Origin: Argopecten irradians
Lineage: Eukaryota > Mollusca > Bivalvia > Pectinida > Pectinidae
Assembly (NCBI RefSeq): GCF_041381155.1
Contig: NC_091144.1
Coordinates: 32,420,980-32,484,979 of the forward strand
Length of the DNA: 64,000 nucleotides
Direction: 5' to 3'
Positions 1-64,000 of the stretch are shown piece after piece. A model generated the notes under the pieces. It made no database searches, was not told the DNA's origin, and was given only the letters and a program-made list of their open reading frames with translations. Position 1 is the first letter of the stretch. Each line of letters opens with the position of its first letter. Made by a program: the position numbers and the translations under genes.

Positions 1-189
1 CACATGTATACACAGCAGACTTTCTCACAACATAGGTTGCAAGTCCCTGTGATTACCTCCATCTCTAATTGTCACCCAGTAAGTATTTATAATTCCTACA
101 GTTGTATATCGCAGTTTATCTTTGGCGTCAACTACACACCACAGACGCATCGAAAACGTGGAAATTTGTACATCTACATATAGATTTCG

Positions 190-720
190 CCGTTAGTATT
201 CAAACACATACATACTGTAGAAGGGCACTCTGGTGGGTCCATGATTATATAATCTGTAACTAATTCTCTGATCCCTGTGACCTCAATAATATCTGAAAGC
301 TCTATTTTGCACGCATCGCTGACCAGCACGAGATCTAGTAACGCAGCGCGTGTTTGACCAACACGTGTAGTTTGGTGAATGGCATTAAAAAGGGAATATG
401 AACGTTTGTGGCGGGTTCAGAGAGTAAATCAACGTTCAAGTTTCCGACTGTTATTACATACCGATTTTCATCAAGTGCAGGTTCTATGGAGTTTTCAAAT
501 TGTTCCCAAAAAAGGATTTATACTATCATTGGGTCTGTATAAACTGTGCAAAGGAGGTATGAGGAATTATGAAAGAAACTTTCAATCCATACGGCTTCAA
601 CTTATGGAAATTCTACGTCAAGCGGACGTTTGGCATAAATAAATACAACCACATAGACGACAACACCCGCTTCATGAGAATACCAGGGATTAATATATCG
701 TCATCAGTAAAAAGTGTTGT
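190..720 (-). mobile_element. LINE fragment, decayed APE-type endonuclease domain
   Basis: Read on the minus strand, this stretch translates in broken frames into the C-terminal half of a non-LTR retrotransposon endonuclease. Recognisable pieces in order are AVWIESFFHNSSYLLCTVY (about 590-530), FWEQFENSIEPALDENRYV (about 520-465), VITVGNLNVDLLSEP (about 470-420; the family normally has GDxN where this has GNLN) and VGQTRAALLDLVLVSDA (about 365-315). The expected SDH motif near the end is not intact. The frame changes at least twice and there are stops, so this is a dead, 5'- and 3'-truncated copy. The clade (Jockey/CR1/RTE-like) cannot be assigned with confidence. No reverse transcriptase follows; the window edge is near. 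Confidence 0.7.
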
Positions 721-979
721 CTAAATGAGATTCGTTGATGCATACTACGTGGAATTCATCTGTAATAGTTTGGAGGTGAGTTATTTTATTTCTGAAGCTG
801 CGAATATTTATATGAAACAGAGTCAATATATTAGTGTTTGAACGTGGCCCGGGATTTTCATGTATATGTACACTGTAGGACTAGAATGAAGTTTTCATTG
901 CTGAAATAACCGTTCATAAGGCCAAAAAATATGTCTGCCAGAGTAAAGGTTACATTGACAAAACAATTAGGGGCGGTAG

Positions 980-1030
980 GTCAGTTCTGGCAACTGCCCC
1001 ACATGGGATTCGAACCCGCAAGTCATTAAG
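980..1030 (-). mobile_element. SINE fragment (tRNA-like B-box end)
   Basis: A short stretch contains the reverse complement of a Pol III B box (GGTTCGAATCC on the minus strand, about 1006-1016) in the same CCACATGGGATTCGAACCCG context as the longer SINE at 5605-5822. It is a truncated copy of that family. Confidence 0.55.
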
Positions 1031-2035
1031 TAATTAAATTAATTGATACTTCGAATAATAAATATAACTTTGTATAATTATAATCAATTCACCTATGGGA
1101 ATTTATGTATTTTAATCAAATAAATAATAAGATATATCTGTAATTGTTACCGGCCATACACTGTCACTGTTGATATATGTGTAAAACTGGGTACAACTAT
1201 AGAGGTCTTCTGTATATCAATAGTCAAAAGCCTGTGTATCAAATGAAAAACTATTTACGTACTGCTTCGTTCCTCACCCATCCGTAAACCATTGCATTTC
1301 TAAATATTTTAACCCAGTAAGAACACAAGACAAACAAATTTCTTTCTTTTTATACATGTATTAGCCATAAGGTTTGTTACAATTTGTACTATTTTGAGCT
1401 GAGAAACAAATATATCATATCAAACATGTATACTAAACAAACTTAAACATTGAATACAATTAACAAAATTGAAAGTAATCACACATTTAAAATTGAATAT
1501 GCAGAAGTTGCGAACAGTATTAGATTTATTACAAAGTATAAAGAACATATATGTTTTGCTTATATCATCTACGTCCTTGAAATATATGATCGAAGTGTAC
1601 CAAATTATACACGATTTTTTTTGAGACACGCAATTTGATTGCATAGGCCTGATTTGAGTAGAACCAATCAAATGACCAGAATTTGGGTAATTAATTATTC
1701 ATGCATGTACGGTATATGCGGCCTATGTCCCCAGGGGTTAGTAAGCGATAGTGCGAATAACACCTGGGACCGAGTATGGAAGCTCATGGGATTCATCAAA
1801 AATTACATGCAATTTTGTGCGAGAACTCGAATGATTATGATGTATGCGCATGTAGAAATTGCCGATAGCCGCCCTATTCTTAGCATTATTCTTTTGCACT
1901 AATTACAGGAATTCTTGCGTTCTGTTATGAAAATAAAATGTCATATCGTCGGTAATTATTATCACTAACTTTCTTTAAAGATAACATTAAAATGTTTTGT
2001 CGTATATTGATACACAGGAAATGACGTACTAAAAA
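1031..2035. other. AT-rich intergenic DNA, no gene seen
   Basis: Only short frames without recognisable domains or conserved composition are present on either strand. Nothing here could be assigned to a gene or to a repeat family. Confidence 0.5.
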
Positions 2036-2044
2036 GTACGAAAT

Positions 2045-2165
2045 TGATTCTAGACTGAATTACTTGCCTCAGTGCCAATTTTCTCCGCTAGGTTGCTCTC
2101 ATACATAATAAGCGAAGCCTAGCGGATTGTTGAAATCTACGGCGGGCAATTCAGTCTAAACTGAT
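2045..2165. mobile_element. Small inverted-repeat element (MITE-like)
   Basis: The two ends carry an inverted repeat: TAGACTGAATTACTTGCC on the left and GGCGGGCAATTCAGTCTA on the right. The interior has a second inverted pair (CTCCGCTAGG / CCTAGCGGA). The TIR core CAATTCAGTC is shared with the element at 3028-3560 next door, so the two are probably related non-autonomous DNA elements. It lies just downstream of the TPMT-like gene. Confidence 0.5.
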
Positions 2166-2231
2166 TCATTTAAGAAAAATGTCAGAAAATGGCGCTGAAA
2201 AGGGTGATAGCTTGGAAGACTTTAACACAGT

Positions 2232-2930
2232 TCAGACTTTTGTTTGATTAAGACTTTGACGTTGTTGAAAACTGAGTCTAAACACATTGACTCCTTTCAA
2301 ATCCGATACGGTTTTGAAGTCTGGCGGATTTTTCGTCACTTCTAACAGTTTAACCACACTACATCCTGGCCCGAAATCTTTCTCGACGACATCGACAGGA
2401 ACACAAAATGGCGGTCCTTTGTCTAAATCTCGATCTGGCATTTCAAGGAGGTAACCAATCCCAGGATGAACAAGCGTTTTAATGACCCTGGTATATCGTT
2501 CCCGATCTTCTGGCAACATGGCGTCATATGCGCCTCGATCCCATATTCCACTAAACCCGGATTCAATATCGGCGGAGAATAAAAACAAATCACAACAGTA
2601 AATTTTGATTTTGTGATCATTTGATTGAAAAAGTTTTCCTTTCACAGAGGGGACATCCTTGGTGGTGTATTCAATGTTATGTTCCGTGAAAAAATCCTTC
2701 ACTGCTATTTCTGATGCTTCCACTCCGACAACGTCGTTCCCGAGGTCTGCTAGAAATTTTATATCGAGAGTCTTCCCGCAGAGTGGTACGAAGATTTTGC
2801 TGTTCGCTTCCGGTGACGTCATCAGTATCTCCGCTTGCTGCTCTATGGCTTGGTGTACGAAGCTCAGTTGCCATGGTAAGTAGTTTCCTTCCCACATATC
2901 CAGCCAACCTTTCAATTCCTCGGAATCCAT
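2232..2930 (-). CDS. TPMT: Thiopurine S-methyltransferase-like protein (232 aa, intronless)
   Basis: The frame encodes a class I SAM-dependent methyltransferase of the TPMT family; the known activity is transfer of a methyl group from SAM to the sulfur of thiopurines and other thiol compounds, in the cytosol. The sequence shows the N-terminal aromatic stretch GWLDMWEGNYLPW (residues 8-20), the SAM-binding loop FVPLCGKTLDIKFLADLGND with VVGVEAS after it (about 47-73), YCCDLF (about 111-116), IWDRGAYDAMLPEDRERY (about 129-146), matching the family's IWDRGAxxAI block, and GPPFCVPVDVVEKDFG near 172-187. Length is close to the roughly 245 aa of human TPMT. The ATG at 2930-2928 is the first in frame and sits just before the conserved tryptophan block; the stop is TGA at 2234-2232. 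All this is in one exon, whereas the vertebrate gene has many introns, so this may be a retrocopy or a lineage that lost its introns. The natural substrate in molluscs is unknown. Confidence 0.9.
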   Translation of the reverse strand: MDSEELKGWLDMWEGNYLPWQLSFVHQAIEQQAEILMTSPEANSKIFVPLCGKTLDIKFLADLGNDVVGVEASEIAVKDFFTEHNIEYTTKDVPSVKGKLFQSNDHKIKIYCCDLFLFSADIESGFSGIWDRGAYDAMLPEDRERYTRVIKTLVHPGIGYLLEMPDRDLDKGPPFCVPVDVVEKDFGPGCSVVKLLEVTKNPPDFKTVSDLKGVNVFRLSFQQRQSLNQTKV

Positions 2931-3027
2931 TTCAGGTACTTTCAGTATACTCTGACAAATACAAATACATGCAACTAATAAATAGTGTACACGTTTTATT
3001 GTTTTTATTATTGTAACTTCCCATTAT

Positions 3028-3560
3028 TAAAGGGACAATTCAGTCTAAGAGATTAAAACTTACACATATTTCGAAAACAAACCAGTTCTAATGGAAATAA
3101 GATTCGTTGATTTTACTGTGATATGTCAGAAAAACCCACTGTAGTCAATTGTATGTGAAATGTTCAATCGCCATTTCACATAGCCTTGTATGCCGAACCC
3201 TGACCCTTGCCTATGTAGTAAAGAATTTTTTGTCTAGAACTACTCAAATCGCTCTTACAGTTGTGTTAACTTTATTAGATGTATTGTTCATGTCTAAAAA
3301 TAATTTCATCAACTCCTCAGCGGTTATGTATTGTATTTGTTTCACGTGTGTGACTTTGACTCGGGTAAGGGTACAGCATACATATTGTACCTGCTTAATC
3401 GTATTGATCAACGGTTTTCAATGGTATTAATTAAAATACTTAACAATATTGTGGAATTTGTCACAATTTTTTGTCATATGTTTCATAAGGAATGTAGAAC
3501 AATACATTTATATCACGTTTTGCTTCGTGGTTATGTAACGAATTAGCCTGACTGAATTGT
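3028..3560. mobile_element. Non-autonomous DNA element with terminal inverted repeats (family A)
   Basis: The element begins TTAAAGGGACAATTCAGTC and ends GACTGAATTGTCTCTTTAA, near-perfect terminal inverted repeats about 19 bp long. TTAA at both outer edges could be a TTAA target duplication, as in piggyBac-type elements. No transposase frame is present. A second, more diverged copy lies at 57540-58110 inside a WDR11 intron, with long shared blocks such as TTGTATGCCGAACCCTG, GTCTAGAACT and CTGCTTAATCGTATTGATCA. It is immediately upstream of the TPMT-like gene. Confidence 0.7.
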
Positions 3561-3900
3561 CTCTTTAACAGCCATTGCCATGTAAGGACGGCCTCCCATG
3601 CATGCATGAGAGATGCGTGTTTTGGGAGACTGCGGTGTGTTCGTGTAGTGTCTTCTTGTATAGTGGAACTGTTGCTTTTTTAATAGCGGTGTATCACTGG
3701 AGCATGCCGAAGAAGACACCAAGCAACACACCCCACCCGGTCACATTATACTGACAACGGGCGAACCAGTCGTCCTATTTCCTGAATGCTGAGCGCTAAG
3801 CAGGGACAGAAACTACCACTTTTATACACTTAGATGTGTCTCCGCCATGGGAAAGAACCCAGAGCCTACGTCACAGGGGCGAACGCTCAACAAAAGGTCA
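3561..3900 (-). mobile_element. SINE-like dispersed repeat
   Basis: The sequence runs from AGCCATTGCCATGTAAGGAC through GTGTCTTCTTGTATAGTGGA to a region that, on the minus strand, resembles a tRNA head: GTTGAGCGTTCGCC (A-box-like, about 3897-3884) and GGGTTCTTTCCC (a degraded B box, about 3863-3852). The body has the look of a conserved SINE found widely in bivalves, but that link is from memory. It directly abuts the right end of the family A element. Confidence 0.5.
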
Positions 3901-4139
3901 AAATTGAGGCGATGTCAAGGGAGACGTTAGGAAGAACAAAGTCAGTTAGGAAGAAGAGAAAAGATAAGGTCCTAAATTTAGTTGCCTTTTACGATCAAAT
4001 AGTGAACAAACAAAGGGACAAATGACGTACAACGCGATACATGAAAACTTTTATCTCACTTTCATTACAGTTGGTTTGTTTCCGATATTTACACAAATTT
4101 TAATGTACAGTACTCTTAGGCTGAATTTTCCCTTTAATG

Positions 4140-5604
4140 CAAATAATGTAGCCCTTTCGTACTACTACTAGTCATGTACTTATTTCTGCTCACGATAATC
4201 TGATGATAGTTACAATAAAACAAACAATTAAATTCATAATTATATCAGTTTTTTTTGGCAGTTGAAATTTAACCCAGCAAGTATATAGTGTGTTCTCAAC
4301 TGTAATTCTCTATAAGTTTTTGCCAATCAAAAATATAACCTCGTCAAAGGGAGGTAACCCACAGTGTGCGAATGGAACATCAAAACAGTGGTTATCTGAT
4401 AGTGCCTTAATCACAGGTCATTATGTCTATATGACTCTAAATACACTTAGAGTAAATCTATATCTCTAGGCTCCCTATGACCAGAGTATATTCAAAGATC
4501 AAAGAAATAGGCACCAACAAACACAATTCCTCACACAACACAAGACGTACACTTCACTGGGTGTGTCATTGCATACAACGATCAAAGGCTATATTTGCTA
4601 CATCTTTTGTAAAAAGGCAGTTTTTACTCAGCGTTCTGTTTACCTTCAAATTACATAAATATAGTATATTGTTTACTATCTATTGTTATATATGCACAGA
4701 TATTTAAAAAGAAAAACATGACCTCACCCAGTATATGTGATTCACTTGTTCCGACCCCTATATCACGCGATGCCTAACCAAGCTCCAGAATTTGACCTTC
4801 TTCTTTCCGCTCCAGTTCTCCGGTGGAGCGTAATAAAAATGTCGTTAGTTAACCATAAAAACGAATAGCTACAATAAGTCGACCGCTACATCAACAGGCA
4901 TTCAAACACTACCGTATACATCCTACGGGACTGTAGAAGTATATGTTTTATATAATATATACTATAAAACTCTTCAATATGTGGATATGAAGGATAGGGG
5001 TATACGTTCGTATTCTACCCTAGGGTCACAAAATGTTGTAAAAACCGAGGCTTACCACATTTGAAAGAGTGTTTTTTCTTTCATACTTCGACGTTTTAAT
5101 GCAATTTTACAACTGTCATTGACCACATTTCGGAATAAAAAAAACGCGACTGCAAGTCAATTCTCCATACATAAAAATACGTGACATTTTCAACACAAGT
5201 CCTATTGTTTGCATCTTTTATAGTAAAAGCTGCCTAGTTTACGAGGATTAATGTTAAAATTTTAATTATGTGACGTCACGAGGCTGTATTGCTTGGGTAG
5301 CCATGCAATACAGCCTAGGGCGACATGAGTGTATTGCAATAGACCTGCCAGTATTTTTCCATTATACCTGTAGGTATGAAAGATGTTACACACCAGATCC
5401 CTCATTTCTTCATAGAATGTCCCATCGATACAAGCCCTTTAAGAGAGAAGTCATTTACAGAGACATGAAAAGTAGTTTCATTTTACAAAATAGGATGGTG
5501 GTCATCGAGTGTAGATTAAACGTAACCAATCTTTTAATTAAAGGCTCACTAGTATTTACTTTGATATAACTTACGTGTCACATATTCAAGAGCTATAGAG
5601 GATA
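4140..5604. other. AT-rich intergenic DNA with one strong hairpin
   Basis: No gene is supported on either strand. The only notable structure is a perfect 12-bp stem at 5282-5317: AGGCTGTATTGC and GCAATACAGCCT, separated by 12 nt. Confidence 0.5.
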
Positions 5605-5822
5605 TTACCATGGTTTGTTTAGTTTTTACGTCCTATTAACAGCCAGGGTTATGTAAGGACGTGCCATGTTGTTGGAGGAAAGCCGGAGTACCCAGAGAAA
5701 AACCACCGGCCAGCGGTCAGTACCTGGTAACTGACCCACATGGGATTCGAACCCGCATCCCAGAGGTGGAGGGTTTGTGGTAATATGTCGGGGTATCTTA
5801 ACCACTCGGCCACCGCGGCCCC
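5605..5822 (-). mobile_element. tRNA-derived SINE
   Basis: On the minus strand the head looks like a tRNA-Leu-type gene: GGCCGCGGTGGCCGAGTGG (A box TGGCCGAGTGG at 5812-5802) and GGTTCGAATCC (B box at 5753-5743). The tRNA-like part is followed by a body containing CCGGCTTTCCTCCAACAACA. It lacks a clean acceptor stem and anticodon arm, so it is a SINE and not a working tRNA gene. The same B-box context recurs at 980-1030. Confidence 0.8.
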
Positions 5823-6422
5823 ATTACCATGGAACTATATTGCTGTATTAATTTTTACTCTACAAAATTACGTTCGCACATGAAGAAGTATCAACGGTTA
5901 CAGAATAATTTTTAAAACCATGATATTAAGATAAAGTGAACTCTCAAGAAAGACAAAAATTCACGAGGCTTTAAATGATTCTGGGAAACATATTTAAAGC
6001 GAATAGTCGGGCAAAGTGACTGTAAAATCGGTAAAAATGGTATTAATATGTCCGGTATAATTTCTTATGAATTAGAAAAATAAAACTTTCCGTCAAAATC
6101 GCTGTACATGCGAAGAAAATAATAATATCTATGGGAATCCTAAAAGTCCTCCCGACCGGCTATGAGTGCAGTTCAACCTTAAACGCATGCGCAACATCCA
6201 CCACTCTCCGTAGTAAACAAAACATGGCTACCGTAGTTTTGAACCAAAAGGTTTCCGCCAGAACAACCAACTGACTCACCTAAAATGCGAAAGGCAAGGC
6301 AATGGAGCAGCGACAATCCCAACAAATGACTCGGGAAACATTACGACGCATGGAGAGTGTTAATACAACTTGTTATAGTGAAGAGAACAGTTCAAACGAG
6401 CACGCGGCTCCGGACCGCTACT

Positions 6423-7243
6423 GTACGTACCTAGGCCTATAATCCCTATTGAGATTCCTCCTCTAGACTCTTTTATATCCGGACGTTTGATAGATGTCTC
6501 TCGTCGGAATCCCCTACTCGAGCCTTCTAAACTTTATTCTGGAAAATCAAGTCAGGTTGACCTACCTCTTGTAAGGGTCTATTACAGAAATAATCCAACT
6601 GCAGTGGTTCCAATACTGGCACACAATCGCTAGTGGAGATATTTTTCTCTCCATACGCACATATATTATTTAGTGACACATATAAAAAAACAAAGAACCA
6701 TCCCATATTGTAAACAATGTTATGTTCCATCGCTACTTTGAGCAGCCATTTTGAAAGTCCCTCTCTGTCATGTGACCGCTATAGTCTGTTTCAATAGAAT
6801 TCATTACCTGTATAACCTTATTCCATTCAGTGTTATAGGCATTATCTGAAACGCCCTTTAGTGGTCATGTGACAGCGAGGGGACTTTTCAAAATGGTCTG
6901 CTCATAAGTAGCGATCGAACAAGACATTGTTATGCAAAATGAGATGGTTCTTTGTTTTCAAAACATGGACACTCATTAATATATGTGTGTTTTGAGAGAA
7001 AAATATCTCCACTATCGATCGTGTGCCAGTTTGGGAACCATCTTGCCGTTGAGATTATTTCTGTAATACGACCCTTTTACAAGGGGTATGGTCAAAACCA
7101 TGGACTTGATTTTTCACCAGAATAAAGTAATATTAGAAGCTCGAGTAGGATTCCGACGAGCAAGACCCATCTATCAAACAACGTTCCGAAATATAAAAGA
7201 GTCTAGAGGAGGAATCTCATATAGGGATTACTAGGCCATACTA
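6423..7243. repeat. Long inverted repeat (about 380-bp arms)
   Basis: The left arm (about 6423-6800) and right arm (about 6845-7243) are reverse complements through nearly their whole length, with scattered substitutions and small indels. Matching blocks include GATTCCTCCTCTAGACTCTT on the left against AAGAGTCTAGAGGAGGAATC on the right, and CCATTTTGAAAGTCCCTC against GAGGGGACTTTTCAAAATGG. The centre is around 6830. No transposase frame is present. It may be a foldback element, a MITE with very long TIRs, or a local inverted duplication. Confidence 0.85.
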
Positions 7244-7249
7244 CCCGGT

Positions 7250-10200
7250 ACTCCCTGGCTCTCAGCTTGATAGTGAGTGACGTCTTCGTAATTTTGATCC
7301 ATTATCGTAAACTAGTCCCTAGCACAGCTATTTTTTCATAAATGAAGTGGTCACATATGGTCACATGGTTTCATACCTGTTCCCCAATCGCGTAAAACGT
7401 AACCTTGGGGTAAATAGCGGTTCTTTCGTGGGGCCTCTTTAGGGGTAATGAATGCCCTGTATATTTATAAAATGTACCGTTGTAATGCATGTACAGTTAG
7501 AATGTAACCGCTAGTGCATTATCAAGCTAAGATTTGTTTCAATTATCTATAATATTATGCTACCGGTCAATTCATACAGTTCTGATGTATATATTTATAG
7601 ATTTTTTAATTTGTAAATTTTTGTTCTGTACATGTTCTGGTAGTGTTATACACATACATTGTATATAGGATTTACATTGTAGGTTAATTGGTAAAATTGT
7701 ATTGTATATGTTCTGATATAAACATATACATATGTACATGTAGGTTTTAGCTTGTTCTTTAGATATATTTGGAGGACACATACAGTATTATTTCTGGTCA
7801 TAATAATAAATAGTGTTTGTATATTTATTACAACTGTACCTGGTTCATGTGTATATGACAAACTTTACAGAGTTGAAATGTACTGCAGCCATGTATCATT
7901 ATAATTATTCTGAATTTTTTGTTGGAACTATAGATAATGAATTTTGTATCTTTTTTTAAACAATATTTGATTCTATCAAATGCATCAGTGTGACACATTC
8001 ACAACTTATAAAATGTTTTCTCTAAAATAAAAAAAACACTGTAGAATGAACCTACATTTATTTTCATTTATATATATTTGAAATTGATCATTTCAATTTT
8101 TGTCATATTCAACAGATATAAAAAATTGTTGGTTCTTTTTTTTCAGGCACCATGCATGCATAGTGACATGAATATAGAAAGTTCATCCCTTGGACCTGTA
8201 TACAAGATGTATGTATACATATACATACAATTAGCATCATATATGAAGACTGAAAGTAGTAAACTTTTCCAATATGGACCTAGAAGATCATGAACAGAAC
8301 ATATAAACAGTATTCAATTTATTAAATGTTCCTTTCAACTGTAATCATTAAATAAAATTATGATGCAATACTTTTTCATTGTTTAACTTTGTAGAAATAT
8401 TTGTTTATATTAGTCCTCTAGATCCAGTGATTATAATTCTTGCATCCATATGCCGGCCCATTTGTTTGTCAGGGCTTGTGAGATAGCTTTTCAATTACTT
8501 TTAAAATATAAGGATTTTTTTTTTACATATAGCAATATAAGTATACCATTGTCTTAGGATTTCTAAATTCTACTTTACAAGAGAGTAGACTCAACATATA
8601 AATAAAAACCATAAAACTAACAAGTTATCTGAAATGTTAAAAATCTTTTTGTCTGAACCAAATTTCACATTTATTGTCTATGTGTAACTTGTACATAGAC
8701 CATTTATGTATTAATACTGTAGTAACAGTGATTACAAACACATAGACTAAAAATGTAGTATGTAGTACTATGTACATCTGTCTTTGATTTGAGTTCTAAA
8801 CAAAAAAAAAGTGGTACCTATTGGAAGTTGTGACTTGGGCGGAGGGTGAAATACAGAAGAAATAGCTACACATGGAAAAAAAAAAGATCTACAGTACCAT
8901 ATGGATTCAAAGTTGCTCCAAAAATCAATGAGACTAAATAACCAAAAAAAAGCCGTGTAAACCCCAAATATGCAAATGACCAGATCAATGATAAAGCACC
9001 CTTCCACTTCCAGTTATCTGTAGCTATTTCTTCTATATTATCAACCCCCACTCAAGTTACAACCTATTCCCATCCTCATGATTCTTCTGTCTTTTAGCCC
9101 CCCCCCCCCCCCCCCCACCCCCACCCCCAACACACACATACCTGATTGATTGTCATGTTATTTTCAGGTTCCTATTCAGGTATTATTCCTAAAAACCAAA
9201 AAGGGTATACACACTGTGTACTCTCAAAGGAGGGGAACCCACTTCATTCAAAAATGGAATTTACAATTTCATCTTAATTTTGAAATTTTCAATTTAATTA
9301 TTAATTACTGGACTATTAAAACAGTATAGAACCCCCTCGGCTACAGACAAAGTACTGTGGTACACATTTCTCTTAATTAATTACTTTTTCTTCAACTCAA
9401 TCATCTTTTTTCTCCAGAGCACAAAAAAGAACAGGAAACAACAGAAAAGGAAAGTAACATACATGTAGGCCTATATGTTTTCTGGAAATATATATGATGT
9501 GTTAATTCTCACAGCATAGGCCTACATGAATGTGAAGAATTAAATATTATCAATGTTTGAGAGAATTTCCTAGTTGTAATTCTATAGCAGCTACATGGAA
9601 TGTACGTTTACATATATATACATTGTACGATACATATACACATACATCATAAAAGTTTCTTTCCTTCCAGCTGGACATTCATGTCATCTCTCTCCAGAAC
9701 TCAAATTTTGTTTTACAAAAAAAAAAAAAAAAAAAAAAAAAACCAGAGACATAGATAATTTAATTAAATCTCTGCAAAAAAAACTACACGAATAATTTGA
9801 AACACATATATTGTACTTGTAAAATATCTATGTATGAGCTAATTTATTTTCACATCTTTGACAGCTACATGCATGGACGTTCTATGGAACGTTTTCGTGT
9901 GGTTTTAAATGGGAAATTAATGTGACGATTATTTGTATTTAACCTTCATGATTCAGTTCATTGTAAAATACGACGAATGCACGATGCTGCAATAATTGCC
10001 CCCTTGCCGGGGGGCCCCATCTCTGCATCGGCCGAATATTTTGTGTCGATTTTCCATGTACAAGATGCTTTTATCGAAAACATGATTACAAAAAGCATTG
10101 TCATTAATGTAAGAATACTTCATTTGCATCAAATGTATCATCTCAAAACAAACAATTTGCATACCGCATTTAGTGGTTTATCACACGAAACGAAACCGAC

Positions 10201-10590
10201 ACGACTGAGAAACACATGTCCATGTTGACATTTCCACGCAGCCTCGTTTTCTAAAGAGTTTGGCGAATTTATATTTAGTAACTGTGCTAAATTTACATGT
10301 TTTACGCGGCTTCACCCAAAATTTCACATGGTCAAAAAACTGGACACCGTAGCAGAACTTGACACATCATTATGGTATTACAGATGACTTTTGGAAGGCC
10401 CAAAGAAACGCATTTAGACTGGTTTCCTTTGCCCGAATATTCACTTTAACTTCGAAAAAAAGTGATAAAAAAAAAAAACCATTATATACCATATAAACAT
10501 TACCATCAGGAAAGTCCTTAGATTCACCACAGGACCGCTAAGACCCACTGGACTCTTGTTTAAGAAATGAAGCAATTAACATAATATTAG
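7250..10590. other. AT-rich intergenic DNA with homopolymer tracts
   Basis: No gene is confidently supported. There is a run of 19 C at 9098-9116 and of 26 A at 9717-9742. A minus-strand frame near 8866-9051 encodes a short hydrophobic stretch (see findings) but has no family match that I recognise. Short ATAC/TATA-rich tracts occur near 8205-8230 and 9605-9645. Confidence 0.5.
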
Positions 10591-10598
10591 TTTCATAG

Positions 10599-10716
10599 TC
10601 AGGTTTACTGACCCCCTATAAAGGCATAGAGGGTCAGTAAGATGGGCGAGGGCGTTAGCCCGAAGCCGCCTATTGTTCTTACTGACCCTTCTATTGCCTT
10701 TTATTAGGGGATTCAG
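10599..10716. repeat. Nested palindrome
   Basis: Two arms (10599-10642 and 10676-10716) are inverted copies. In addition the left arm is itself palindromic (CTGACCCCCTAT ... ATAGAGGGTCAG). The loop holds GGGCGAGGGCGTTAGCCC. A related single hairpin lies at 17318-17347. Confidence 0.7.
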
Positions 10717-10749
10717 CGGAAACTGAACTATATAACGATATTTATCGCA

Positions 10750-12990
10750 TCGAGGACCATTTAATTGTTTTGATTAATTCAATTGTTTCCTATTTTTTGG
10801 TTTCAAGGAATCTTGAAATCAAACTTAAAGTTGTAGGTCTATCACTTTTCGCTTCTTTTTGTCATTAGTTAAAAAAATGTATAAGTGCTATACTCACATT
10901 TCTCCGTCTTTCCGAGGGTTTAAACTTCTAATTTTACACTTATTATTATAGAGTTGCAGCAATTTGGAGTATTTAAAATAACAAATGTTAAAAAAATATT
11001 GTTTCTAACGGTACAACGTAAAAAAATATAGGGACATCGAAAAAGTTTACCGAATTCATTATTTCCGTAATCTTCAGAACATAGTCGCGACAATCTCGTT
11101 GTATTACAGAGTTGTGGAACAAGGAGAAATGGTCTACATTTTTCGTTTAATCATAAATATACACGGTGGTCGTTCACTCAGGCAGTACTTTGGATGTTAC
11201 AAAAGGAAATTAATGCTAAAATATCCAATTTCGATTTTGGATACCACACAATATTGAATTTACTCGGCAGAAGTGTGATATTGAGATGTTTTCAAATTTT
11301 TCGCTCACTGTCTGACATAATACAGCACACGAGAATTTTTTGTTCTTTTTTAGCCAGAAGGGAAAACGTAGGACATACACAAATGTGGGATGACTCACGC
11401 TTGTTACACTGATTTCTACCACGGGCAGGGTCCATGTTTACGCCAGTAACTTGAAACGAATAGGATTTCCGACAAAACAAATCGAAGGTACTGTATATTG
11501 CGTGAGGGAATAGAGGGGTGTTTTTTTTCAATACCAGGAATATTTTTTTACCCTAGTTTTCGGCTCTCTTATAGGCCGGACATATGCTTTTGGGGAGCTA
11601 AATCATCAAAGTTACATTGTCCATGTTCAATATATCAAATGTTAAAACGACATTATCGTTTACAAGTGAAAATTACCAGAAATACAACTTTAAATCATAT
11701 CTGGCGCGAATGATAACAAATAATCGCCCATATTTTAAAATAATTGGCCTATGGCTACATATTTATCTATGTATTTCTTTCAAGAATTTTCAAATATACA
11801 GGTAATAAGGAACATGGCTGGAATAATAATGGAATATATTCATAAATCAACAATAATTTCGACATTTCCCTATGTGCACAGTAGGCCTAACTTCAATACA
11901 CCAGGACCGTCTGTATATTGAAAAAAGCATCACATAACAAGAGTGACAACAACTTTATCAATCTAACATTTTAAGCACAATATCCCTTGATCATCTATCA
12001 TTCTAGGCAAGAGATATTTTATTATATAATATATGAATGTCTATGCTGACGATATTTTCTAAAGATGATTATGGCGAATAATTCTGATTGTAGAGTGAAG
12101 ATGGAACTGTAGGTTACGTATAAAACTCCATTCTGGTTATAAGTCAATTCCAATTCACAATTAAACTTTATTTTGCATTTTTTCTTTAACATACTAAATT
12201 ACAATGTTCGATAGCATATTACAAAGATACATCAGTTACATGTATTAGAGCACATTAAACATTAAACAAGGGGCATCTAACTTTTTGCATTTCAGACAAT
12301 TGGACCGCTTTCCTCAGTTTTCAGAACGGAACTTTTTATATGAAGGAAGCCCAATATACTGCAGAAGTTTGTGGTTCAATAGGACGACAAATTAACTTTA
12401 TTACACTGTCCAAAGTATTGTGAAAATAAGAAATTAATTTTGTATTGAGATAAGAACACTTTGTCTTTCTGATGGAATTTTACTTGAACAATGGAGGATG
12501 AAGTTGGAGCTTAATGCATTCACAAATAGTGCAAAATTTTGCTAGAACCGGTTGCCAGGCGAGGTTATCCCTTTTTTTCCTTACCCTGCTTCCTATTTCT
12601 AGGGGTTTGTGATTTGCTGATCCGAGAGTTTTGTTTTCAACAATTTTCGATTAATTCACACAATATTTTGCTAAAGAGAGATATAATAATTCACTCTTAT
12701 ATTTTATTTTAAGTTTACTTATAGTGGGAATTTGCATATAATTACTACAATCTATATAGCTGATATTTTTGCTTGACGTAAAATAAATTCAACAATTTCA
12801 TGGCACATGTATATAATTATTAATTAACGGACTTTTTTAATTCTGACCGTTTTAAGCACCTTCCATCCAATCAATGTCCCCTTTGTATTGTCATAATGTT
12901 GATGTTATTTTCCGTTGGATCAATACTTGCATAAGTATTGAATACCAAGTAGATGGATTCCACTTTTCATGAAAATTTTGGAACTGACCT
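10750..12990. other. AT-rich intergenic DNA, nothing assigned
   Basis: Short frames on both strands overlap each other and show no motif, splice-flanked exon or repeat family that I can recognise. Confidence 0.5.
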
Positions 12991-12999
12991 TACAATCCT

Positions 13000-15450
13000 C
13001 TTTTTACATGATATATTAAATGTCATATTGTTATAGTCTAGGCCAAATAAACACAATGCTTGATTTTTAATGAACAAAACTGTCCTAGTGTATATTGGTC
13101 TAAATATCAGCCCTGGACCTGCCAGCATTTTACTGCATATTTGCTCCACCCAAAGGCCACATTTTGCAATAATTTTTAATATTTATTTGTTCCAAATGGG
13201 GTTATTTTATTATATTTATAGGAAAAAATTTGTCAAATGTTGGGAAATTATGTCAACTTGCCGCTTTTTTACTTGGCATTGGCAATTTAACTGCCAAAAT
13301 GTCAGCAATACCTTATTTCAGAGGATTATATGTTAAGATTGGTCTGACTAAAGAATATACAACTTGTTTTCCAGAGCCAATATGGGGCATATCATGCGTA
13401 TTTTTATTTTAATTATTGCTTAATTGAAAACAAGACTTTTACTATTTTTACACTATGGTTCCTTAGCAGCTAGTCATGAATTTATACCGTTGTTAAACAT
13501 AAAGTTGTAACCTAAATATTTTCATACTCAGAGACTTGTTCAATTTCCTGATTTTTTAAACATAAACGGTTTCACCATTATGTTTGGGTTTTTATTATTC
13601 TCTGTCTAGTTTTGGAAAATCATCGTTTTTTTGTTTTTTTAGCATTTTATTGAAAGCTGCCATTTTTTCACAGTAGTTTTCCAAATTCAATTAATGATTG
13701 CTGCAGTACCCTCGGGATTTTCTGATAAAATCAATATTTTCATCCGCAAATGACAAAAACTACCTACTGCTAAATCCCCTAATTGTAGTGGATTATTATT
13801 TAGAATGACTGGTAAATCATTGATGTACATGTTGAAAGCGGTATAGGACTTAAAAAACTATCTCCTTGTTTACCCCCCGAATAATGTTAAAATATTCTGT
13901 CGGTGGAATGTTTAATAATTTTTTATTGAGGATTGCGTTTTTCCATACATGTCACTAAACAATTTTGAAAATATTTTTTCCGACACCATGTCTGTGCAAG
14001 CTTAAATAATAATCCATTTCTCCATACACTATCAAAGGCTTTATTGAAGTCCACAAAACATGCGTAGATTTTTCTCTTAGACTGTGAGTATTTAGTTAAC
14101 AATGTTTCTTAGTGAACGAACATAAGCATCCAGTTGTTCAACTATTTTTTTTGAAACCCAAATTGATTATGGGCATATTATATTATGCATAAACATGGGA
14201 ATCCTTTTTGTTAATAATTGAATTGAATTAACTTATTGCCCTATACTTAACCTTTGGAGAGGAGATTGCCTCTGTTATGTCGTTCGTAGACCATGCAATA
14301 ACCCAAGATTGAACTAAACGGTAATTAGAAAGGTATTTAGTTCCCAAAACTTCGGAATAACATGGGCCAACGACTAAAAATAGCATTAAAATTATTTTGC
14401 TAAATAGGAGGCATTCATGGATATTTTATGGATTATTTGACTTAATGTTCCTATCTTAATTGAATCTCAGGAACCCATCGTATGTTTTATGTCTTTTAAT
14501 AGCATAATTTATGCTCTTTTATATTTTTTTTGGTAATGGCAAATCTGTGAATATCATTATGTTGCAACTGGGATTTTTAGTTGGTTTCAAGTTGCAATTC
14601 AATATTCCCTCTTAAATTTAGTATCTGGGTACAAGTTTTGAATTCCCAAGTTTTTTGAAATGTGCAATAAACTCTTGCCAATTAGGGGGGTCTTCACAGT
14701 TATGCCATTGCTTTTGGCTTAAGAGTTTTAAGCACTTGCCACAATTGTTTAGAATCTTTTATTTGATATACTATTTATCTTGCCCAGTATTGTTTGTTTG
14801 AAAGCTCTCTTTTTGTTTTTTTTCATCCTTTTAAGTTGTTTTGTATAATAGAGAAATTTTAATCTAAGCTGCAAGTCATATCTTGACTTTTTAAGTTTAC
14901 TACCAAGTCTATTTACAGTTTTTCGAAGGCTGAAAAATTCATTTTCTGTCCAAAGCGCCCCTTTTATTCGCTTGCATTTTACGTTTCTTTATATATTTTA
15001 ACTGTCCTACCAATCGTTTTTGTAGCATTTCATACATGTTAATAATTAATGAAGTTCGCGTTCTCAAATTACTTCCTCAGTATAAGGATTATTCTTAGTT
15101 TTTGGAGTTTCTACTTATAATAGTCTTATAATGGTTACATACTGCAAAAATTTGTCAATGAAGTTTCTATTTGAATATTTTCCCCCAATTGATACGAATT
15201 TTTTTACAGTGTTTTTGTAAACGGTATATTTTGCAGGGTTTATTTGATATTTTACAATACAAAAAAACGTCAATTGTTTGAACAATGATAACGTACATGT
15301 AAGTTGGGGTCTTCTATCGTCTAAATTAAATTTCCTGAGGAAATGCAGGCACTCTGCAATAGTTATAAAACAAAGTTCAAACAAACAGCTTACAAAACCC
15401 ATTGTTTGCTTATATTCAAGTATTATTACCCAATTAAATCACCCCAAAAA
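13000..15450 (-). mobile_element. LINE relic with reverse transcriptase
   Basis: On the minus strand the order is linker, then RT, then a C-terminal part. The linker has ALWTENEFFSLRKTVNRLGS (about 14970-14905) and lysine-rich sequence after it. The RT has YACFVDFNKAFDSVWRNGLL (about 14066-14005, RT palm motif) and NMYINDLPVILNNNPLQLGD (about 13835-13775). Just beyond, the catalytic FADD box reads FADEN in another frame. Stops and frame changes are frequent, so the copy is dead. The motif style is that of APE-type non-LTR elements; exact clade unassigned. The part from about 15100 to 15450 is AT-rich with a 95-aa frame and may be the end of the endonuclease. The lower part (13000-13600) has decayed too far to assign. 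Confidence 0.75.
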
Positions 15451-15879
15451 TTCTTCCCATTGTTAATTTTTTCCAGTAGCCTTGAAGGGAGATAAATAAT
15501 ATCCGATTATTCCACAAGTCTTGAATACGATTGTAAATGTTACGTTAGAATTTCGCAGTGTCCATCAACTTTTCAAAACTGGGCGTAGGGGTAAAAAACA
15601 AACCGTATTTAATAAATGCATATTCATGTGATGTTGAAGTATTATAATGACTAACGATTTATTGAAATATATCTATAACATAGAATTTATCTTCAGATTC
15701 ATTTTCACTTTGCATTTACAGACGAACGATATGGGGTTGGGTCAGTTTGCTAAGCTTTGACCAGGAAATATTTACTACACTCTCAATAATAGTGCACCGA
15801 GCAAGGGCTTTTACATAGGAACTTGACGTTTTTTTTTCCAAATAATCAAGGGGCCGCACTAATCAAAACGGATGCAGTG

Positions 15880-16910
15880 CAACAAAAATGTCAAATAGAA
15901 GTGAACAGCCTTGCGCCACGGCAATTTATAGTTAAAAAAACACAACAAAAAAAATAACACTATATCACGGACAGTGAGGAGGTACTGTTATCTTCTGCTT
16001 ATCATATATATCATAAAAAACACTTCATTTCTACTTTTCATACGCTCCGCTAACCTTTGTACCCACCAAATAATACAATGAAAGTTTAGTCCTGCGGTTT
16101 GTTTGTGCGACTGGACAAATGTGTTGAAAATTTAAACATCACCCACGGGCAAATGCGTTTACACCAATCCCAAACAGGATTCCGGCAAAGATCCCGCATG
16201 AGAATGTGGCATCTGTTTTCTTCTTTTGATACATTGACACAATCTCTGAAATTTCAATTCCCTATAGAATTATCCCATGGGAGCTCATCCGTAATCATCT
16301 TTAATTTCTCCATTTGTGCCCGATTCAGATATATTTTTTAATCTTCTCAACAACTTTCGTTCAGCCATTTTGTTTACATTTAGTGCGTGGAAATATCAAA
16401 ATGTCAAAATAGAAGTGGCAGGTCTTGGGCCAACGCCAGTTAGTTAAAAAAACAACCAACAACAATACGAAGTGCGAGGGGGAATGTTTATTTTTACATC
16501 ATTGCATAGTTGTATCTAATAATCCACTTATAGATGCTTACTTCGTCATCTAACGCTCCGCTAAAACTTTTGTACACCAAATTATACAATGTAGTTAGTC
16601 TGCAGTGCTGTTTGTTGCTGCGCTCGGACATCATGTGTATGAAAAATTTAACTCACCACGTGCAATTTTGCCGCTTACTCTCGAGTACCCAAATTCAGAT
16701 CCCCGGGGCACATGGTTCCGCCTTGAGATGTTGGCTTCTGTTTCTTCTATTGCTACATGTCATCCTCTGAATTCAATGTTCCACGTATAAGATATCCAAG
16801 GGTGCGATCCGAATCCATTATAATTTTCCTCCACTTTGTTGCCGATTCAGATATATTTTTTTCATCTCACACACTTTCGTTCAGCCATTTTTGTTTACTT
16901 TTAGTGCGTT
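15880..16910. repeat. Diverged tandem duplication (two ~500-bp copies)
   Basis: The first copy (about 15885-16385) and second (about 16385-16905) share blocks in the same order: ATGTCAAAATAGAAGTG-type sequence, AGTTAAAAAAACA, ACGCTCCGCTAA, TTGTAC..CCAAAT.ATACAATG, GCCGATTCAGATATATTTTT-type sequence and TTTCGTTCAGCCATTTT. Copies differ by many substitutions and indels. No coding frame is conserved between them. Confidence 0.65.
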
Positions 16911-17317
16911 GACAATGCGCATGCGCCAAACTTCGACAAAACACAATCCATCGCAGCTTCATTTGCATATTATTTTTGTCTGACGGACACCCATAATAAA
17001 TCAAAGATTTCCTTCAATGTTTGGATTCAAAGACACATTTGTTCAATCTCAAACACATAAAGAAATTAAATTGAGATATTTTAATATGTTTTTTATCTTT
17101 TCTTCCGACTTATCGAAATTTCACAAAAAATATTTATGTGGTTTGGCGAAACCTACATTTAAAAACGATTCAACTTGTTTTTACACAAAAAAATAAACAA
17201 TTAATATAATAGTTTTACGGTAATGAAGTGGTATATTTAGTTGAAAGATAATTTGTTTAAATTTTTGAAGCACGGGTGGCGAGACGGCCGCCATATTTGC
17301 ACCATAATCAATTTTAC

Positions 17318-17347
17318 TGACCCCCTATTTAAAGTGATAGGGGGTCA
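17318..17347. repeat. Perfect hairpin
   Basis: TGACCCCCTAT (17318-17328) is followed, after an 8-nt loop, by its exact reverse complement ATAGGGGGTCA (17337-17347). The flank TTTACTGACCCCCTAT matches the nested palindrome at 10599-10716, so both belong to one repeat family. Confidence 0.75.
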
Positions 17348-17559
17348 CCACGGGACGGCTCTCCGCCAATCATTTTGGGGACATTTCTGTCCGAGGGGCG
17401 ATAAGTATTATTGTAACATTCTTGAGAAAATAAATCTATATTTTGGAAAATGTGGATGGAAAATGTAAGAAAAAAACGGAAGTGTTATTGCCTTGTACGA
17501 GTGCTGTGCTGTCAAAATACTACGGCGTTTGGAATTTCATCACTATCTGTAAACAAATG

Positions 17560-18065
17560 CTCTCTCCATCACCAAACAAGTATATATATCTATAAATACA
17601 ACAAATAATATCTCCATCCTCAAACTTTTATAAATATATTAAATACAAATAATTACTACAAAATTTACTCTCTCCATCCAAAGGCTGTAATATATTATAA
17701 ATAAAACAATTTACTCTGTCCCCTTCCAAACATGAAATATATATAACTAAATACAACATATGCCTCTCTACATGCCAAACATGTATAATATATATTTCAT
17801 TACAACAAATGCTCTCTCCATCCAAACATGAATATATATTTATACAACAAATGCCCCTCTCCATCCAAACATGAATATATATTTATACAACAAATGACCT
17901 CTCTCCATCAAAACATGAATTTTTATATTTATACAACAAATACTCTCTCCAATTCCAAACATGAATATATACTAAATACAAACAATTACTCTATCCATCC
18001 AAACATGGAATATATATATTTATACAACAAAATATCTCTCCATCCAAACAATAATTATGTATAAT
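17560..18065. repeat. Minisatellite, ~55-bp degenerate unit
   Basis: About nine units share CTCTCTCCATCCAAACATG followed by AATATATATTTATACAACAA. Unit length varies between about 45 and 65 bp. No gene lies next to it. Confidence 0.8.
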
Positions 18066-18069
18066 TCAA

Positions 18070-19560
18070 TTTTGCTTGCTACGGGAGCAATTTTCATTGG
18101 CTTAAAAATTTACTTATCAGCCCATAAAGGGATAAAAAATGGCTTCGCCGTTTATAACGTTGCCTTCTGATTGGGGCTGAGATGACGGCGTAATGATTTC
18201 ATAGGACAAAAGAGTCCCAAAATGAATCTTAAATATTGAAAGAGATTATTCGCGGTTTATTTAGAGTACTCACTCAGATTTTTGTGTTATATTCTCCGAT
18301 AACATCAGAAAATCTATTCAAGTTAATCCTTAAATAAATACAAAATATATATTCTGCTTGTGTCCTCAACGCTTACAATTCAAAGAAAATGAGAGTTGAA
18401 AAATTGTAACAAGATGACCACACTAATTATATAATTTTATAAAGTTATTGCGCATAACGTTCTATTTTTACTCAAAAAGGTATTCCTGTTGTTAAAATAA
18501 TGTTTTTCCAAAACAAATAGGTTAATGCATCCTATCGGAAATAGTTTCGGATCGCATCGATTTAACAGTATTTAGCGTTGTTGATCTGTTAGTGAAGATT
18601 ATGTGTTATTTATTGTAGCACTGACAGGGCCAGATAAGTTCATATCTTAAGAGATATAAATAAACCATGGTTATTTAAATATCTCGTACCTCTTAGTCAT
18701 TACATAATGTATTTACATAAATAAGTCTATTTTTACAATCGATCGTTAATCAAATTTAAAGGGCCACTTTACCTTTTCCGAAACGGATTTTATTTTTTCA
18801 AAATGGGAATATCAAAACAAGTTCACGGTTAAATTTTGTAGGAGTACGCAAAAATTGTTTACACTTACCGTTTATTACTACTTTTATTATCCACCCTTCG
18901 GAAACGAATTTGATTGAAATAAAATACTATAATGTTTTCTTTCTCATGACGGCGTGGTAGTAGTAGGTTTTCCCTAGCCGTTTCATCCTTAAAATACCAC
19001 AGCTCGGTAGTTGACTATGTCACTGCGCCATCAGACGGCAGTTACAACAGCGAATTGTCTCCTCCTCTGTTTTTACATATGATTACGCAAGCGGAAATCT
19101 ATGCATATGGGTTGGTTGTAGTAAACCTTATTTATAGTGTCATCGGTACGACAATTTTCTGATGTTATTAATGTTTTTTTTAGAATAACTCCTTAATATT
19201 TTTGCTCCGGAAAAAGGTAATATGGGCATTTTAATATGCACGAGGTTTGTGGTGCTTAAAGCTGGGTAACTTCGGTAGTTAGGTTGCACCGATGAGGTTA
19301 TAGCTGGCATGTTAGGTGTTGGAATTTAAAAAAACTTGACAATTTTCAATTATTTATTTAAATCTAGTTTCTTTTATAGGTAATTCTGTCAGCAATGGGT
19401 AAGGATGAAATATTGTCATCATTTGAACCGTCCGTCGTCGTGCGGCCGTGCGATCAGTGCGCTGTCATGCGTCCGCCGTGCGACGTCGCGTAATTCTTTT
19501 TATTTCAAAACGACTACTTATCAAGATCCAGGAAGGCACCTGGGTATACTCCATATTTGA
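18070..19560. other. Intergenic DNA, nothing assigned
   Basis: AT-rich DNA with a short more GC-rich patch near 19430-19500. No gene, RNA or repeat family could be supported. Confidence 0.45.
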
Positions 19561-22115
19561 GCGTGGTAGGTTAGCTGGGATGGAGGGGCTAACAAGATGT
19601 GTTGTTCTATTGTATGACCTTGACTGTCATGCATGGGTCACAAGGGGTCAATAAGGCTAAAAAATTTAATACAACTTTGTTCTCAAGAACCAGAAGGCCC
19701 TGGGTACTGATTTTCTCATAATTCTAATTGCACCTGTTAGGATGGATTGTTGGATGATAGGGCTACATAAGTTGTTGATCGAATAATTGGACCTTGCACC
19801 ACTCATTCAAGGTCACGAGGAGTGTCTAATATTTTTGGGCTATAAATCCTGTTTAAATACCAAACTTCTTGGTGGAATAAGAACTATAATAGGCCTATAG
19901 AGACACTGCATATTAGGCCTAGTGGCATGCTAGGGATGAAGGGCTACCCAAGTTTGTTCAAATAAATGACCTATGACCTTCATTTCAATGGCACACGAGG
20001 GTCAAATAGGCTAACATTATCTTAAAACATACTTCTTCTATCAAGACCAGAAGGCACAGGGTACTGATATTTGCCCTGTAGGAATGCCTGGGTATGAAGG
20101 GCTTTACCCAAGTTTGTTCAAATAAATGACCTGGATCTTCATTCAAGGTCAAAGGTGGTACAAAATAGGCTACATTACTTTACAATAACTACTGTGTGAA
20201 TAACAGAACGAGGAGGTGGGGGGCCCTAGAAGACCAGAGATGATTAAGGCCCTGTGGCATGCTGGGAATGAAGCGGCTTTAACTAAGTTTGTTCAAATAA
20301 TTGGACCTTGACATTCATTCAAGGTCTCGAGTGTCATAATAGGATAAAATCACTTTTGAATACATAATATCTTCTCAAGAACACTAGATGGCCCAGGGTA
20401 CTGATATTGGGCCTAGTGACATGCTTGGATGAAGGGCATACTAAGTTTTGTTCAAAATGAATGTCTCATTCGACCTTCATATCAAGGTCAACAGGGGTCA
20501 AAAAAGGCATATAAATCTTTAAAACAACTTACTTCTCAAGAACCAGTGTAGGGCACAGGGTACATGTGATATTTGCTCTATGTGTAGGATGCTGGGATGA
20601 AGGGCTATACCAAGCCTTTGTTCAAATAAATGACCTTGACATTCATTCAAGGTCCACACTGGTCAAATAGGCTAAAATCCTTTATAATTAACTTATTGTG
20701 AATAAATAAGAGGCCTAGAGCACCTGTTATTAGAGCCTGATGGGCATGCTGGGATGAAGGGGCTAACCAAAGTTTGTTCTAAATTAACTGGGACTGTTTG
20801 ACCTTCATGATCAAGGTTCACAGTAGGGTCAATTAGGCTAAAATCTTTCCAACATCTTATTATCTCTAAAAACCAGAAAGGCCACAGGGATACTGATATT
20901 TGAACCTGTATGATGCTGGGATGAAGGGGCTACCAAGTTTGGTTCATGAATATAATGGCACCTTGACCTTCATTCAAGGTCACGAGGTTCATATAGGCTA
21001 AAAATCTTTTAAACGACTTATTATCTAGAACCAGACTGGGCACCAGGGTACTGATATTGTGACTGTGACTGTGCTTGGATACGAAGGGCTACCAAGTTTG
21101 TTCGGAATAAATGACATTGACCTTTATTCAAGGTCAAAGGGGTCTAAATAGGCTAAAAATAGCCATATTTAAACAACTGCTTGTGAATAACTAAGAGGCC
21201 TAGAGACCTGATATTAGGCACTGTGGCATGCTGGGTTGAAGGGCTACCAAGTTTGTTCAAAATAAATGACCTTGTCCTTCATTCAAGGTCACGAGGGTCC
21301 AAAAAAGGCAAATCTTTATATCAACTTCTTCTCAAGAACCAGAAGGCCAGGGTACTGTTATTTGCCCTGTAGGCATTGCTGGGATGAAGGGGCTACCAAG
21401 TTTCGGTCAAATAAATGGACATTGAACACTTCATTCAGGTCACGAGGGTCAAATAGGCTAAAATCTTTAAACGACTTCTTCTCAAGAACCAGGAAGGCCC
21501 AGGGTACTGATATTGGGACTGTGACATGCTTGGATGAAGGGCTACCAAGTTTGTTCAAATGAATGACCTTAACCTTCATTCAAGGTCACGGGGGTCAAAA
21601 AGGCTAAAATCTTTAAACGACTTCTTCTCAAGAACCAGAAGGCCCAGGGTACTGATATTTGGCCTGTAGGATGCTGGGATGAAGGGCTACCAAGTTAGTT
21701 CAAATAAATGACCTTGACCTTCATTCAAGGTCACAGGGGTCAAATAGGCTAAAATCATTTAAACAAATTCTTGTGAATAACTATGAGGCCTAGAGACCTG
21801 ATATTAGGCCTGTGGCATGCTGGGATGAAGGGCTACCAAGTTTGTCCAAATGAATGACCTTGATCTTCATTCAAGGTCACAGGGGTCAAATAGGCTAAAA
21901 TCTTTAAATGAATTCTTCTTAAGAACCAGAAGGCCCAGGGTACTGATATTGGGCATGTAGCATGATGGGATGATAAGGACTACCAAGTTTGTTCAAATGA
22001 ATTACCTTGACCTTCATTCAAAGGTCACAGTGGTCAATAGGCTAAAATCTTTATAACGATTATGTTGTATTGTACTTAATGATCAGATGACCGTTACGGC
22101 CCATGGGCCTCGTGT
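19560..22115 (+). mobile_element. Element with tandem-repeat core (~145-bp unit)
   Basis: About 16 degenerate units repeat the block CTACCAAGTTTGTTCAAATA, GACCTTGACCTTCATTCAAG, GGTCAAATAGGCTAAAATC and TTCTTCTCAAGAACCAGAAG. The right end is CAGATGACCGTTACGGCCCA followed by TGGGCCTCGTGTTT, which contains the palindrome GGCCCATGGGCC. A reverse-orientation copy with the same terminus lies at 43840-44620. Such non-coding elements with internal tandem repeats and a terminal hairpin resemble bivalve pearl-type or Helentron-like non-autonomous elements; that link is from memory. Units left of about 21400 carry many more single-base indels than those on the right. Confidence 0.75.
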
Positions 22116-22724
22116 TTCAGTTTTTGATATATCAATGATGTCTTTGTCAAATAAAAATTGAGATATAACCTGAGGCGGAACGACTACCGGATGTATTGTT
22201 GCCCAGGGTTGTGATGCGGTCCGAAGTGGAGCGAGCCGCCATATTGATTTTTTACCGCGGAAAGTTTACTGTGTTATGGCCTCAGTTGCCTGGTATGAAC
22301 GCGGAACTGCTGAATGCTTTGTCATGTTATGTATCGGTATCCGAACAGCGTTATAGACTGAATTTATAGTTCTTCATAGTCTTGATTTTATAGTTAGGTG
22401 GATAGACAACGATGTTTGCCTGTAGTCTTGGGATGTAGAACTATGTTGCAAGTAAAGACGGGGGTTAATGCTGATGATACGGTTTTCGGATAGGGTTACA
22501 ATTCTTGGACGATGTTACTACTTTATCGTTCGCTTCGACGCCTCCAACGTTTTGTTCTACGACCAATCAGTTGTTCTGTTTATACTAACTAGGCGAGATG
22601 TGTGACACGTTCACACTTTACTGACGTAACTTTGTAAATTTCCGATATCATTCCTGAGGGATTGTCTTGCGAAAAATACCTTACCTGTATACCTCAAAAC
22701 TTTCAGAATGTTGGCTAAGTGAGA

Positions 22725-22905
22725 GGACACCCAAAAGTTACTTTACACCATTACCAACACTGAAAAGTTGGAGCTTTTAATTTGACTTAAAGTTTAAAAT
22801 ATGTAAAATAATTAATTACATTCAGAAAAAATTCCATGGCACTTTATCCTATAGGGAATGAAGTACTGATTGCCCATGCATCAAAGGCGAAATAAATCAT
22901 TTTGT
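22725..22905 (+). mobile_element. MITE fragment, GATGCTCCACC family
   Basis: Shares TTACTTTACACCATTACCA, TAATTAATTACATTC-type sequence and GGAATGAAGTACTGATTGC with the longer copy at 62455-62715. A reverse copy lies at 27125-27365. Confidence 0.6.
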
Positions 22906-23589
22906 ATATTTTTTTTTTTTTGAAAATAAACATTTTTACTTGTGTTTTTATTTTTCGAAAATCATTTTATATTAAATACATAAGTCAAACAATCTTCCAA
23001 AAACTGCCTACATCATCTTAAAACTTATTGCATATTTTCGATGAGTAACTTACTTACTTATCTAAAAAGCCTAAAAACAGGAATACAATATGTACATTAT
23101 GTACATCTTTCGTTCATAAAAAAAATGGCTAAGTCATATATGTGTTTCTGTTTTGTACAACGCATTGGTAGTATATAAGTTTGATAATTTATATTCTTAG
23201 TAAATATTGTAATTTTATTTCATATTTTTTTTTTAAATATTTTAGGGATTGATTAGCGATGAATCTTTTAATATTTAGCGTCAATATATTATGTATAATG
23301 ATAAGCTATCTTGTTCAGTGACACACCATGTAGTGTAAGTAATGCTAATTTTATACACAAATTATGAAATTTTTCCCGTTTTAATTTATAGTGTTAATAT
23401 AGCGTGTTATCACTTTGATTTTCGGGCAAATTTTACAGATATTTCTACAATAAATTTTCATAATTGTATACAGTATTATGTCATAATATCATCTAGAATG
23501 TTTTAACTTAGAATGAATATTGAACTTACCATGTGACAAGCTTCAAAAATGTTTGTTTAAGTTAATTGACGAAAATCAGATTTGCGTAT

Positions 23590-24515
23590 CATGTTGATAA
23601 TCGTATAGCGTCTAAAATCAGGGTTTTCAGATTATGTTAGTTGATGATTGTATACTGTGTTAATTCAGAGCTTCGTATCGTGTTAGTTGATGATTGTATA
23701 CCGTATAAATTCAGAGTTTCGTATCGTGTTAGTTGATAATTGTATACCGTATAAATTCAAAGCTTCGTATCGTGTTAGTTGATAATAGTATACTGTGTAT
23801 TTAGTTCAGAGCTTCGTATCGTATTAGTTGATAATTGTATACTGTGTAAATTCAGAGCTTCGTATCAAGCTAGTTGATGATTGTATACTGTGTACTTATA
23901 AAATTATTTTCGTATCATGTTAGTTGATAATTGTATCCTGTGTACTTATAAAATTGGTTCAGAGCTTCGTATCGTGTTAGTTGATATAATTATATACTGT
24001 GTAAATTCAGAGCTTCGTATCGTGTTAGTTGATAATTATATACTGTGTAAATTCAGAGCTTCGCATCGTGTGTTAGTTGATAATTGTATACTGTGTAAAT
24101 TCAGAGCTTCGTATCGTGTTAGTTAATAATTGTATACTGTGTAAATTCAGAGCTTCGTATCATGTTAGTTGATATTTGTATACTGTGTACTTATAAAATT
24201 AGTTCAGAGCTTCGTATCGTGTTAGTTGATAATTTTAGCTGTATATTTAGTTAAGAGCTTCGTATCGTGTTAGTTGTATACCGTGTATTTAGTTCAGAGT
24301 CTCGTATTGTGTTAGCTGATAATCGTATACTGTGTATTTAGTTCAGAGCTACGTATCGTGGTAGTTAATAATTGTATACTGTGCAAGAAATCAGAGCTTC
24401 GTGTTGTAGAATTGTATGCCATGTATTTCGTATCGTGTTGATAATAATATACTGTGTAAATCAGAGCTTTGTATATTGATAATTGTATACAAGTAAAGTC
24501 AGAGCTTCAAACTAT
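23590..24515 (+). repeat. Minisatellite, ~46-bp unit, upstream of the zinc-finger exon
   Basis: About 18-20 units of CAGAGCTTCGTATCGTGTTA followed by GTTGATAATTGTATACTGTG and TAAATT. Some units carry an extra ACTTATAAAATTAGTT insert. It ends about 150 bp before the acceptor of the zinc-finger exon and probably lies in the intron before it. Confidence 0.85.
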
Positions 24516-24660
24516 TCAATGATTCAGGAAAAACAACGGATATATCGGTATGATATGTTTTTACAATAATATAAAATTAACGTAGATATCCTTCATTGAT
24601 GTTAATTATTTTTTTTATTTACTGCAAATAACTAATTAAGTTTATTCATTATTTAATTCA

Positions 24661-25786
24661 GGTCTAAAGGCCAGGACAGCTCACCACCATTCCCTAAGAT
24701 GGCTCACCCGGCATATCCGTCCCATCCCGGACCAGACGCGCGTATGTTTGGCCAGTTCCCGCCACAGATTCCAGGCATGCCTGCCATCCCATGGTTTCCC
24801 GCCTTCCCGTACCAGCAGTCCGCCATGTTTGGGACTCAGCTCCCCGACCAGAGAGTACCACCTATGATGTACATGCCTCACATGATGCCAGGACAGGGTT
24901 TCCCCTTCATGAACAAGGACAGTTTCTTGCATCGGAACACCAAGAATGAACTGAGAGCCGCCATCTTCGAGAAAGTCCTCGGCACATTCCCCAAACTACA
25001 GAAGATGTTGGCCCAGAGCAGCAAACCGAATTTGTCAGCTCCAGAGAACTTCCCAGACTGCCGATTCGCACAACAGCCTCGCCAAGAGACCGTTTCCCCG
25101 CCTGGCTTATACTTGCCGAGTCTGTCCCTTGATGACGAAGAGCTTGGTTACCGACTCAGTCCTAGATGTCACGTCCCAGCACATCTCCTGCTATGGAACT
25201 GTCTCCGTACCTCACACAGCTCATCGACCAAGTGATGGACAACGCTCCAGAACTCGCTGACCTCATCATGGACACCTCTTCTTCCAGTAGCGACACACCG
25301 AACAAGTCAGACTCTTCCGACTTCAGCTTTGCTCCAATCAAACCTGAGCCCATCACCCCGCCGAAGACTTGCGATATTTCACCACCTGCCGCCACGAATT
25401 CCCACAGTGTGCCTACCGCCTCAAAGATCATCTGTGAGATCTGCCACAAGGTCTTCTCGTCCAAGGCTAACCTCAGAGTCCACATGCGTCGACACAGCGG
25501 AGAGAAACCCTTCAAGTGCGAGTGGTGCAACAAAGCGTTCAACCAGCGTTCTACTCTGAGGACTCACGTGAGGATCCACACCGGCGAGCGTCCCTACACC
25601 TGTAGCACGTGTTCCAAGTCCTTCGCCGACTACTCGACATTCACCAAGCACCAGCGTACGCACACCGGAGAGAAACCCTACACATGTAACCTCTGCGGCA
25701 AGAGCTTCGCCCAGTCTGGTAACATGATCCGCCACCGACAGACCCACGAGAGAGTTTCCAGTGAGGGGGAAGTTTCTCCAATGTAG
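24661..25786 (+). CDS. Krueppel-type C2H2 zinc-finger protein, last exon, one frame break
   Basis: A nuclear DNA-binding protein, probably a transcription regulator. From an ATG at 24699 the frame encodes a Pro/Met/Phe-rich N-terminus. From about 25164 the continuing protein is in another frame and has a Ser-rich acidic stretch and then four tandem fingers, each C-X2-C-X12-H-X3-H: CEIC..HMRRH, CEWC..HVRIH, CSTC..HQRTH, CNLC..HRQTH. TGEKP-type linkers (SGEKPFK, TGERPYT, TGEKPYT) join them. The stop is TAG at 25784. The two frames meet exactly at AGATG; one base missing there would explain it, so this is a sequence error, an allele or a true lesion. The sequence is open upstream of the ATG to a good acceptor (TTTAATTCAG at 24651-24660; SKGQDSSPPFPK precedes the Met), so an upstream coding exon may exist. 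I do not recognise the orthologue. Codon use is GC-rich compared with its surroundings, as for a live gene. Confidence 0.8.
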
Positions 25787-26345
25787 ACATTTTGTACTGT
25801 GATGTAAATGTGTTGGTTGGACAGAAAATTGTGCTAAAAGTGTATTTAATGACTGAGGTATAATAATGTGTGTATCACTTCTGCTGAAAGAGTGTTCGTA
25901 ACTGAAGAACTCTTATCATGAAATTGTTACTATTGTGTAGTTTTGTATATAACTATGATATATTTATTGAAGCAGTCGACTCATTTATTACATGAAATGG
26001 TGCCCAGTACAATATTATTGATATAGTGCAGCTAACATGACTGAATCAAACGGTATTATGAGATAATTATCATTATGAATAATTACCTCCCTTTGTCCAT
26101 TACCCCCTTTGATTCAATCAATTATCCCCTCTTTGAAGATATCGATTATCTCCCTTGTTTTGCATTATCCCCATTTGACTGGATAGATGATCTCCATTGT
26201 TTTGTATTATCTCCCTTGGAATGAATCGATTTTCTTGTTTCATATCAGTGCTCTGTACAGTACAATGTCATATGACTATAATACTGAATTAAGTGCCATG
26301 TATTGTACATAAAAATTAAATTCAGCAAACATATCTTTGTTTCTG
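25787..26345 (+). other. Likely 3' UTR of the zinc-finger gene, with TATCTCCCTT repeats and poly(A) signal
   Basis: The AT-rich sequence after the stop contains a degenerate ~50-bp repeat around TTACCTCCCTTTG, TTATCCCCTCTTTG, TTATCTCCCTTGTTTTGCAT and TTATCTCCCTTGG (26085-26220). An ATTAAA hexamer at about 26317 (in AAAAATTAAATTCAGC) could be the poly(A) signal. No transcript evidence is available. Confidence 0.45.
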
Positions 26346-26629
26346 TGTTGTCTTTTACGCAATTTTAGTGCATAAATATTGAAAACAAGTCATGATGATC
26401 CTTAAAATTACACAAACAATTAAGAAATACCAGATAAATTTTGAATTAACTATTTAAAATTGAAATAGTTTGAACTATGTTTGACTTTTATAAGGATCAT
26501 CATGTACTTGTGAAAATCAGGAATTTACCATATCAGACCACTTAAGCACCCAGGGTAATTGAAAAAATTCTGGAGGTGCTCATACGACCAAATTCAAAAT
26601 TTTCAAAATTGCACAAATAAAATGTGAAC

Positions 26630-26772
26630 ATGTATAGATTTTGACATCATGTGTTTGCAAGAGTAACACAATCCTTTCCAAAGAAAACAATATAAATTTT
26701 GCTCATAAAATAATAATCATAACCTCATAATGGAGCTCACCACAAGGGAGCTAACTCTGTAATATGTAGAGA
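26630..26772. mobile_element. Palindromic MITE copy (AGTTATCTCCCTTG family), degraded left arm
   Basis: The right arm reads CACAAGGGAGCTAACTCTGT followed by AATATG. The left arm keeps GACATCATGTGTTTGC. Same family as copies at 28382, 38823, 41948, 51583 and 56507. Confidence 0.6.
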
Positions 26773-27124
26773 CGTAATATGAATGGGGTAATACAATACA
26801 CAGTGTATGAACAAATTTTTTTGTGAAGATATAAGTAATGTCATTCCACCACACTATGAAGTATCACATCATGTTTATTCAAGAAAACATCACAATTACA
26901 TCAGTATTACATAACTGTCTAAACTGGACCTCAAAACTTTTCAAATGAAATGACAAAAATGACTTCTATATATTTTCATCAATTTTGATTGTACATACAT
27001 GTATCCTTAAGATGCCCCACTGCCAACAGATCATAAATAATACTCATTAATTGAACAATAATTGGTAATTAAATGTGTTTAATAGGTCTAATTAACATAA
27101 AAAATATTATGAAATAATTTATTT

Positions 27125-27365
27125 TGATTTTTTCCATATAGGAATCAGTTGTAGTTCCACAGATTTTTTCATGGTGGGATGCAATTAATTATTTTCAATA
27201 ATTTTATCTTGAAGTTAAAATAAAAAGCTCAAACTCTCAATGGTGGTAATAGTGTTAAGTAAGTAACTTTTGAAACTGAAGAAAACTACTAATTCCTGTG
27301 TTCCTGTTTTTGATAGTGAAAAAATGCCATTTGTCAGTGGTGGAGCATCTTTAAATAATCTAAAT
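27125..27365 (-). mobile_element. MITE copy, GATGCTCCACC family
   Basis: Reverse-orientation copy ending in TTTGTCAGTGGTGGAGCATC followed by TTTAAATAA, with GCAATTAATTATTTTC and TGGTGGTAATAGTGTTAAGT internally. These match the reverse complement of the 62455-62715 copy. Confidence 0.65.
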
Positions 27366-28381
27366 TATTATTTTTCTTTCACATTCAGGCAATTGATCAA
27401 CATTGATTCCAAAAGCTAAACAGAATTTGTGGGTTGTACAAGCACTGTAAAATACTGGAATGTGAACAGAAATACTAACAAAACGATACATACAAGTACA
27501 AATCTTGTGACAAATACAGTCATCCACTATATTACAAGGGTTACTATCATTGCTGTACTTTCCACCTCAGGGTATTGTGTTGCAACGGCAAATGAATCGG
27601 GTGGTTTGGTCCTTTGATATTAAACAAAATAATCAATTTAATGGAACACTGTTGATAACTTTGTTTGTTGTGTGTCCTGTAATGACATCAGTGTTGCTAT
27701 GACACCAGGGGTGGATATTACGATAGTAATGGCAACCCTCAGAATATCAAGGATGAAATGCATTACAAAATTAAAGGAAGAACTTTTCCTTAACCTAGAA
27801 TCCATCATTCGTGTTTATTAAACAAAAAATAACTACCAACAGCTCCCTCACTGGTACCTGTAATCACATTACAGGTAGACGCAACCACATCAAACATCTT
27901 ATCACATTCTAACATTGATAGTGTGGATATCTTTGAATGACAGCACAGTGTTAACCAAGTAAGCACTTTTCCCTTTGGTTCAGCTAGTAAGTTTTACATC
28001 CAGTTAACAACATATATAATTTGTTTTGTTTAGGCAAGATTTAAATTCCAAAATATTTTAAAGAATTTAAACAAAACAAAACAAATCAAGAGAAGAATTG
28101 ATTTAAGCTTTCAGAATGTGTATAGTTTATCCCAAATAACAAATCTGAAATATTCAATTCCTCTATGATTGTTTTGTTTTATGTCATATTAATAGTAGGG
28201 ATCGTGTCTATAGTATTGCCTTGTGTAGCAATGAAAATTTATATAAGATAAGATGACAGAAATGTCAAGATAATAATCATTTAACATACATACTGTTAAA
28301 AACAACATTGATTTTTAAAATTTTCCTGTTGCATGCATGAATGAGAATATAATGAATTCAACAGGTTATTGAGAGTAATTC

Positions 28382-28560
28382 TGTAGTTGCACATTAAAGA
28401 GTTATCTGCCCTTGCAGGTAGGTATTGATTGTGATGTCAAGTGTTTGTGAAGGTTACGTCATACTTTTCGGAGAAAACAACATGAAATGCGCCCATAAAA
28501 ATAATGATATCATAATGAATATCTACCAGCAAGGGAGCTAACTCTGTAATATGCAAATAC
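28382..28560. mobile_element. Palindromic MITE copy (AGTTATCTCCCTTG family)
   Basis: The left arm is AGAGTTATCTGCCCTTGCAG followed by GTAGGTATTGATTGTGATGTC. The right arm is ATCTACCAGCAAGGGAGCTA then ACTCTGTAATATGCAAA. The two arms are reverse complements. Confidence 0.7.
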
Positions 28561-28639
28561 GGAATTTATTGATCAAAACATAATATTTTAAGGAAAACAG
28601 AAATCTATTGCACAAGAACCTTACATAAGCCCTCAATGG

Positions 28640-28735
28640 TTGAACTCATTCACCCCTGAGATTTCATAATGGACTGGTCTAGTCTTTAAATAAGAAGATT
28701 CTAAATGTGTCTTCAGGGGTAAATGGGTTAACTTA
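28640..28735. mobile_element. Short inverted-repeat element (ACTCATTCACCCCT family)
   Basis: GAACTCATTCACCCCTGAGA at the left and TCTTCAGGGGTAAATGGGTT at the right form imperfect TIRs. A related, partly duplicated copy lies at 35525-35690 in WDR11 intron 25. Confidence 0.5.
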
Positions 28736-28739
28736 AATA

Positions 28740-30003
28740 ATTATGTACATACATGTATATAATAATGTAATGAAACCAAATCTATGTTATAAATATTACA
28801 ATAAACCCATTAATTGGACTGCCTAGTCACATCGATAAGGCTGAAGCTTTGAGACTGCAACCTTTGTTTTAACAGAAGATATACAATATTCTCCGTAATT
28901 AGCATTCCTACCCCTGTAAGTACCCCTTCCCCTCTTCTGGAGGTACTGAAGTTAAATAAATGTCTCCTCCCATCCCATTGATTTAACAATGTTTTACAAT
29001 GCTTATAACATCATTTTTACTGCAACAGATTAATGTCTCATGAGTACGGAAAGAGTCAAATATGACTGATTTTTTGGAGGTTTTGGATCCACCTTACTTA
29101 CTAATAAGCATCCTCTTTGTTGTTTTTAAGTACCATGGATGCTAATTACGACAAATATGGTATATATAATATATAACATATTAGACTTATAGTCAAGATT
29201 ATAAACAAACAACTACTACAGTGAGGATGATCACCAGGTATGTACATAGTACATTTAGACATGGAGAAGTAACAAACAACAATATAATATACTAATATCA
29301 TGTCTGTAAACCAAATTATTTCTGACATTTTCAATGTCTTATGTCAACATAATTAAAATTGTACAAGGGCAATAACTCTGTAAACAACTACTAAATATGT
29401 AACATATCTTCATTCTATGGGAACTGAGAAACTTATTGTATTCTTAGTTGTTAAAGCTCTACTCTTATAAAGCAAATATGCAAAAATAAATGCAATCGAA
29501 AACAATTTGGTACAGAACACGGTCAGGAATATAACAAAGAAAATACCAAGGAAATTGGGTCCCTCCAACAACACCAAGATACTATATCCATCACATAGAC
29601 AAACAAATTGTATTCATGTCTACCTTTCAAAATAATTCTAGCGAGCACTTAAATGCTTTGACATGTAAGTTGTGTCTCATACTTGCAATGAAATTATTGA
29701 GTCTTATATCACATAAGATGTAACTTTTGCAATAACTGAACTTAATGAGTGATGCTCCTTATATAATAAGATTTCTGACTAGCTTTACTCTAAAGGAACA
29801 TTCACAATAAAGATTTCTTTCATCTTAAATATGTCTTCATTCAAGAGTTATCCCCCTTTGACTTCATTCAAGAATTATCTCCCTTTCTGACAGAAGTGTC
29901 ATTTTAAAGGATGCAACTCTCATTTCTGACCACATGTCTATTTCAGCTTTAACTGTATCACAATGTCAGAAAAATATTATTGGAATTCTGCCCCCAATTT
30001 TTG
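28740..30003. other. Downstream flank / possible 3' UTR of WDR11
   Basis: AT-rich DNA following the WDR11 stop in its transcription direction. No clear poly(A) signal close to the stop was found on the minus strand, and no other gene is supported. Confidence 0.4.
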
Positions 30004-33000
30004 TCAGGAGAAAAGAATGTCCACTTCCTTCATGAGTTGCTTCCCCTTATCACCAGCGCGGTTGCAGTAGTGTTCTGAAGCTTTCCTGTGACCCAGATTA
30101 ATCAGCTGTCTAGCATACTCGAGGAAAATGGCTTCCACTAAGGACTCTGTAAATTGAAATTAATTTAATTAATTAAGTTTGAAATCTTATTAATTCAAAC
30201 CTTGAAATTCAAACTGAACCATTCCTGTATTGAAACACAAATTCAAAATTCAGTCTTAGAAATATTTGTTCAATTACTTCTTAAAGGGTTACTATGTAAA
30301 GATGACAACATTTATTTAATCTAACAACAACTGTAATTTAAATCTATAAAATAATATCAATTATCACTGTGTGTCGTATATAAACTGCATTGTAATAAAT
30401 TGCTTTTGATTATCAAACTAAATAATGTAATGGCTATCAAAACTGAGTACAAAAGAAATAAGAAATAAAAAAGAAGAGTGAAGGATCCGTTTTATAAAGC
30501 CATAACTTACTGTTGTCAGGTGTCATATCTAACAGACTGAACTCCATACAGGCCTCGGCAAAACACGACGCCCTGTTGAACTGTCGCATACCGTACAACA
30601 TCTCAAGGACCTTGGGGAACTGACCGAGAGACAACATGACCAGCAGGGCCTTACTCTGTGGGGTAATTAATTAAAATTATCTAATTATAGTAATTAATAA
30701 GTATGAAATTAAATCAAATATAATGAGAATTTTGTAGCATATACATGTACCATAAAAACTTGTATAAAGTTTGCACCAGTGTAATTTTCACAGGTACTTT
30801 TTGGAGCTGATAATGCTGAAAAAATTACTTCTAACAGTGTAGATTTAAGCATAAAAAATTTGGGAAAAATTACAATGTTCAAGAAGTCCCAAAAGTGATT
30901 TATTTGCAAATAACACATGGATTCCTATAAGATTGTTTTTCAAAAGAAACAAAAATTTCCCTTCTTTTAAAATGCACCATGTTTTCATTTATCGGCAATA
31001 TCTCGCGGTCGTGAAACGTATGTCATAAAAAGGCGAACTAAAACAAGCACAATTATTTATAAATAGATGTTGGCAACATAAAATGTTTACTATTGCAATA
31101 GATTTAGTATTACCCATAATTCTTGAGCAGTAATAAAAAAGTAAACACTTTCAATTCGACAAACAACAACCATAAACTTAATCAAAGATAATAATTTAAA
31201 GTTTTACATGAAAATAAAATGAATACCCGACAGCAAGGATATCCTACCAGGGGCAAACCTTTTCACAATTTAAAGTAAAGTAGAATCTACCTAACATGTG
31301 TAAGTCCTGAGACCCTGAGCCCCGAGCCCTGAGCCCCGAGCCAAAAGGCCCGTGAGCAGGGCTTATGGTGAATGTACTTGTACACCCGTACCGTCCCAAG
31401 ACAAGTGGATTATGGCCGGTTTCGGACAAGGGTGTGCTGACATCACACTTGACCGTCGAATGAGTAAAAAATTCAGTTATCGAACATGACCTACACCAAA
31501 AAAAAAGAAAATAAAATTAGCGAAGAAGAGTGAAGGATCCCTTTCATGTAGCCATAACTTACTGTTGTCAGGTGTCATATCTAACAGACTGAACTCCATA
31601 CAGGCCTCGGCAAAACACGACGCCCTGTTGAACTGTCGCATACCATACAACATCTCAAGGACCTTCGAGAACTGACCGAGGGACAACATGACCAGGAGGG
31701 CCTTACTCTGTGGGGGTTATTAATTAAAATATCTAATTATAGTAATTAATAAGTATGAAATAAATCAAGATATCATGGAGATATTGTAGCATATACATGT
31801 ACCATAAAAACTTGTATTAAAGTTTTCACCAGTGTAATTTTCACAGGTACTTTTTGGAGCTAATAATGCTGAAAAAATACTTCTAACAGTGTTATTTAAG
31901 CATAAAAAATTTGGGGAAAATACCATGTTCAAGAAGTCCCAAAAGTGATTTATTTGCAAATAACACATGGATTCTATAAGATTGTTTTCAAAAAGAAACA
32001 AAAATTTCCTTTCTTTTAAAATGCACCATGTTTTCATTTATCGGCAATATCACGGTCTGAAACGTATGCGTAACAAGATAAAAAACAAGCACATTTTTTT
32101 AAATAATTTGGCAACTAAAAGTTACTATTGCATAATTTTGTTCCTATAATTCTGCATGATAAAAAAGTAAACACTTTCAATTCCAAACGACACCATAAAC
32201 TACAATTATAATTTAAAGTTTACATGAAAATAAAATGAATACCATACAGCAAGATATCTACCAGGGCAAACTTTTCACAATTTAAAGTAAAGTGATCTAC
32301 CTAAATGTGAAGTCTGAGACCTGAGCCCCGAGCCCTGAGCCCCGAGCCAAAAGCCCTGAGCAGGGCTTTGGAAATGTACTTGTACGCCAGTCCAGACAAG
32401 TGGATTTGGCCATCGGACAAGGGAATGCTGACATCACACTTGACCGTCGAATGAGTAAAAAATTCTGATATCGAACATGACCTACACCTTAAATATATCA
32501 TTTCTCGCTAAATTTATATAGGGCCTGACTTTTTTAACAGTTTCTTAAAAAACGACGAAGCAATCATAAGCTTTCGCTTTCTGCATCATTCTTCGAAGTC
32601 CTCGACTTTCGTTTTCAATACGCATGCGCATGTACAGCATTGTACTATGAATAAATCCTGTCTCTTGATGTCATAATGAAAGGCTAAAGTTGTATCAAAT
32701 AACAAGATGTCACAGCGAAATCTGTTTCAGTTTTTTGGTGACGTTCGCCTCACAATAAAGCTTACAAGAAGAAAATGGAGTTAAAAATAAAATACCTACT
32801 ACATTGCAAAGTAAGTTAAAATATCGACCTTTTAGAAGATGTCTTTTTAGAACACTGCAATACAGAATTATTTTGGAATAAAATGTTTCAGTCAGTCTTC
32901 CTGTAAAACCATCTGTCATATTATCCCGGATCTGCATCAATACATTTCTGTCAATCATCCGGATACATCTAAAACAGCTATATGCTAATATATACAGTCA

Positions 33001-36000
33001 CATATACTTATTTATCTGACAAATATTGCGGGCAAGTGAAAATGTCATTCGGACGAGTAGATTTTGATGAAGCACTTGTACGACGGACGAGTACATTTCA
33101 AAGTTTTTCTGTGGCCCTGTTGAGCCCTGAGCCCCAGCCCTGGGCCTTGAGCCCCTACACCTACATACCCCACAGATGATAAGACTGACCTAATTGTGTA
33201 CACCCAGAGCCCCGAGCCCCAAGCCCCGAGCCCCAACCCCTACATCAGGTTAACTTGTGTACAGTCCGCGCCCTGAGCCCCAGCCTCATACACCTACATA
33301 CCCCACTGAAGATAAGACTGACCTAATTGTGTACACCCTGAGCCCCAAACCCTCCATCGGGTAAATTGTTTACAGTCCAAGCCCTGAGCCCCAGCCCTGA
33401 GCCCATACACCTACATACCCCACAGATGATAAGACTGACCTAATTGTGTACACCCTGAGCCCCAACCCCTACATCAGGTTAACTTGTGTACAGTCCGAGC
33501 CCTGAGCCCCAGCCCACACCCCATACACCTACATACCCCACAGATGATAAGACTGACCTAATTGTGTACACCCTGAGCCCCAACCCCTACATCGGGTTAA
33601 CTTGTGCACAGTCCATGCCCTGAGCCCCAGCCCCAACCCCATACACCTACATACCCCACAGATGATAAGACCTACCTTCTGGTTGACTTGTGTACTACAC
33701 AGATGGTCCACCCATCTCTTCAATACCTCACAGCAGTCCGTGTAACCAAGGGTCGCCTACAACAAACGATCAATTCACTAAATGAAAATGCCTCTCCCGA
33801 TATGAACAATAGCACTGAGTTAGATGTTCACTATAATGTACTGTTGCTTTTGGTACTTAGTTAAACATAATTGATATTTTTATGACAACATTTTTTTTAT
33901 CATAATTCAATAACCCTGGTGAATACATGTTGCAATTGATCTCATTTAGAGAGATATTTTTAACTCAATCATTTGACCATGAGACTAGATGTGCTTGTTT
34001 TAATTTTACGGACCATCATCAGCTAATTAAGGTCCTTTAGAGCAGGCTTAAGATTAGGAAGCGAAAGGTTCCAAGTCCTCTTCATAGAGGTGGCAGAGAT
34101 TTAAACTTAAACTTATCAAGCATTCTGTTGCAATAACACAAATTGTTTTTGTGATATATTTTTTTTACATTTTAAGTTATATAATATTTTACCTTGGCGA
34201 GCCACACGGCTTGGTCCCATGCTCCGTAGGTTTGTAAGTAGCGACAGGCGTCCATACCCTTGTCAATTAAACAGAGAAGCTGAACTCCCTCTGTGGAAAG
34301 AGAATATCTCAAATTATACTTGTATATTTACACTTGCTAGACCTGTTCACTACAAGCAAATACTAGCCGAGTTTGTTTACCAGCTGCATGGTAACATTGA
34401 ACTTTGAACTTGCATATGAAAATGTTCTATGTAACGTATAGGGGCTACTTTTTTTTAGAAACACACAGCTTTGTTTACAATTTAACGCACATTACATGTA
34501 TAGTGTTGTTTTTCACAGAATTTTGGAAAAATGTAAATAATACTGGGACACTAACAGAAGTTGTGAAGGAACAGTAGTTGTGAATTAGGAACATTTGATT
34601 GTTTGCATCCCACGAAACACATTATTTCCACATAAACAAAACAATATCGTCATAAATTACTCGTCAACAGCTCCAGACATTCAAGAATCAGGACGCACAG
34701 TAGCATACAGAATCACGACTACTGTTCCGTTATGACAACTGGTTGGGTCCCAGTATATATATATAAATGGGTCCCAGTATATATATATAAATGGGTCCCA
34801 GTATATATATAAATGGGTCCCAGTATATATATAAATGCAGACATTTTTTATATCAATAATTGTATTAAAGAAACGAGAAAAATATCCCAACGAGCTAAAT
34901 TTGCTCCATATATCAATTAATCTACCATAGCACATGGCTCCCAAGGATGTAATATTGTCAAGTCAGACGACAATCTCAAACACAAGTCAGACGACAATCT
35001 CAAACACAAGTCAGACGACAATCTCAAACACATTGAGCTAGTTTGACAACTTCGGCAATTTCCATTGTGTCAGCTTCATCTCGCTGCACAATAACAGTCA
35101 CTGAGTTCACACAATAAGCCAAGTACAAATACTTAATGTAATTAAGCTTTATATATACTTTTACTAACAAAAATACATATTTAAATATCTGATCTGACTA
35201 AATAAAATTATCACTGAAAGTTATTTTGTTTGTCATGTTTATTTTACACTAAAATATTTTTTGTCGTCGCGGATGAATAATGCTACCTTATGTGAAGAGT
35301 CATTGGCTGTTCAATTGAGTAAGCTCCTCCCACTTATGACCGACTTTTATTGAATGATTACATCACTTTCAAATGACGGTATTATTGCATAGTAATTCCT
35401 CTAAGAATTTATTCAGTATGGGGCGCTAACGCGCCCAATAGAATATATTCTTAGAAAAATTGCTCCATACAAGCATGGTTAACATAAATTTGAAATCCAA
35501 TCCCTATATGAAAACTACTGCTTTTAACTCATTCACCCCTCAAATTTCATTATGGACTGGTCTAATCTTTGATTTAGAAGGGCCTAAATATGTCTTCAAG
35601 GGTGATCTCTAACTCAGTCACCACTGAAACTTCATAATGGACTGGTCTAAATGATTTGGAGTCAGTATGACTGGGTAAACCTACCTGTAAGTTTGCCGTT
35701 AGCTATGAGGTTGGTAGCCACTAGTTTGATCGTACTCTGTGATGCGCCAGAAGACCTGATACTAGCAACAAGACAGGCCCTGTAGGTAAAATGAAATCAA
35801 GAATAAATTGTACAGAAATCTGATATACTGTAAAATTTTGGATTGCTACATTTCAGGATTTCTTTAGGGGAGTGTCAATGAGAAATAGAAAGCAGTGATA
35901 AAAGAAAAGAAACATTTGTGTGAAGTGGTAACATGGAATTTATGACTAAATTATGGTACTTGAATACTGAGATGATTTAATGTTTTAATATAGTGCAACT

Positions 36001-39000
36001 AACTTTGAAGATTTAAATTTACATGATAATACTTTTATGTATTCAAATATCACTTATTATGAATATGTTTTGTTGATGAACTAGTTATGATCTTTACCTC
36101 AGACAGTCTGTATAGTACTGGTCACTCTCAGGCTCCGTCTCTAACAGTAACTGGACAGCCCGGTCAGTCTGACCCAGCATCACATAATTCTCAGCACACT
36201 TCTTTGTGTGGTCGTAAGTCGCTCTCTTACTATCATGTAAGGCCACACGATCTAACTGGTACTTCTGTTAAGGAAATATTGTTTAAAAGGTTTCACTTTG
36301 TAAAATCATAACTACCATATTTGACCCAATAAGTGCCCCCTATCTCTAAAAACTTTCCCTTTGTAAAATTGCAATAATCCACTAAATTATCTTCAAATTA
36401 AAAGCTTTTTTTTCTCTTCCCCATCCCCTTTTTTTGTTGCATTTTTTCATTTACATTTTTTTGCGGGTTTTATCATTTTACAATGATTATTATAGCTACG
36501 AAAATATAAAAATATAAACTTGATTTATTTTACATCGATTACAAAGCAAGTTATGAACTAATTAATGCAAATCACTCTCGATGGCCCGGATGTAAGCGCG
36601 CGAGGGATCTTAGTGTGGGAGGAAACAGGAGTGCCCAGGGAAAACCCACATGATCGGGCAGGTGACCCCTAACCTTTTCACGTCCGTTCCGGGGATCAAA
36701 CCCCGGACGGCTAGGTGAAAGGCGAGTGGCTTAACCAATACACCACCCAACAAGAGGCCCAGAGGGCCTGTATCGCTCACCTGGTTTGTAATGCCAAGTA
36801 ATATTCTGGATACAGGTTCATTGTTTATTTTCTGAAGAAATTTGAATATTTACCTCTAATTCCCCTATTGGGCCCCACCATTCCTGTCCCCTGGGGGTCA
36901 GAGCCAAAATTTATACAAGCTCTGTTCCCCTTCCCCAAGGATGTTTGTGGCCAAATTTGGTTATAATCCATGCAGAACTCTATGACTAGTAGCGATTTAT
37001 AGGATTTACCTTTATTTCCCCTATTGGGCCCCGCCCCTCCTGCCCCCAAGGGGTCAGAGCCAAAATTTATACAAGTTCTGTTCCCCTTCTCCCAAGGATG
37101 TTTGTGGCCAAATTTGGTCACAATCCATGCAGAACTCTAGGACAAGTAGCGATTTATAGGATATACCTTTATTTCCCCTATTGGGCCCCGCCCCTTCTGC
37201 CCCTGGGAAGTCAGAGCCAAAATTTATACAAGTTCTGTTCCCCTTCCCCAAAGAATGTTTGTGGCTAAATTTGGTTACAATCCATGCAGAATTCTATGAC
37301 TAGTAGCGATTTATAGGATTTACCTTTATTTCCCCTATTGGGCCCCGCCCCTCCTGCCCCCGGGGGGTCAGAGCCAAAATTTATACAAGTTCCGTTCCCC
37401 TTCTCCAAAAGATGTTTGTGGCCAAATTTGGTCACAATCCATGCAGAACTCTAGGACAAGTAGCGATTCATAGGATTTACCTTTATTTCCCATATTGAGC
37501 CCCGCCCCTCCTGCCCCCGGGGGGTCAGAGTCAAAATTTATACAGATTCTGTTCCCCTTCCCCAAAGAATGTTTGTGGTCAAATTTGGTTACAATCCATG
37601 CAGAACTCTATGACTAGTAGTGATTTATAGGATTTACCTTTATTTCCCCTATTGAGCTCCGCCCCTCCTGCCCCCAGGGGCTCAGAGCTAAAATTTATAC
37701 AAGTTCTGTTCACCTTCTCCTAAGGATGTTTGTGGCCAAATTTGGTCACAATCCATGCAGAACTCTAGGACAAGTAGTGATTTATAGGATTTACCTTTAT
37801 TTCCCCTATTGGGCCCCGCCCCTCCTGCCCCCGGGGGCTCAGAGCCAAAATTTATACAAGTTCTGTTTCCCTTCCCCAAGGATGCTTGTGGCCAAATTTG
37901 GTTACAATCCATGCAGAACTCTATGACTAGTAGCGATTTATAGGATTTACCTTTATTTCCCCTATTGGGCCCCGCCCCTCCTGCCCCCGGGGGGTCAGAG
38001 CCAAATTTTATACAAGTTCTGTTCCCCTTCCCCAAAGAATGTTTGTGGCCAAATTTGGTTACAATCCATGAAGAACTCTATGACTAGTAGCGATTTATAG
38101 GATTTACCTTTATTTCCTATATTGGGCCCCGCCCCTCCTGCCCCCAGGGGGTCAGAGCCAAAATTTATACAAGTTCTGTTCCCCTTCTCCTAAGGATGTT
38201 TGTGGCCAAATTTGGTCACAATCCATGCAGAACTCTAGGACAAGTAGCGATTTATAGGATTTACCTTTATTTCCCCTATTGGGCCCCGCCCCTCCTGCCC
38301 CCGGGGGCTCAGAGCCAAAATTTATACAAGTTCTGTTCCCCTTCCCCCAAGGATGCTTGTGGCCAAATTTGGTTACAATCCATGCAGAACTCTATGACTA
38401 GTAGCGATTTATAGGATTTACCTTTATTTCCCCTATTGGGCCCCGCCCCTCCTGCCCCCAGGGGCTCAGAGCCAAAATTTATACAAGTTCTGTTCCCCTT
38501 CCCCCAAGGATGTTTGTGGCCAAATTTGGTCACAATCCATGCAGAACTCTATGACTAGTAGCGATTTAAAGGAAATGTTGACGGACAGACAGACGGACGG
38601 ACGGACGGACGGACGACGGACGACGGACGCCGCGCCATGGCATAAGCTCACCGGCCCTTCGGGCCAGGTGAGCTAAAAAAATAGAAAAAATTAAAAAAAA
38701 ATAGTTTCAGTCACTGATACAACAAAATTTCTACATGGACACTTGTCCTAAATGTCCTGATGTACGATGATGATATATGAAATAAAATTGCTGAAAATAG
38801 TCATTCTTATATATTTTGTATTTGCATATTACAGAGTTATCTACCCTTGTGATTAGGTAGTGATTGTGACGTGTGATGTTGTTATCGATTGTGACATCAT
38901 TATTTTGTGAGTATTAATTCATGTCCTTTTATCTGAACAAGAATTCCACGGAAGTGGATGTGTCGCCTGCACAGCATCACAAAAAATAGTTATTTACAGT

Positions 39001-42000
39001 TGAAAATATTGTTAATAATTTAGGTGAAGAAATCAAGTTCCATAACTCTTGCAAATATTGATGGATTTTGAAAAGTATCGAACCCATCTAAGATCTCATT
39101 GATATAAAGCAATATACCAAATTTGGTTGGAATCGGACAATAAATACTAATGTTTTCAAGCGGAAGCCATGTTAGACTATTTTAAGGTCCCGTAACTCTT
39201 GCAAATATTGACAGATTTTGACCATTATTGAAGAAATCCAAGATCGCATTGATATAAAACAATTTATGAAATTTGGTTGAAATTGGACGATAAATATTTA
39301 AGTTATCGAGCGAAAACCATGGATTTTTCTGTTTTGACAATTTTAAAGTCCCGTAACTCTTGCAAATATTGACGGATTTTGACCATTATTAAACTCATTC
39401 GAGATCTCATGATATAAAACAATTTATGAAATTTGGTTGAAATTGGACGATAAATATTTAAGTTATCGAGCGAAAACCATGGATTTTTCTGTTTTGACAA
39501 TTTTAAAGTCCCGTAACTCTTGCAAATATTGACGGATTTTGACCATTATTAAACTCATTCGAGATCTCATTAATATAAAGCTATATACCAAATTTAGTTA
39601 AAATCAGACAATAAATACTTCAGTTATCGCACAGAAACCGTTTCCCGGACGCCAACGCCGACATAGCTAGTGATACCTAAGTGTCGCCCTTGCGTTGCAA
39701 GCCATACAAAAAGTAGAATCGGTACGTTAGCTCGAAAACACATCACAATGGCAGATAACTCTCTAATATGCAAAATACAGCATATATTAATAAGATGAAA
39801 ACTCAAGGAAAGGTTATTTTTAAGCCATTACAGAATCTATGAAGGAAACTATTATTATTTAAAGACGTTTTGGTGTCCAGGGCTCTTACAATAATGGACA
39901 AGGTACTAAGATTTTACCTGGAATGAAGGGGAGGGTCTTAGAACAGCATACCTGGAATGAAGGGAGGGTACAAGAACAGCTTACCGGGAATGAAGGGAGG
40001 GTACTAGAACAGCTTACCTGGAATGAAGGGGAGGGTACTAGAACAGCATACCTGGAATGAAGTGTTACTACAGATGGTATCGAAATATCTCTCCAGGGGA
40101 GGATCATTGAACAGCATACCTGGAATGAAGGGAGGGTACTAGAACAGCTTACCGGGAATGAAGGGAGGGTACTAGAACAGCTTACCTGGAATGAAGGGGA
40201 GGGTACTAGAACAGCATACCTGGAATGAAGTGTTACTACAGATGGTATCGAAATATCTCTCCAGGGGAGGATCATTGAACAGCTGCTCTACTATCTGTCT
40301 CTTAGCAACATCCTCCGGGTTGTCAAGGACGACCAGATCGCTAGTTTCCTTGGTTGGAGGAACGAACCGATCCCGTTCTCGGCTACCATTATTACCCTGT
40401 TTAAAAAACACAAGCTTCAATTTTATACTATTAAACAATAAACATACAGTCAAACCTATGTAATAAGACACACAACGGATAGACAAAAGTATTGTTTCTG
40501 ACAGATCAACTTCAGCAGTAAAATACAAGACATTCATGAAAGTGACACCACCACGCAAGGTGGAAAATATAGCCCATGACTCCTAGTTCACATGACGTAT
40601 TTTACAGCAGAACTCTCTCTCACTTTTGTGTGAATGGGGCTTGGGCCTTCAGAATTGTGAAAGTAATTACGGTATTGACCAAAATTGTGAAAATTAAAAA
40701 ATAACACCTGAAAACTTGATTTATTTCCCTTTTAATTTTCTTTTTTCCGAGAGCCCTGTACTGTTGAGTCGTAGATTGTTGTATTGTTTGTAAATTTTGG
40801 CAAAATATGCAAAACAAAATGGTACATTTTAGTTTTGCATGTCCACAGGGTTCGGCACTACATATTCCAATCAACAAAAAAACATGCCATTGTGTTTACT
40901 AGTGTCTGAAGTATGTACAGGGAACGCTTCTCTGACCAGATTCAGCTTTACAAAAATATACACATTGAGTCTGATTTCACCTTGTCATGCAAATAGTGGT
41001 CGTAAATTATATCTGGTAACTTTTGTAAGTTGGCATCAATATTTCAGATCTCTTTATGAAATCAGAATGAGGGATAGACAACAAGAAACTGAATGTGTAA
41101 TTGTAAGAACAAATGAAGTAGCCTTCATTGGCCCAGCTTTGATAACATACTTTACTACTTGGTTGCAGTTTCTCCAATTTTAGATAATGCAGCGCCACCG
41201 TCCAGAAAAGTAGGTCGGACTCGTCACCAAACAACCTGTATAATCACACAGTAAAATATCAGGCTTTTGTTTATATAGTCATGCATACTAGCAGTGTCCC
41301 AACTTAAGAATTTTCAAGCATTAAACTTTAAATAAACAGTACAAATTTAATGTCTCTTCTTTTACGAATTATCAGCCTCTTGGTCATCTTCAGGTACATG
41401 AAAACAAAAACCAGATAGGTGAAATCCATTTTAGGCATCATATCAAGAAATTCAATATGAGACATTTGTATCATTTCTCCTTCTAGAGGTTGATTGTTTG
41501 GAAAATTTATTCATTATATGATTTTATATATATATGATTCCATTATAGGAATGTGATGTAGAGAATAATTTTACCAGATTTTTATGTACATGTACTTACC
41601 TCGCCACCAGCAGACAGCGCTCAGCAGTCCCAAACCGACTGTTACCAATGTACTTAGAGACATCACTAGGAATAAGAATTTTTTAAAATAAAAGTAAGTA
41701 AACAAAAGAACCAAAAACAACACTATTTTCGCACCAAAAGTCACATCATAACAAGAAACATTCAGAATCTGGTACAACCAGAAACTTGGAGCACAGTATA
41801 ATGTACGGTACATGTATGTCATCTGAACCTGTTTAAGGCATCAAAACTGATTACATTACAACCAATGTGTCCACATTGCATGGACCTAAAGGCTTTTAGC
41901 CTTCGTCCATTATTTTTCCGTTAAATTCCATTAAATTAGTCTTTTCATATAACAAAGTTATCTCCCTTGTAGAAAGGTATTGATTGTGACATCATGACTT

Positions 42001-43028
42001 TAAGAACATAGATTACGTTTTATTCTCTGAAAATATAATGTTACATGACAAACAATCAGTACCTACCTGCAAGAGCAAGTAACTCTGCTATTTGCAAAAA
42101 TATCACATACAGTATAAACCCTCTAACTCAAACCTGGATTCCTCGAATACCCCCTATTCGTCAAACTGGTCGTACGGTCCTGAATGTGTCCCTATATAAT
42201 CTATGTAACAAAACCCCGGATAGCTCGAACAGCTATTCATCGAATACCCCTTATTCCTCGAACAGAAATATATCCCCGTTTCATCACATACATAATATTT
42301 ACTTATGTATTCTTTGAACAAGTGTTCGGCCCTTGAGATTTTTTTTACCGGTGTTACACCTGACTGTACCGACCGACATGGATAATAGCACACGGTACAA
42401 GGTAGACATAGGTATCGTTGTTTGTCCGTAACTATGCTGGTTGGTAACTAATAAAAAAAATTTTCAACTTTATATTGCTATCAAAAAACACTTTCATAAA
42501 AGAATCCAAAAGCTGAAAGTTACGGCAATTAAAATGTCATTGACATGCAATGTTTGTTATAAGGAAACCTGACATTTTGAATGTCAATGATTGGTCATGA
42601 CCAACCTCGGATAAGTCGAATATCCTGTATTCCTCGAACTATTGATCTGTTCCCCTGCTGTTCGAGTTATAGGGGTTTTACTGTAGTGGAACATGCTTAC
42701 AACTAAATCCTAGTTATAACATAGAAACATCCATTCCCTATCAAGGTTCCTATATAATGTCAGTATTGTATGAACTATGCTTATTTGTTGGTTCCCAGAA
42801 GTTCATTATAACCATGTTTTACTGTTTTACTGTTTAACTTTCCAGGATAAAAAACGTACCCATCCAGGAGATTCAGTTGGTTATTTATAGCTGTCTGTAC
42901 GTCAACGTCGTCGTCCATCATGCCCTCGAGTTTGAGAGAGTACTCAGTGTTCCAGGGCTGATGTTGGAGGAGATATTTCAGTAACAGGGAGGCTTTGTTT
43001 GTCAACATGTAGGGACACCAGAGTTGAC
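30004..43028 (-). CDS. WDR11: WDR11 exons 20-29: C-terminal helical region (residues ~865-1272)
   Basis: Exon 20 gives QLWCPYMLTNKASLLLKYLL then QHQPWNTEYSL, exon 21 GTAERCLLVAR, exon 22 LFGDESDLLFWTVALHYLKL, and exon 24 TYDHTKKCAENYVMLGQTDR then AVQLLLETEPESDQYYTD. Exon 25 gives SGASQSTIKLVATNLIANGK, exon 26 GVQLLCLIDKGMDACRYLQT, exon 27 LKRWVDHLCSTQVNQK, exon 28 SKALLVMLSLGQFPKVLEML and exon 29 FLEYARQLINLGHRKASEHY. The stop is TGA at 30006-30004. This is the TPR/COPI-like alpha-solenoid of WDR11. Exon 23 adds a charged, poorly conserved insert (GNNGSRERDRFVPPTKETSD) relative to human. Intron 23 is about 4 kb because it contains two repeat-core elements and a SINE. The last human residues (PKEEPIEE-type tail) have no counterpart. 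Confidence 0.9.
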
Positions 43029-46000
43029 CTGTAAAATACGACAAAATTATATACATTTTACAGTAACAGGATACCACTTCCTCGAGTAAATAACTCCCTC
43101 TATCCACCTGAAAACAGGTCAATATTTGTATATTAGTTAGCACCCAGGATGTCATAACTAATTAGGGTCTGATTATCAGGATAACTAGGTGAATTCTGTA
43201 TGATATTAAATTAATTAGTATGACATAATTCGACAAGAAAACATTGTATTTCTAAAACATGACTTCATAATAATATCTAAATTTTCACTGCAGCTCTACT
43301 AGGTAACCTTTACCAAGCGCACTTGGTATTCATCAGTCTATGAACTGCCATCCGCTTATTATGACATGATTTTCATTGTGACATATCAATTGTTGTGCCA
43401 GCGATCACCAAAGATGGCTGTTCAATCTTTGACAATAATGAATTCTATTTTCATTTTAGTTGTAAAATCACTTGTAATTTCTTTACAAAATTGTCATCAA
43501 ATGTAAGCATTGAATGTCTTTCAATTGGCATTGATAGCCAATATGAATGCCAACTGAAAGAAGTACAAATACACTAAAAGTACAGTTTAATTAACCCTGA
43601 CAATAATCAGTTGCCATGGTTACCTGGTAGATCCCATTCATCGACAGGACTTGTAAGGTTTTTCAGGGTGAGATCTGTGATATAGACAGCGCCATTTGTG
43701 GTAGCTAGAGCCACACGGTCACTTCCGCACCACTCGGCATCCACGATTTTAGCTATCTCTCTGGGACTCTTCACTGAACCATTTAATTCAGGCTGCAAAT
43801 ACAACAGGAAGAACTATAGGCTACAAATCTTTACAATTACAAAGCGAGGCCAAAGGGCCTTAACGATCATCTGACTATTGCATTTGGCAAAATACAACCT
43901 CAAAGAATATAGTAGTGGCAAACAAGGCCATACAAAAGAACTATCTTAATTAATAGAAGAAGTTCAGGTTCTGATATATTTGATGAATTAGACCTTGAAC
44001 GAAGGTCAAGGTCATTCATTTTTGATAAACATGGTGTCACTTGGTCCCCACCATGCTACAAGTCCAATATCAGGTCATTAGGTCTTAGTTATTCTCAAAA
44101 AGTAGTTTAAAGATTTTAGCCTATTTGAATCCTGTGACCTTGAATGAAGGTAAAGGTTATTCATTTGAACAAAATATGTAGCCCTTCATCCCATCATACT
44201 ACACGCCAAATGTCAGTTCACTGGGCCTTTTGGTTATTGAATAGAAGTTGATTTTAGCCTTTTCGACACCTTTGGCCTTGAATGGCAGTCAAGGTCATTC
44301 ATTTAAACAAAATATGTAGCCCTTCATGCGGACATGCTACTGACCCAGTATCTGGTCTCTTGGGCTCTTAGTAATTGACAAGAAGAGGTTTAAATATTTT
44401 AGCCTTTTTTGACCCCTGTGACTTGAATTAAGATCTAGGTCATTCATTTGAACAAACTTGGAAGCCCTTCATGTCAGCATGCTGCAGGCCAAATATAAGT
44501 ACCCTGCAAGGCCTTTCGAATGTTATTAGAATGAAAAGTTTACACACAGCGGCTGATGTATGGCACACAATGATGGATGATGAATTATAACTATAGGTCA
44601 TCCTGACATTCAGGTCAGATGAACTAAAAATTTAAAACAACATAAAAACTTTGGTCATTTAAAATTTGACCAACATTTGACCGCTGGTCACCTTAGTGTC
44701 TTTTATATCCCAGATGTCCACCCCATCATTGTACAAGGTAAGAAACTTGATGTTCCCACGCCCTGGGGCAAATCTGATCTTCTTTATCCAGCCTCGGTGT
44801 GTCGGCAGTGTCCTAAAAATAGAATCGTTGTCATTCAGGAATTTCGATATGATATACAAAATAGAACACAAACTTCATCTATCTTTCGCGGCTACTAAAT
44901 TCACGATTTTCGTTTCAAAGCATTTTTGACGTTGAATTGAAATACCCTTGAATTTAATTGTCCAAGAATGAAGAAGTTATCAATTCTTTCCATACTTTCT
45001 ATTTTTTCTGGATTGCGTCCTGTAAAAGGGAGGGTAAAATCCTGTCAACTATAATCGTCGATGGGGAAGAGAATAATAAAGTCTGCCATTTCTAACAATT
45101 GTTACCTGGAGGTGTGACTCTTAGTAAAGTCTGCCATTTCTTATGATTGTTACCTGGAGGTGCCACCTTTTAGTAAAGTCTGCCATTTCTTACGATTGTT
45201 ACCTGGAGGTGCGGCCTTTTAGTAAAGTCTGCCATTTCTTACGATTGTTACCTGGAGGTGCGACCTTTTAGTAAAGTCTGCCATTTCTTATAAATGTTAC
45301 CTGGAGGTGCGACCTTTTAGTAAAGTCTGCCATTTCTTACGATTGTTACCTGGAGGTGCGACCTTTTAGTAAAGTCTGCCATTTCTTACGATTGTTACCT
45401 GGAGGTGCGGCCTTTTAGTAAAGTCTGCCATTTCTTACGATTGTTACCTGGAGGTGCGACCTTTTAGTAAAGTCTGCCATTTCTTACGATTGTTACCTGG
45501 AGGTGCGGCCTTTTAGTAAAGTCTGCCATTTCTTACGATTGTTACCTGGAGGTGCGACCTTTTAGTAAAGTCTGCCATTTCTTACGATTGTTACCTGGAG
45601 GTGCGGCCTTTTAGTAAAGTCTGCCATTTCTTACGATTGTTACCTGGAGGTGCGGCCTTTTAGGTCCCAGATACACAACTGTCCATCACTATCCCCAAAT
45701 GTGATGCTCTCCCCCTTCCACGCTATACAAGATATACTACCCAGGCCCGACTGAAACAGGAAAACATTATCAAAGTACAGATTTGTTATCAGCTCTTGTG
45801 AGGACACATTTTAAAATTAATAAATTTTTTGGAAGAAAAAAAATAATATCGTAAATTCAACAGTATTTTCTTAAATCCATACATGGGTTTTGAGATCCCA
45901 AAACAATGTGGGTAAAGTACAATTTACCGTCGATTAGTTTGACCTTCCAGTGATTGTGAGGTCACAACATTCGCGCCAAATGATGATGTAACATTGACCA

Positions 46001-49000
46001 CAAGGTGGGACTAATTAACAGTAATTCTTTATGAACACACATTGTTTTGGGATCTAGAAACCCCCATATTAATCAAACATAACAATTTTAAAATTTGCCC
46101 ACAAGACATTACTTTATAAAGAAAAGAAATATATATACCATACTCGACCTAATAAGTCCCCTTAAATAATAGGAAAAAATAAGTGTGCTTAATAGAACAA
46201 TATTTAGATTATGTAACCTACAAATTATTGTACAAAGTAAGCCATAAATCAATTTGCAAAAGAAATCAAATAAAGAAACAAATTTTCAGTCTGCATTATT
46301 TCAAGGTCAGTAAAATGAGGCCCCAAAAAGGGGGAGAGGCACTTATAGGGGTGGGGTGATTATTGTTATGAATACAGTATACTTATTAATAGAATATAGA
46401 TTAATATACATTGATAATACATTTTTTCCAGTTAGTAGAAGTGTTAGTTTAAGCTTACCTCAGCAGGAATCTTTGTTGCATCGATAAAGCTAGTGCCCTC
46501 TACCACAAAATGATAAACATTTCCTTCTCCGTCAGTAAACACAAAATGTTCCTTCATGGAGACCTTCTGTACCCCCATAGGGTCAGAGCTACTGGAACAA
46601 AGAAATTGGGGTCAGAGGTGAAAGGTCATTAATTAAGGGTCGAGAACCTTCTGTACCCCCATAGGGTCAGAGCTGCTTGAACAAAAAATTGGGGTCAGAG
46701 GTAAAAGGTCATTAATCAAGGGTTAGGGACCTTCTGTACATCCATGGGGTCAGAGTTGCTGGAACAAAGAAATTGGAGTCAGAGGTGAGAGGTCATAAAT
46801 TAAGGTTCGGGGACCTTCTGTACCCCCATAGGGTCAAAGCTGCTCGAACAAAAAATTGGGGTTAGAGGTGAGAGGTCATTAATCAACGGTCGTAGACCTT
46901 CTGTACCCCCATAGGGTCAGAGCTGCTGGAACAAAGAAATTGAGGGTCAGAGCTCGAGGTGAGAGGTCATTAATCAAGAGTCGGAGACCCTCTGTACCCC
47001 ATAGGGTCAGAGCTTCTGGAACAAAGAAATTTTGATGTACATATAGGATGTTATTATCACGTATTTTGTATGTATAAATGGTCTGTTCTAACTCTGGGGT
47101 CAGAGGTGAAAGGTCATTAGTCAAGGGTGGATGACAGGTCTATCAACATACATTATTTGAATAATTGTATACATTGTAAATATGTTTAGATATTTATTCC
47201 AACTCATAATAACTTCCGACTTTCATCTCACAAAATTGAAATTATATTGTCCTTATGATGTTCAAACATTGACTATATAGTACAATTTTATTTCATCCTA
47301 GACTATTCTGAACAATTAGGATTTACAACTTCCCATGGTGCTTTGAACTCTCTCTCAATAATAAGATCTGTTCTTGATATGCCTTATTCCTACTAATGAT
47401 ATTTTGTTCAATTCCATAATGCATTGGATCTTTGCATGATGTTATGAATCTTCTAGTCATGCTTTGCAATTTCCCAAATGCCATGAACTTTCCCATATTT
47501 AATGCTTTAACTATTCCCACATTGCTGTTAGCCTTCAAATGATGCTTTGAGCTTTTTCATAATCAAACGCACCTTCCCATGCTGCTATGAGCCTTCCCAT
47601 AATACATTGCACCTTCTCATGATGCTTGGAACATTGCACCTTCTCATGATGCTATGTGCCTTCCCATAATACATTGCACCTTCTCATGCTGCTATGAGCC
47701 TTCCCATAATACATTGCACCTTCTTATGATGCTTAGAACATTGCACCGTCTGATGATGCTATGTGCCTTCCCATAATACATTGCATCTTCTCATGATGCT
47801 TAGAACATTCCCTTTATACATTGCACCTTCTCATGCTGCTATGAGCCTTCCCATAATACATTGCACCTTCTCATGATGCTTAGAACGTTCCCGATGATAT
47901 TGTAAGACTTCCCATATTACAATGCACCATCCCATAATACTGTGAGCCTTCTCATAATCAAATGCACCTTCCCATGTTGCTATGAGCCTTTCTGTAATAA
48001 AATGCACCTTCCCACGATTCTGAGAGCCTTCCCATCATGCATTGCACCTGTGCTTACCTATCAGACATCTCCTGTCCTCCAGTAGAAGTTTTAGATGTTG
48101 TCATGGCATCCGACGAGGATTTTGACAATATCCCATCTCCTTCCTTGTCAGACTCCGCCATGGTCTGAGCCAGTAGTTTACGTTTTAATATCTTCAACGA
48201 ATGTGACGGTGACCACTCGAGGGCGGTGGGGCGTGGAATGCTCTTCCCCATCTCTCGTAGCATTGTCAGACTACGGAGATCCCAAAGCTCCAGGGGCTTC
48301 TCTTTGAAACAGATGACAAAATACTGCCTGTTGGGAAACAGAAAGGAATGAACACAAGTTTCTATAGAAATCATTCTTTGATGAATTAATCAGTACAAGA
48401 CTTGCTGCTAATGTTTCTTCATATCTAAATATGTCAAACTTCTAATAATATCACTAGCACAAGCTAAATTTATAACAATGCCTTGTCAAAACTTTGTTTT
48501 TTGTTTAATTCTCATTATGACATTTACTACTTATTAGACTAAATTATGACTTATATTACAGTGATCCTCCAATAATATGGACGCTGATGGTATGGAAAAT
48601 TCTCACTCCCGACAGAAATGTTAGGAAATGAATTACCATAAAGTGGCAAAGTACACAAAATTTGGTAGTCTGGAAACTTTGTAATCCAAATGTTTTAGGC
48701 TGAGATTGAAGGTGTCCATATTATCAAGGGTTTACTGTATACATTTTGTTTTATTAAGGGTGTATTTGACACTCCTTTTCTTCTTCTTAGTAATGTGCTA
48801 TCAAATCCACCACTGATGGATGTGCAAGAGTAAATAACTCTGTATGTGCCACAGACTTACTTGAGATAAGAGATTCTGAGGAGTTCTATTGGCGGTTCAT
48901 GGTCATGGTTGTTACGTAATGTTGTTAATTTCCCTGTAAAATAAGCAAGTGTTCATATGTTATAATCAGCTAAATAGTTTGTCATTAAATGTTTAAAAAA

Positions 49001-52000
49001 TAAAAATGTAACTTTTTGTCATTGGTAAATGTATGGAAACATTTAATGGGGCTCGGGCAATATCTAGAGAAATATTACACCTTTGGGTAAATAAACCTTC
49101 ATATTACACTGCCACTGGGGCAATAAATGTATAATTATAATTTGAAACTCTTATTTCTCATAATTTTAATCTGTGCATATACAACTGATGTAAAGTAATT
49201 TTCTTTAATTTAAGTAAACGTCTTACCAGACAGGACGTCTACCATGAAGAGCTCATTCTTGACCAGTCCAGTCTGACCAGGGTTGGGATAGGAGAAGGAC
49301 ATGAAACTCTTCAAACTTGACCATTCAATGCCTCTGTAATGACCACAAAAAATATATACAGGTTGTGTTAGAGAATTACAAAATACAAAATTGTTTGATA
49401 TCGCTTCATGAAAGCAGTAGCTCCTATAACCACGGAAATGTTTTTTTAGGTCAGACAGAAAATTAATTCATCTGCCATCAGGTCAACCTTTCCGGTGAAA
49501 ATTCAGTAATCAATGTTACAACAGGACTCAGGATCCTGAAATAGACTGAAGTCCAAAACGACCTTAATTTTAAACTCAGCCAATCAAAGATGATGTTATA
49601 AACAGTTACAGTATTCATGATTGGCTATGTCAAAGAACTTTTCATGAACCCAGAGCCTGATCACTAGAACATAATATTTTGATAATTTCATCATATACAT
49701 TATGTCATCTGATTAACAGCTAATTAACATCCTGAAACACGTTCAAAGCTTAAATGAACTTATTTTCTTGTCTCTGGGATATGATTATAATGCATGTTCT
49801 CATTAGGATTTTCGTACCTGACAGGTCCAGCGTGCACGCTGTATTCTCGTTCAATCTGTCCACTTGACACATGAAGTATCTGTATAGTCCCGCTGTTACT
49901 GCCTACAACACAAGGTTAAATATTGTATTACAGTCGAACCTGTCTAATTAGACACCTCTAGGGACAGTGATTAGTGATTGATTAGTGTCTAATAAGACAG
50001 GTGTCTTAATATACAAGTAATCACTAACATGAGGTATCTTTATGGTCCCGCCTACAACACAAGGTATCATACAGTCAAACCTGTCATAGTGACCACCTGC
50101 TTAATAAGACCACTTTTCTAGGGCTTCAAATGACCAATTTTAACACATTTCACACATGGGAATGAAAACAACTTTAATATCTGGATACAAAAAAAAGAAT
50201 TCATGCATTCTCCCCATCCCTACCTGATCACTCAATCTGATCTGTCAGGTGACTTCATTTCAAAAAAACCTTATCCTATCTCATCTGGAAATTGAACTAA
50301 TGTAAAACAACTTTCTTTCATGGCAACTAATTTTTGCAATTTCCATTTCCAGTTACTGAAGATTAACATTTGCTAGTTTAAATTTGAATGGAAATTCCTG
50401 TCAAACTACCAATGTCTGTAATACTGAAATGTCCTACCTCAGTCCAGTCGTTTACTATAATTTGCTATAACCAACCTAAATGTACTTGCCTATGGCCAGC
50501 AGAGGTTGATAGATACTCCAGTTTTTGGTAGTGAGAGGCGGACACATCCTGACTACTGTTATAGGAGTGGAGACCCCGCTCATCAGCCCTGTCATCATAA
50601 ACTTCAGGGCCACACCCTTCCCCAGCTGGAACGCCTGGTTATCAGGGGTCATGACCTGTGATTGACCAATCATATCACAGAGCGAGAGTTTGGGAGGAGC
50701 GACGTCTGTGATCACTGGTAGTTTCTCGGTAGTACTGAGTTTGGAGATGTCTTCTGGTATAGAGGACCCTGGCGTATGGAGAGGTGAGTGACTGTGTCGG
50801 CCATTGTGTACCTGTTAATGTTATCAAATACACATGCACTGTAAGCTTCGAGACGCTGTTTTCCTACTTTGATTCAAGGCTATTAAATTTCAAGATTTTA
50901 CATTTCAAAACAAATTTGCAAGATGCAAAGATTACTGTTTGTGGATTTAAAAATTGTATGGGGATTCATATCAATTTCTGTGATGTTGTAATCAATACGT
51001 GGAGATTAACTTTCGCTAATTTACCAAGGTACATGAATTGAAATAAAATTTATGGAAATAAATCACACACAAAAGAAAGTTGGTTTACAGTATACCAAGA
51101 AGTCATATTTATATGATCAACATATTCATTTTTTTATTGAACATAGACATTTTGGCTGCTAATACAAAGAATTAACATCCTAAGAATATACAGTAAAACC
51201 TCGTTAGACAAAATTGTTGATTGAATTTCACATATAAATCAGACTGCAGTGTATTAGATCTTTAAACTATAAACGCACAGTACATATTTTGGCGGTAAGC
51301 AAACTTTTGTTGGTTTGTTTTTTGGCGCCAGGCATTTTGCACTGAAATATGTTTATGCTATGTTGTAAGCAACAGCAATTACTACAAGTGTACAAATTCT
51401 CCTCTGCGCTAACCTGTTCAAAATCTAATTTGCGATCAAATTTTGTTTGCACCAAAATCAGTATGTTCAAAGTATTTAGTGGGTAGTCCCCTTATTGGAC
51501 CAACAAAATACTTCTTATTAAGTCAAGCATTCTAGCTATATAATGAATTAAAGATAATGAGCTGTTCAACTATTCCATCTTTACAAATTACAGAGTTACC
51601 TCCCTTGCCAGTAGGCATTGATTGTGACGTCATTATTTTGCGAGGAAAACTCACATCGTTTTCACTGGAACGTATTAAGTTTTGATTGTGACGTCATTAT
51701 TTTGTTAGCGAAGCTCATGCAGGTTCTCTAAAAAGTATGAATTTACCATGCAAACATATGACGTCACATTCAATACCTACCCGCAAGGGCAGATAACTCC
51801 GTAATAAATGCAAATAAATAATATTTTTACTTGATTCAAGAAATGTTTTTTCATTGAGTAATACACACCATGGGTTCCATCATCAACATTTCCCAGAAAA
51901 TCACACGGCTATCTGTCATGATCAGGACAACAGATCGTTCAAACATAGGACAGCAGGCGATGCCCACAACCTTACTGTGTCTCGTCACACGTAGGCTGTC

Positions 52001-55000
52001 AGACTGACATCTCATGTCGTACGCGACGTCCATAGACACATGGGGAGGGGAATCATCTGTACCAACCAATGGTATAACTCTCATAAAGGTGAATTTAAAG
52101 TTATATGAGCCGTAATTTTCATATTCATGAAACCAAAAAAAGCGTTAAGTATGTTATTAGCCACCAAAAGTAACGGTTTTAATTTTACATGTACAAGTAA
52201 GAGTTCAAAATGAATTTTGGCTGTACTGCAGTGAAATGTATACATATGGTCAAACCATGAAACCAAGTTGTGGTCTACAAAATTGTAAACTGATTATGAC
52301 TGAAGTGCTGAAGCAAAATGCCTGTATATTTAAATTGAACTAGTCCTACAAGTAAATTTTTGGGGTTTACTAGCCTAAGTCCAAATGGCTTTTAGTGATG
52401 TGAAATAAAAAAGATTAACTTGAATTCTTACACAGGGAAAAATATTTTAGAAAATGAGATAATTTTGATAAAATCCTTTTTTTTGGTAGGATTTAAATTT
52501 TGAAGACAATTCAACCTAAGTTCATATTAAGTTAAATACTTGAAACATAGTACAGAATGTATGACTACCAAAGGCACCGACTCCCTCCGATGCGGGTGTG
52601 GTGATAACGTTGGTCTTCCTCCTCACTCTCGTCGTAATGCTGCCGTTCTCATGTAAGCATAGCATGACGTCTCGCTGTCGTAGTGGTAGAACCTGTAGAA
52701 AACAAACATTTCTTATGTGAACTGTAAGGTCCTTATTTAAATGCGTTAAGCAGTAACAATGTAAATATAACACAGTTGACATTTCCTAAGAACATATAGA
52801 TATCTAAAATGACCAGAAAATCAAAGAAAAACTGGAAATTAGTCTTCAGATCACAGGAGATTTCACATCAGTACCGGTATTACAAATGGTGACTACTTGA
52901 GTCGACTATACACATGGTAACCCTATAATCTGTATGAACTCATGTGTATGGTTAACCTATTCAAATATGGATGGTGACACTATACGAACGATGAAGCCTT
53001 TCTTGTACAAGTGGTGTGACCGCTAACATATACAAATAGTGACCCCTTACCTATACATATGGTGACCCCTTTCCTGTACAAATAGTGACCCCTTACCTGT
53101 ACAAATGGTGACCCCTTACCTGTACAAATGGTGACCTCTTACCTGTACAAATAGTGACCCCTTACCTGTACAAACAGTGACCCCTTACCTGTACAAATGA
53201 TGACCCCTTACCTGTACAAATGGTGACCCCTTATCTGAACAAATGGTGATCCCTTACCTGTACAAATGGTGACCTCTTACCTGTACAAATGGTGACCCCT
53301 TACCTGTACAAATGGTGACCCCTTACCTGTACAAATGGTGACCCCTTACCTGTACAAATGGTGACCCCTTACCTGTACAAATGGTGACCTCTTACCTGTA
53401 CAAACGGTGACCCCTTACCTGTACAAACAGTGATCCCTTATAATTACCTGTACAAACGGTGAGCCTGTTTCTCTCCATGGTTGTAATGCAAACGGTGACC
53501 CCTTACCTGTACAAACAGTGACCAATTTCCTGTACAAATGGTGACCCCTTACCTGTACAAATGGTGACCCCTTACCTGTACAAATGGTGACCCCTTACCT
53601 GTACAAATGGTGACCCCTTACCTGTACAAATTATGACCCCTTACCTGTAAAAACAGTGACCCATTACCTGTACAAACGGTGACCCCTTACCTATACAAAG
53701 GATGACCCCTTACCTGTACAAACAGTGACCCATTACCTGTACAAATGGTGACCCCTTACCTGTACAAGCGGTGACCCCTTACCTGTACAAATGGTGACCC
53801 CTTACCTGTACAAATGGTGACCCCTTACCTGTACAAGCGGTGACCCCTTACCTGTACAAATAGTGACCCCTTAACTTTACAAATAGTGACCCCTTACCTG
53901 TACAAATGGTGACCTCTTACCTATACAAATGGTGACCCCTTACCTGTACAAACGGTGACCCCTTACCTGTACAAATGGTGACCCCTTACCTGTACAAATG
54001 ATGACCCCTTACCTGTACAAACGGTGAGCCTGTTCTCTCCATGGTTATAATGCCGACTGTCTGGTTGATCTCAAGGTCGAGGAGAAGGATCTCCCGAGGG
54101 TACACTAGGATTAGATGATGACGACACGCCCGGTGAAACTCCAGCTGTAGACATTCATTCAAGGTCACTGACTCCTCTTCTCCAGACCTGTGTGTAGACA
54201 CATTATGTATTTGGCAGAGTCCATAAAGATTCAAATTGTTACCGTATTCAACCCAACAATCACCCCATCCCTATAAGTGTCCCTCCACCTTTTTAGGCTT
54301 CAATTTGACTTACTTTGACTGCAAATTATGAAAACTATGTAGATCTCCTTACCGATGTCTTTTGCCAATTGATATATATATATGGCTTGCTTTGTAGAAT
54401 AGTTTGATATTTCCTTCATTTTTCATGCACCCTGAGCACTTATTGGGTCGAATATGGTATGTTCTTTTCATATCATGTTCATCAATCTACAACAACTCAA
54501 CAGACAAAAAAATTCACATACCAGAGTAGTTATCAAAGCCACTCACTCCCGTTCAAACTTTTCAAACAATGTGTCTGTTTTGCGGAAACAAATTCTGCAG
54601 TATCTGTTTTTTGTAAACTTAAGTAATATGATCTTACCTTTTGCTTGAAACTTCTCCAACAAGCATTTTACTCATCCGTTTGGCGAGGTTGCGGGAAGTT
54701 GACTTTTTGTCCAAACTGCTACTGGAGCCTTCAGCTTTGATGTTTGAAGCTATAAAGATAAATTCAGAATAAAATATAATATCGAAATACAGGATTTCTT
54801 ATTTGACATGGTGCCACATCATTAAATGAGTTTGTCTCTTCATCAAAGTAAGGAGAAGCTGAGCAGCTAATTTTTTAAACTTGGGAAAGAGAGTTTAAAG
54901 AGATGAGGAGGTGCATTTCTTACTCTTACCTTGATTTGAGGGGCTAGAGATGTAAAACTTCTTGCCATTACTCGAAGGCGACAGGGGGTTTTGTAGGGGG

Positions 55001-58000
55001 TGTTGTAGGGGGTTTTGTAGGGGGTGTTGGAGGGGTTGGAGGGGTGTTCAGAGTATAAAGAGATGCAATTCTTACTCTTACCTTGACTTGAGGGGCTAGA
55101 GATGTAAAATTTCTTGCCATTACTGGATGGTGTCTTTGTGATTGAGAAGTCGTCCACAAACACAATGCAGTCTTGGCCGAGAACTAGAAAATACAAACGT
55201 TAATTCAATATATTTCCAATACTAATTTTGATTTGAAACAATAGATAATGCCTGAACAATTACAACAATACATTTGAAGTAAAACTGACATCTGCATAAC
55301 ACATTTACAAAAAGATAAAATCAATTTAACATACTGGTACCATATTTGCCATAATAAGCACCCTGGGGGCTTAAAAATTCATAACAAAAGGACGTTTATT
55401 AAGGAACCAAAATGTATATGTGTTATTAATTCACATGTAAGAAACCTCTAAAAAATCAGCTATATTTTAACTCTTTCTGTACTCACAGCATATTAATCTG
55501 TCACATTAAACAAGCATATGCCATATTTCCTTTAACTGATACCCATTATAATGTTGTCATCACATATGGAAGACAGGCAAGTTCATGTAATATGTGATAC
55601 AATGCTGATGTTATAAGCATCACAAGTTGTATAACATTTTTAAGTCCATACGATGGGATGTGGGGGTGTGGGGCGTTTAATCATTTAGATGAATTCAACT
55701 CCTTATCCAGCAGAGGAAAGGGGCATATATAGAGGGAGAGGAGATAATTACAGTGAATATGGTAATATCTCCTATGAATATTCATCTGTGGTTCCATTAA
55801 TACTTACATGCCACATTTCTAATGTTGAACGGATCAAATGAGAAAGACAAGAGAGGTTCTGTATAGGATTTCTTCCACAATTTTGTTCCGGTGTCAGCGT
55901 TCCATAATATCAGTGAATACGGGGGATGTAGTGCCACCAGGAGGTCGTGTGAAGCATCCTGATTGGACAACCATTCCAGATCTGATCCAATCAAAACAAA
56001 CATTATCAGAAATATTAGTAATCAGGGGGTAGGACACTTTGATAAATGAAGACATTTAGGTATATTGTATCTCCCTGAACACTATAAGGTACTTAGATTT
56101 CATATACTAGGCTCTGATTTCTGGAAACAAAATTGCAGTCGTCTTCGGTCAAAACTTGAGTTTTTCTCCTTATGTGACTTACATGAAAATTTTGTAACAT
56201 AAGTAACTTAAGTTTATTTCGAAAAATTGGCACCATCTACTACTTGCAATAAGGCTTAGGAATTTACTACATGTAACCTCAATCTCAAATTGACCAAATT
56301 TCATCAAAATAGAATTAAATTAAACTTTTCACTTTCAGGCAAGACTTCTAACCCGAAATGGATCAGAATGTCACATAAGTTTGAACAGATGTCCTGAGTT
56401 ATAGTCTCAGTAAATCTTGGTTAATTTTTGGGTCAGATTATAGACCTGTTAATACAAGATTTATTAAAATATGTAAAAATACATTGTATCATATATTTGC
56501 TATCCTGTATTTGCACATGAAGAGTTATCTGCCCTTGTAAGTAGTTATTAATTGTGACTTCATGTATTTGCAGGCGTAACACAATGATTACTAAAATGGT
56601 AGGTCAAAATATGACTTTCACCCACAAAAAAATGATGTCACAATCACTTAAATGGTAGGTCAAAATACCTACCCACAAGGGAGATAACTCTGTAATATGC
56701 AAAGACGGTATAACAGTTACTTCTCACCTTGTATAGGTCTCTGGCCATCTGAGAACTCGGCTTTAGACTGACCCTGAATAACATCCCATGTGATGATGAC
56801 GCCGCTAGCGTCTGCCGAAACAAGACGAAGGTTGTACGGACTGCTCGTGTCATGGTTATAGTTCTCTCGAGCCCATTTCACCTTAAATACACAATTTCAT
56901 GTAAATCATCCATTATTTTCATTGAGTTTGAGGAGAAAAGTTTCATTTTCCAAATTTTGCAATCTGACTTCAAGATTACACATGAGTTTATATAATTAGC
57001 CATTCTAATCTCTGGGACTATATATATGTATGTCAATGTCCTGTGAAATCGCAAAAATATCATCATCACCAAAATAACAAGCTGTACATCATTTATTTAA
57101 GAAAGTAGAAAAATTTTAATATCATTAATGATTTGTATTCTAGAAACTGCATCCTCATTTGCAAGGGATTTCATTTTCAATTTTGTAAACAGTATAAAAT
57201 ATTATGGTCATACTTTAGAATTTGTTTTAGAAAAGGTTCCACCATCTATTTTGTTAAGCATTCTATTTACTGTAAATTGACTGTAAGAGAAACTACAGGT
57301 AAATAGCATTTATACTTCTTCATAAAAATTTTAAGTGAGTATTTCTTTTCAGAGAATTTCCTTTAAAAGTTATAGTCTTACCTTAACAACATTTGACTTG
57401 TGTTTGTCTAGAACTTGAATCACCTTTAATAAAAACAATAGAAACGTCAATAAAATAAATGACATATGAGTTTGACTGTTTTTGAAATCATGTCAACAAA
57501 TATATAGCTGTTTTTGAAATCATGTCAACAAATATATAATGTATGTAAAAAAGTATTACTCAAGACTGAACATTAAAATTTGTACATATATCGGAAAAAA
57601 AACTAGTTCTAATGGAAATTAGATCAGTCGGTTTTACTGTGATATGCATGAAATGCCCATGATGGTGACATGTGTGTGAAATGTTCTAACTCGCTCGCTG
57701 TCCGCCATTACACATTGTGGTCAAACTTCTTGTATGCCGAACCCTGTCCCTTGCTCGTAGAGTAATGCAATTTTTGTCTAGAACTGCTCAAATCGCTCTG
57801 ACGGTAGTGTGTTTACCTTGTTAGGTGAATTGTCTTGCCTAAAAATCATTTTATCACCTTCTCAGTGGTTATGTAGTTCATTTGTTTAACGTGCGTGCCT
57901 TTGACTCGGGTATGCGTACAGCGTCCATATTGTACCTGCTTAATCGTATTGATCAACGATTTGATATTTGAACGATATTAATTAAAATACTTAACAATGT

Positions 58001-61000
58001 CGAGGAATTTGTCAATGTTTTACGTTATATATTTCATAAGAAATGTAGAACAATACATTTATGCTATATTTGGCTTCTTGGTTATGTAAAAGAATTAGCC
58101 TGAGTGAAATGTATGTTAAAAAGTATTACTCAAGACTGAAAATAGCTTCAAAATATGATATACTGTATTCGCTGTAACTAGTGCCCAGGCTGCTTAAAAA
58201 TTATAACAAAAGGTTATTATTATAGATAACAAAAATGTACATTGTGGACGAAAAACCTCTAAAAATGTCAGCCACATTTGAACAGTGATTTTTCTCCTTA
58301 TATAACTGGGGTCGGTAAACGACCCCATTCCCAGTGGCAAACACCCTATTTTTTCCCCAATTACAATGAAAAATTCCCAAATTAAATCGCTGAAAAACAA
58401 ATAAAATCCGGAAATCTCTCCCCTCATTGTCTAATCTAAAACAAACTACTCTGAAACTGCTTTGATGGACGTCACCTTTTGATAAATGAAACAGTTTATT
58501 GTTTTACAATATCTAATCACCTATAATACCAAGTTTAGTAATGAGTAACTTTTTCCCAAAAATGCTCTTTTTGTGATTCAAAATTCCCAATTTGTTACAA
58601 AATCTTTTTTCCCAAAATACCCTGAAAAATAACTGGAACTCTTTCTGTACTAATGGCACATTAATCTGTCTCAGTAAACATGCCTTCTTTCCTTTACCTG
58701 ATTTGCATTATTACCCGGTATGTTATGATTCACATGTGAAAGACTCTCAAGTTTATGTACATACATGTTACCGATAAATATGGGATAAAATGCCATTAAT
58801 ATAAGCATCACACAGTTTTGAAATATTGTTAAAGCCATGAGATAGAGGGGGGGGGTGTGGTAGATAGAGGGGGGGGTGTTATATATATTATAACTTCAAC
58901 TCCACCAGGAAAAGGGAGCTGGCACTTAAAGGGGGAGGGGCGTTAATTTACAGCAAATACAGTATAACATACAATATGATCTATCTAAATGAATCATTAG
59001 TCCCCATCCCTATGTGAATCTTAATAGAACTTAATTACAAGTTTTCCGACTGATGTAGGTCAAAGGTCGAAACATGGATCATAACCTCCTTGTTTTCAAA
59101 TTATAAACTGATCGACTCACCTATATATAGCTAGATAAAAGTTTAAGATGTGATATATGAATCAAATATATTCCAGATAAAAATAAGTAAAGTATAGAAC
59201 CTTAATTAATAAGATATAAATATTCAGACAAATGAACAGATGGATGGACAAACAAACATGAGAAGGGCTAGTTAAAGAATGGACAAATTAAGACTACAAA
59301 CATGGTGTTAACAGTCATAAATATACAAACCTGGACATTTTTTGGATCAACAATAACAACAAAACTATGACAACCATAGGCCAGGAGTCCTTGCCACCCC
59401 CTGCAACAGAGAACATAAAAGTTAACTACAACATTCTGGCTTTATTACTGCCATTTGAAAATCAACCAGGGCCAATTTACAAGAAAATTCCTTAAAGTAT
59501 TCATATTACTGTAATAGAAGTTAAGGAAAGTTCCCTGAGAGTTTTTTTTCAGAACTTCAGTAATGTTTTCATTAGGAGAATTTTACATAAAAAAAAACCC
59601 TTCCATATTAAGTTAAGCAATTTTTGTGAATATGGAGGAGAAAAAAGCATAACTAGACTGGGATAGAAAGGCCGGACCGTTAAATAAACACAAGTCAAGC
59701 TACGTCTACCCAGAGTTCACACCAGCTTGTGTCGCCAAAATTTTCGCCAAAGTGAAATTTCTTTCGCCAAATAAGATTTGTTGGAGCCAAATAAAAAAAT
59801 GTATTGTTGAAATGCAGAATTATCTTTCTTCCTAATAAATGTTAAGTTTCGTTTAGGTAAGTATAGAAATGTATTAATAAACAAACACAAATGAAAGGTT
59901 CATTTTTCAGAGACAGGATGTATCATTTAGTAGAAATCTTTCTAAGCATTTTTTTTTCTTTAAAAAATATCAACATTAATTTATTGAATTTCACATATAC
60001 ATTACAGATACTCTTAAATTAATCCCCAAATAATTATATCTCTAAGAAATCAAAAGAAGTAAAACAGGTAAGTAATTATAACTTTATAAGCGAAATTTTA
60101 CTACATTGTATTTTGATTTATTACATAAATCAATCTGATTTTGTCGGCTTTAAAAAACATGTGCACTTAAAAACGATTTTGTTTTGTTCTATGTGATGAT
60201 TTTATTGTCAACTGAGTTTACCAAGCTGTAACCAGCTTCCAGGTGAACGATCACCGGTAGAGTAAAGGTGTTGTGTAAACACAACGACATTGGTCACTGT
60301 CTCTGGTAATTGACAGCTTACATGCTAGCCTACCAAGTCATGACACTAATTAATAAACAAACCCGGACTGTGATTTACCTGGACAAGATCAATTTCTACC
60401 TGTACAACTTAGGATATCATGGATGAACAGTCATGGCTTCAATTTTTGAATGAGCGATTTTTATGTCGCCAAAAAAATCGCCAAAGTCATAATTTTATTG
60501 CCAATGAAATATTTTTTTTCACCCACAAGCACAACACTACATAATTTGCATAATGTAGTCAAGATATGTAAAATCGAGAAGCATTCCGAGAGAAAAATGA
60601 ACATGGCGGTGATTGTTAAAGTAAATGAGCTACACTATGTTTAAATGGAGATTCTACAAAGTACGGGTCATGACTCCTCCAAGGGAGGTTGTGGATTAAC
60701 ACAGTTATGGGTACCGTTTACCGCCACAAGCGTAGATTTTGTAATTTTGGCTTGGTTTTTGAGGTACTCATTAGAGGCGAGACGACATTTCGACCGGACA
60801 GGGAAATGTCTACCTTGCATATTTTTCGTAATTTTTCCGATTCACAAAGCCATAACTTCGTCAATACTTGGCCAATTTTGTTCATCAAGCACTCAATGGA
60901 AAGATAAATTATTTCTCTTTAAGGTAAGATATCCGTCAATGTTGTATAGACCCTAAAATAATCACGGTTTTAAAAAAATAGGTCCGTTTTTCTCGACCGC

Positions 61001-61604
61001 CGAGTTCATACCCTTGATACTATAAGATACATATATGTATACTGTTGGTTAAAAATGTTCTACATCTACCAAATAATCGACCTACTTCATCATATTGAAG
61101 ATCATGTCGAAGAACATATTCGTGCCAGGTCCCTGTGATACTGGCCATATGGGTCTATTAAGTCTTTATTTTAGTTTATGCATAAAATAGCTGCTATTTT
61201 GTGCTCATTTTAATGAGATCCTGAAATTTAAAGTAGGACTGTAGGAATTCAATCAACATGCAGATACTTATTTGGTCGATTTGTGTTTTTTTTTTCTTTT
61301 TCTTTTTATGCTAAAATTGGAGAACTAAGAATCGTCTGACATCTCATTTAAAAATCCTGATGTCTTTTTTTTTCACCAATAACTTTGAATGGATGTAGTA
61401 AATATGTCATACAGTTGTGATAGTTAAGCTTTAGTGGTGCAATATTGAGATTGGAGGGAAATAAATTAAATCTTATGCGAGGGGGCGGGGTGGTAATGTC
61501 TGCTTCAAAATCTGTAAAAGGGGTTACCAAGAAACTTACCAGTCACATGCGCCTTTATTCTGAGAATGTAATGCTCCAGTTACTATCTTAGGGGCTAGCT
61601 TCAT
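30004..61604 (-). CDS. WDR11: WDR11, WD repeat-containing protein 11 (29 coding exons, 1272 aa)
   Basis: WDR11 is a double beta-propeller plus helical-tail protein. From established work on the family it binds FAM91A1 and C17orf75 in a trans-Golgi complex that captures endosome-derived vesicles, and it takes part in ciliary/Hedgehog signalling. I joined 29 exons by protein similarity and splice sites (minus strand, high-low): 61604-61540, 59400-59331, 57423-57382, 56881-56728, 55981-55808, 55183-55082, 54749-54638, 54187-54013, 52692-52569, 52056-51869, 50811-50490, 49902-49818, 49333-49227, 48933-48861, 48327-48058, 46591-46459, 45750-45644, 44812-44692, 43792-43624, 43028-42860, 41665-41600, 41235-41151, 40396-40220, 36264-36098, 35779-35685, 34290-34193, 33756-33676, 30655-30511, 30146-30004. 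The total is 3819 nt, all phases agree, against 1224 aa in human. The ATG at 61604 is preceded in frame by a stop. Several junctions carry tandem arrays, and exon 28 has a second copy at 31563-31707. Confidence 0.93.
30475..32490. repeat. ~1-kb tandem duplication carrying WDR11 exon 28
   Basis: Unit A (about 30475-31496) and unit B (about 31525-32488) match throughout: GAAGAGTGAAGGATCC, the exon, ATATACATGTACCATAAAAA, AAGAAGTCCCAAAAGTGATT, GAGCCCTGAGCCCCGAGCC and CACACTTGACCGTCGAATGA. Unit A is longer, chiefly through small insertions between 30980 and 31440. The period is 1052 bp at the exon. It may be a true duplication or two alleles placed in series by the assembler. Confidence 0.9.
31563..31707 (-). 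CDS. Second copy of WDR11 exon 28 (145 bp)
   Basis: This copy has the same length, splice sites and reading frame as 30511-30655. The encoded segment differs at a single residue (LGQFSKVLEM here, LGQFPKVLEM there); the other base changes are silent, including CTC for CTG and an altered Arg/Leu third base. There are no indels in the exon although the flanking introns differ by many. The exon enters in phase 0 and leaves in phase 1, so using both copies in series would shift the frame. Only one can be used per transcript, if both are real. Confidence 0.75.
33100..33675. repeat. ~118-bp tandem array abutting the exon 27 donor of WDR11
   Basis: About five units contain CACCTACATACCCCACAGAT, GATAAGACTGACCTAATTGT, GTTAACTTGTGTACAGTCC and CCTGAGCCCCAGCCC. 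The last unit runs straight into the exon 27 donor (GATAAGACCTAC|CTTCTGG). GGTTAACTTGTGTAC in the units resembles the exon 27 end GGTTGACTTGTGTAC, so the unit looks as if it includes an altered copy of the exon-intron junction. Confidence 0.75.
34735..34840. repeat. Short tandem array, GGGTCCCAGTATATATATAA unit
   Basis: Four units of 23-27 bp in WDR11 intron 25; they differ in the number of TA steps. Confidence 0.85.
34957..35035. repeat. 24-bp tandem repeat (AAGTCAGACGACAATCTCAA)
   Basis: Just over three near-identical units in WDR11 intron 25. Confidence 0.85.
35400..35458. repeat. Imperfect palindrome around GCGCTAACGCGC
   Basis: CTAAGAATTTATTCAGTATG on the left pairs with a right arm reading AATAGAATATATTCTTAG; the centre is GGGGCGCTAACGCGCCC. 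It lies in intron 25 of WDR11 and may be the end or core of a foldback element. Confidence 0.65.
35525..35690. mobile_element. Inverted-repeat element copy (ACTCATTCACCCCT family)
   Basis: Contains two diverged tandem copies of CTCATTCACCCCTCAAATTT ... CATTATGGACTGGTCTAA. Related to 28640-28735. It ends a few bases before the exon 25 donor. Confidence 0.5.
36310..36420. mobile_element. MITE half-copy (CCATATTTGACCCAATAAG family)
   Basis: ACCATATTTGACCCAATAAG followed by TGCCCC is the terminus shared with elements at 46137, 54240, 55337 and 58162. Only one end is recognisable here. Confidence 0.5.
36573..36755 (-). mobile_element. Second tRNA-derived SINE family
   Basis: On the minus strand the sequence has a tRNA-like head: TGGTGTATTGGTTAAGCCAC (A-box region, about 36745-36726) and GGGGTTTGATCCCC (B-box region, about 36703-36690). 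The body contains TTTCCTCCCACACTAAGATC. It lies in WDR11 intron 23, directly beside the repeat-core element that follows. Confidence 0.65.
36752..38680. mobile_element. Element with ~156-bp tandem-repeat core in WDR11 intron 23
   Basis: The left end is AAGAGGCCCAGAGGGCCTGT followed by ATCGCTCACCTGG. Eleven units of 156-157 bp follow (CTATTGGGCCCCGCCCCTCC, GGTCAGAGCCAAAATTTATA, CAAGTTCTGTTCCCCTTC, GTTTGTGGCCAAATTTGGT, CAATCCATGCAGAACTC, AGTAGCGATTTATAGGATTT). Next comes a (GACG)n tract (38582-38630), and the right end is GCTCACCGGCCCTTCGGGCC AGGTGAGC, a strong hairpin. No transposase is encoded. The layout (terminal hairpins, internal tandem core) recalls bivalve pearl-type / Helentron-like non-autonomous elements. 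Because the unit is close to 52 codons, long accidental open frames appear on the minus strand. Confidence 0.8.
38823..39778. mobile_element. Palindromic MITE split by an inserted repeat-core element
   Basis: The left MITE arm (about 38823-38930) is CATATTACAGAGTTATCTAC then CCTTGTGATTAGGTAGTGATTG. The right arm (about 39740-39775) is GCAGATAACTCTCTAATATG followed by CAAAATAC. Between them lies a second element (next entry). Same family as copies at 28382, 41948, 51583 and 56507. Confidence 0.6.
38950..39705. mobile_element. Element with ~140-150-bp tandem-repeat core
   Basis: Four units share CCGTAACTCTTGCAAATATT, GACGGATTTTGACCATTATT, CGAGATCTCATTGATATAAA and AAATTTGGTTGAAATTGGAC. The right end is GTTTCCCGGACGCCAACGCC followed by GACATAGCTAGTGATACC and a GTGTCGCCCTTGCG end. 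The left end has TGTCGCCTGCACAGCATC. No coding capacity is seen. It sits within a MITE in intron 23 of WDR11. Confidence 0.7.
39910..40290. repeat. ~34-bp array of the WDR11 exon 23 donor junction
   Basis: Nine copies of the junction AGC(A/T)TAC|CTGGAATGAAG occur with boundaries at about 39918, 39952, 39985, 40018, 40052, 40120, 40153, 40186 and the true one at 40220. On the minus strand each reads TTCATTCCAG|GTA(T/A)GCT; two copies read CCCG instead of CCAG. The copy at 40052-40112 also carries about 60 bp of exon 23 itself (GTGTTACTACAGATGGTATC onwards), so larger duplications occurred too. Confidence 0.9.
41948..42100. mobile_element. Palindromic MITE copy (AGTTATCTCCCTTG family)
   Basis: The left arm is AAAGTTATCTCCCTTGTAGA followed by AAGGTATTGATTGTGACATC. 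The right arm is AGTACCTACCTGCAAGAGCA then AGTAACTCTG. It lies in intron 20 of WDR11. Confidence 0.7.
42110..42683. mobile_element. pogo/Tigger-like MITE with TA flanks
   Basis: The left end is CAGTATAAACCCTCTAACTC and the right end, reverse complemented, is CAGTAAAACCCCTATAACTC. Both sides are flanked by TA (42108-42109 and 42684-42685), as expected for Tc1/mariner-pogo elements. Internal TTCGAATACCCC-type repeats occur near both ends. No transposase is encoded. Confidence 0.75.
43624..50811 (-). CDS. WDR11: WDR11 exons 11-19: second beta-propeller (residues ~403-864)
   Basis: Exon 11 gives LSLCDMIGQSQVMTPDNQAF, then VRMCPPLTTKNWSIYQPLLA, the most conserved block of the family. Exon 12 gives GSNSGTIQILHVSSGQIERE, exon 13 GIEWSSLKSFMSFSYPN, exon 15 YFVICFKEKPLELWDLRSLT then ALEWSPSHSLKILK (a WD repeat), and exon 16 KEHFVFTDGEGNVYHFVVEG. 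Exon 17 gives GSISCIAWKGESITFGDSDG and LCIWDLKGR, exon 18 LPTHRGWIKKIRFAPGRGN then LYNDGVDIWD, and exon 19 VDAEWCGSDRVALATTNGAV. The C-terminal part of exon 15 is a Ser/Lys-rich low-conservation linker. Exon 11 ends ATAG|GCAAGT, a GC-AG intron. Exons 16 and 17 border tandem arrays. Confidence 0.9.
43840..44625 (-). mobile_element. Reverse copy of the ~145-bp repeat-core element (WDR11 intron 18)
   Basis: On the minus strand the terminus is CAGATGATCGTTAAGGCCCT then TTGGCCTCG, matching the right end at about 22085-22115. About four degenerate units follow (GACCTTGAATGAAGGTAAAG and ATGTAGCCCTTCATCCC as seen on the plus strand). It is shorter and more decayed than the 19.6-22.1 kb copy. Confidence 0.75.
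45078..45663. repeat. 49-bp array of the WDR11 exon 17 donor junction
   Basis: Twelve TTACCTGGAGG junctions occur at a strict 49-bp period (45102, 45150, 45199, 45248 and on to the true one at 45640). On the minus strand each unit is CGCACCTCCAG|GTAACAATCG plus intron sequence and a few more exon-like bases (CTAAAAGG). Units alternate between GCGGCC and GCGACC. Nearly all copies have a usable donor CAG|GTAACA. Confidence 0.93.
46137..46382. mobile_element. MITE copy (CCATATTCGACCCAATAAG family)
   Basis: The left end is ACCATACTCGACCTAATAAG followed by TCCCC; the right end is GGGGTGGGGTGATTATTGTT ATGAATACAGTAT. It lies in WDR11 intron 16. Confidence 0.65.
46556..47115. repeat. ~84-bp array of the WDR11 exon 16 acceptor junction
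   Basis: Six copies of CCTTCTGTACCCCCATAGGG, TCAGAGCTGCTGGAACAAAG and AAATTGGGGTCAGAGGTGA follow one another, the first being the true exon 16 start (acceptor at 46591). On the minus strand the copies read TTTGTTCCAG|CAGCTCTGACC and so carry a decoy 3' splice site plus about 30 bp of exon; in some the AG context has changed (TTCAAG, TTCGAG). Confidence 0.88.
47540..48057. repeat. Degenerate minisatellite abutting the exon 15 donor
   Basis: Units of CCTTCCCATAATACATTGCA then CCTTCTCATGATGCT, with lengths from about 35 to 80 bp. The array runs up to the donor (TGTGCTTAC|CTATCAG). I see no exon 15 sequence in the units, unlike the arrays at exons 6, 8, 16, 17 and 23. Confidence 0.8.
48559..48737. 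mobile_element. Short pogo-like MITE with TA flanks
   Basis: The left end is CAGTGATCCTCCAATAATAT GGACG and the right end, reverse complemented, is CAGTAAACCCTTGATAATAT GGACAC. It is flanked by TA on both sides and 179 bp long, in WDR11 intron 14. Confidence 0.75.
51583..51818. mobile_element. Palindromic MITE copy with doubled interior
   Basis: The left arm is ACAGAGTTACCTCCCTTGCC then AGTAGGCATTGATTGTGACG. The right arm is TCAATACCTACCCGCAAGGG then CAGATAACTCCGTAAT. The GATTGTGACGTCATTATTTT block occurs twice. WDR11 intron 10. Confidence 0.75.
51869..61604 (-). CDS. WDR11: WDR11 exons 1-10: first beta-propeller (residues 1-402)
   Basis: Residues 1-22 (MKLAPKIVTGALHSQNKGAC) match the conserved TGALNxxNKAAxDW start of WDR11. 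Exon 2 gives WQGLLAYGCHSFVVIVDPK, exon 3 VIQVLDKHKSNVVK, and exon 4 VKWARENYNHDTSSPYNLRL then SADASGVIITWDV (a WD repeat). Exon 5 gives NQDASHDLLVALHPPYSLIL then WNADTGTKLWKKSY, exon 8 HLILVYPREILLLDLEINQT then VGIITMERTGSPF, exon 9 LCLHENGSITTRVRRK, and exon 10 YDMRCQSDSLRVTRHSK and DSRVIFWEM. All align with human WDR11 in order. The first introns are crowded with MITEs. The donor of exon 18, further down the gene, and that of exon 10 (CATG|GTGTGT) are among the weaker ones. Confidence 0.9.
53015..54025. repeat. 23-bp array of the WDR11 exon 8 donor junction (~43 units)
   Basis: The unit CCCCTTACCTGTACAAATGG TGA repeats about 43 times and ends in the true exon 8 donor at 54013 (CTTAC|CTGTACAAACGGTGAG). 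On the minus strand every unit is CACCATTTGTACAG|GTAAGGGGT, a strong 5' splice site. Around 53456-53495 one unit also contains a longer exon 8 piece (GGTGAGCCTGTTTCTCTCC, ATGGTTGTAATG). That confirms the exon as the source. Confidence 0.95.
54240..54462. mobile_element. MITE copy (CCGTATTCAACCCAACAATC family)
   Basis: The left end is ACCGTATTCAACCCAACAAT; the right end, GAGCACTTATTGGGTCGAAT ATGGTA, is its inverted counterpart. WDR11 intron 7. Confidence 0.7.
54920..55135. repeat. Duplicated exon 6 donor junction (152-bp period)
   Basis: The end of exon 6 and its donor at 55082 are copied at 54930: TTACTCTTACCTTGA(T/C)TTGA then GGGGCTAGAGATGTAAAA. The minus-strand frame of the copy reads NGKKFYISSPSNQ against NGKKFYISSPSSQ in the exon. 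Between them is a TTTTGTAGGGGG-type repeat. The copy has a donor but no visible acceptor. Confidence 0.88.
55337..55768. mobile_element. MITE copy (CCATATTTGCCATAATAAG family)
   Basis: The left end is ACCATATTTGCCATAATAAG CACCCTGGGGGCTTA; the right end is GATAATTACAGTGAATATGG TAAT. Shares interior blocks (CTCTTTCTGTACT, GCACATTAATCTGTC-like, CATATATAG..GGGAGAGG-like) with 58162-58972. WDR11 intron 5. Confidence 0.65.
56507..56704. mobile_element. Palindromic MITE copy (AGTTATCTCCCTTG family)
   Basis: The left arm is AAGAGTTATCTGCCCTTGTA AGTAGTTATTAATTGTGACTTC; the right arm is ACCTACCCACAAGGGAGATA ACTCTGTAATATGCAAA. It ends 24 bp before the exon 4 donor of WDR11. Confidence 0.72.
57537..58145. 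mobile_element. Diverged copy of family A inverted-repeat element
   Basis: Shares long blocks with 3028-3560 (CTAGTTCTAATGGAAAT, TTGTATGCCGAACCCTG, CTGCTTAATCGTATTGATCA, GTAGAACAATACATTTAT, GAATTAGCCTGA). Its ends have decayed and it is flanked by a ~36-bp direct repeat containing AAAAAGTATTACTCAAGACT. WDR11 intron 2. Confidence 0.7.
58162..58972. mobile_element. MITE copy, long form
   Basis: The left end is ACTGTATTCGCTGTAACTAG TGCCCAGGCTGCTTA; the right end is GGGGCGTTAATTTACAGCAA ATACAGTAT, its inverted counterpart. Compared with 55337-55768 it carries an extra internal segment (about 58290-58620). G-rich GATAGAGGGGGGGG repeats occur near 58840-58875. Confidence 0.65.
59730..60510. repeat. 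Direct-repeat pair in WDR11 intron 1
   Basis: TGTCGCCAAAATTTTCGCCA AAGTG at about 59732 and TGTCGCCAAAAAAATCGCCA AAGTC at about 60463 are direct copies about 730 bp apart. The DNA between them is AT-rich and unassigned. It may be an element with terminal direct repeats, or one locally duplicated motif. Confidence 0.4.
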
Positions 61605-61663
61605 TATGTCACGATTATGACGGTCACAGGTGCAAAAATATGACAATAAACAAACTCCTTCAT
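61604..61663 (-). promoter_or_regulatory. Possible upstream open frame overlapping the WDR11 start (TAATG)
   Basis: Minus-strand ATG at 61663 opens a 19-codon frame (MKEFVYCHIFAPVTVIIVT) whose TAA stop overlaps the WDR11 ATG as TAATG. A still shorter frame, Met-Lys-Pro-stop, starts at 61671. They matter only if the transcript begins upstream of 61671, which cannot be seen here. Confidence 0.35.
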
Positions 61664-62454
61664 GGCTTCATTTTGCTACCTGTCGTCAAACTTTCCACAC
61701 AGGAAGTAAGTACAATGTAGACGATAAATTTCAAAAAATCGTTGTCAAAAGGAAACGTTTTGAAAAAAAAATGCTAAAATGAAACACAAATTCAACATTT
61801 CCGTTTAACTATTAATTACAAGAAGGATATTAAATAGGTCTTATTACATTCATTAAAGATAAAAGTATTTTCCGATTTATCGGTTATATTTTCCAAAAAC
61901 GTTCGTAATTTGTTTCTGTACGATGAGTCGAGAGAGATTCCGAATGTACATCTCCACGTTGTATACAAAACATCATAGGTAAGATCCACACAGCTGACCA
62001 GTGGTCAATTTACACCTGGACATCACACACGTGCGGCGTCTTTTTAACAACTAACCCCCGTGGCGATCAATTGTATATGACACTTAATGGTTGTTGAATT
62101 AACAGGCAATTTATTCAAGCAGATGACATTTTCAGATAACCCACTATGCTGTCTGCAGCTAAGTGCACTGGACTGGTACAGTCCTCTTAATATCTAGGCC
62201 TATAAAATTTGTGAAAATCTGATAATATTTCTTATGATACATTAGTATTGCTATACATACAAGGAAACTATTAACACAGCTAGCAGGCCTACATGTAATT
62301 TCTCGAAAGGCTTGAAAAGGTAAAAAATATATTTTCTAATTTCAATATTTATTTCAGAGATAGCTTAATTCAATTGTTATAATTGATATGAAATACAAAG
62401 TACAGAAGAAGAAAAATGATGATGTCTTTTTTTTTTAGATGTTTCTTAATATTA

Positions 62455-62715
62455 TTTAAAGATGCTCCACCGCTGACAAATGGTAAATTTTAACTATCAA
62501 AAACAGGAGCAGACGATTTAGTATTTTTCTTCAGTTACAAAAGTTACTTACTTTACACCATTACCACCATTGAACAGTTTGTGAGCTTCTAATTTTATTT
62601 CAAGTTAAAAACATGAAATATAATTAATTGCATCCCGAAAAAAATCCGTGTTACTATATCCTATATGGAATGAAGTACTGATTGCGCATGCACCAAAGGC
62701 GAAATAAATTATTCT
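62455..62715 (+). mobile_element. MITE copy, GATGCTCCACC family
   Basis: Begins TTTAAAGATGCTCCACCGCT GACAAATGG and contains ACTTTACACCATTACCACCA, TATAATTAATTGCATCC and GGAATGAAGTACTGATTGC. The partial copies at 22725-22905 and 27125-27365 match it. It lies upstream of WDR11. Confidence 0.7.
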
Positions 62716-63277
62716 ATATTATTGTTTGTGTTAATTAGACATATATATACACGATTAAACACCAATTATTGTACGATGGTGAATATCAAATTAAAACATT
62801 ATTCGAAATTGTTTAGAAATACATACGCATATGATTTGATCAGGAAAATTAAATATCACCTCATATATCTCGATCTGTATTATTATTTTTTTTTATAAAA
62901 ATGTGTAAGTAACTAAAAAAAGGCACATTATCTATTTTTGTCCCTTAAAATGTTTTTTTTTTTTTTTTTTGTGAAATACATAAATTTATATTTTGTAGAC
63001 ATCTTATCAATCTGATTAAGATTTCAATCATGTGATTTCTAAGTACTATAGGTTAATTTTACACATGGAAATCATTCAGCAATATAATTAAGCCATAGGC
63101 AAATTAATTCGTGATCACTAAACACTATTGTATTGTTTTATCCTCATTAAATTACCTTAACTACTTACATACTATTACTTCTATACTGAAAAAAAATCAG
63201 TAAACAAAAAGTTATCATATTCATTGTAAATGTTTTCCACATGGCTTATATATGTGCCAACCAATGCCAAACAGATA

Positions 63278-63804
63278 CAGTGGAACTCGGTTAATACGAA
63301 CTCAAATGGATCGAGATAAAACTTTGAGTTATCCGAATGTTCAAATTAAGCGAGTTATCATGTCAACTGATGTCTACTCACCTGACTATCTCTTTACTTA
63401 GTATAGATAGACTATAGTTCCATGTCGTTAAACGATGTGAACAAGAGAGATGTCAAAATCACCAATGGTAGTTGCAAAATTATAACAAGAAAACCTAGAT
63501 ATTTTGAAATGCCGTTCTATGGCATATTCATGGAAAAGAAATCAGCATTTTCGGCGCTTGAGGTCTCGTTGTCCAAAAAATCTCAATTCAAGTGATAAGA
63601 ACATTTTATGTATGAATTTTATTTCATTCAGACTCAAAATATATATCGCATTATCCAAGTTCTTTGAGTTTTCCGAATTCGAATTACATGTATCCTAGTT
63701 CTTGAAACAAAGATGAAGAGGGAATTCGGCCGGGACAGTCAAAGTACTTTTTATGAAGCCGGGTTGTCAAATTATCCTGAGTTCGTATCAACCAAGTTCC
63801 ACTG
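63278..63804. mobile_element. pogo/Tigger-like MITE with TA flanks (527 bp)
   Basis: The left end is CAGTGGAACTCGGTTAATAC GAACTC; the right end, reverse complemented, is CAGTGGAACTTGGTTGATAC GAACTC. TA lies on both sides (63276-63277, 63805-63806). The terminal CAGTxGAACxxxG type is that of pogo/Tigger elements. No transposase frame is kept. Confidence 0.85.
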
Positions 63805-64000
63805 TATTACATCAAATATTGATGGAATCAGCAAAATAAAAATAAAGAGAAACAATGAAATTTTCAATTGAAATACATGTATAATGTATAGTATATGCAT
63901 GTATACTGAAGATCTGCTTTTAGCCAGCTTATGAGTATAGGAAATTGATGAATGTAGCGATTATCTCTTTTTCTTTTTAAAGCCCCAAAACTTGAATACC

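Follow-up and report, generated by a model that had tools for sequence, protein, structure and literature searches.

Minisatellites across exon-intron borders in WDR11 and in other genes of Argopecten irradians

Minisatellites whose repeat unit lies across an exon-intron border are known from amphioxus, where they were named 'mirages' and occur in Adh3, the globins BflGb6 and BflGb9, troponin C and PGBD5 (PMC3087553, PMC3902484). According to the accessible parts of these reports, their units measure 10-160 bp, both 5' and 3' borders are involved, many copies carry AG or GT signals, and normal splicing is reported to survive. Internal tandem repeats at exon-intron boundaries have also been described in human segmental duplications, where, as far as the available text of that source goes, they are variable in recent paralogues and can generate novel introns (PMC2812944). 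The Rogers model, as cited in the available part of PMC3087553, proposes intron gain through tandem duplication of AG/GT sites. For molluscs, no description of junction-spanning minisatellites was found in the literature searched, most subscription papers lying outside its reach. Here we describe such structures in a window of 64,000 nucleotides (the whole stretch of DNA analysed), for which the first-pass annotation had stated that no described system was like it; judged by the accessible text on the amphioxus mirages, which are of the same kind, this statement does not hold.

A human WDR11 query (tblastn) identified a minus-strand gene in the window (E 1.35e-133). The joined exons give 1276 codons with no stop in frame, in a model where 7 codons precede the first ATG and exon 29 ends a few codons before the stop. 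All exon borders are GT-AG with the exception of a GC donor at exon 11, and the joined frame is open without the use of any copied border. Exon 28 has been duplicated as a whole (offset 1052). For the acceptor of exon 16, 12 AG positions were tried and the frame was kept only by 46591 and 46588. The gene and the exons relevant here are as follows:

30016..61625, minus strand: WDR11 gene, coding part, 29 exons with exon 28 present twice, start and stop approximate
55082..55183, minus strand: exon 6, from the WDR11 exon model
54013..54187, minus strand: exon 8, from the WDR11 exon model
46459..46591, minus strand: exon 16, acceptor at 46591, from the frame test
45644..45750, minus strand: exon 17, from the WDR11 exon model
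40220..40396, minus strand: exon 23, from the WDR11 exon model
33676..33756, minus strand: exon 27, from the WDR11 exon model

We defined a junction copy as a match of at least 19/24 positions, within 1.5 kb, to the 24-mer made of 12 exon and 12 intron positions at a border. Such local copies accompany 5 of the 54 WDR11 junctions, namely the donors of exons 6, 8, 17 and 23 and the acceptor of exon 16, and counting the duplicated exon 28 adds four more (9/58). The repeats concerned are:

54912..54972, minus strand: donor junction of exon 6 copied once (43 bp of exon and 18 bp of intron), 23/24 at +152, edges derived from the offset
53016..54027, minus strand: 23-bp array across the exon 8 donor (TRF), 41 decoy units, 36 with GT
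46559..47031, minus strand: 83/84-bp array across the exon 16 acceptor (TRF), 5 junction near-copies, AG in 4/4 full units
45077..45663, minus strand: 49-bp array across the exon 17 donor (TRF), 11 decoys, GT in 11/11
39915..40283, minus strand: 33/34-bp array inside a 168-bp higher-order repeat, across the exon 23 donor (TRF), 7 decoys, GT in 7/7
33203..33671, minus strand: 118-bp array beside exon 27 (TRF and alignment), splice site degraded

These junction-copy structures are confirmed, and most of what had been read from the letters alone stands: the units beside the exons do span the junctions, one acceptor is involved and the rest are donors, and the unit lengths and sequences differ among the arrays, indicating separate events. 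Exon 6 was listed among the tandem arrays; its junction is indeed copied at an offset of 152 bp, but as a single extra copy without an array. At exon 27, one half of the 118-bp unit aligns with the exon side and the other with the intron side of the donor, while the 24-mer test finds no copy of this junction. The earlier figure of about 60 decoy sites is borne out by 63 near-copies at the five junctions in the 24-mer test (39 of them at donor 8), and by a separate unit count in which GT or AG is still present in 59 of the 64 decoy units. The decoy donors with GT number 55 (36+11+7+1). Scores equal to or above that of the authentic site were obtained for 31/41 decoys at donor 8, 11/11 at donor 17, 5/7 at donor 23 and 1/1 at donor 6, and for 0/4 at acceptor 16. 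Read-through past the donor would meet a stop at 24 bp (donor 8), 1 bp (donor 17) or 45 bp (donor 23), and further off for donors 6 (212 bp) and 27 (144 bp). Within the exon 23 array, the final 64 bp of the exon occur a second time. One unit of the exon 8 array, near 53480, holds a longer piece of exon 8.

Border-spanning arrays are a habit of this genome and not a trait of WDR11. Among 176 junctions at 25 other loci, chosen for their exons and not for repeats, 13 have local copies (acceptors 5/86, donors 8/90; up to 13 copies per junction), including three weak cases that are still counted and may be chance or paralogous-exon matches (L023 acceptor, homology of 12 bp in all; L023 donor, 22 bp; L002 donor 4778, 28 bp). 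The richest are an SNF2 donor (L018, 13 copies), two kinesin acceptors (L005, 11 copies; L006, 5 copies) and a kinesin donor (L013, 7 copies). Seven further donor arrays were taken blind from contig C1 and inspected for adjoining exons. One of these abuts a sepiapterin reductase exon (L031, 1.9e-9) and another a probable guanylate cyclase exon (L027; Pfam E 1.6e-4, 21.8 bits, just below the curated 21.9; best PDB match 0.087), while L033 lies at the end of an open frame whose best family match is not significant (E 0.077). No exon was found at 4/7 of the blind C1 arrays; L028 and L030 sit within longer repeats, L029 is ambiguous, and at L032 the array start was not reached. An array also adjoins a SMARCA/ISWI exon (L017, exon match 5.9e-20), and in all eight loci besides WDR11 carry border-spanning arrays (L005, L006, L013, L017, L018, L026, L027 and L031). 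WDR11 had been singled out as unusual, and the comparison does not sustain this (5/54 vs 13/176 junctions, Fisher p 0.77; with at least 3 copies 4/54 vs 5/176, p 0.22). A bias of donors over acceptors is likewise unsupported in the pooled counts (12/117 vs 6/113, p 0.22). Tandem repeats are abundant throughout, making up 12% of a 250-kb sample, 20.7% of WDR11 and, at one 10-kb locus, as much as 47%.

The WDR11 junction copies exceed chance as sequence similarity and hardly as frequency within the gene. Four TRF arrays span junctions where random founding predicts 2.0-2.8 (p 0.14-0.31), a count that omits donor 27, whose array ends 4 bp short. The near-copy founding test gives 5/54 vs 5.7% (p 0.19), and 4/54 vs 2.3% when at least 3 copies are required (p 0.037). 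A comparison by coverage suggested a depletion of copies at junctions both in WDR11 (5/54 vs 422/1500 random intronic positions, p 0.0016) and in the sample (13/176 vs 360/3000, p 0.07), but it was dropped as the main test because a long array is counted many times. The founding-unit tests point in the opposite direction, more weakly.

We regard the WDR11 arrays as 'mirage' minisatellites, that is, local tandem duplications in which the founding unit by chance took in an exon-intron border, and give this reading a probability of roughly three in four. In the first duplication, one intact border would stay beside the exon and the extra copies would fall in the intron, hence the change may be tolerated provided that splicing uses the site next to the exon and removes the others together with the intron. 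Later the copies would expand and be homogenised through slippage or unequal exchange. The slippage mechanism, the use of the authentic site and the nonsense-mediated decay of misspliced RNA are what we infer, and the conservation tests on the neutrality of the decoys are mixed. In favour of this origin are the anatomy of the arrays, their recurrence in other genes, the high overall load of tandem repeats, the lack of signal conservation in five of the arrays, the high scores of most decoy donors, the stops close past donors 8, 17 and 23, and the undisturbed splicing reported for amphioxus; the lower signal variation in some arrays weighs against it. Since the same structures occur in other genes and in the amphioxus mirages, they look like a recurrent and mostly harmless kind of mutation, and not like a new splicing device.

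That the junctions were multiplied by assembly or polishing is hardly credible. The two copies of exon 28 do show many single-base intron indels between them (judged by eye, in the assembly sequence alone), but copies within arrays differ by substitutions, unit lengths differ among arrays, and the same type of structure is found on several contigs. We also consider it improbable, if a little less so, that the donor rows are functional, either by binding U1 snRNP or by serving as alternative donors through which nonsense-mediated decay adjusts WDR11 dosage. This idea draws on the GT decoys, most of which match the authentic site in strength, and on the splice-signal positions, which are less variable than other positions when all nine variable arrays are pooled (odds ratio 0.61, p 0.005). 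The latter difference leans on L013 and acceptor 16, where unit ends align poorly (p 0.056 minus L013 alone; odds ratio 0.80, p 0.29 in the seven arrays left without both). Signals are less variable in single arrays at L018 (p 0.048), L013 (p 0.009) and acceptor 16 (p 0.047), and nearly so at exon 17 (p 0.052). However, the largest array, at exon 8, reveals no difference (signal 22/369 vs rest 37/574, p 0.89), the junction arrays sit in different genes with different units, and the amphioxus mirages, in the accessible text, are reported without aberrant mRNA (PMC3902484). The earlier proposal of U1 snRNP bound in long rows has so far found no support: in the five arrays that were divided according to their own period, signal positions are as variable as the others (odds ratio 0.80, p 0.25), conservation emerging only with the poorly aligned arrays. 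Overall, the evidence for decoys being retained for a function is weak and mixed.

A more serious rival, to which we give somewhat less than even odds, is that splice junctions, and above all donors, are hotspots at which minisatellites start several times more often, for instance through strand slippage linked to transcription or the spliceosome. Donor octamers repeated three times in tandem match the whole genome 6707 (CAGGTAAG), 3491 (CAGGTGAG) and 3295 (AAGGTAAG) times, a mean of 4498 and on average four times that of seven scrambled or reversed controls (386, 318, 1017, 1562, 929, 1258 and 2600; mean 1153); these figures are matches and not arrays, some arrays yield dozens of matches, and among the controls the array of CAGGATAG at C1:1266271 is identical with a donor array. 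Within 314 kb, MAGGTRAG forms 5 arrays, the highest number among the 3360 permutations of its letters (mean 0.19), but single MAGGTRAG places are themselves twice as common (60 vs a permutation mean of 29), and one of the five is the WDR11 finding while another (L012) is without a recognised exon. The near-copy founding test over the sample gives 13/176 vs 2.5% expected (p 0.0006), or 5/176 vs 0.77% with at least 3 copies (p 0.012), though its detection is biased toward junctions because the conserved authentic copy stays recognisable longer. Clustered TRF arrays number 7 vs 3.3-4.1 expected (p 0.05-0.12), which is not significant, and 6 vs 4.1 without the L018 row (p 0.23); moreover, founding-weighted coverage around 230 junctions has no border peak, and the blind-fetched donor arrays without an exon also speak against a hotspot. 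A higher rate of array births at junctions than in other sequence is suggestive only, with p from 0.0006 to 0.23 by method. The first-pass annotation had considered slippage that keeps starting at exon edges: the recurrence of such arrays in other genes and the tandem over-representation of donor octamers support this in a weaker form, but how far births at junctions exceed random placement varies between methods. An origin by chance alone is strained by the donor-octamer excess and the near-copy founding test, and the mirage origin may include a hotspot component.

It is conceivable, with the balance tilting slightly against it, that in this genome minisatellites arise preferentially at 5' splice sites, with perhaps hundreds of genes carrying rows of full-strength decoy donors beside the real one. 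The genome would then be a natural experiment in which the spliceosome picks one among dozens of near-identical sites. Rows of near-identical donors beside a real exon lend themselves to testing how the first site comes to be preferred to neighbours that equal it, with transcription order, exon definition and U1 competition as candidate factors. Should the excess seen across the genome hold up, donors in this lineage would give rise to minisatellites and supply raw material for extending exons and gaining introns.

Compared with the known systems, the WDR11 arrays resemble the repeats of human segmental duplications in being minisatellites at exon-intron boundaries, a likeness drawn from array position only and from the available part of that source (PMC2812944). 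As in the Rogers model, segments carrying splice signals are duplicated; unlike in that model, the copies appear to lie within existing introns, and the predicted frame needs no new border. The closest likeness is to the amphioxus mirages, in which undisturbed splicing and allelic or somatic length instability are further traits, the structures here being known from one DNA assembly alone. In both, the unit spans the exon-intron border (WDR11 donors 8, 17 and 23 and acceptor 16), both border types are involved (donors and an acceptor in WDR11; 5/86 acceptors and 8/90 donors in the sample), and the copies retain splice signals (59/64 WDR11 decoy units, the exon 27 copies excepted). Unlike the amphioxus cases, those described here have a mollusc as host, recur at eight loci besides WDR11, reach up to 41 decoy units per junction and come with a genome-wide motif count; the novelty of arrays of the WDR11 type may lie in their scale, with donor-octamer tandem triples at on average four times the controls.

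The window lies on a 43-Mb contig of an assembly of 846 Mb in 1508 contigs. The source is most likely a scallop. A muscle myosin exon elsewhere in this assembly (locus L002) is identical over residues 5-105 to two myosin heads in the PDB, 1dfk and 1dfl; 1b7t, 1kk7 and 1qvi score equally, and 2os8 and 2ec6 lower. We take the 1dfk/1dfl group to be from the bay scallop Argopecten irradians, and 2os8 from another scallop. Exon-by-exon rebuilding of WDR11 gave an in-frame join of 1276 open codons, seven of them upstream of the first ATG; because the exons join into one open frame, the splice junctions are fixed, and the exon numbering of the first-pass annotation matches this model. A GC donor (ATAG/GCAAGT, 50488-50490) ends exon 11. 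Exon 28 is present in two copies (28a and 28b; 30511-31707), 1052 bp apart and near-identical in coding sequence. Each copy measures 145 bp, hence inclusion of both would shift the frame. Many single-base indels separate their intron copies and may stem from divergence or from faulty assembly or polishing.

Near-copies of the junction (at least 19 of 24 bases, within 1.5 kb) were found for nine of the 58 WDR11 junctions, four of these nine being part of the 1052-bp exon 28 duplication. The remainder confirm the junction-derived repeats proposed earlier for exons 6, 8, 16, 17 and 23:

Near-copies of WDR11 junctions (minus strand)
Donor of exon 6: 1 near-copy
Donor of exon 8: 39 near-copies
Acceptor of exon 16: 5 near-copies
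Donor of exon 17: 11 near-copies
Donor of exon 23: 7 near-copies

The array suspected at exon 27 is indeed related to donor 27, but its splice sites are degraded. An array does lie at the exon 16 acceptor, whose position had to be corrected: the frame is kept by only two of the 12 AG positions tried, 46591 and 46588, and the repeat therefore takes in about 30 bp of exon 16. The acceptor reads CAGTAG (46588-46593), and since both AGs are in frame, a one-residue wobble is possible. Exon-side homology of the junction copies spans 15-64 bp. On inspection, one unit of the exon 8 array carries a longer piece of exon 8, and the last 64 bp of exon 23 are present a second time in its array, so the borders of these two exons were duplicated more than once.

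Repeats are plentiful in the WDR11 introns in any case. Local copies exist for 422 of 1500 random intronic positions of WDR11, and tandem repeats (TRF) cover 20.7% of the gene; in a 250-kb sample of other genic loci the figure is 12%. A 40-bp array (47532-48049) starts about 9 bp into the intron past donor 15 and excludes the junction. A 157-bp array of 11 copies (36848-38573) takes up much of the intron that separates exons 23 and 24. At 20251-22053 and 44066-44496, two arrays of about 138-146 bp seem by eye to have unit sequence in common on opposite strands (CTTGACCTTCATTCAAGGTCA), pointing to a dispersed family of repeats that grew in tandem.

The frequency of junction copying in WDR11 does not differ from that at other loci. 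For the control, kinase, kinesin, myosin, SNF2 and ABC exons were searched in the same genome; 396 of 494 matches were typed, and the 25 windows densest in exons, out of 225 planned, held 45 kinesin, 36 myosin, 25 SNF2, four ABC and no kinase matches. These 110 matches yielded 86 putative acceptors and 90 putative donors that passed a splice-score filter. Near-copies occurred at 13 of 176 control junctions versus 5/54 in WDR11 (p = 0.77), and at least three copies at 5/176 versus 4/54 (p = 0.22), with no difference in either comparison.

Whether arrays start at junctions more often than elsewhere was assessed against founding units, because arrays grow yet are born once. At the control loci, the near-copy test, which is biased toward junctions by the conservation of the exon copy, gave 7.4% of junctions versus 2.5% expected (p = 0.0006), and 2.8% versus 0.77% for at least three copies (p = 0.012). 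Counting TRF arrays by the smallest or best unit gave 7 versus 3.3-4.1 expected (p = 0.05-0.12; an earlier version: 6 found, p = 0.23). An excess of array births at junctions is suggestive and depends on the method. In WDR11, itself selected for its arrays, TRF gave 4 versus 2.0-2.8 expected (p = 0.14-0.31) and near-copies 5/54 versus 5.7% expected (p = 0.19), or 4/54 versus 2.3% for at least three copies (p = 0.037). Founding-weighted coverage by distance from junctions revealed no border peak.

Motif counts offer stronger but less direct evidence on array births than these founding tests. The donor octamer MAGGTRAG forms five arrays in 314 kb, the top value among 3360 letter permutations (mean 0.19); one is that of WDR11 exon 8, three lie at recognised exons (L017, L018 and L026), and one (L012) is without a recognised exon. 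Genome-wide, tandem triples of three donor octamers gave 6707, 3491 and 3295 matches, versus 318 to 2600 for those of seven scrambled or reversed octamers. Counted by hand over the first listed places only, array densities among the matches listed were about 0.77 per Mb for CAGGTAAG (5 arrays), 0.17 for CAGGTGAG (12) and 0.28 for AAGGTAAG (3), against controls of about 0.05 for GAATGGAC (11), 0.06 for CAGTGAAG (3) and 0.10 for CAGGATAG (16), whose first listed array is also a CAGGTAAG array. Within the 314 kb, three donor words occur 10-23 times each outside arrays and 13-34 times inside, versus 5-14 and 0-2 for five control words; word abundance therefore accounts for only part of the difference.

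The L017 array runs on from a SMARCA/ISWI-type exon (5.9e-20). Seven donor-octamer arrays were also taken blind from the start of one contig (C1). One (L031) adjoins a sepiapterin reductase exon (1.9e-9), another (L027) what is probably a guanylate cyclase exon (Pfam 1.6e-4, its 21.8 bits just below the cut-off of 21.9; PDB match only 0.087), and a third ends a plausible open frame for which a family match was not found; for the other four, no adjoining exon was found. The L031 array (G000:C1:5519400-5520300, on to about C1:5526225) is satellite-like, with a 35-bp unit over about 6 kb, and since it begins at the exon, a large array may derive from a splice junction.

The evidence that the decoys, the extra splice-site copies, are kept for an effect on splicing is weak and mixed. 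Signal positions are less variable across all nine variable arrays (odds ratio 0.61, p = 0.005), but not in the five arrays that were cut into units of their own period (0.80, p = 0.25). The nine-array value becomes p = 0.056 without L013, and p = 0.29 without L013 and acceptor 16, both with poorly aligned unit ends. In the largest array, at exon 8, variation is 22/369 at signal positions versus 37/574 at the rest. The decoys may or may not, then, be under weak constraint. If the frame is read on past the authentic donors of exons 8, 17 and 23, a stop follows 24, 1 and 45 bp later, so decoy use would mostly give truncated protein. We read the decoys as tolerated passengers. The authentic site is probably the one used, judging from the intact frame and from amphioxus mirages, minisatellites whose unit spans an exon-intron border, for which two papers report normal splicing (PMC3087553, PMC3902484).

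The first-pass annotation knew of no such system. One of the mirage papers names troponin C and PGBD5 as further mirage genes (PMC3902484), and another study describes human duplicated genes with repeats at their exon-intron boundaries (PMC2812944). In view of these descriptions, the junction arrays are a new occurrence of a known kind, here in a probable mollusc, to which a genome-scale motif count is added here.
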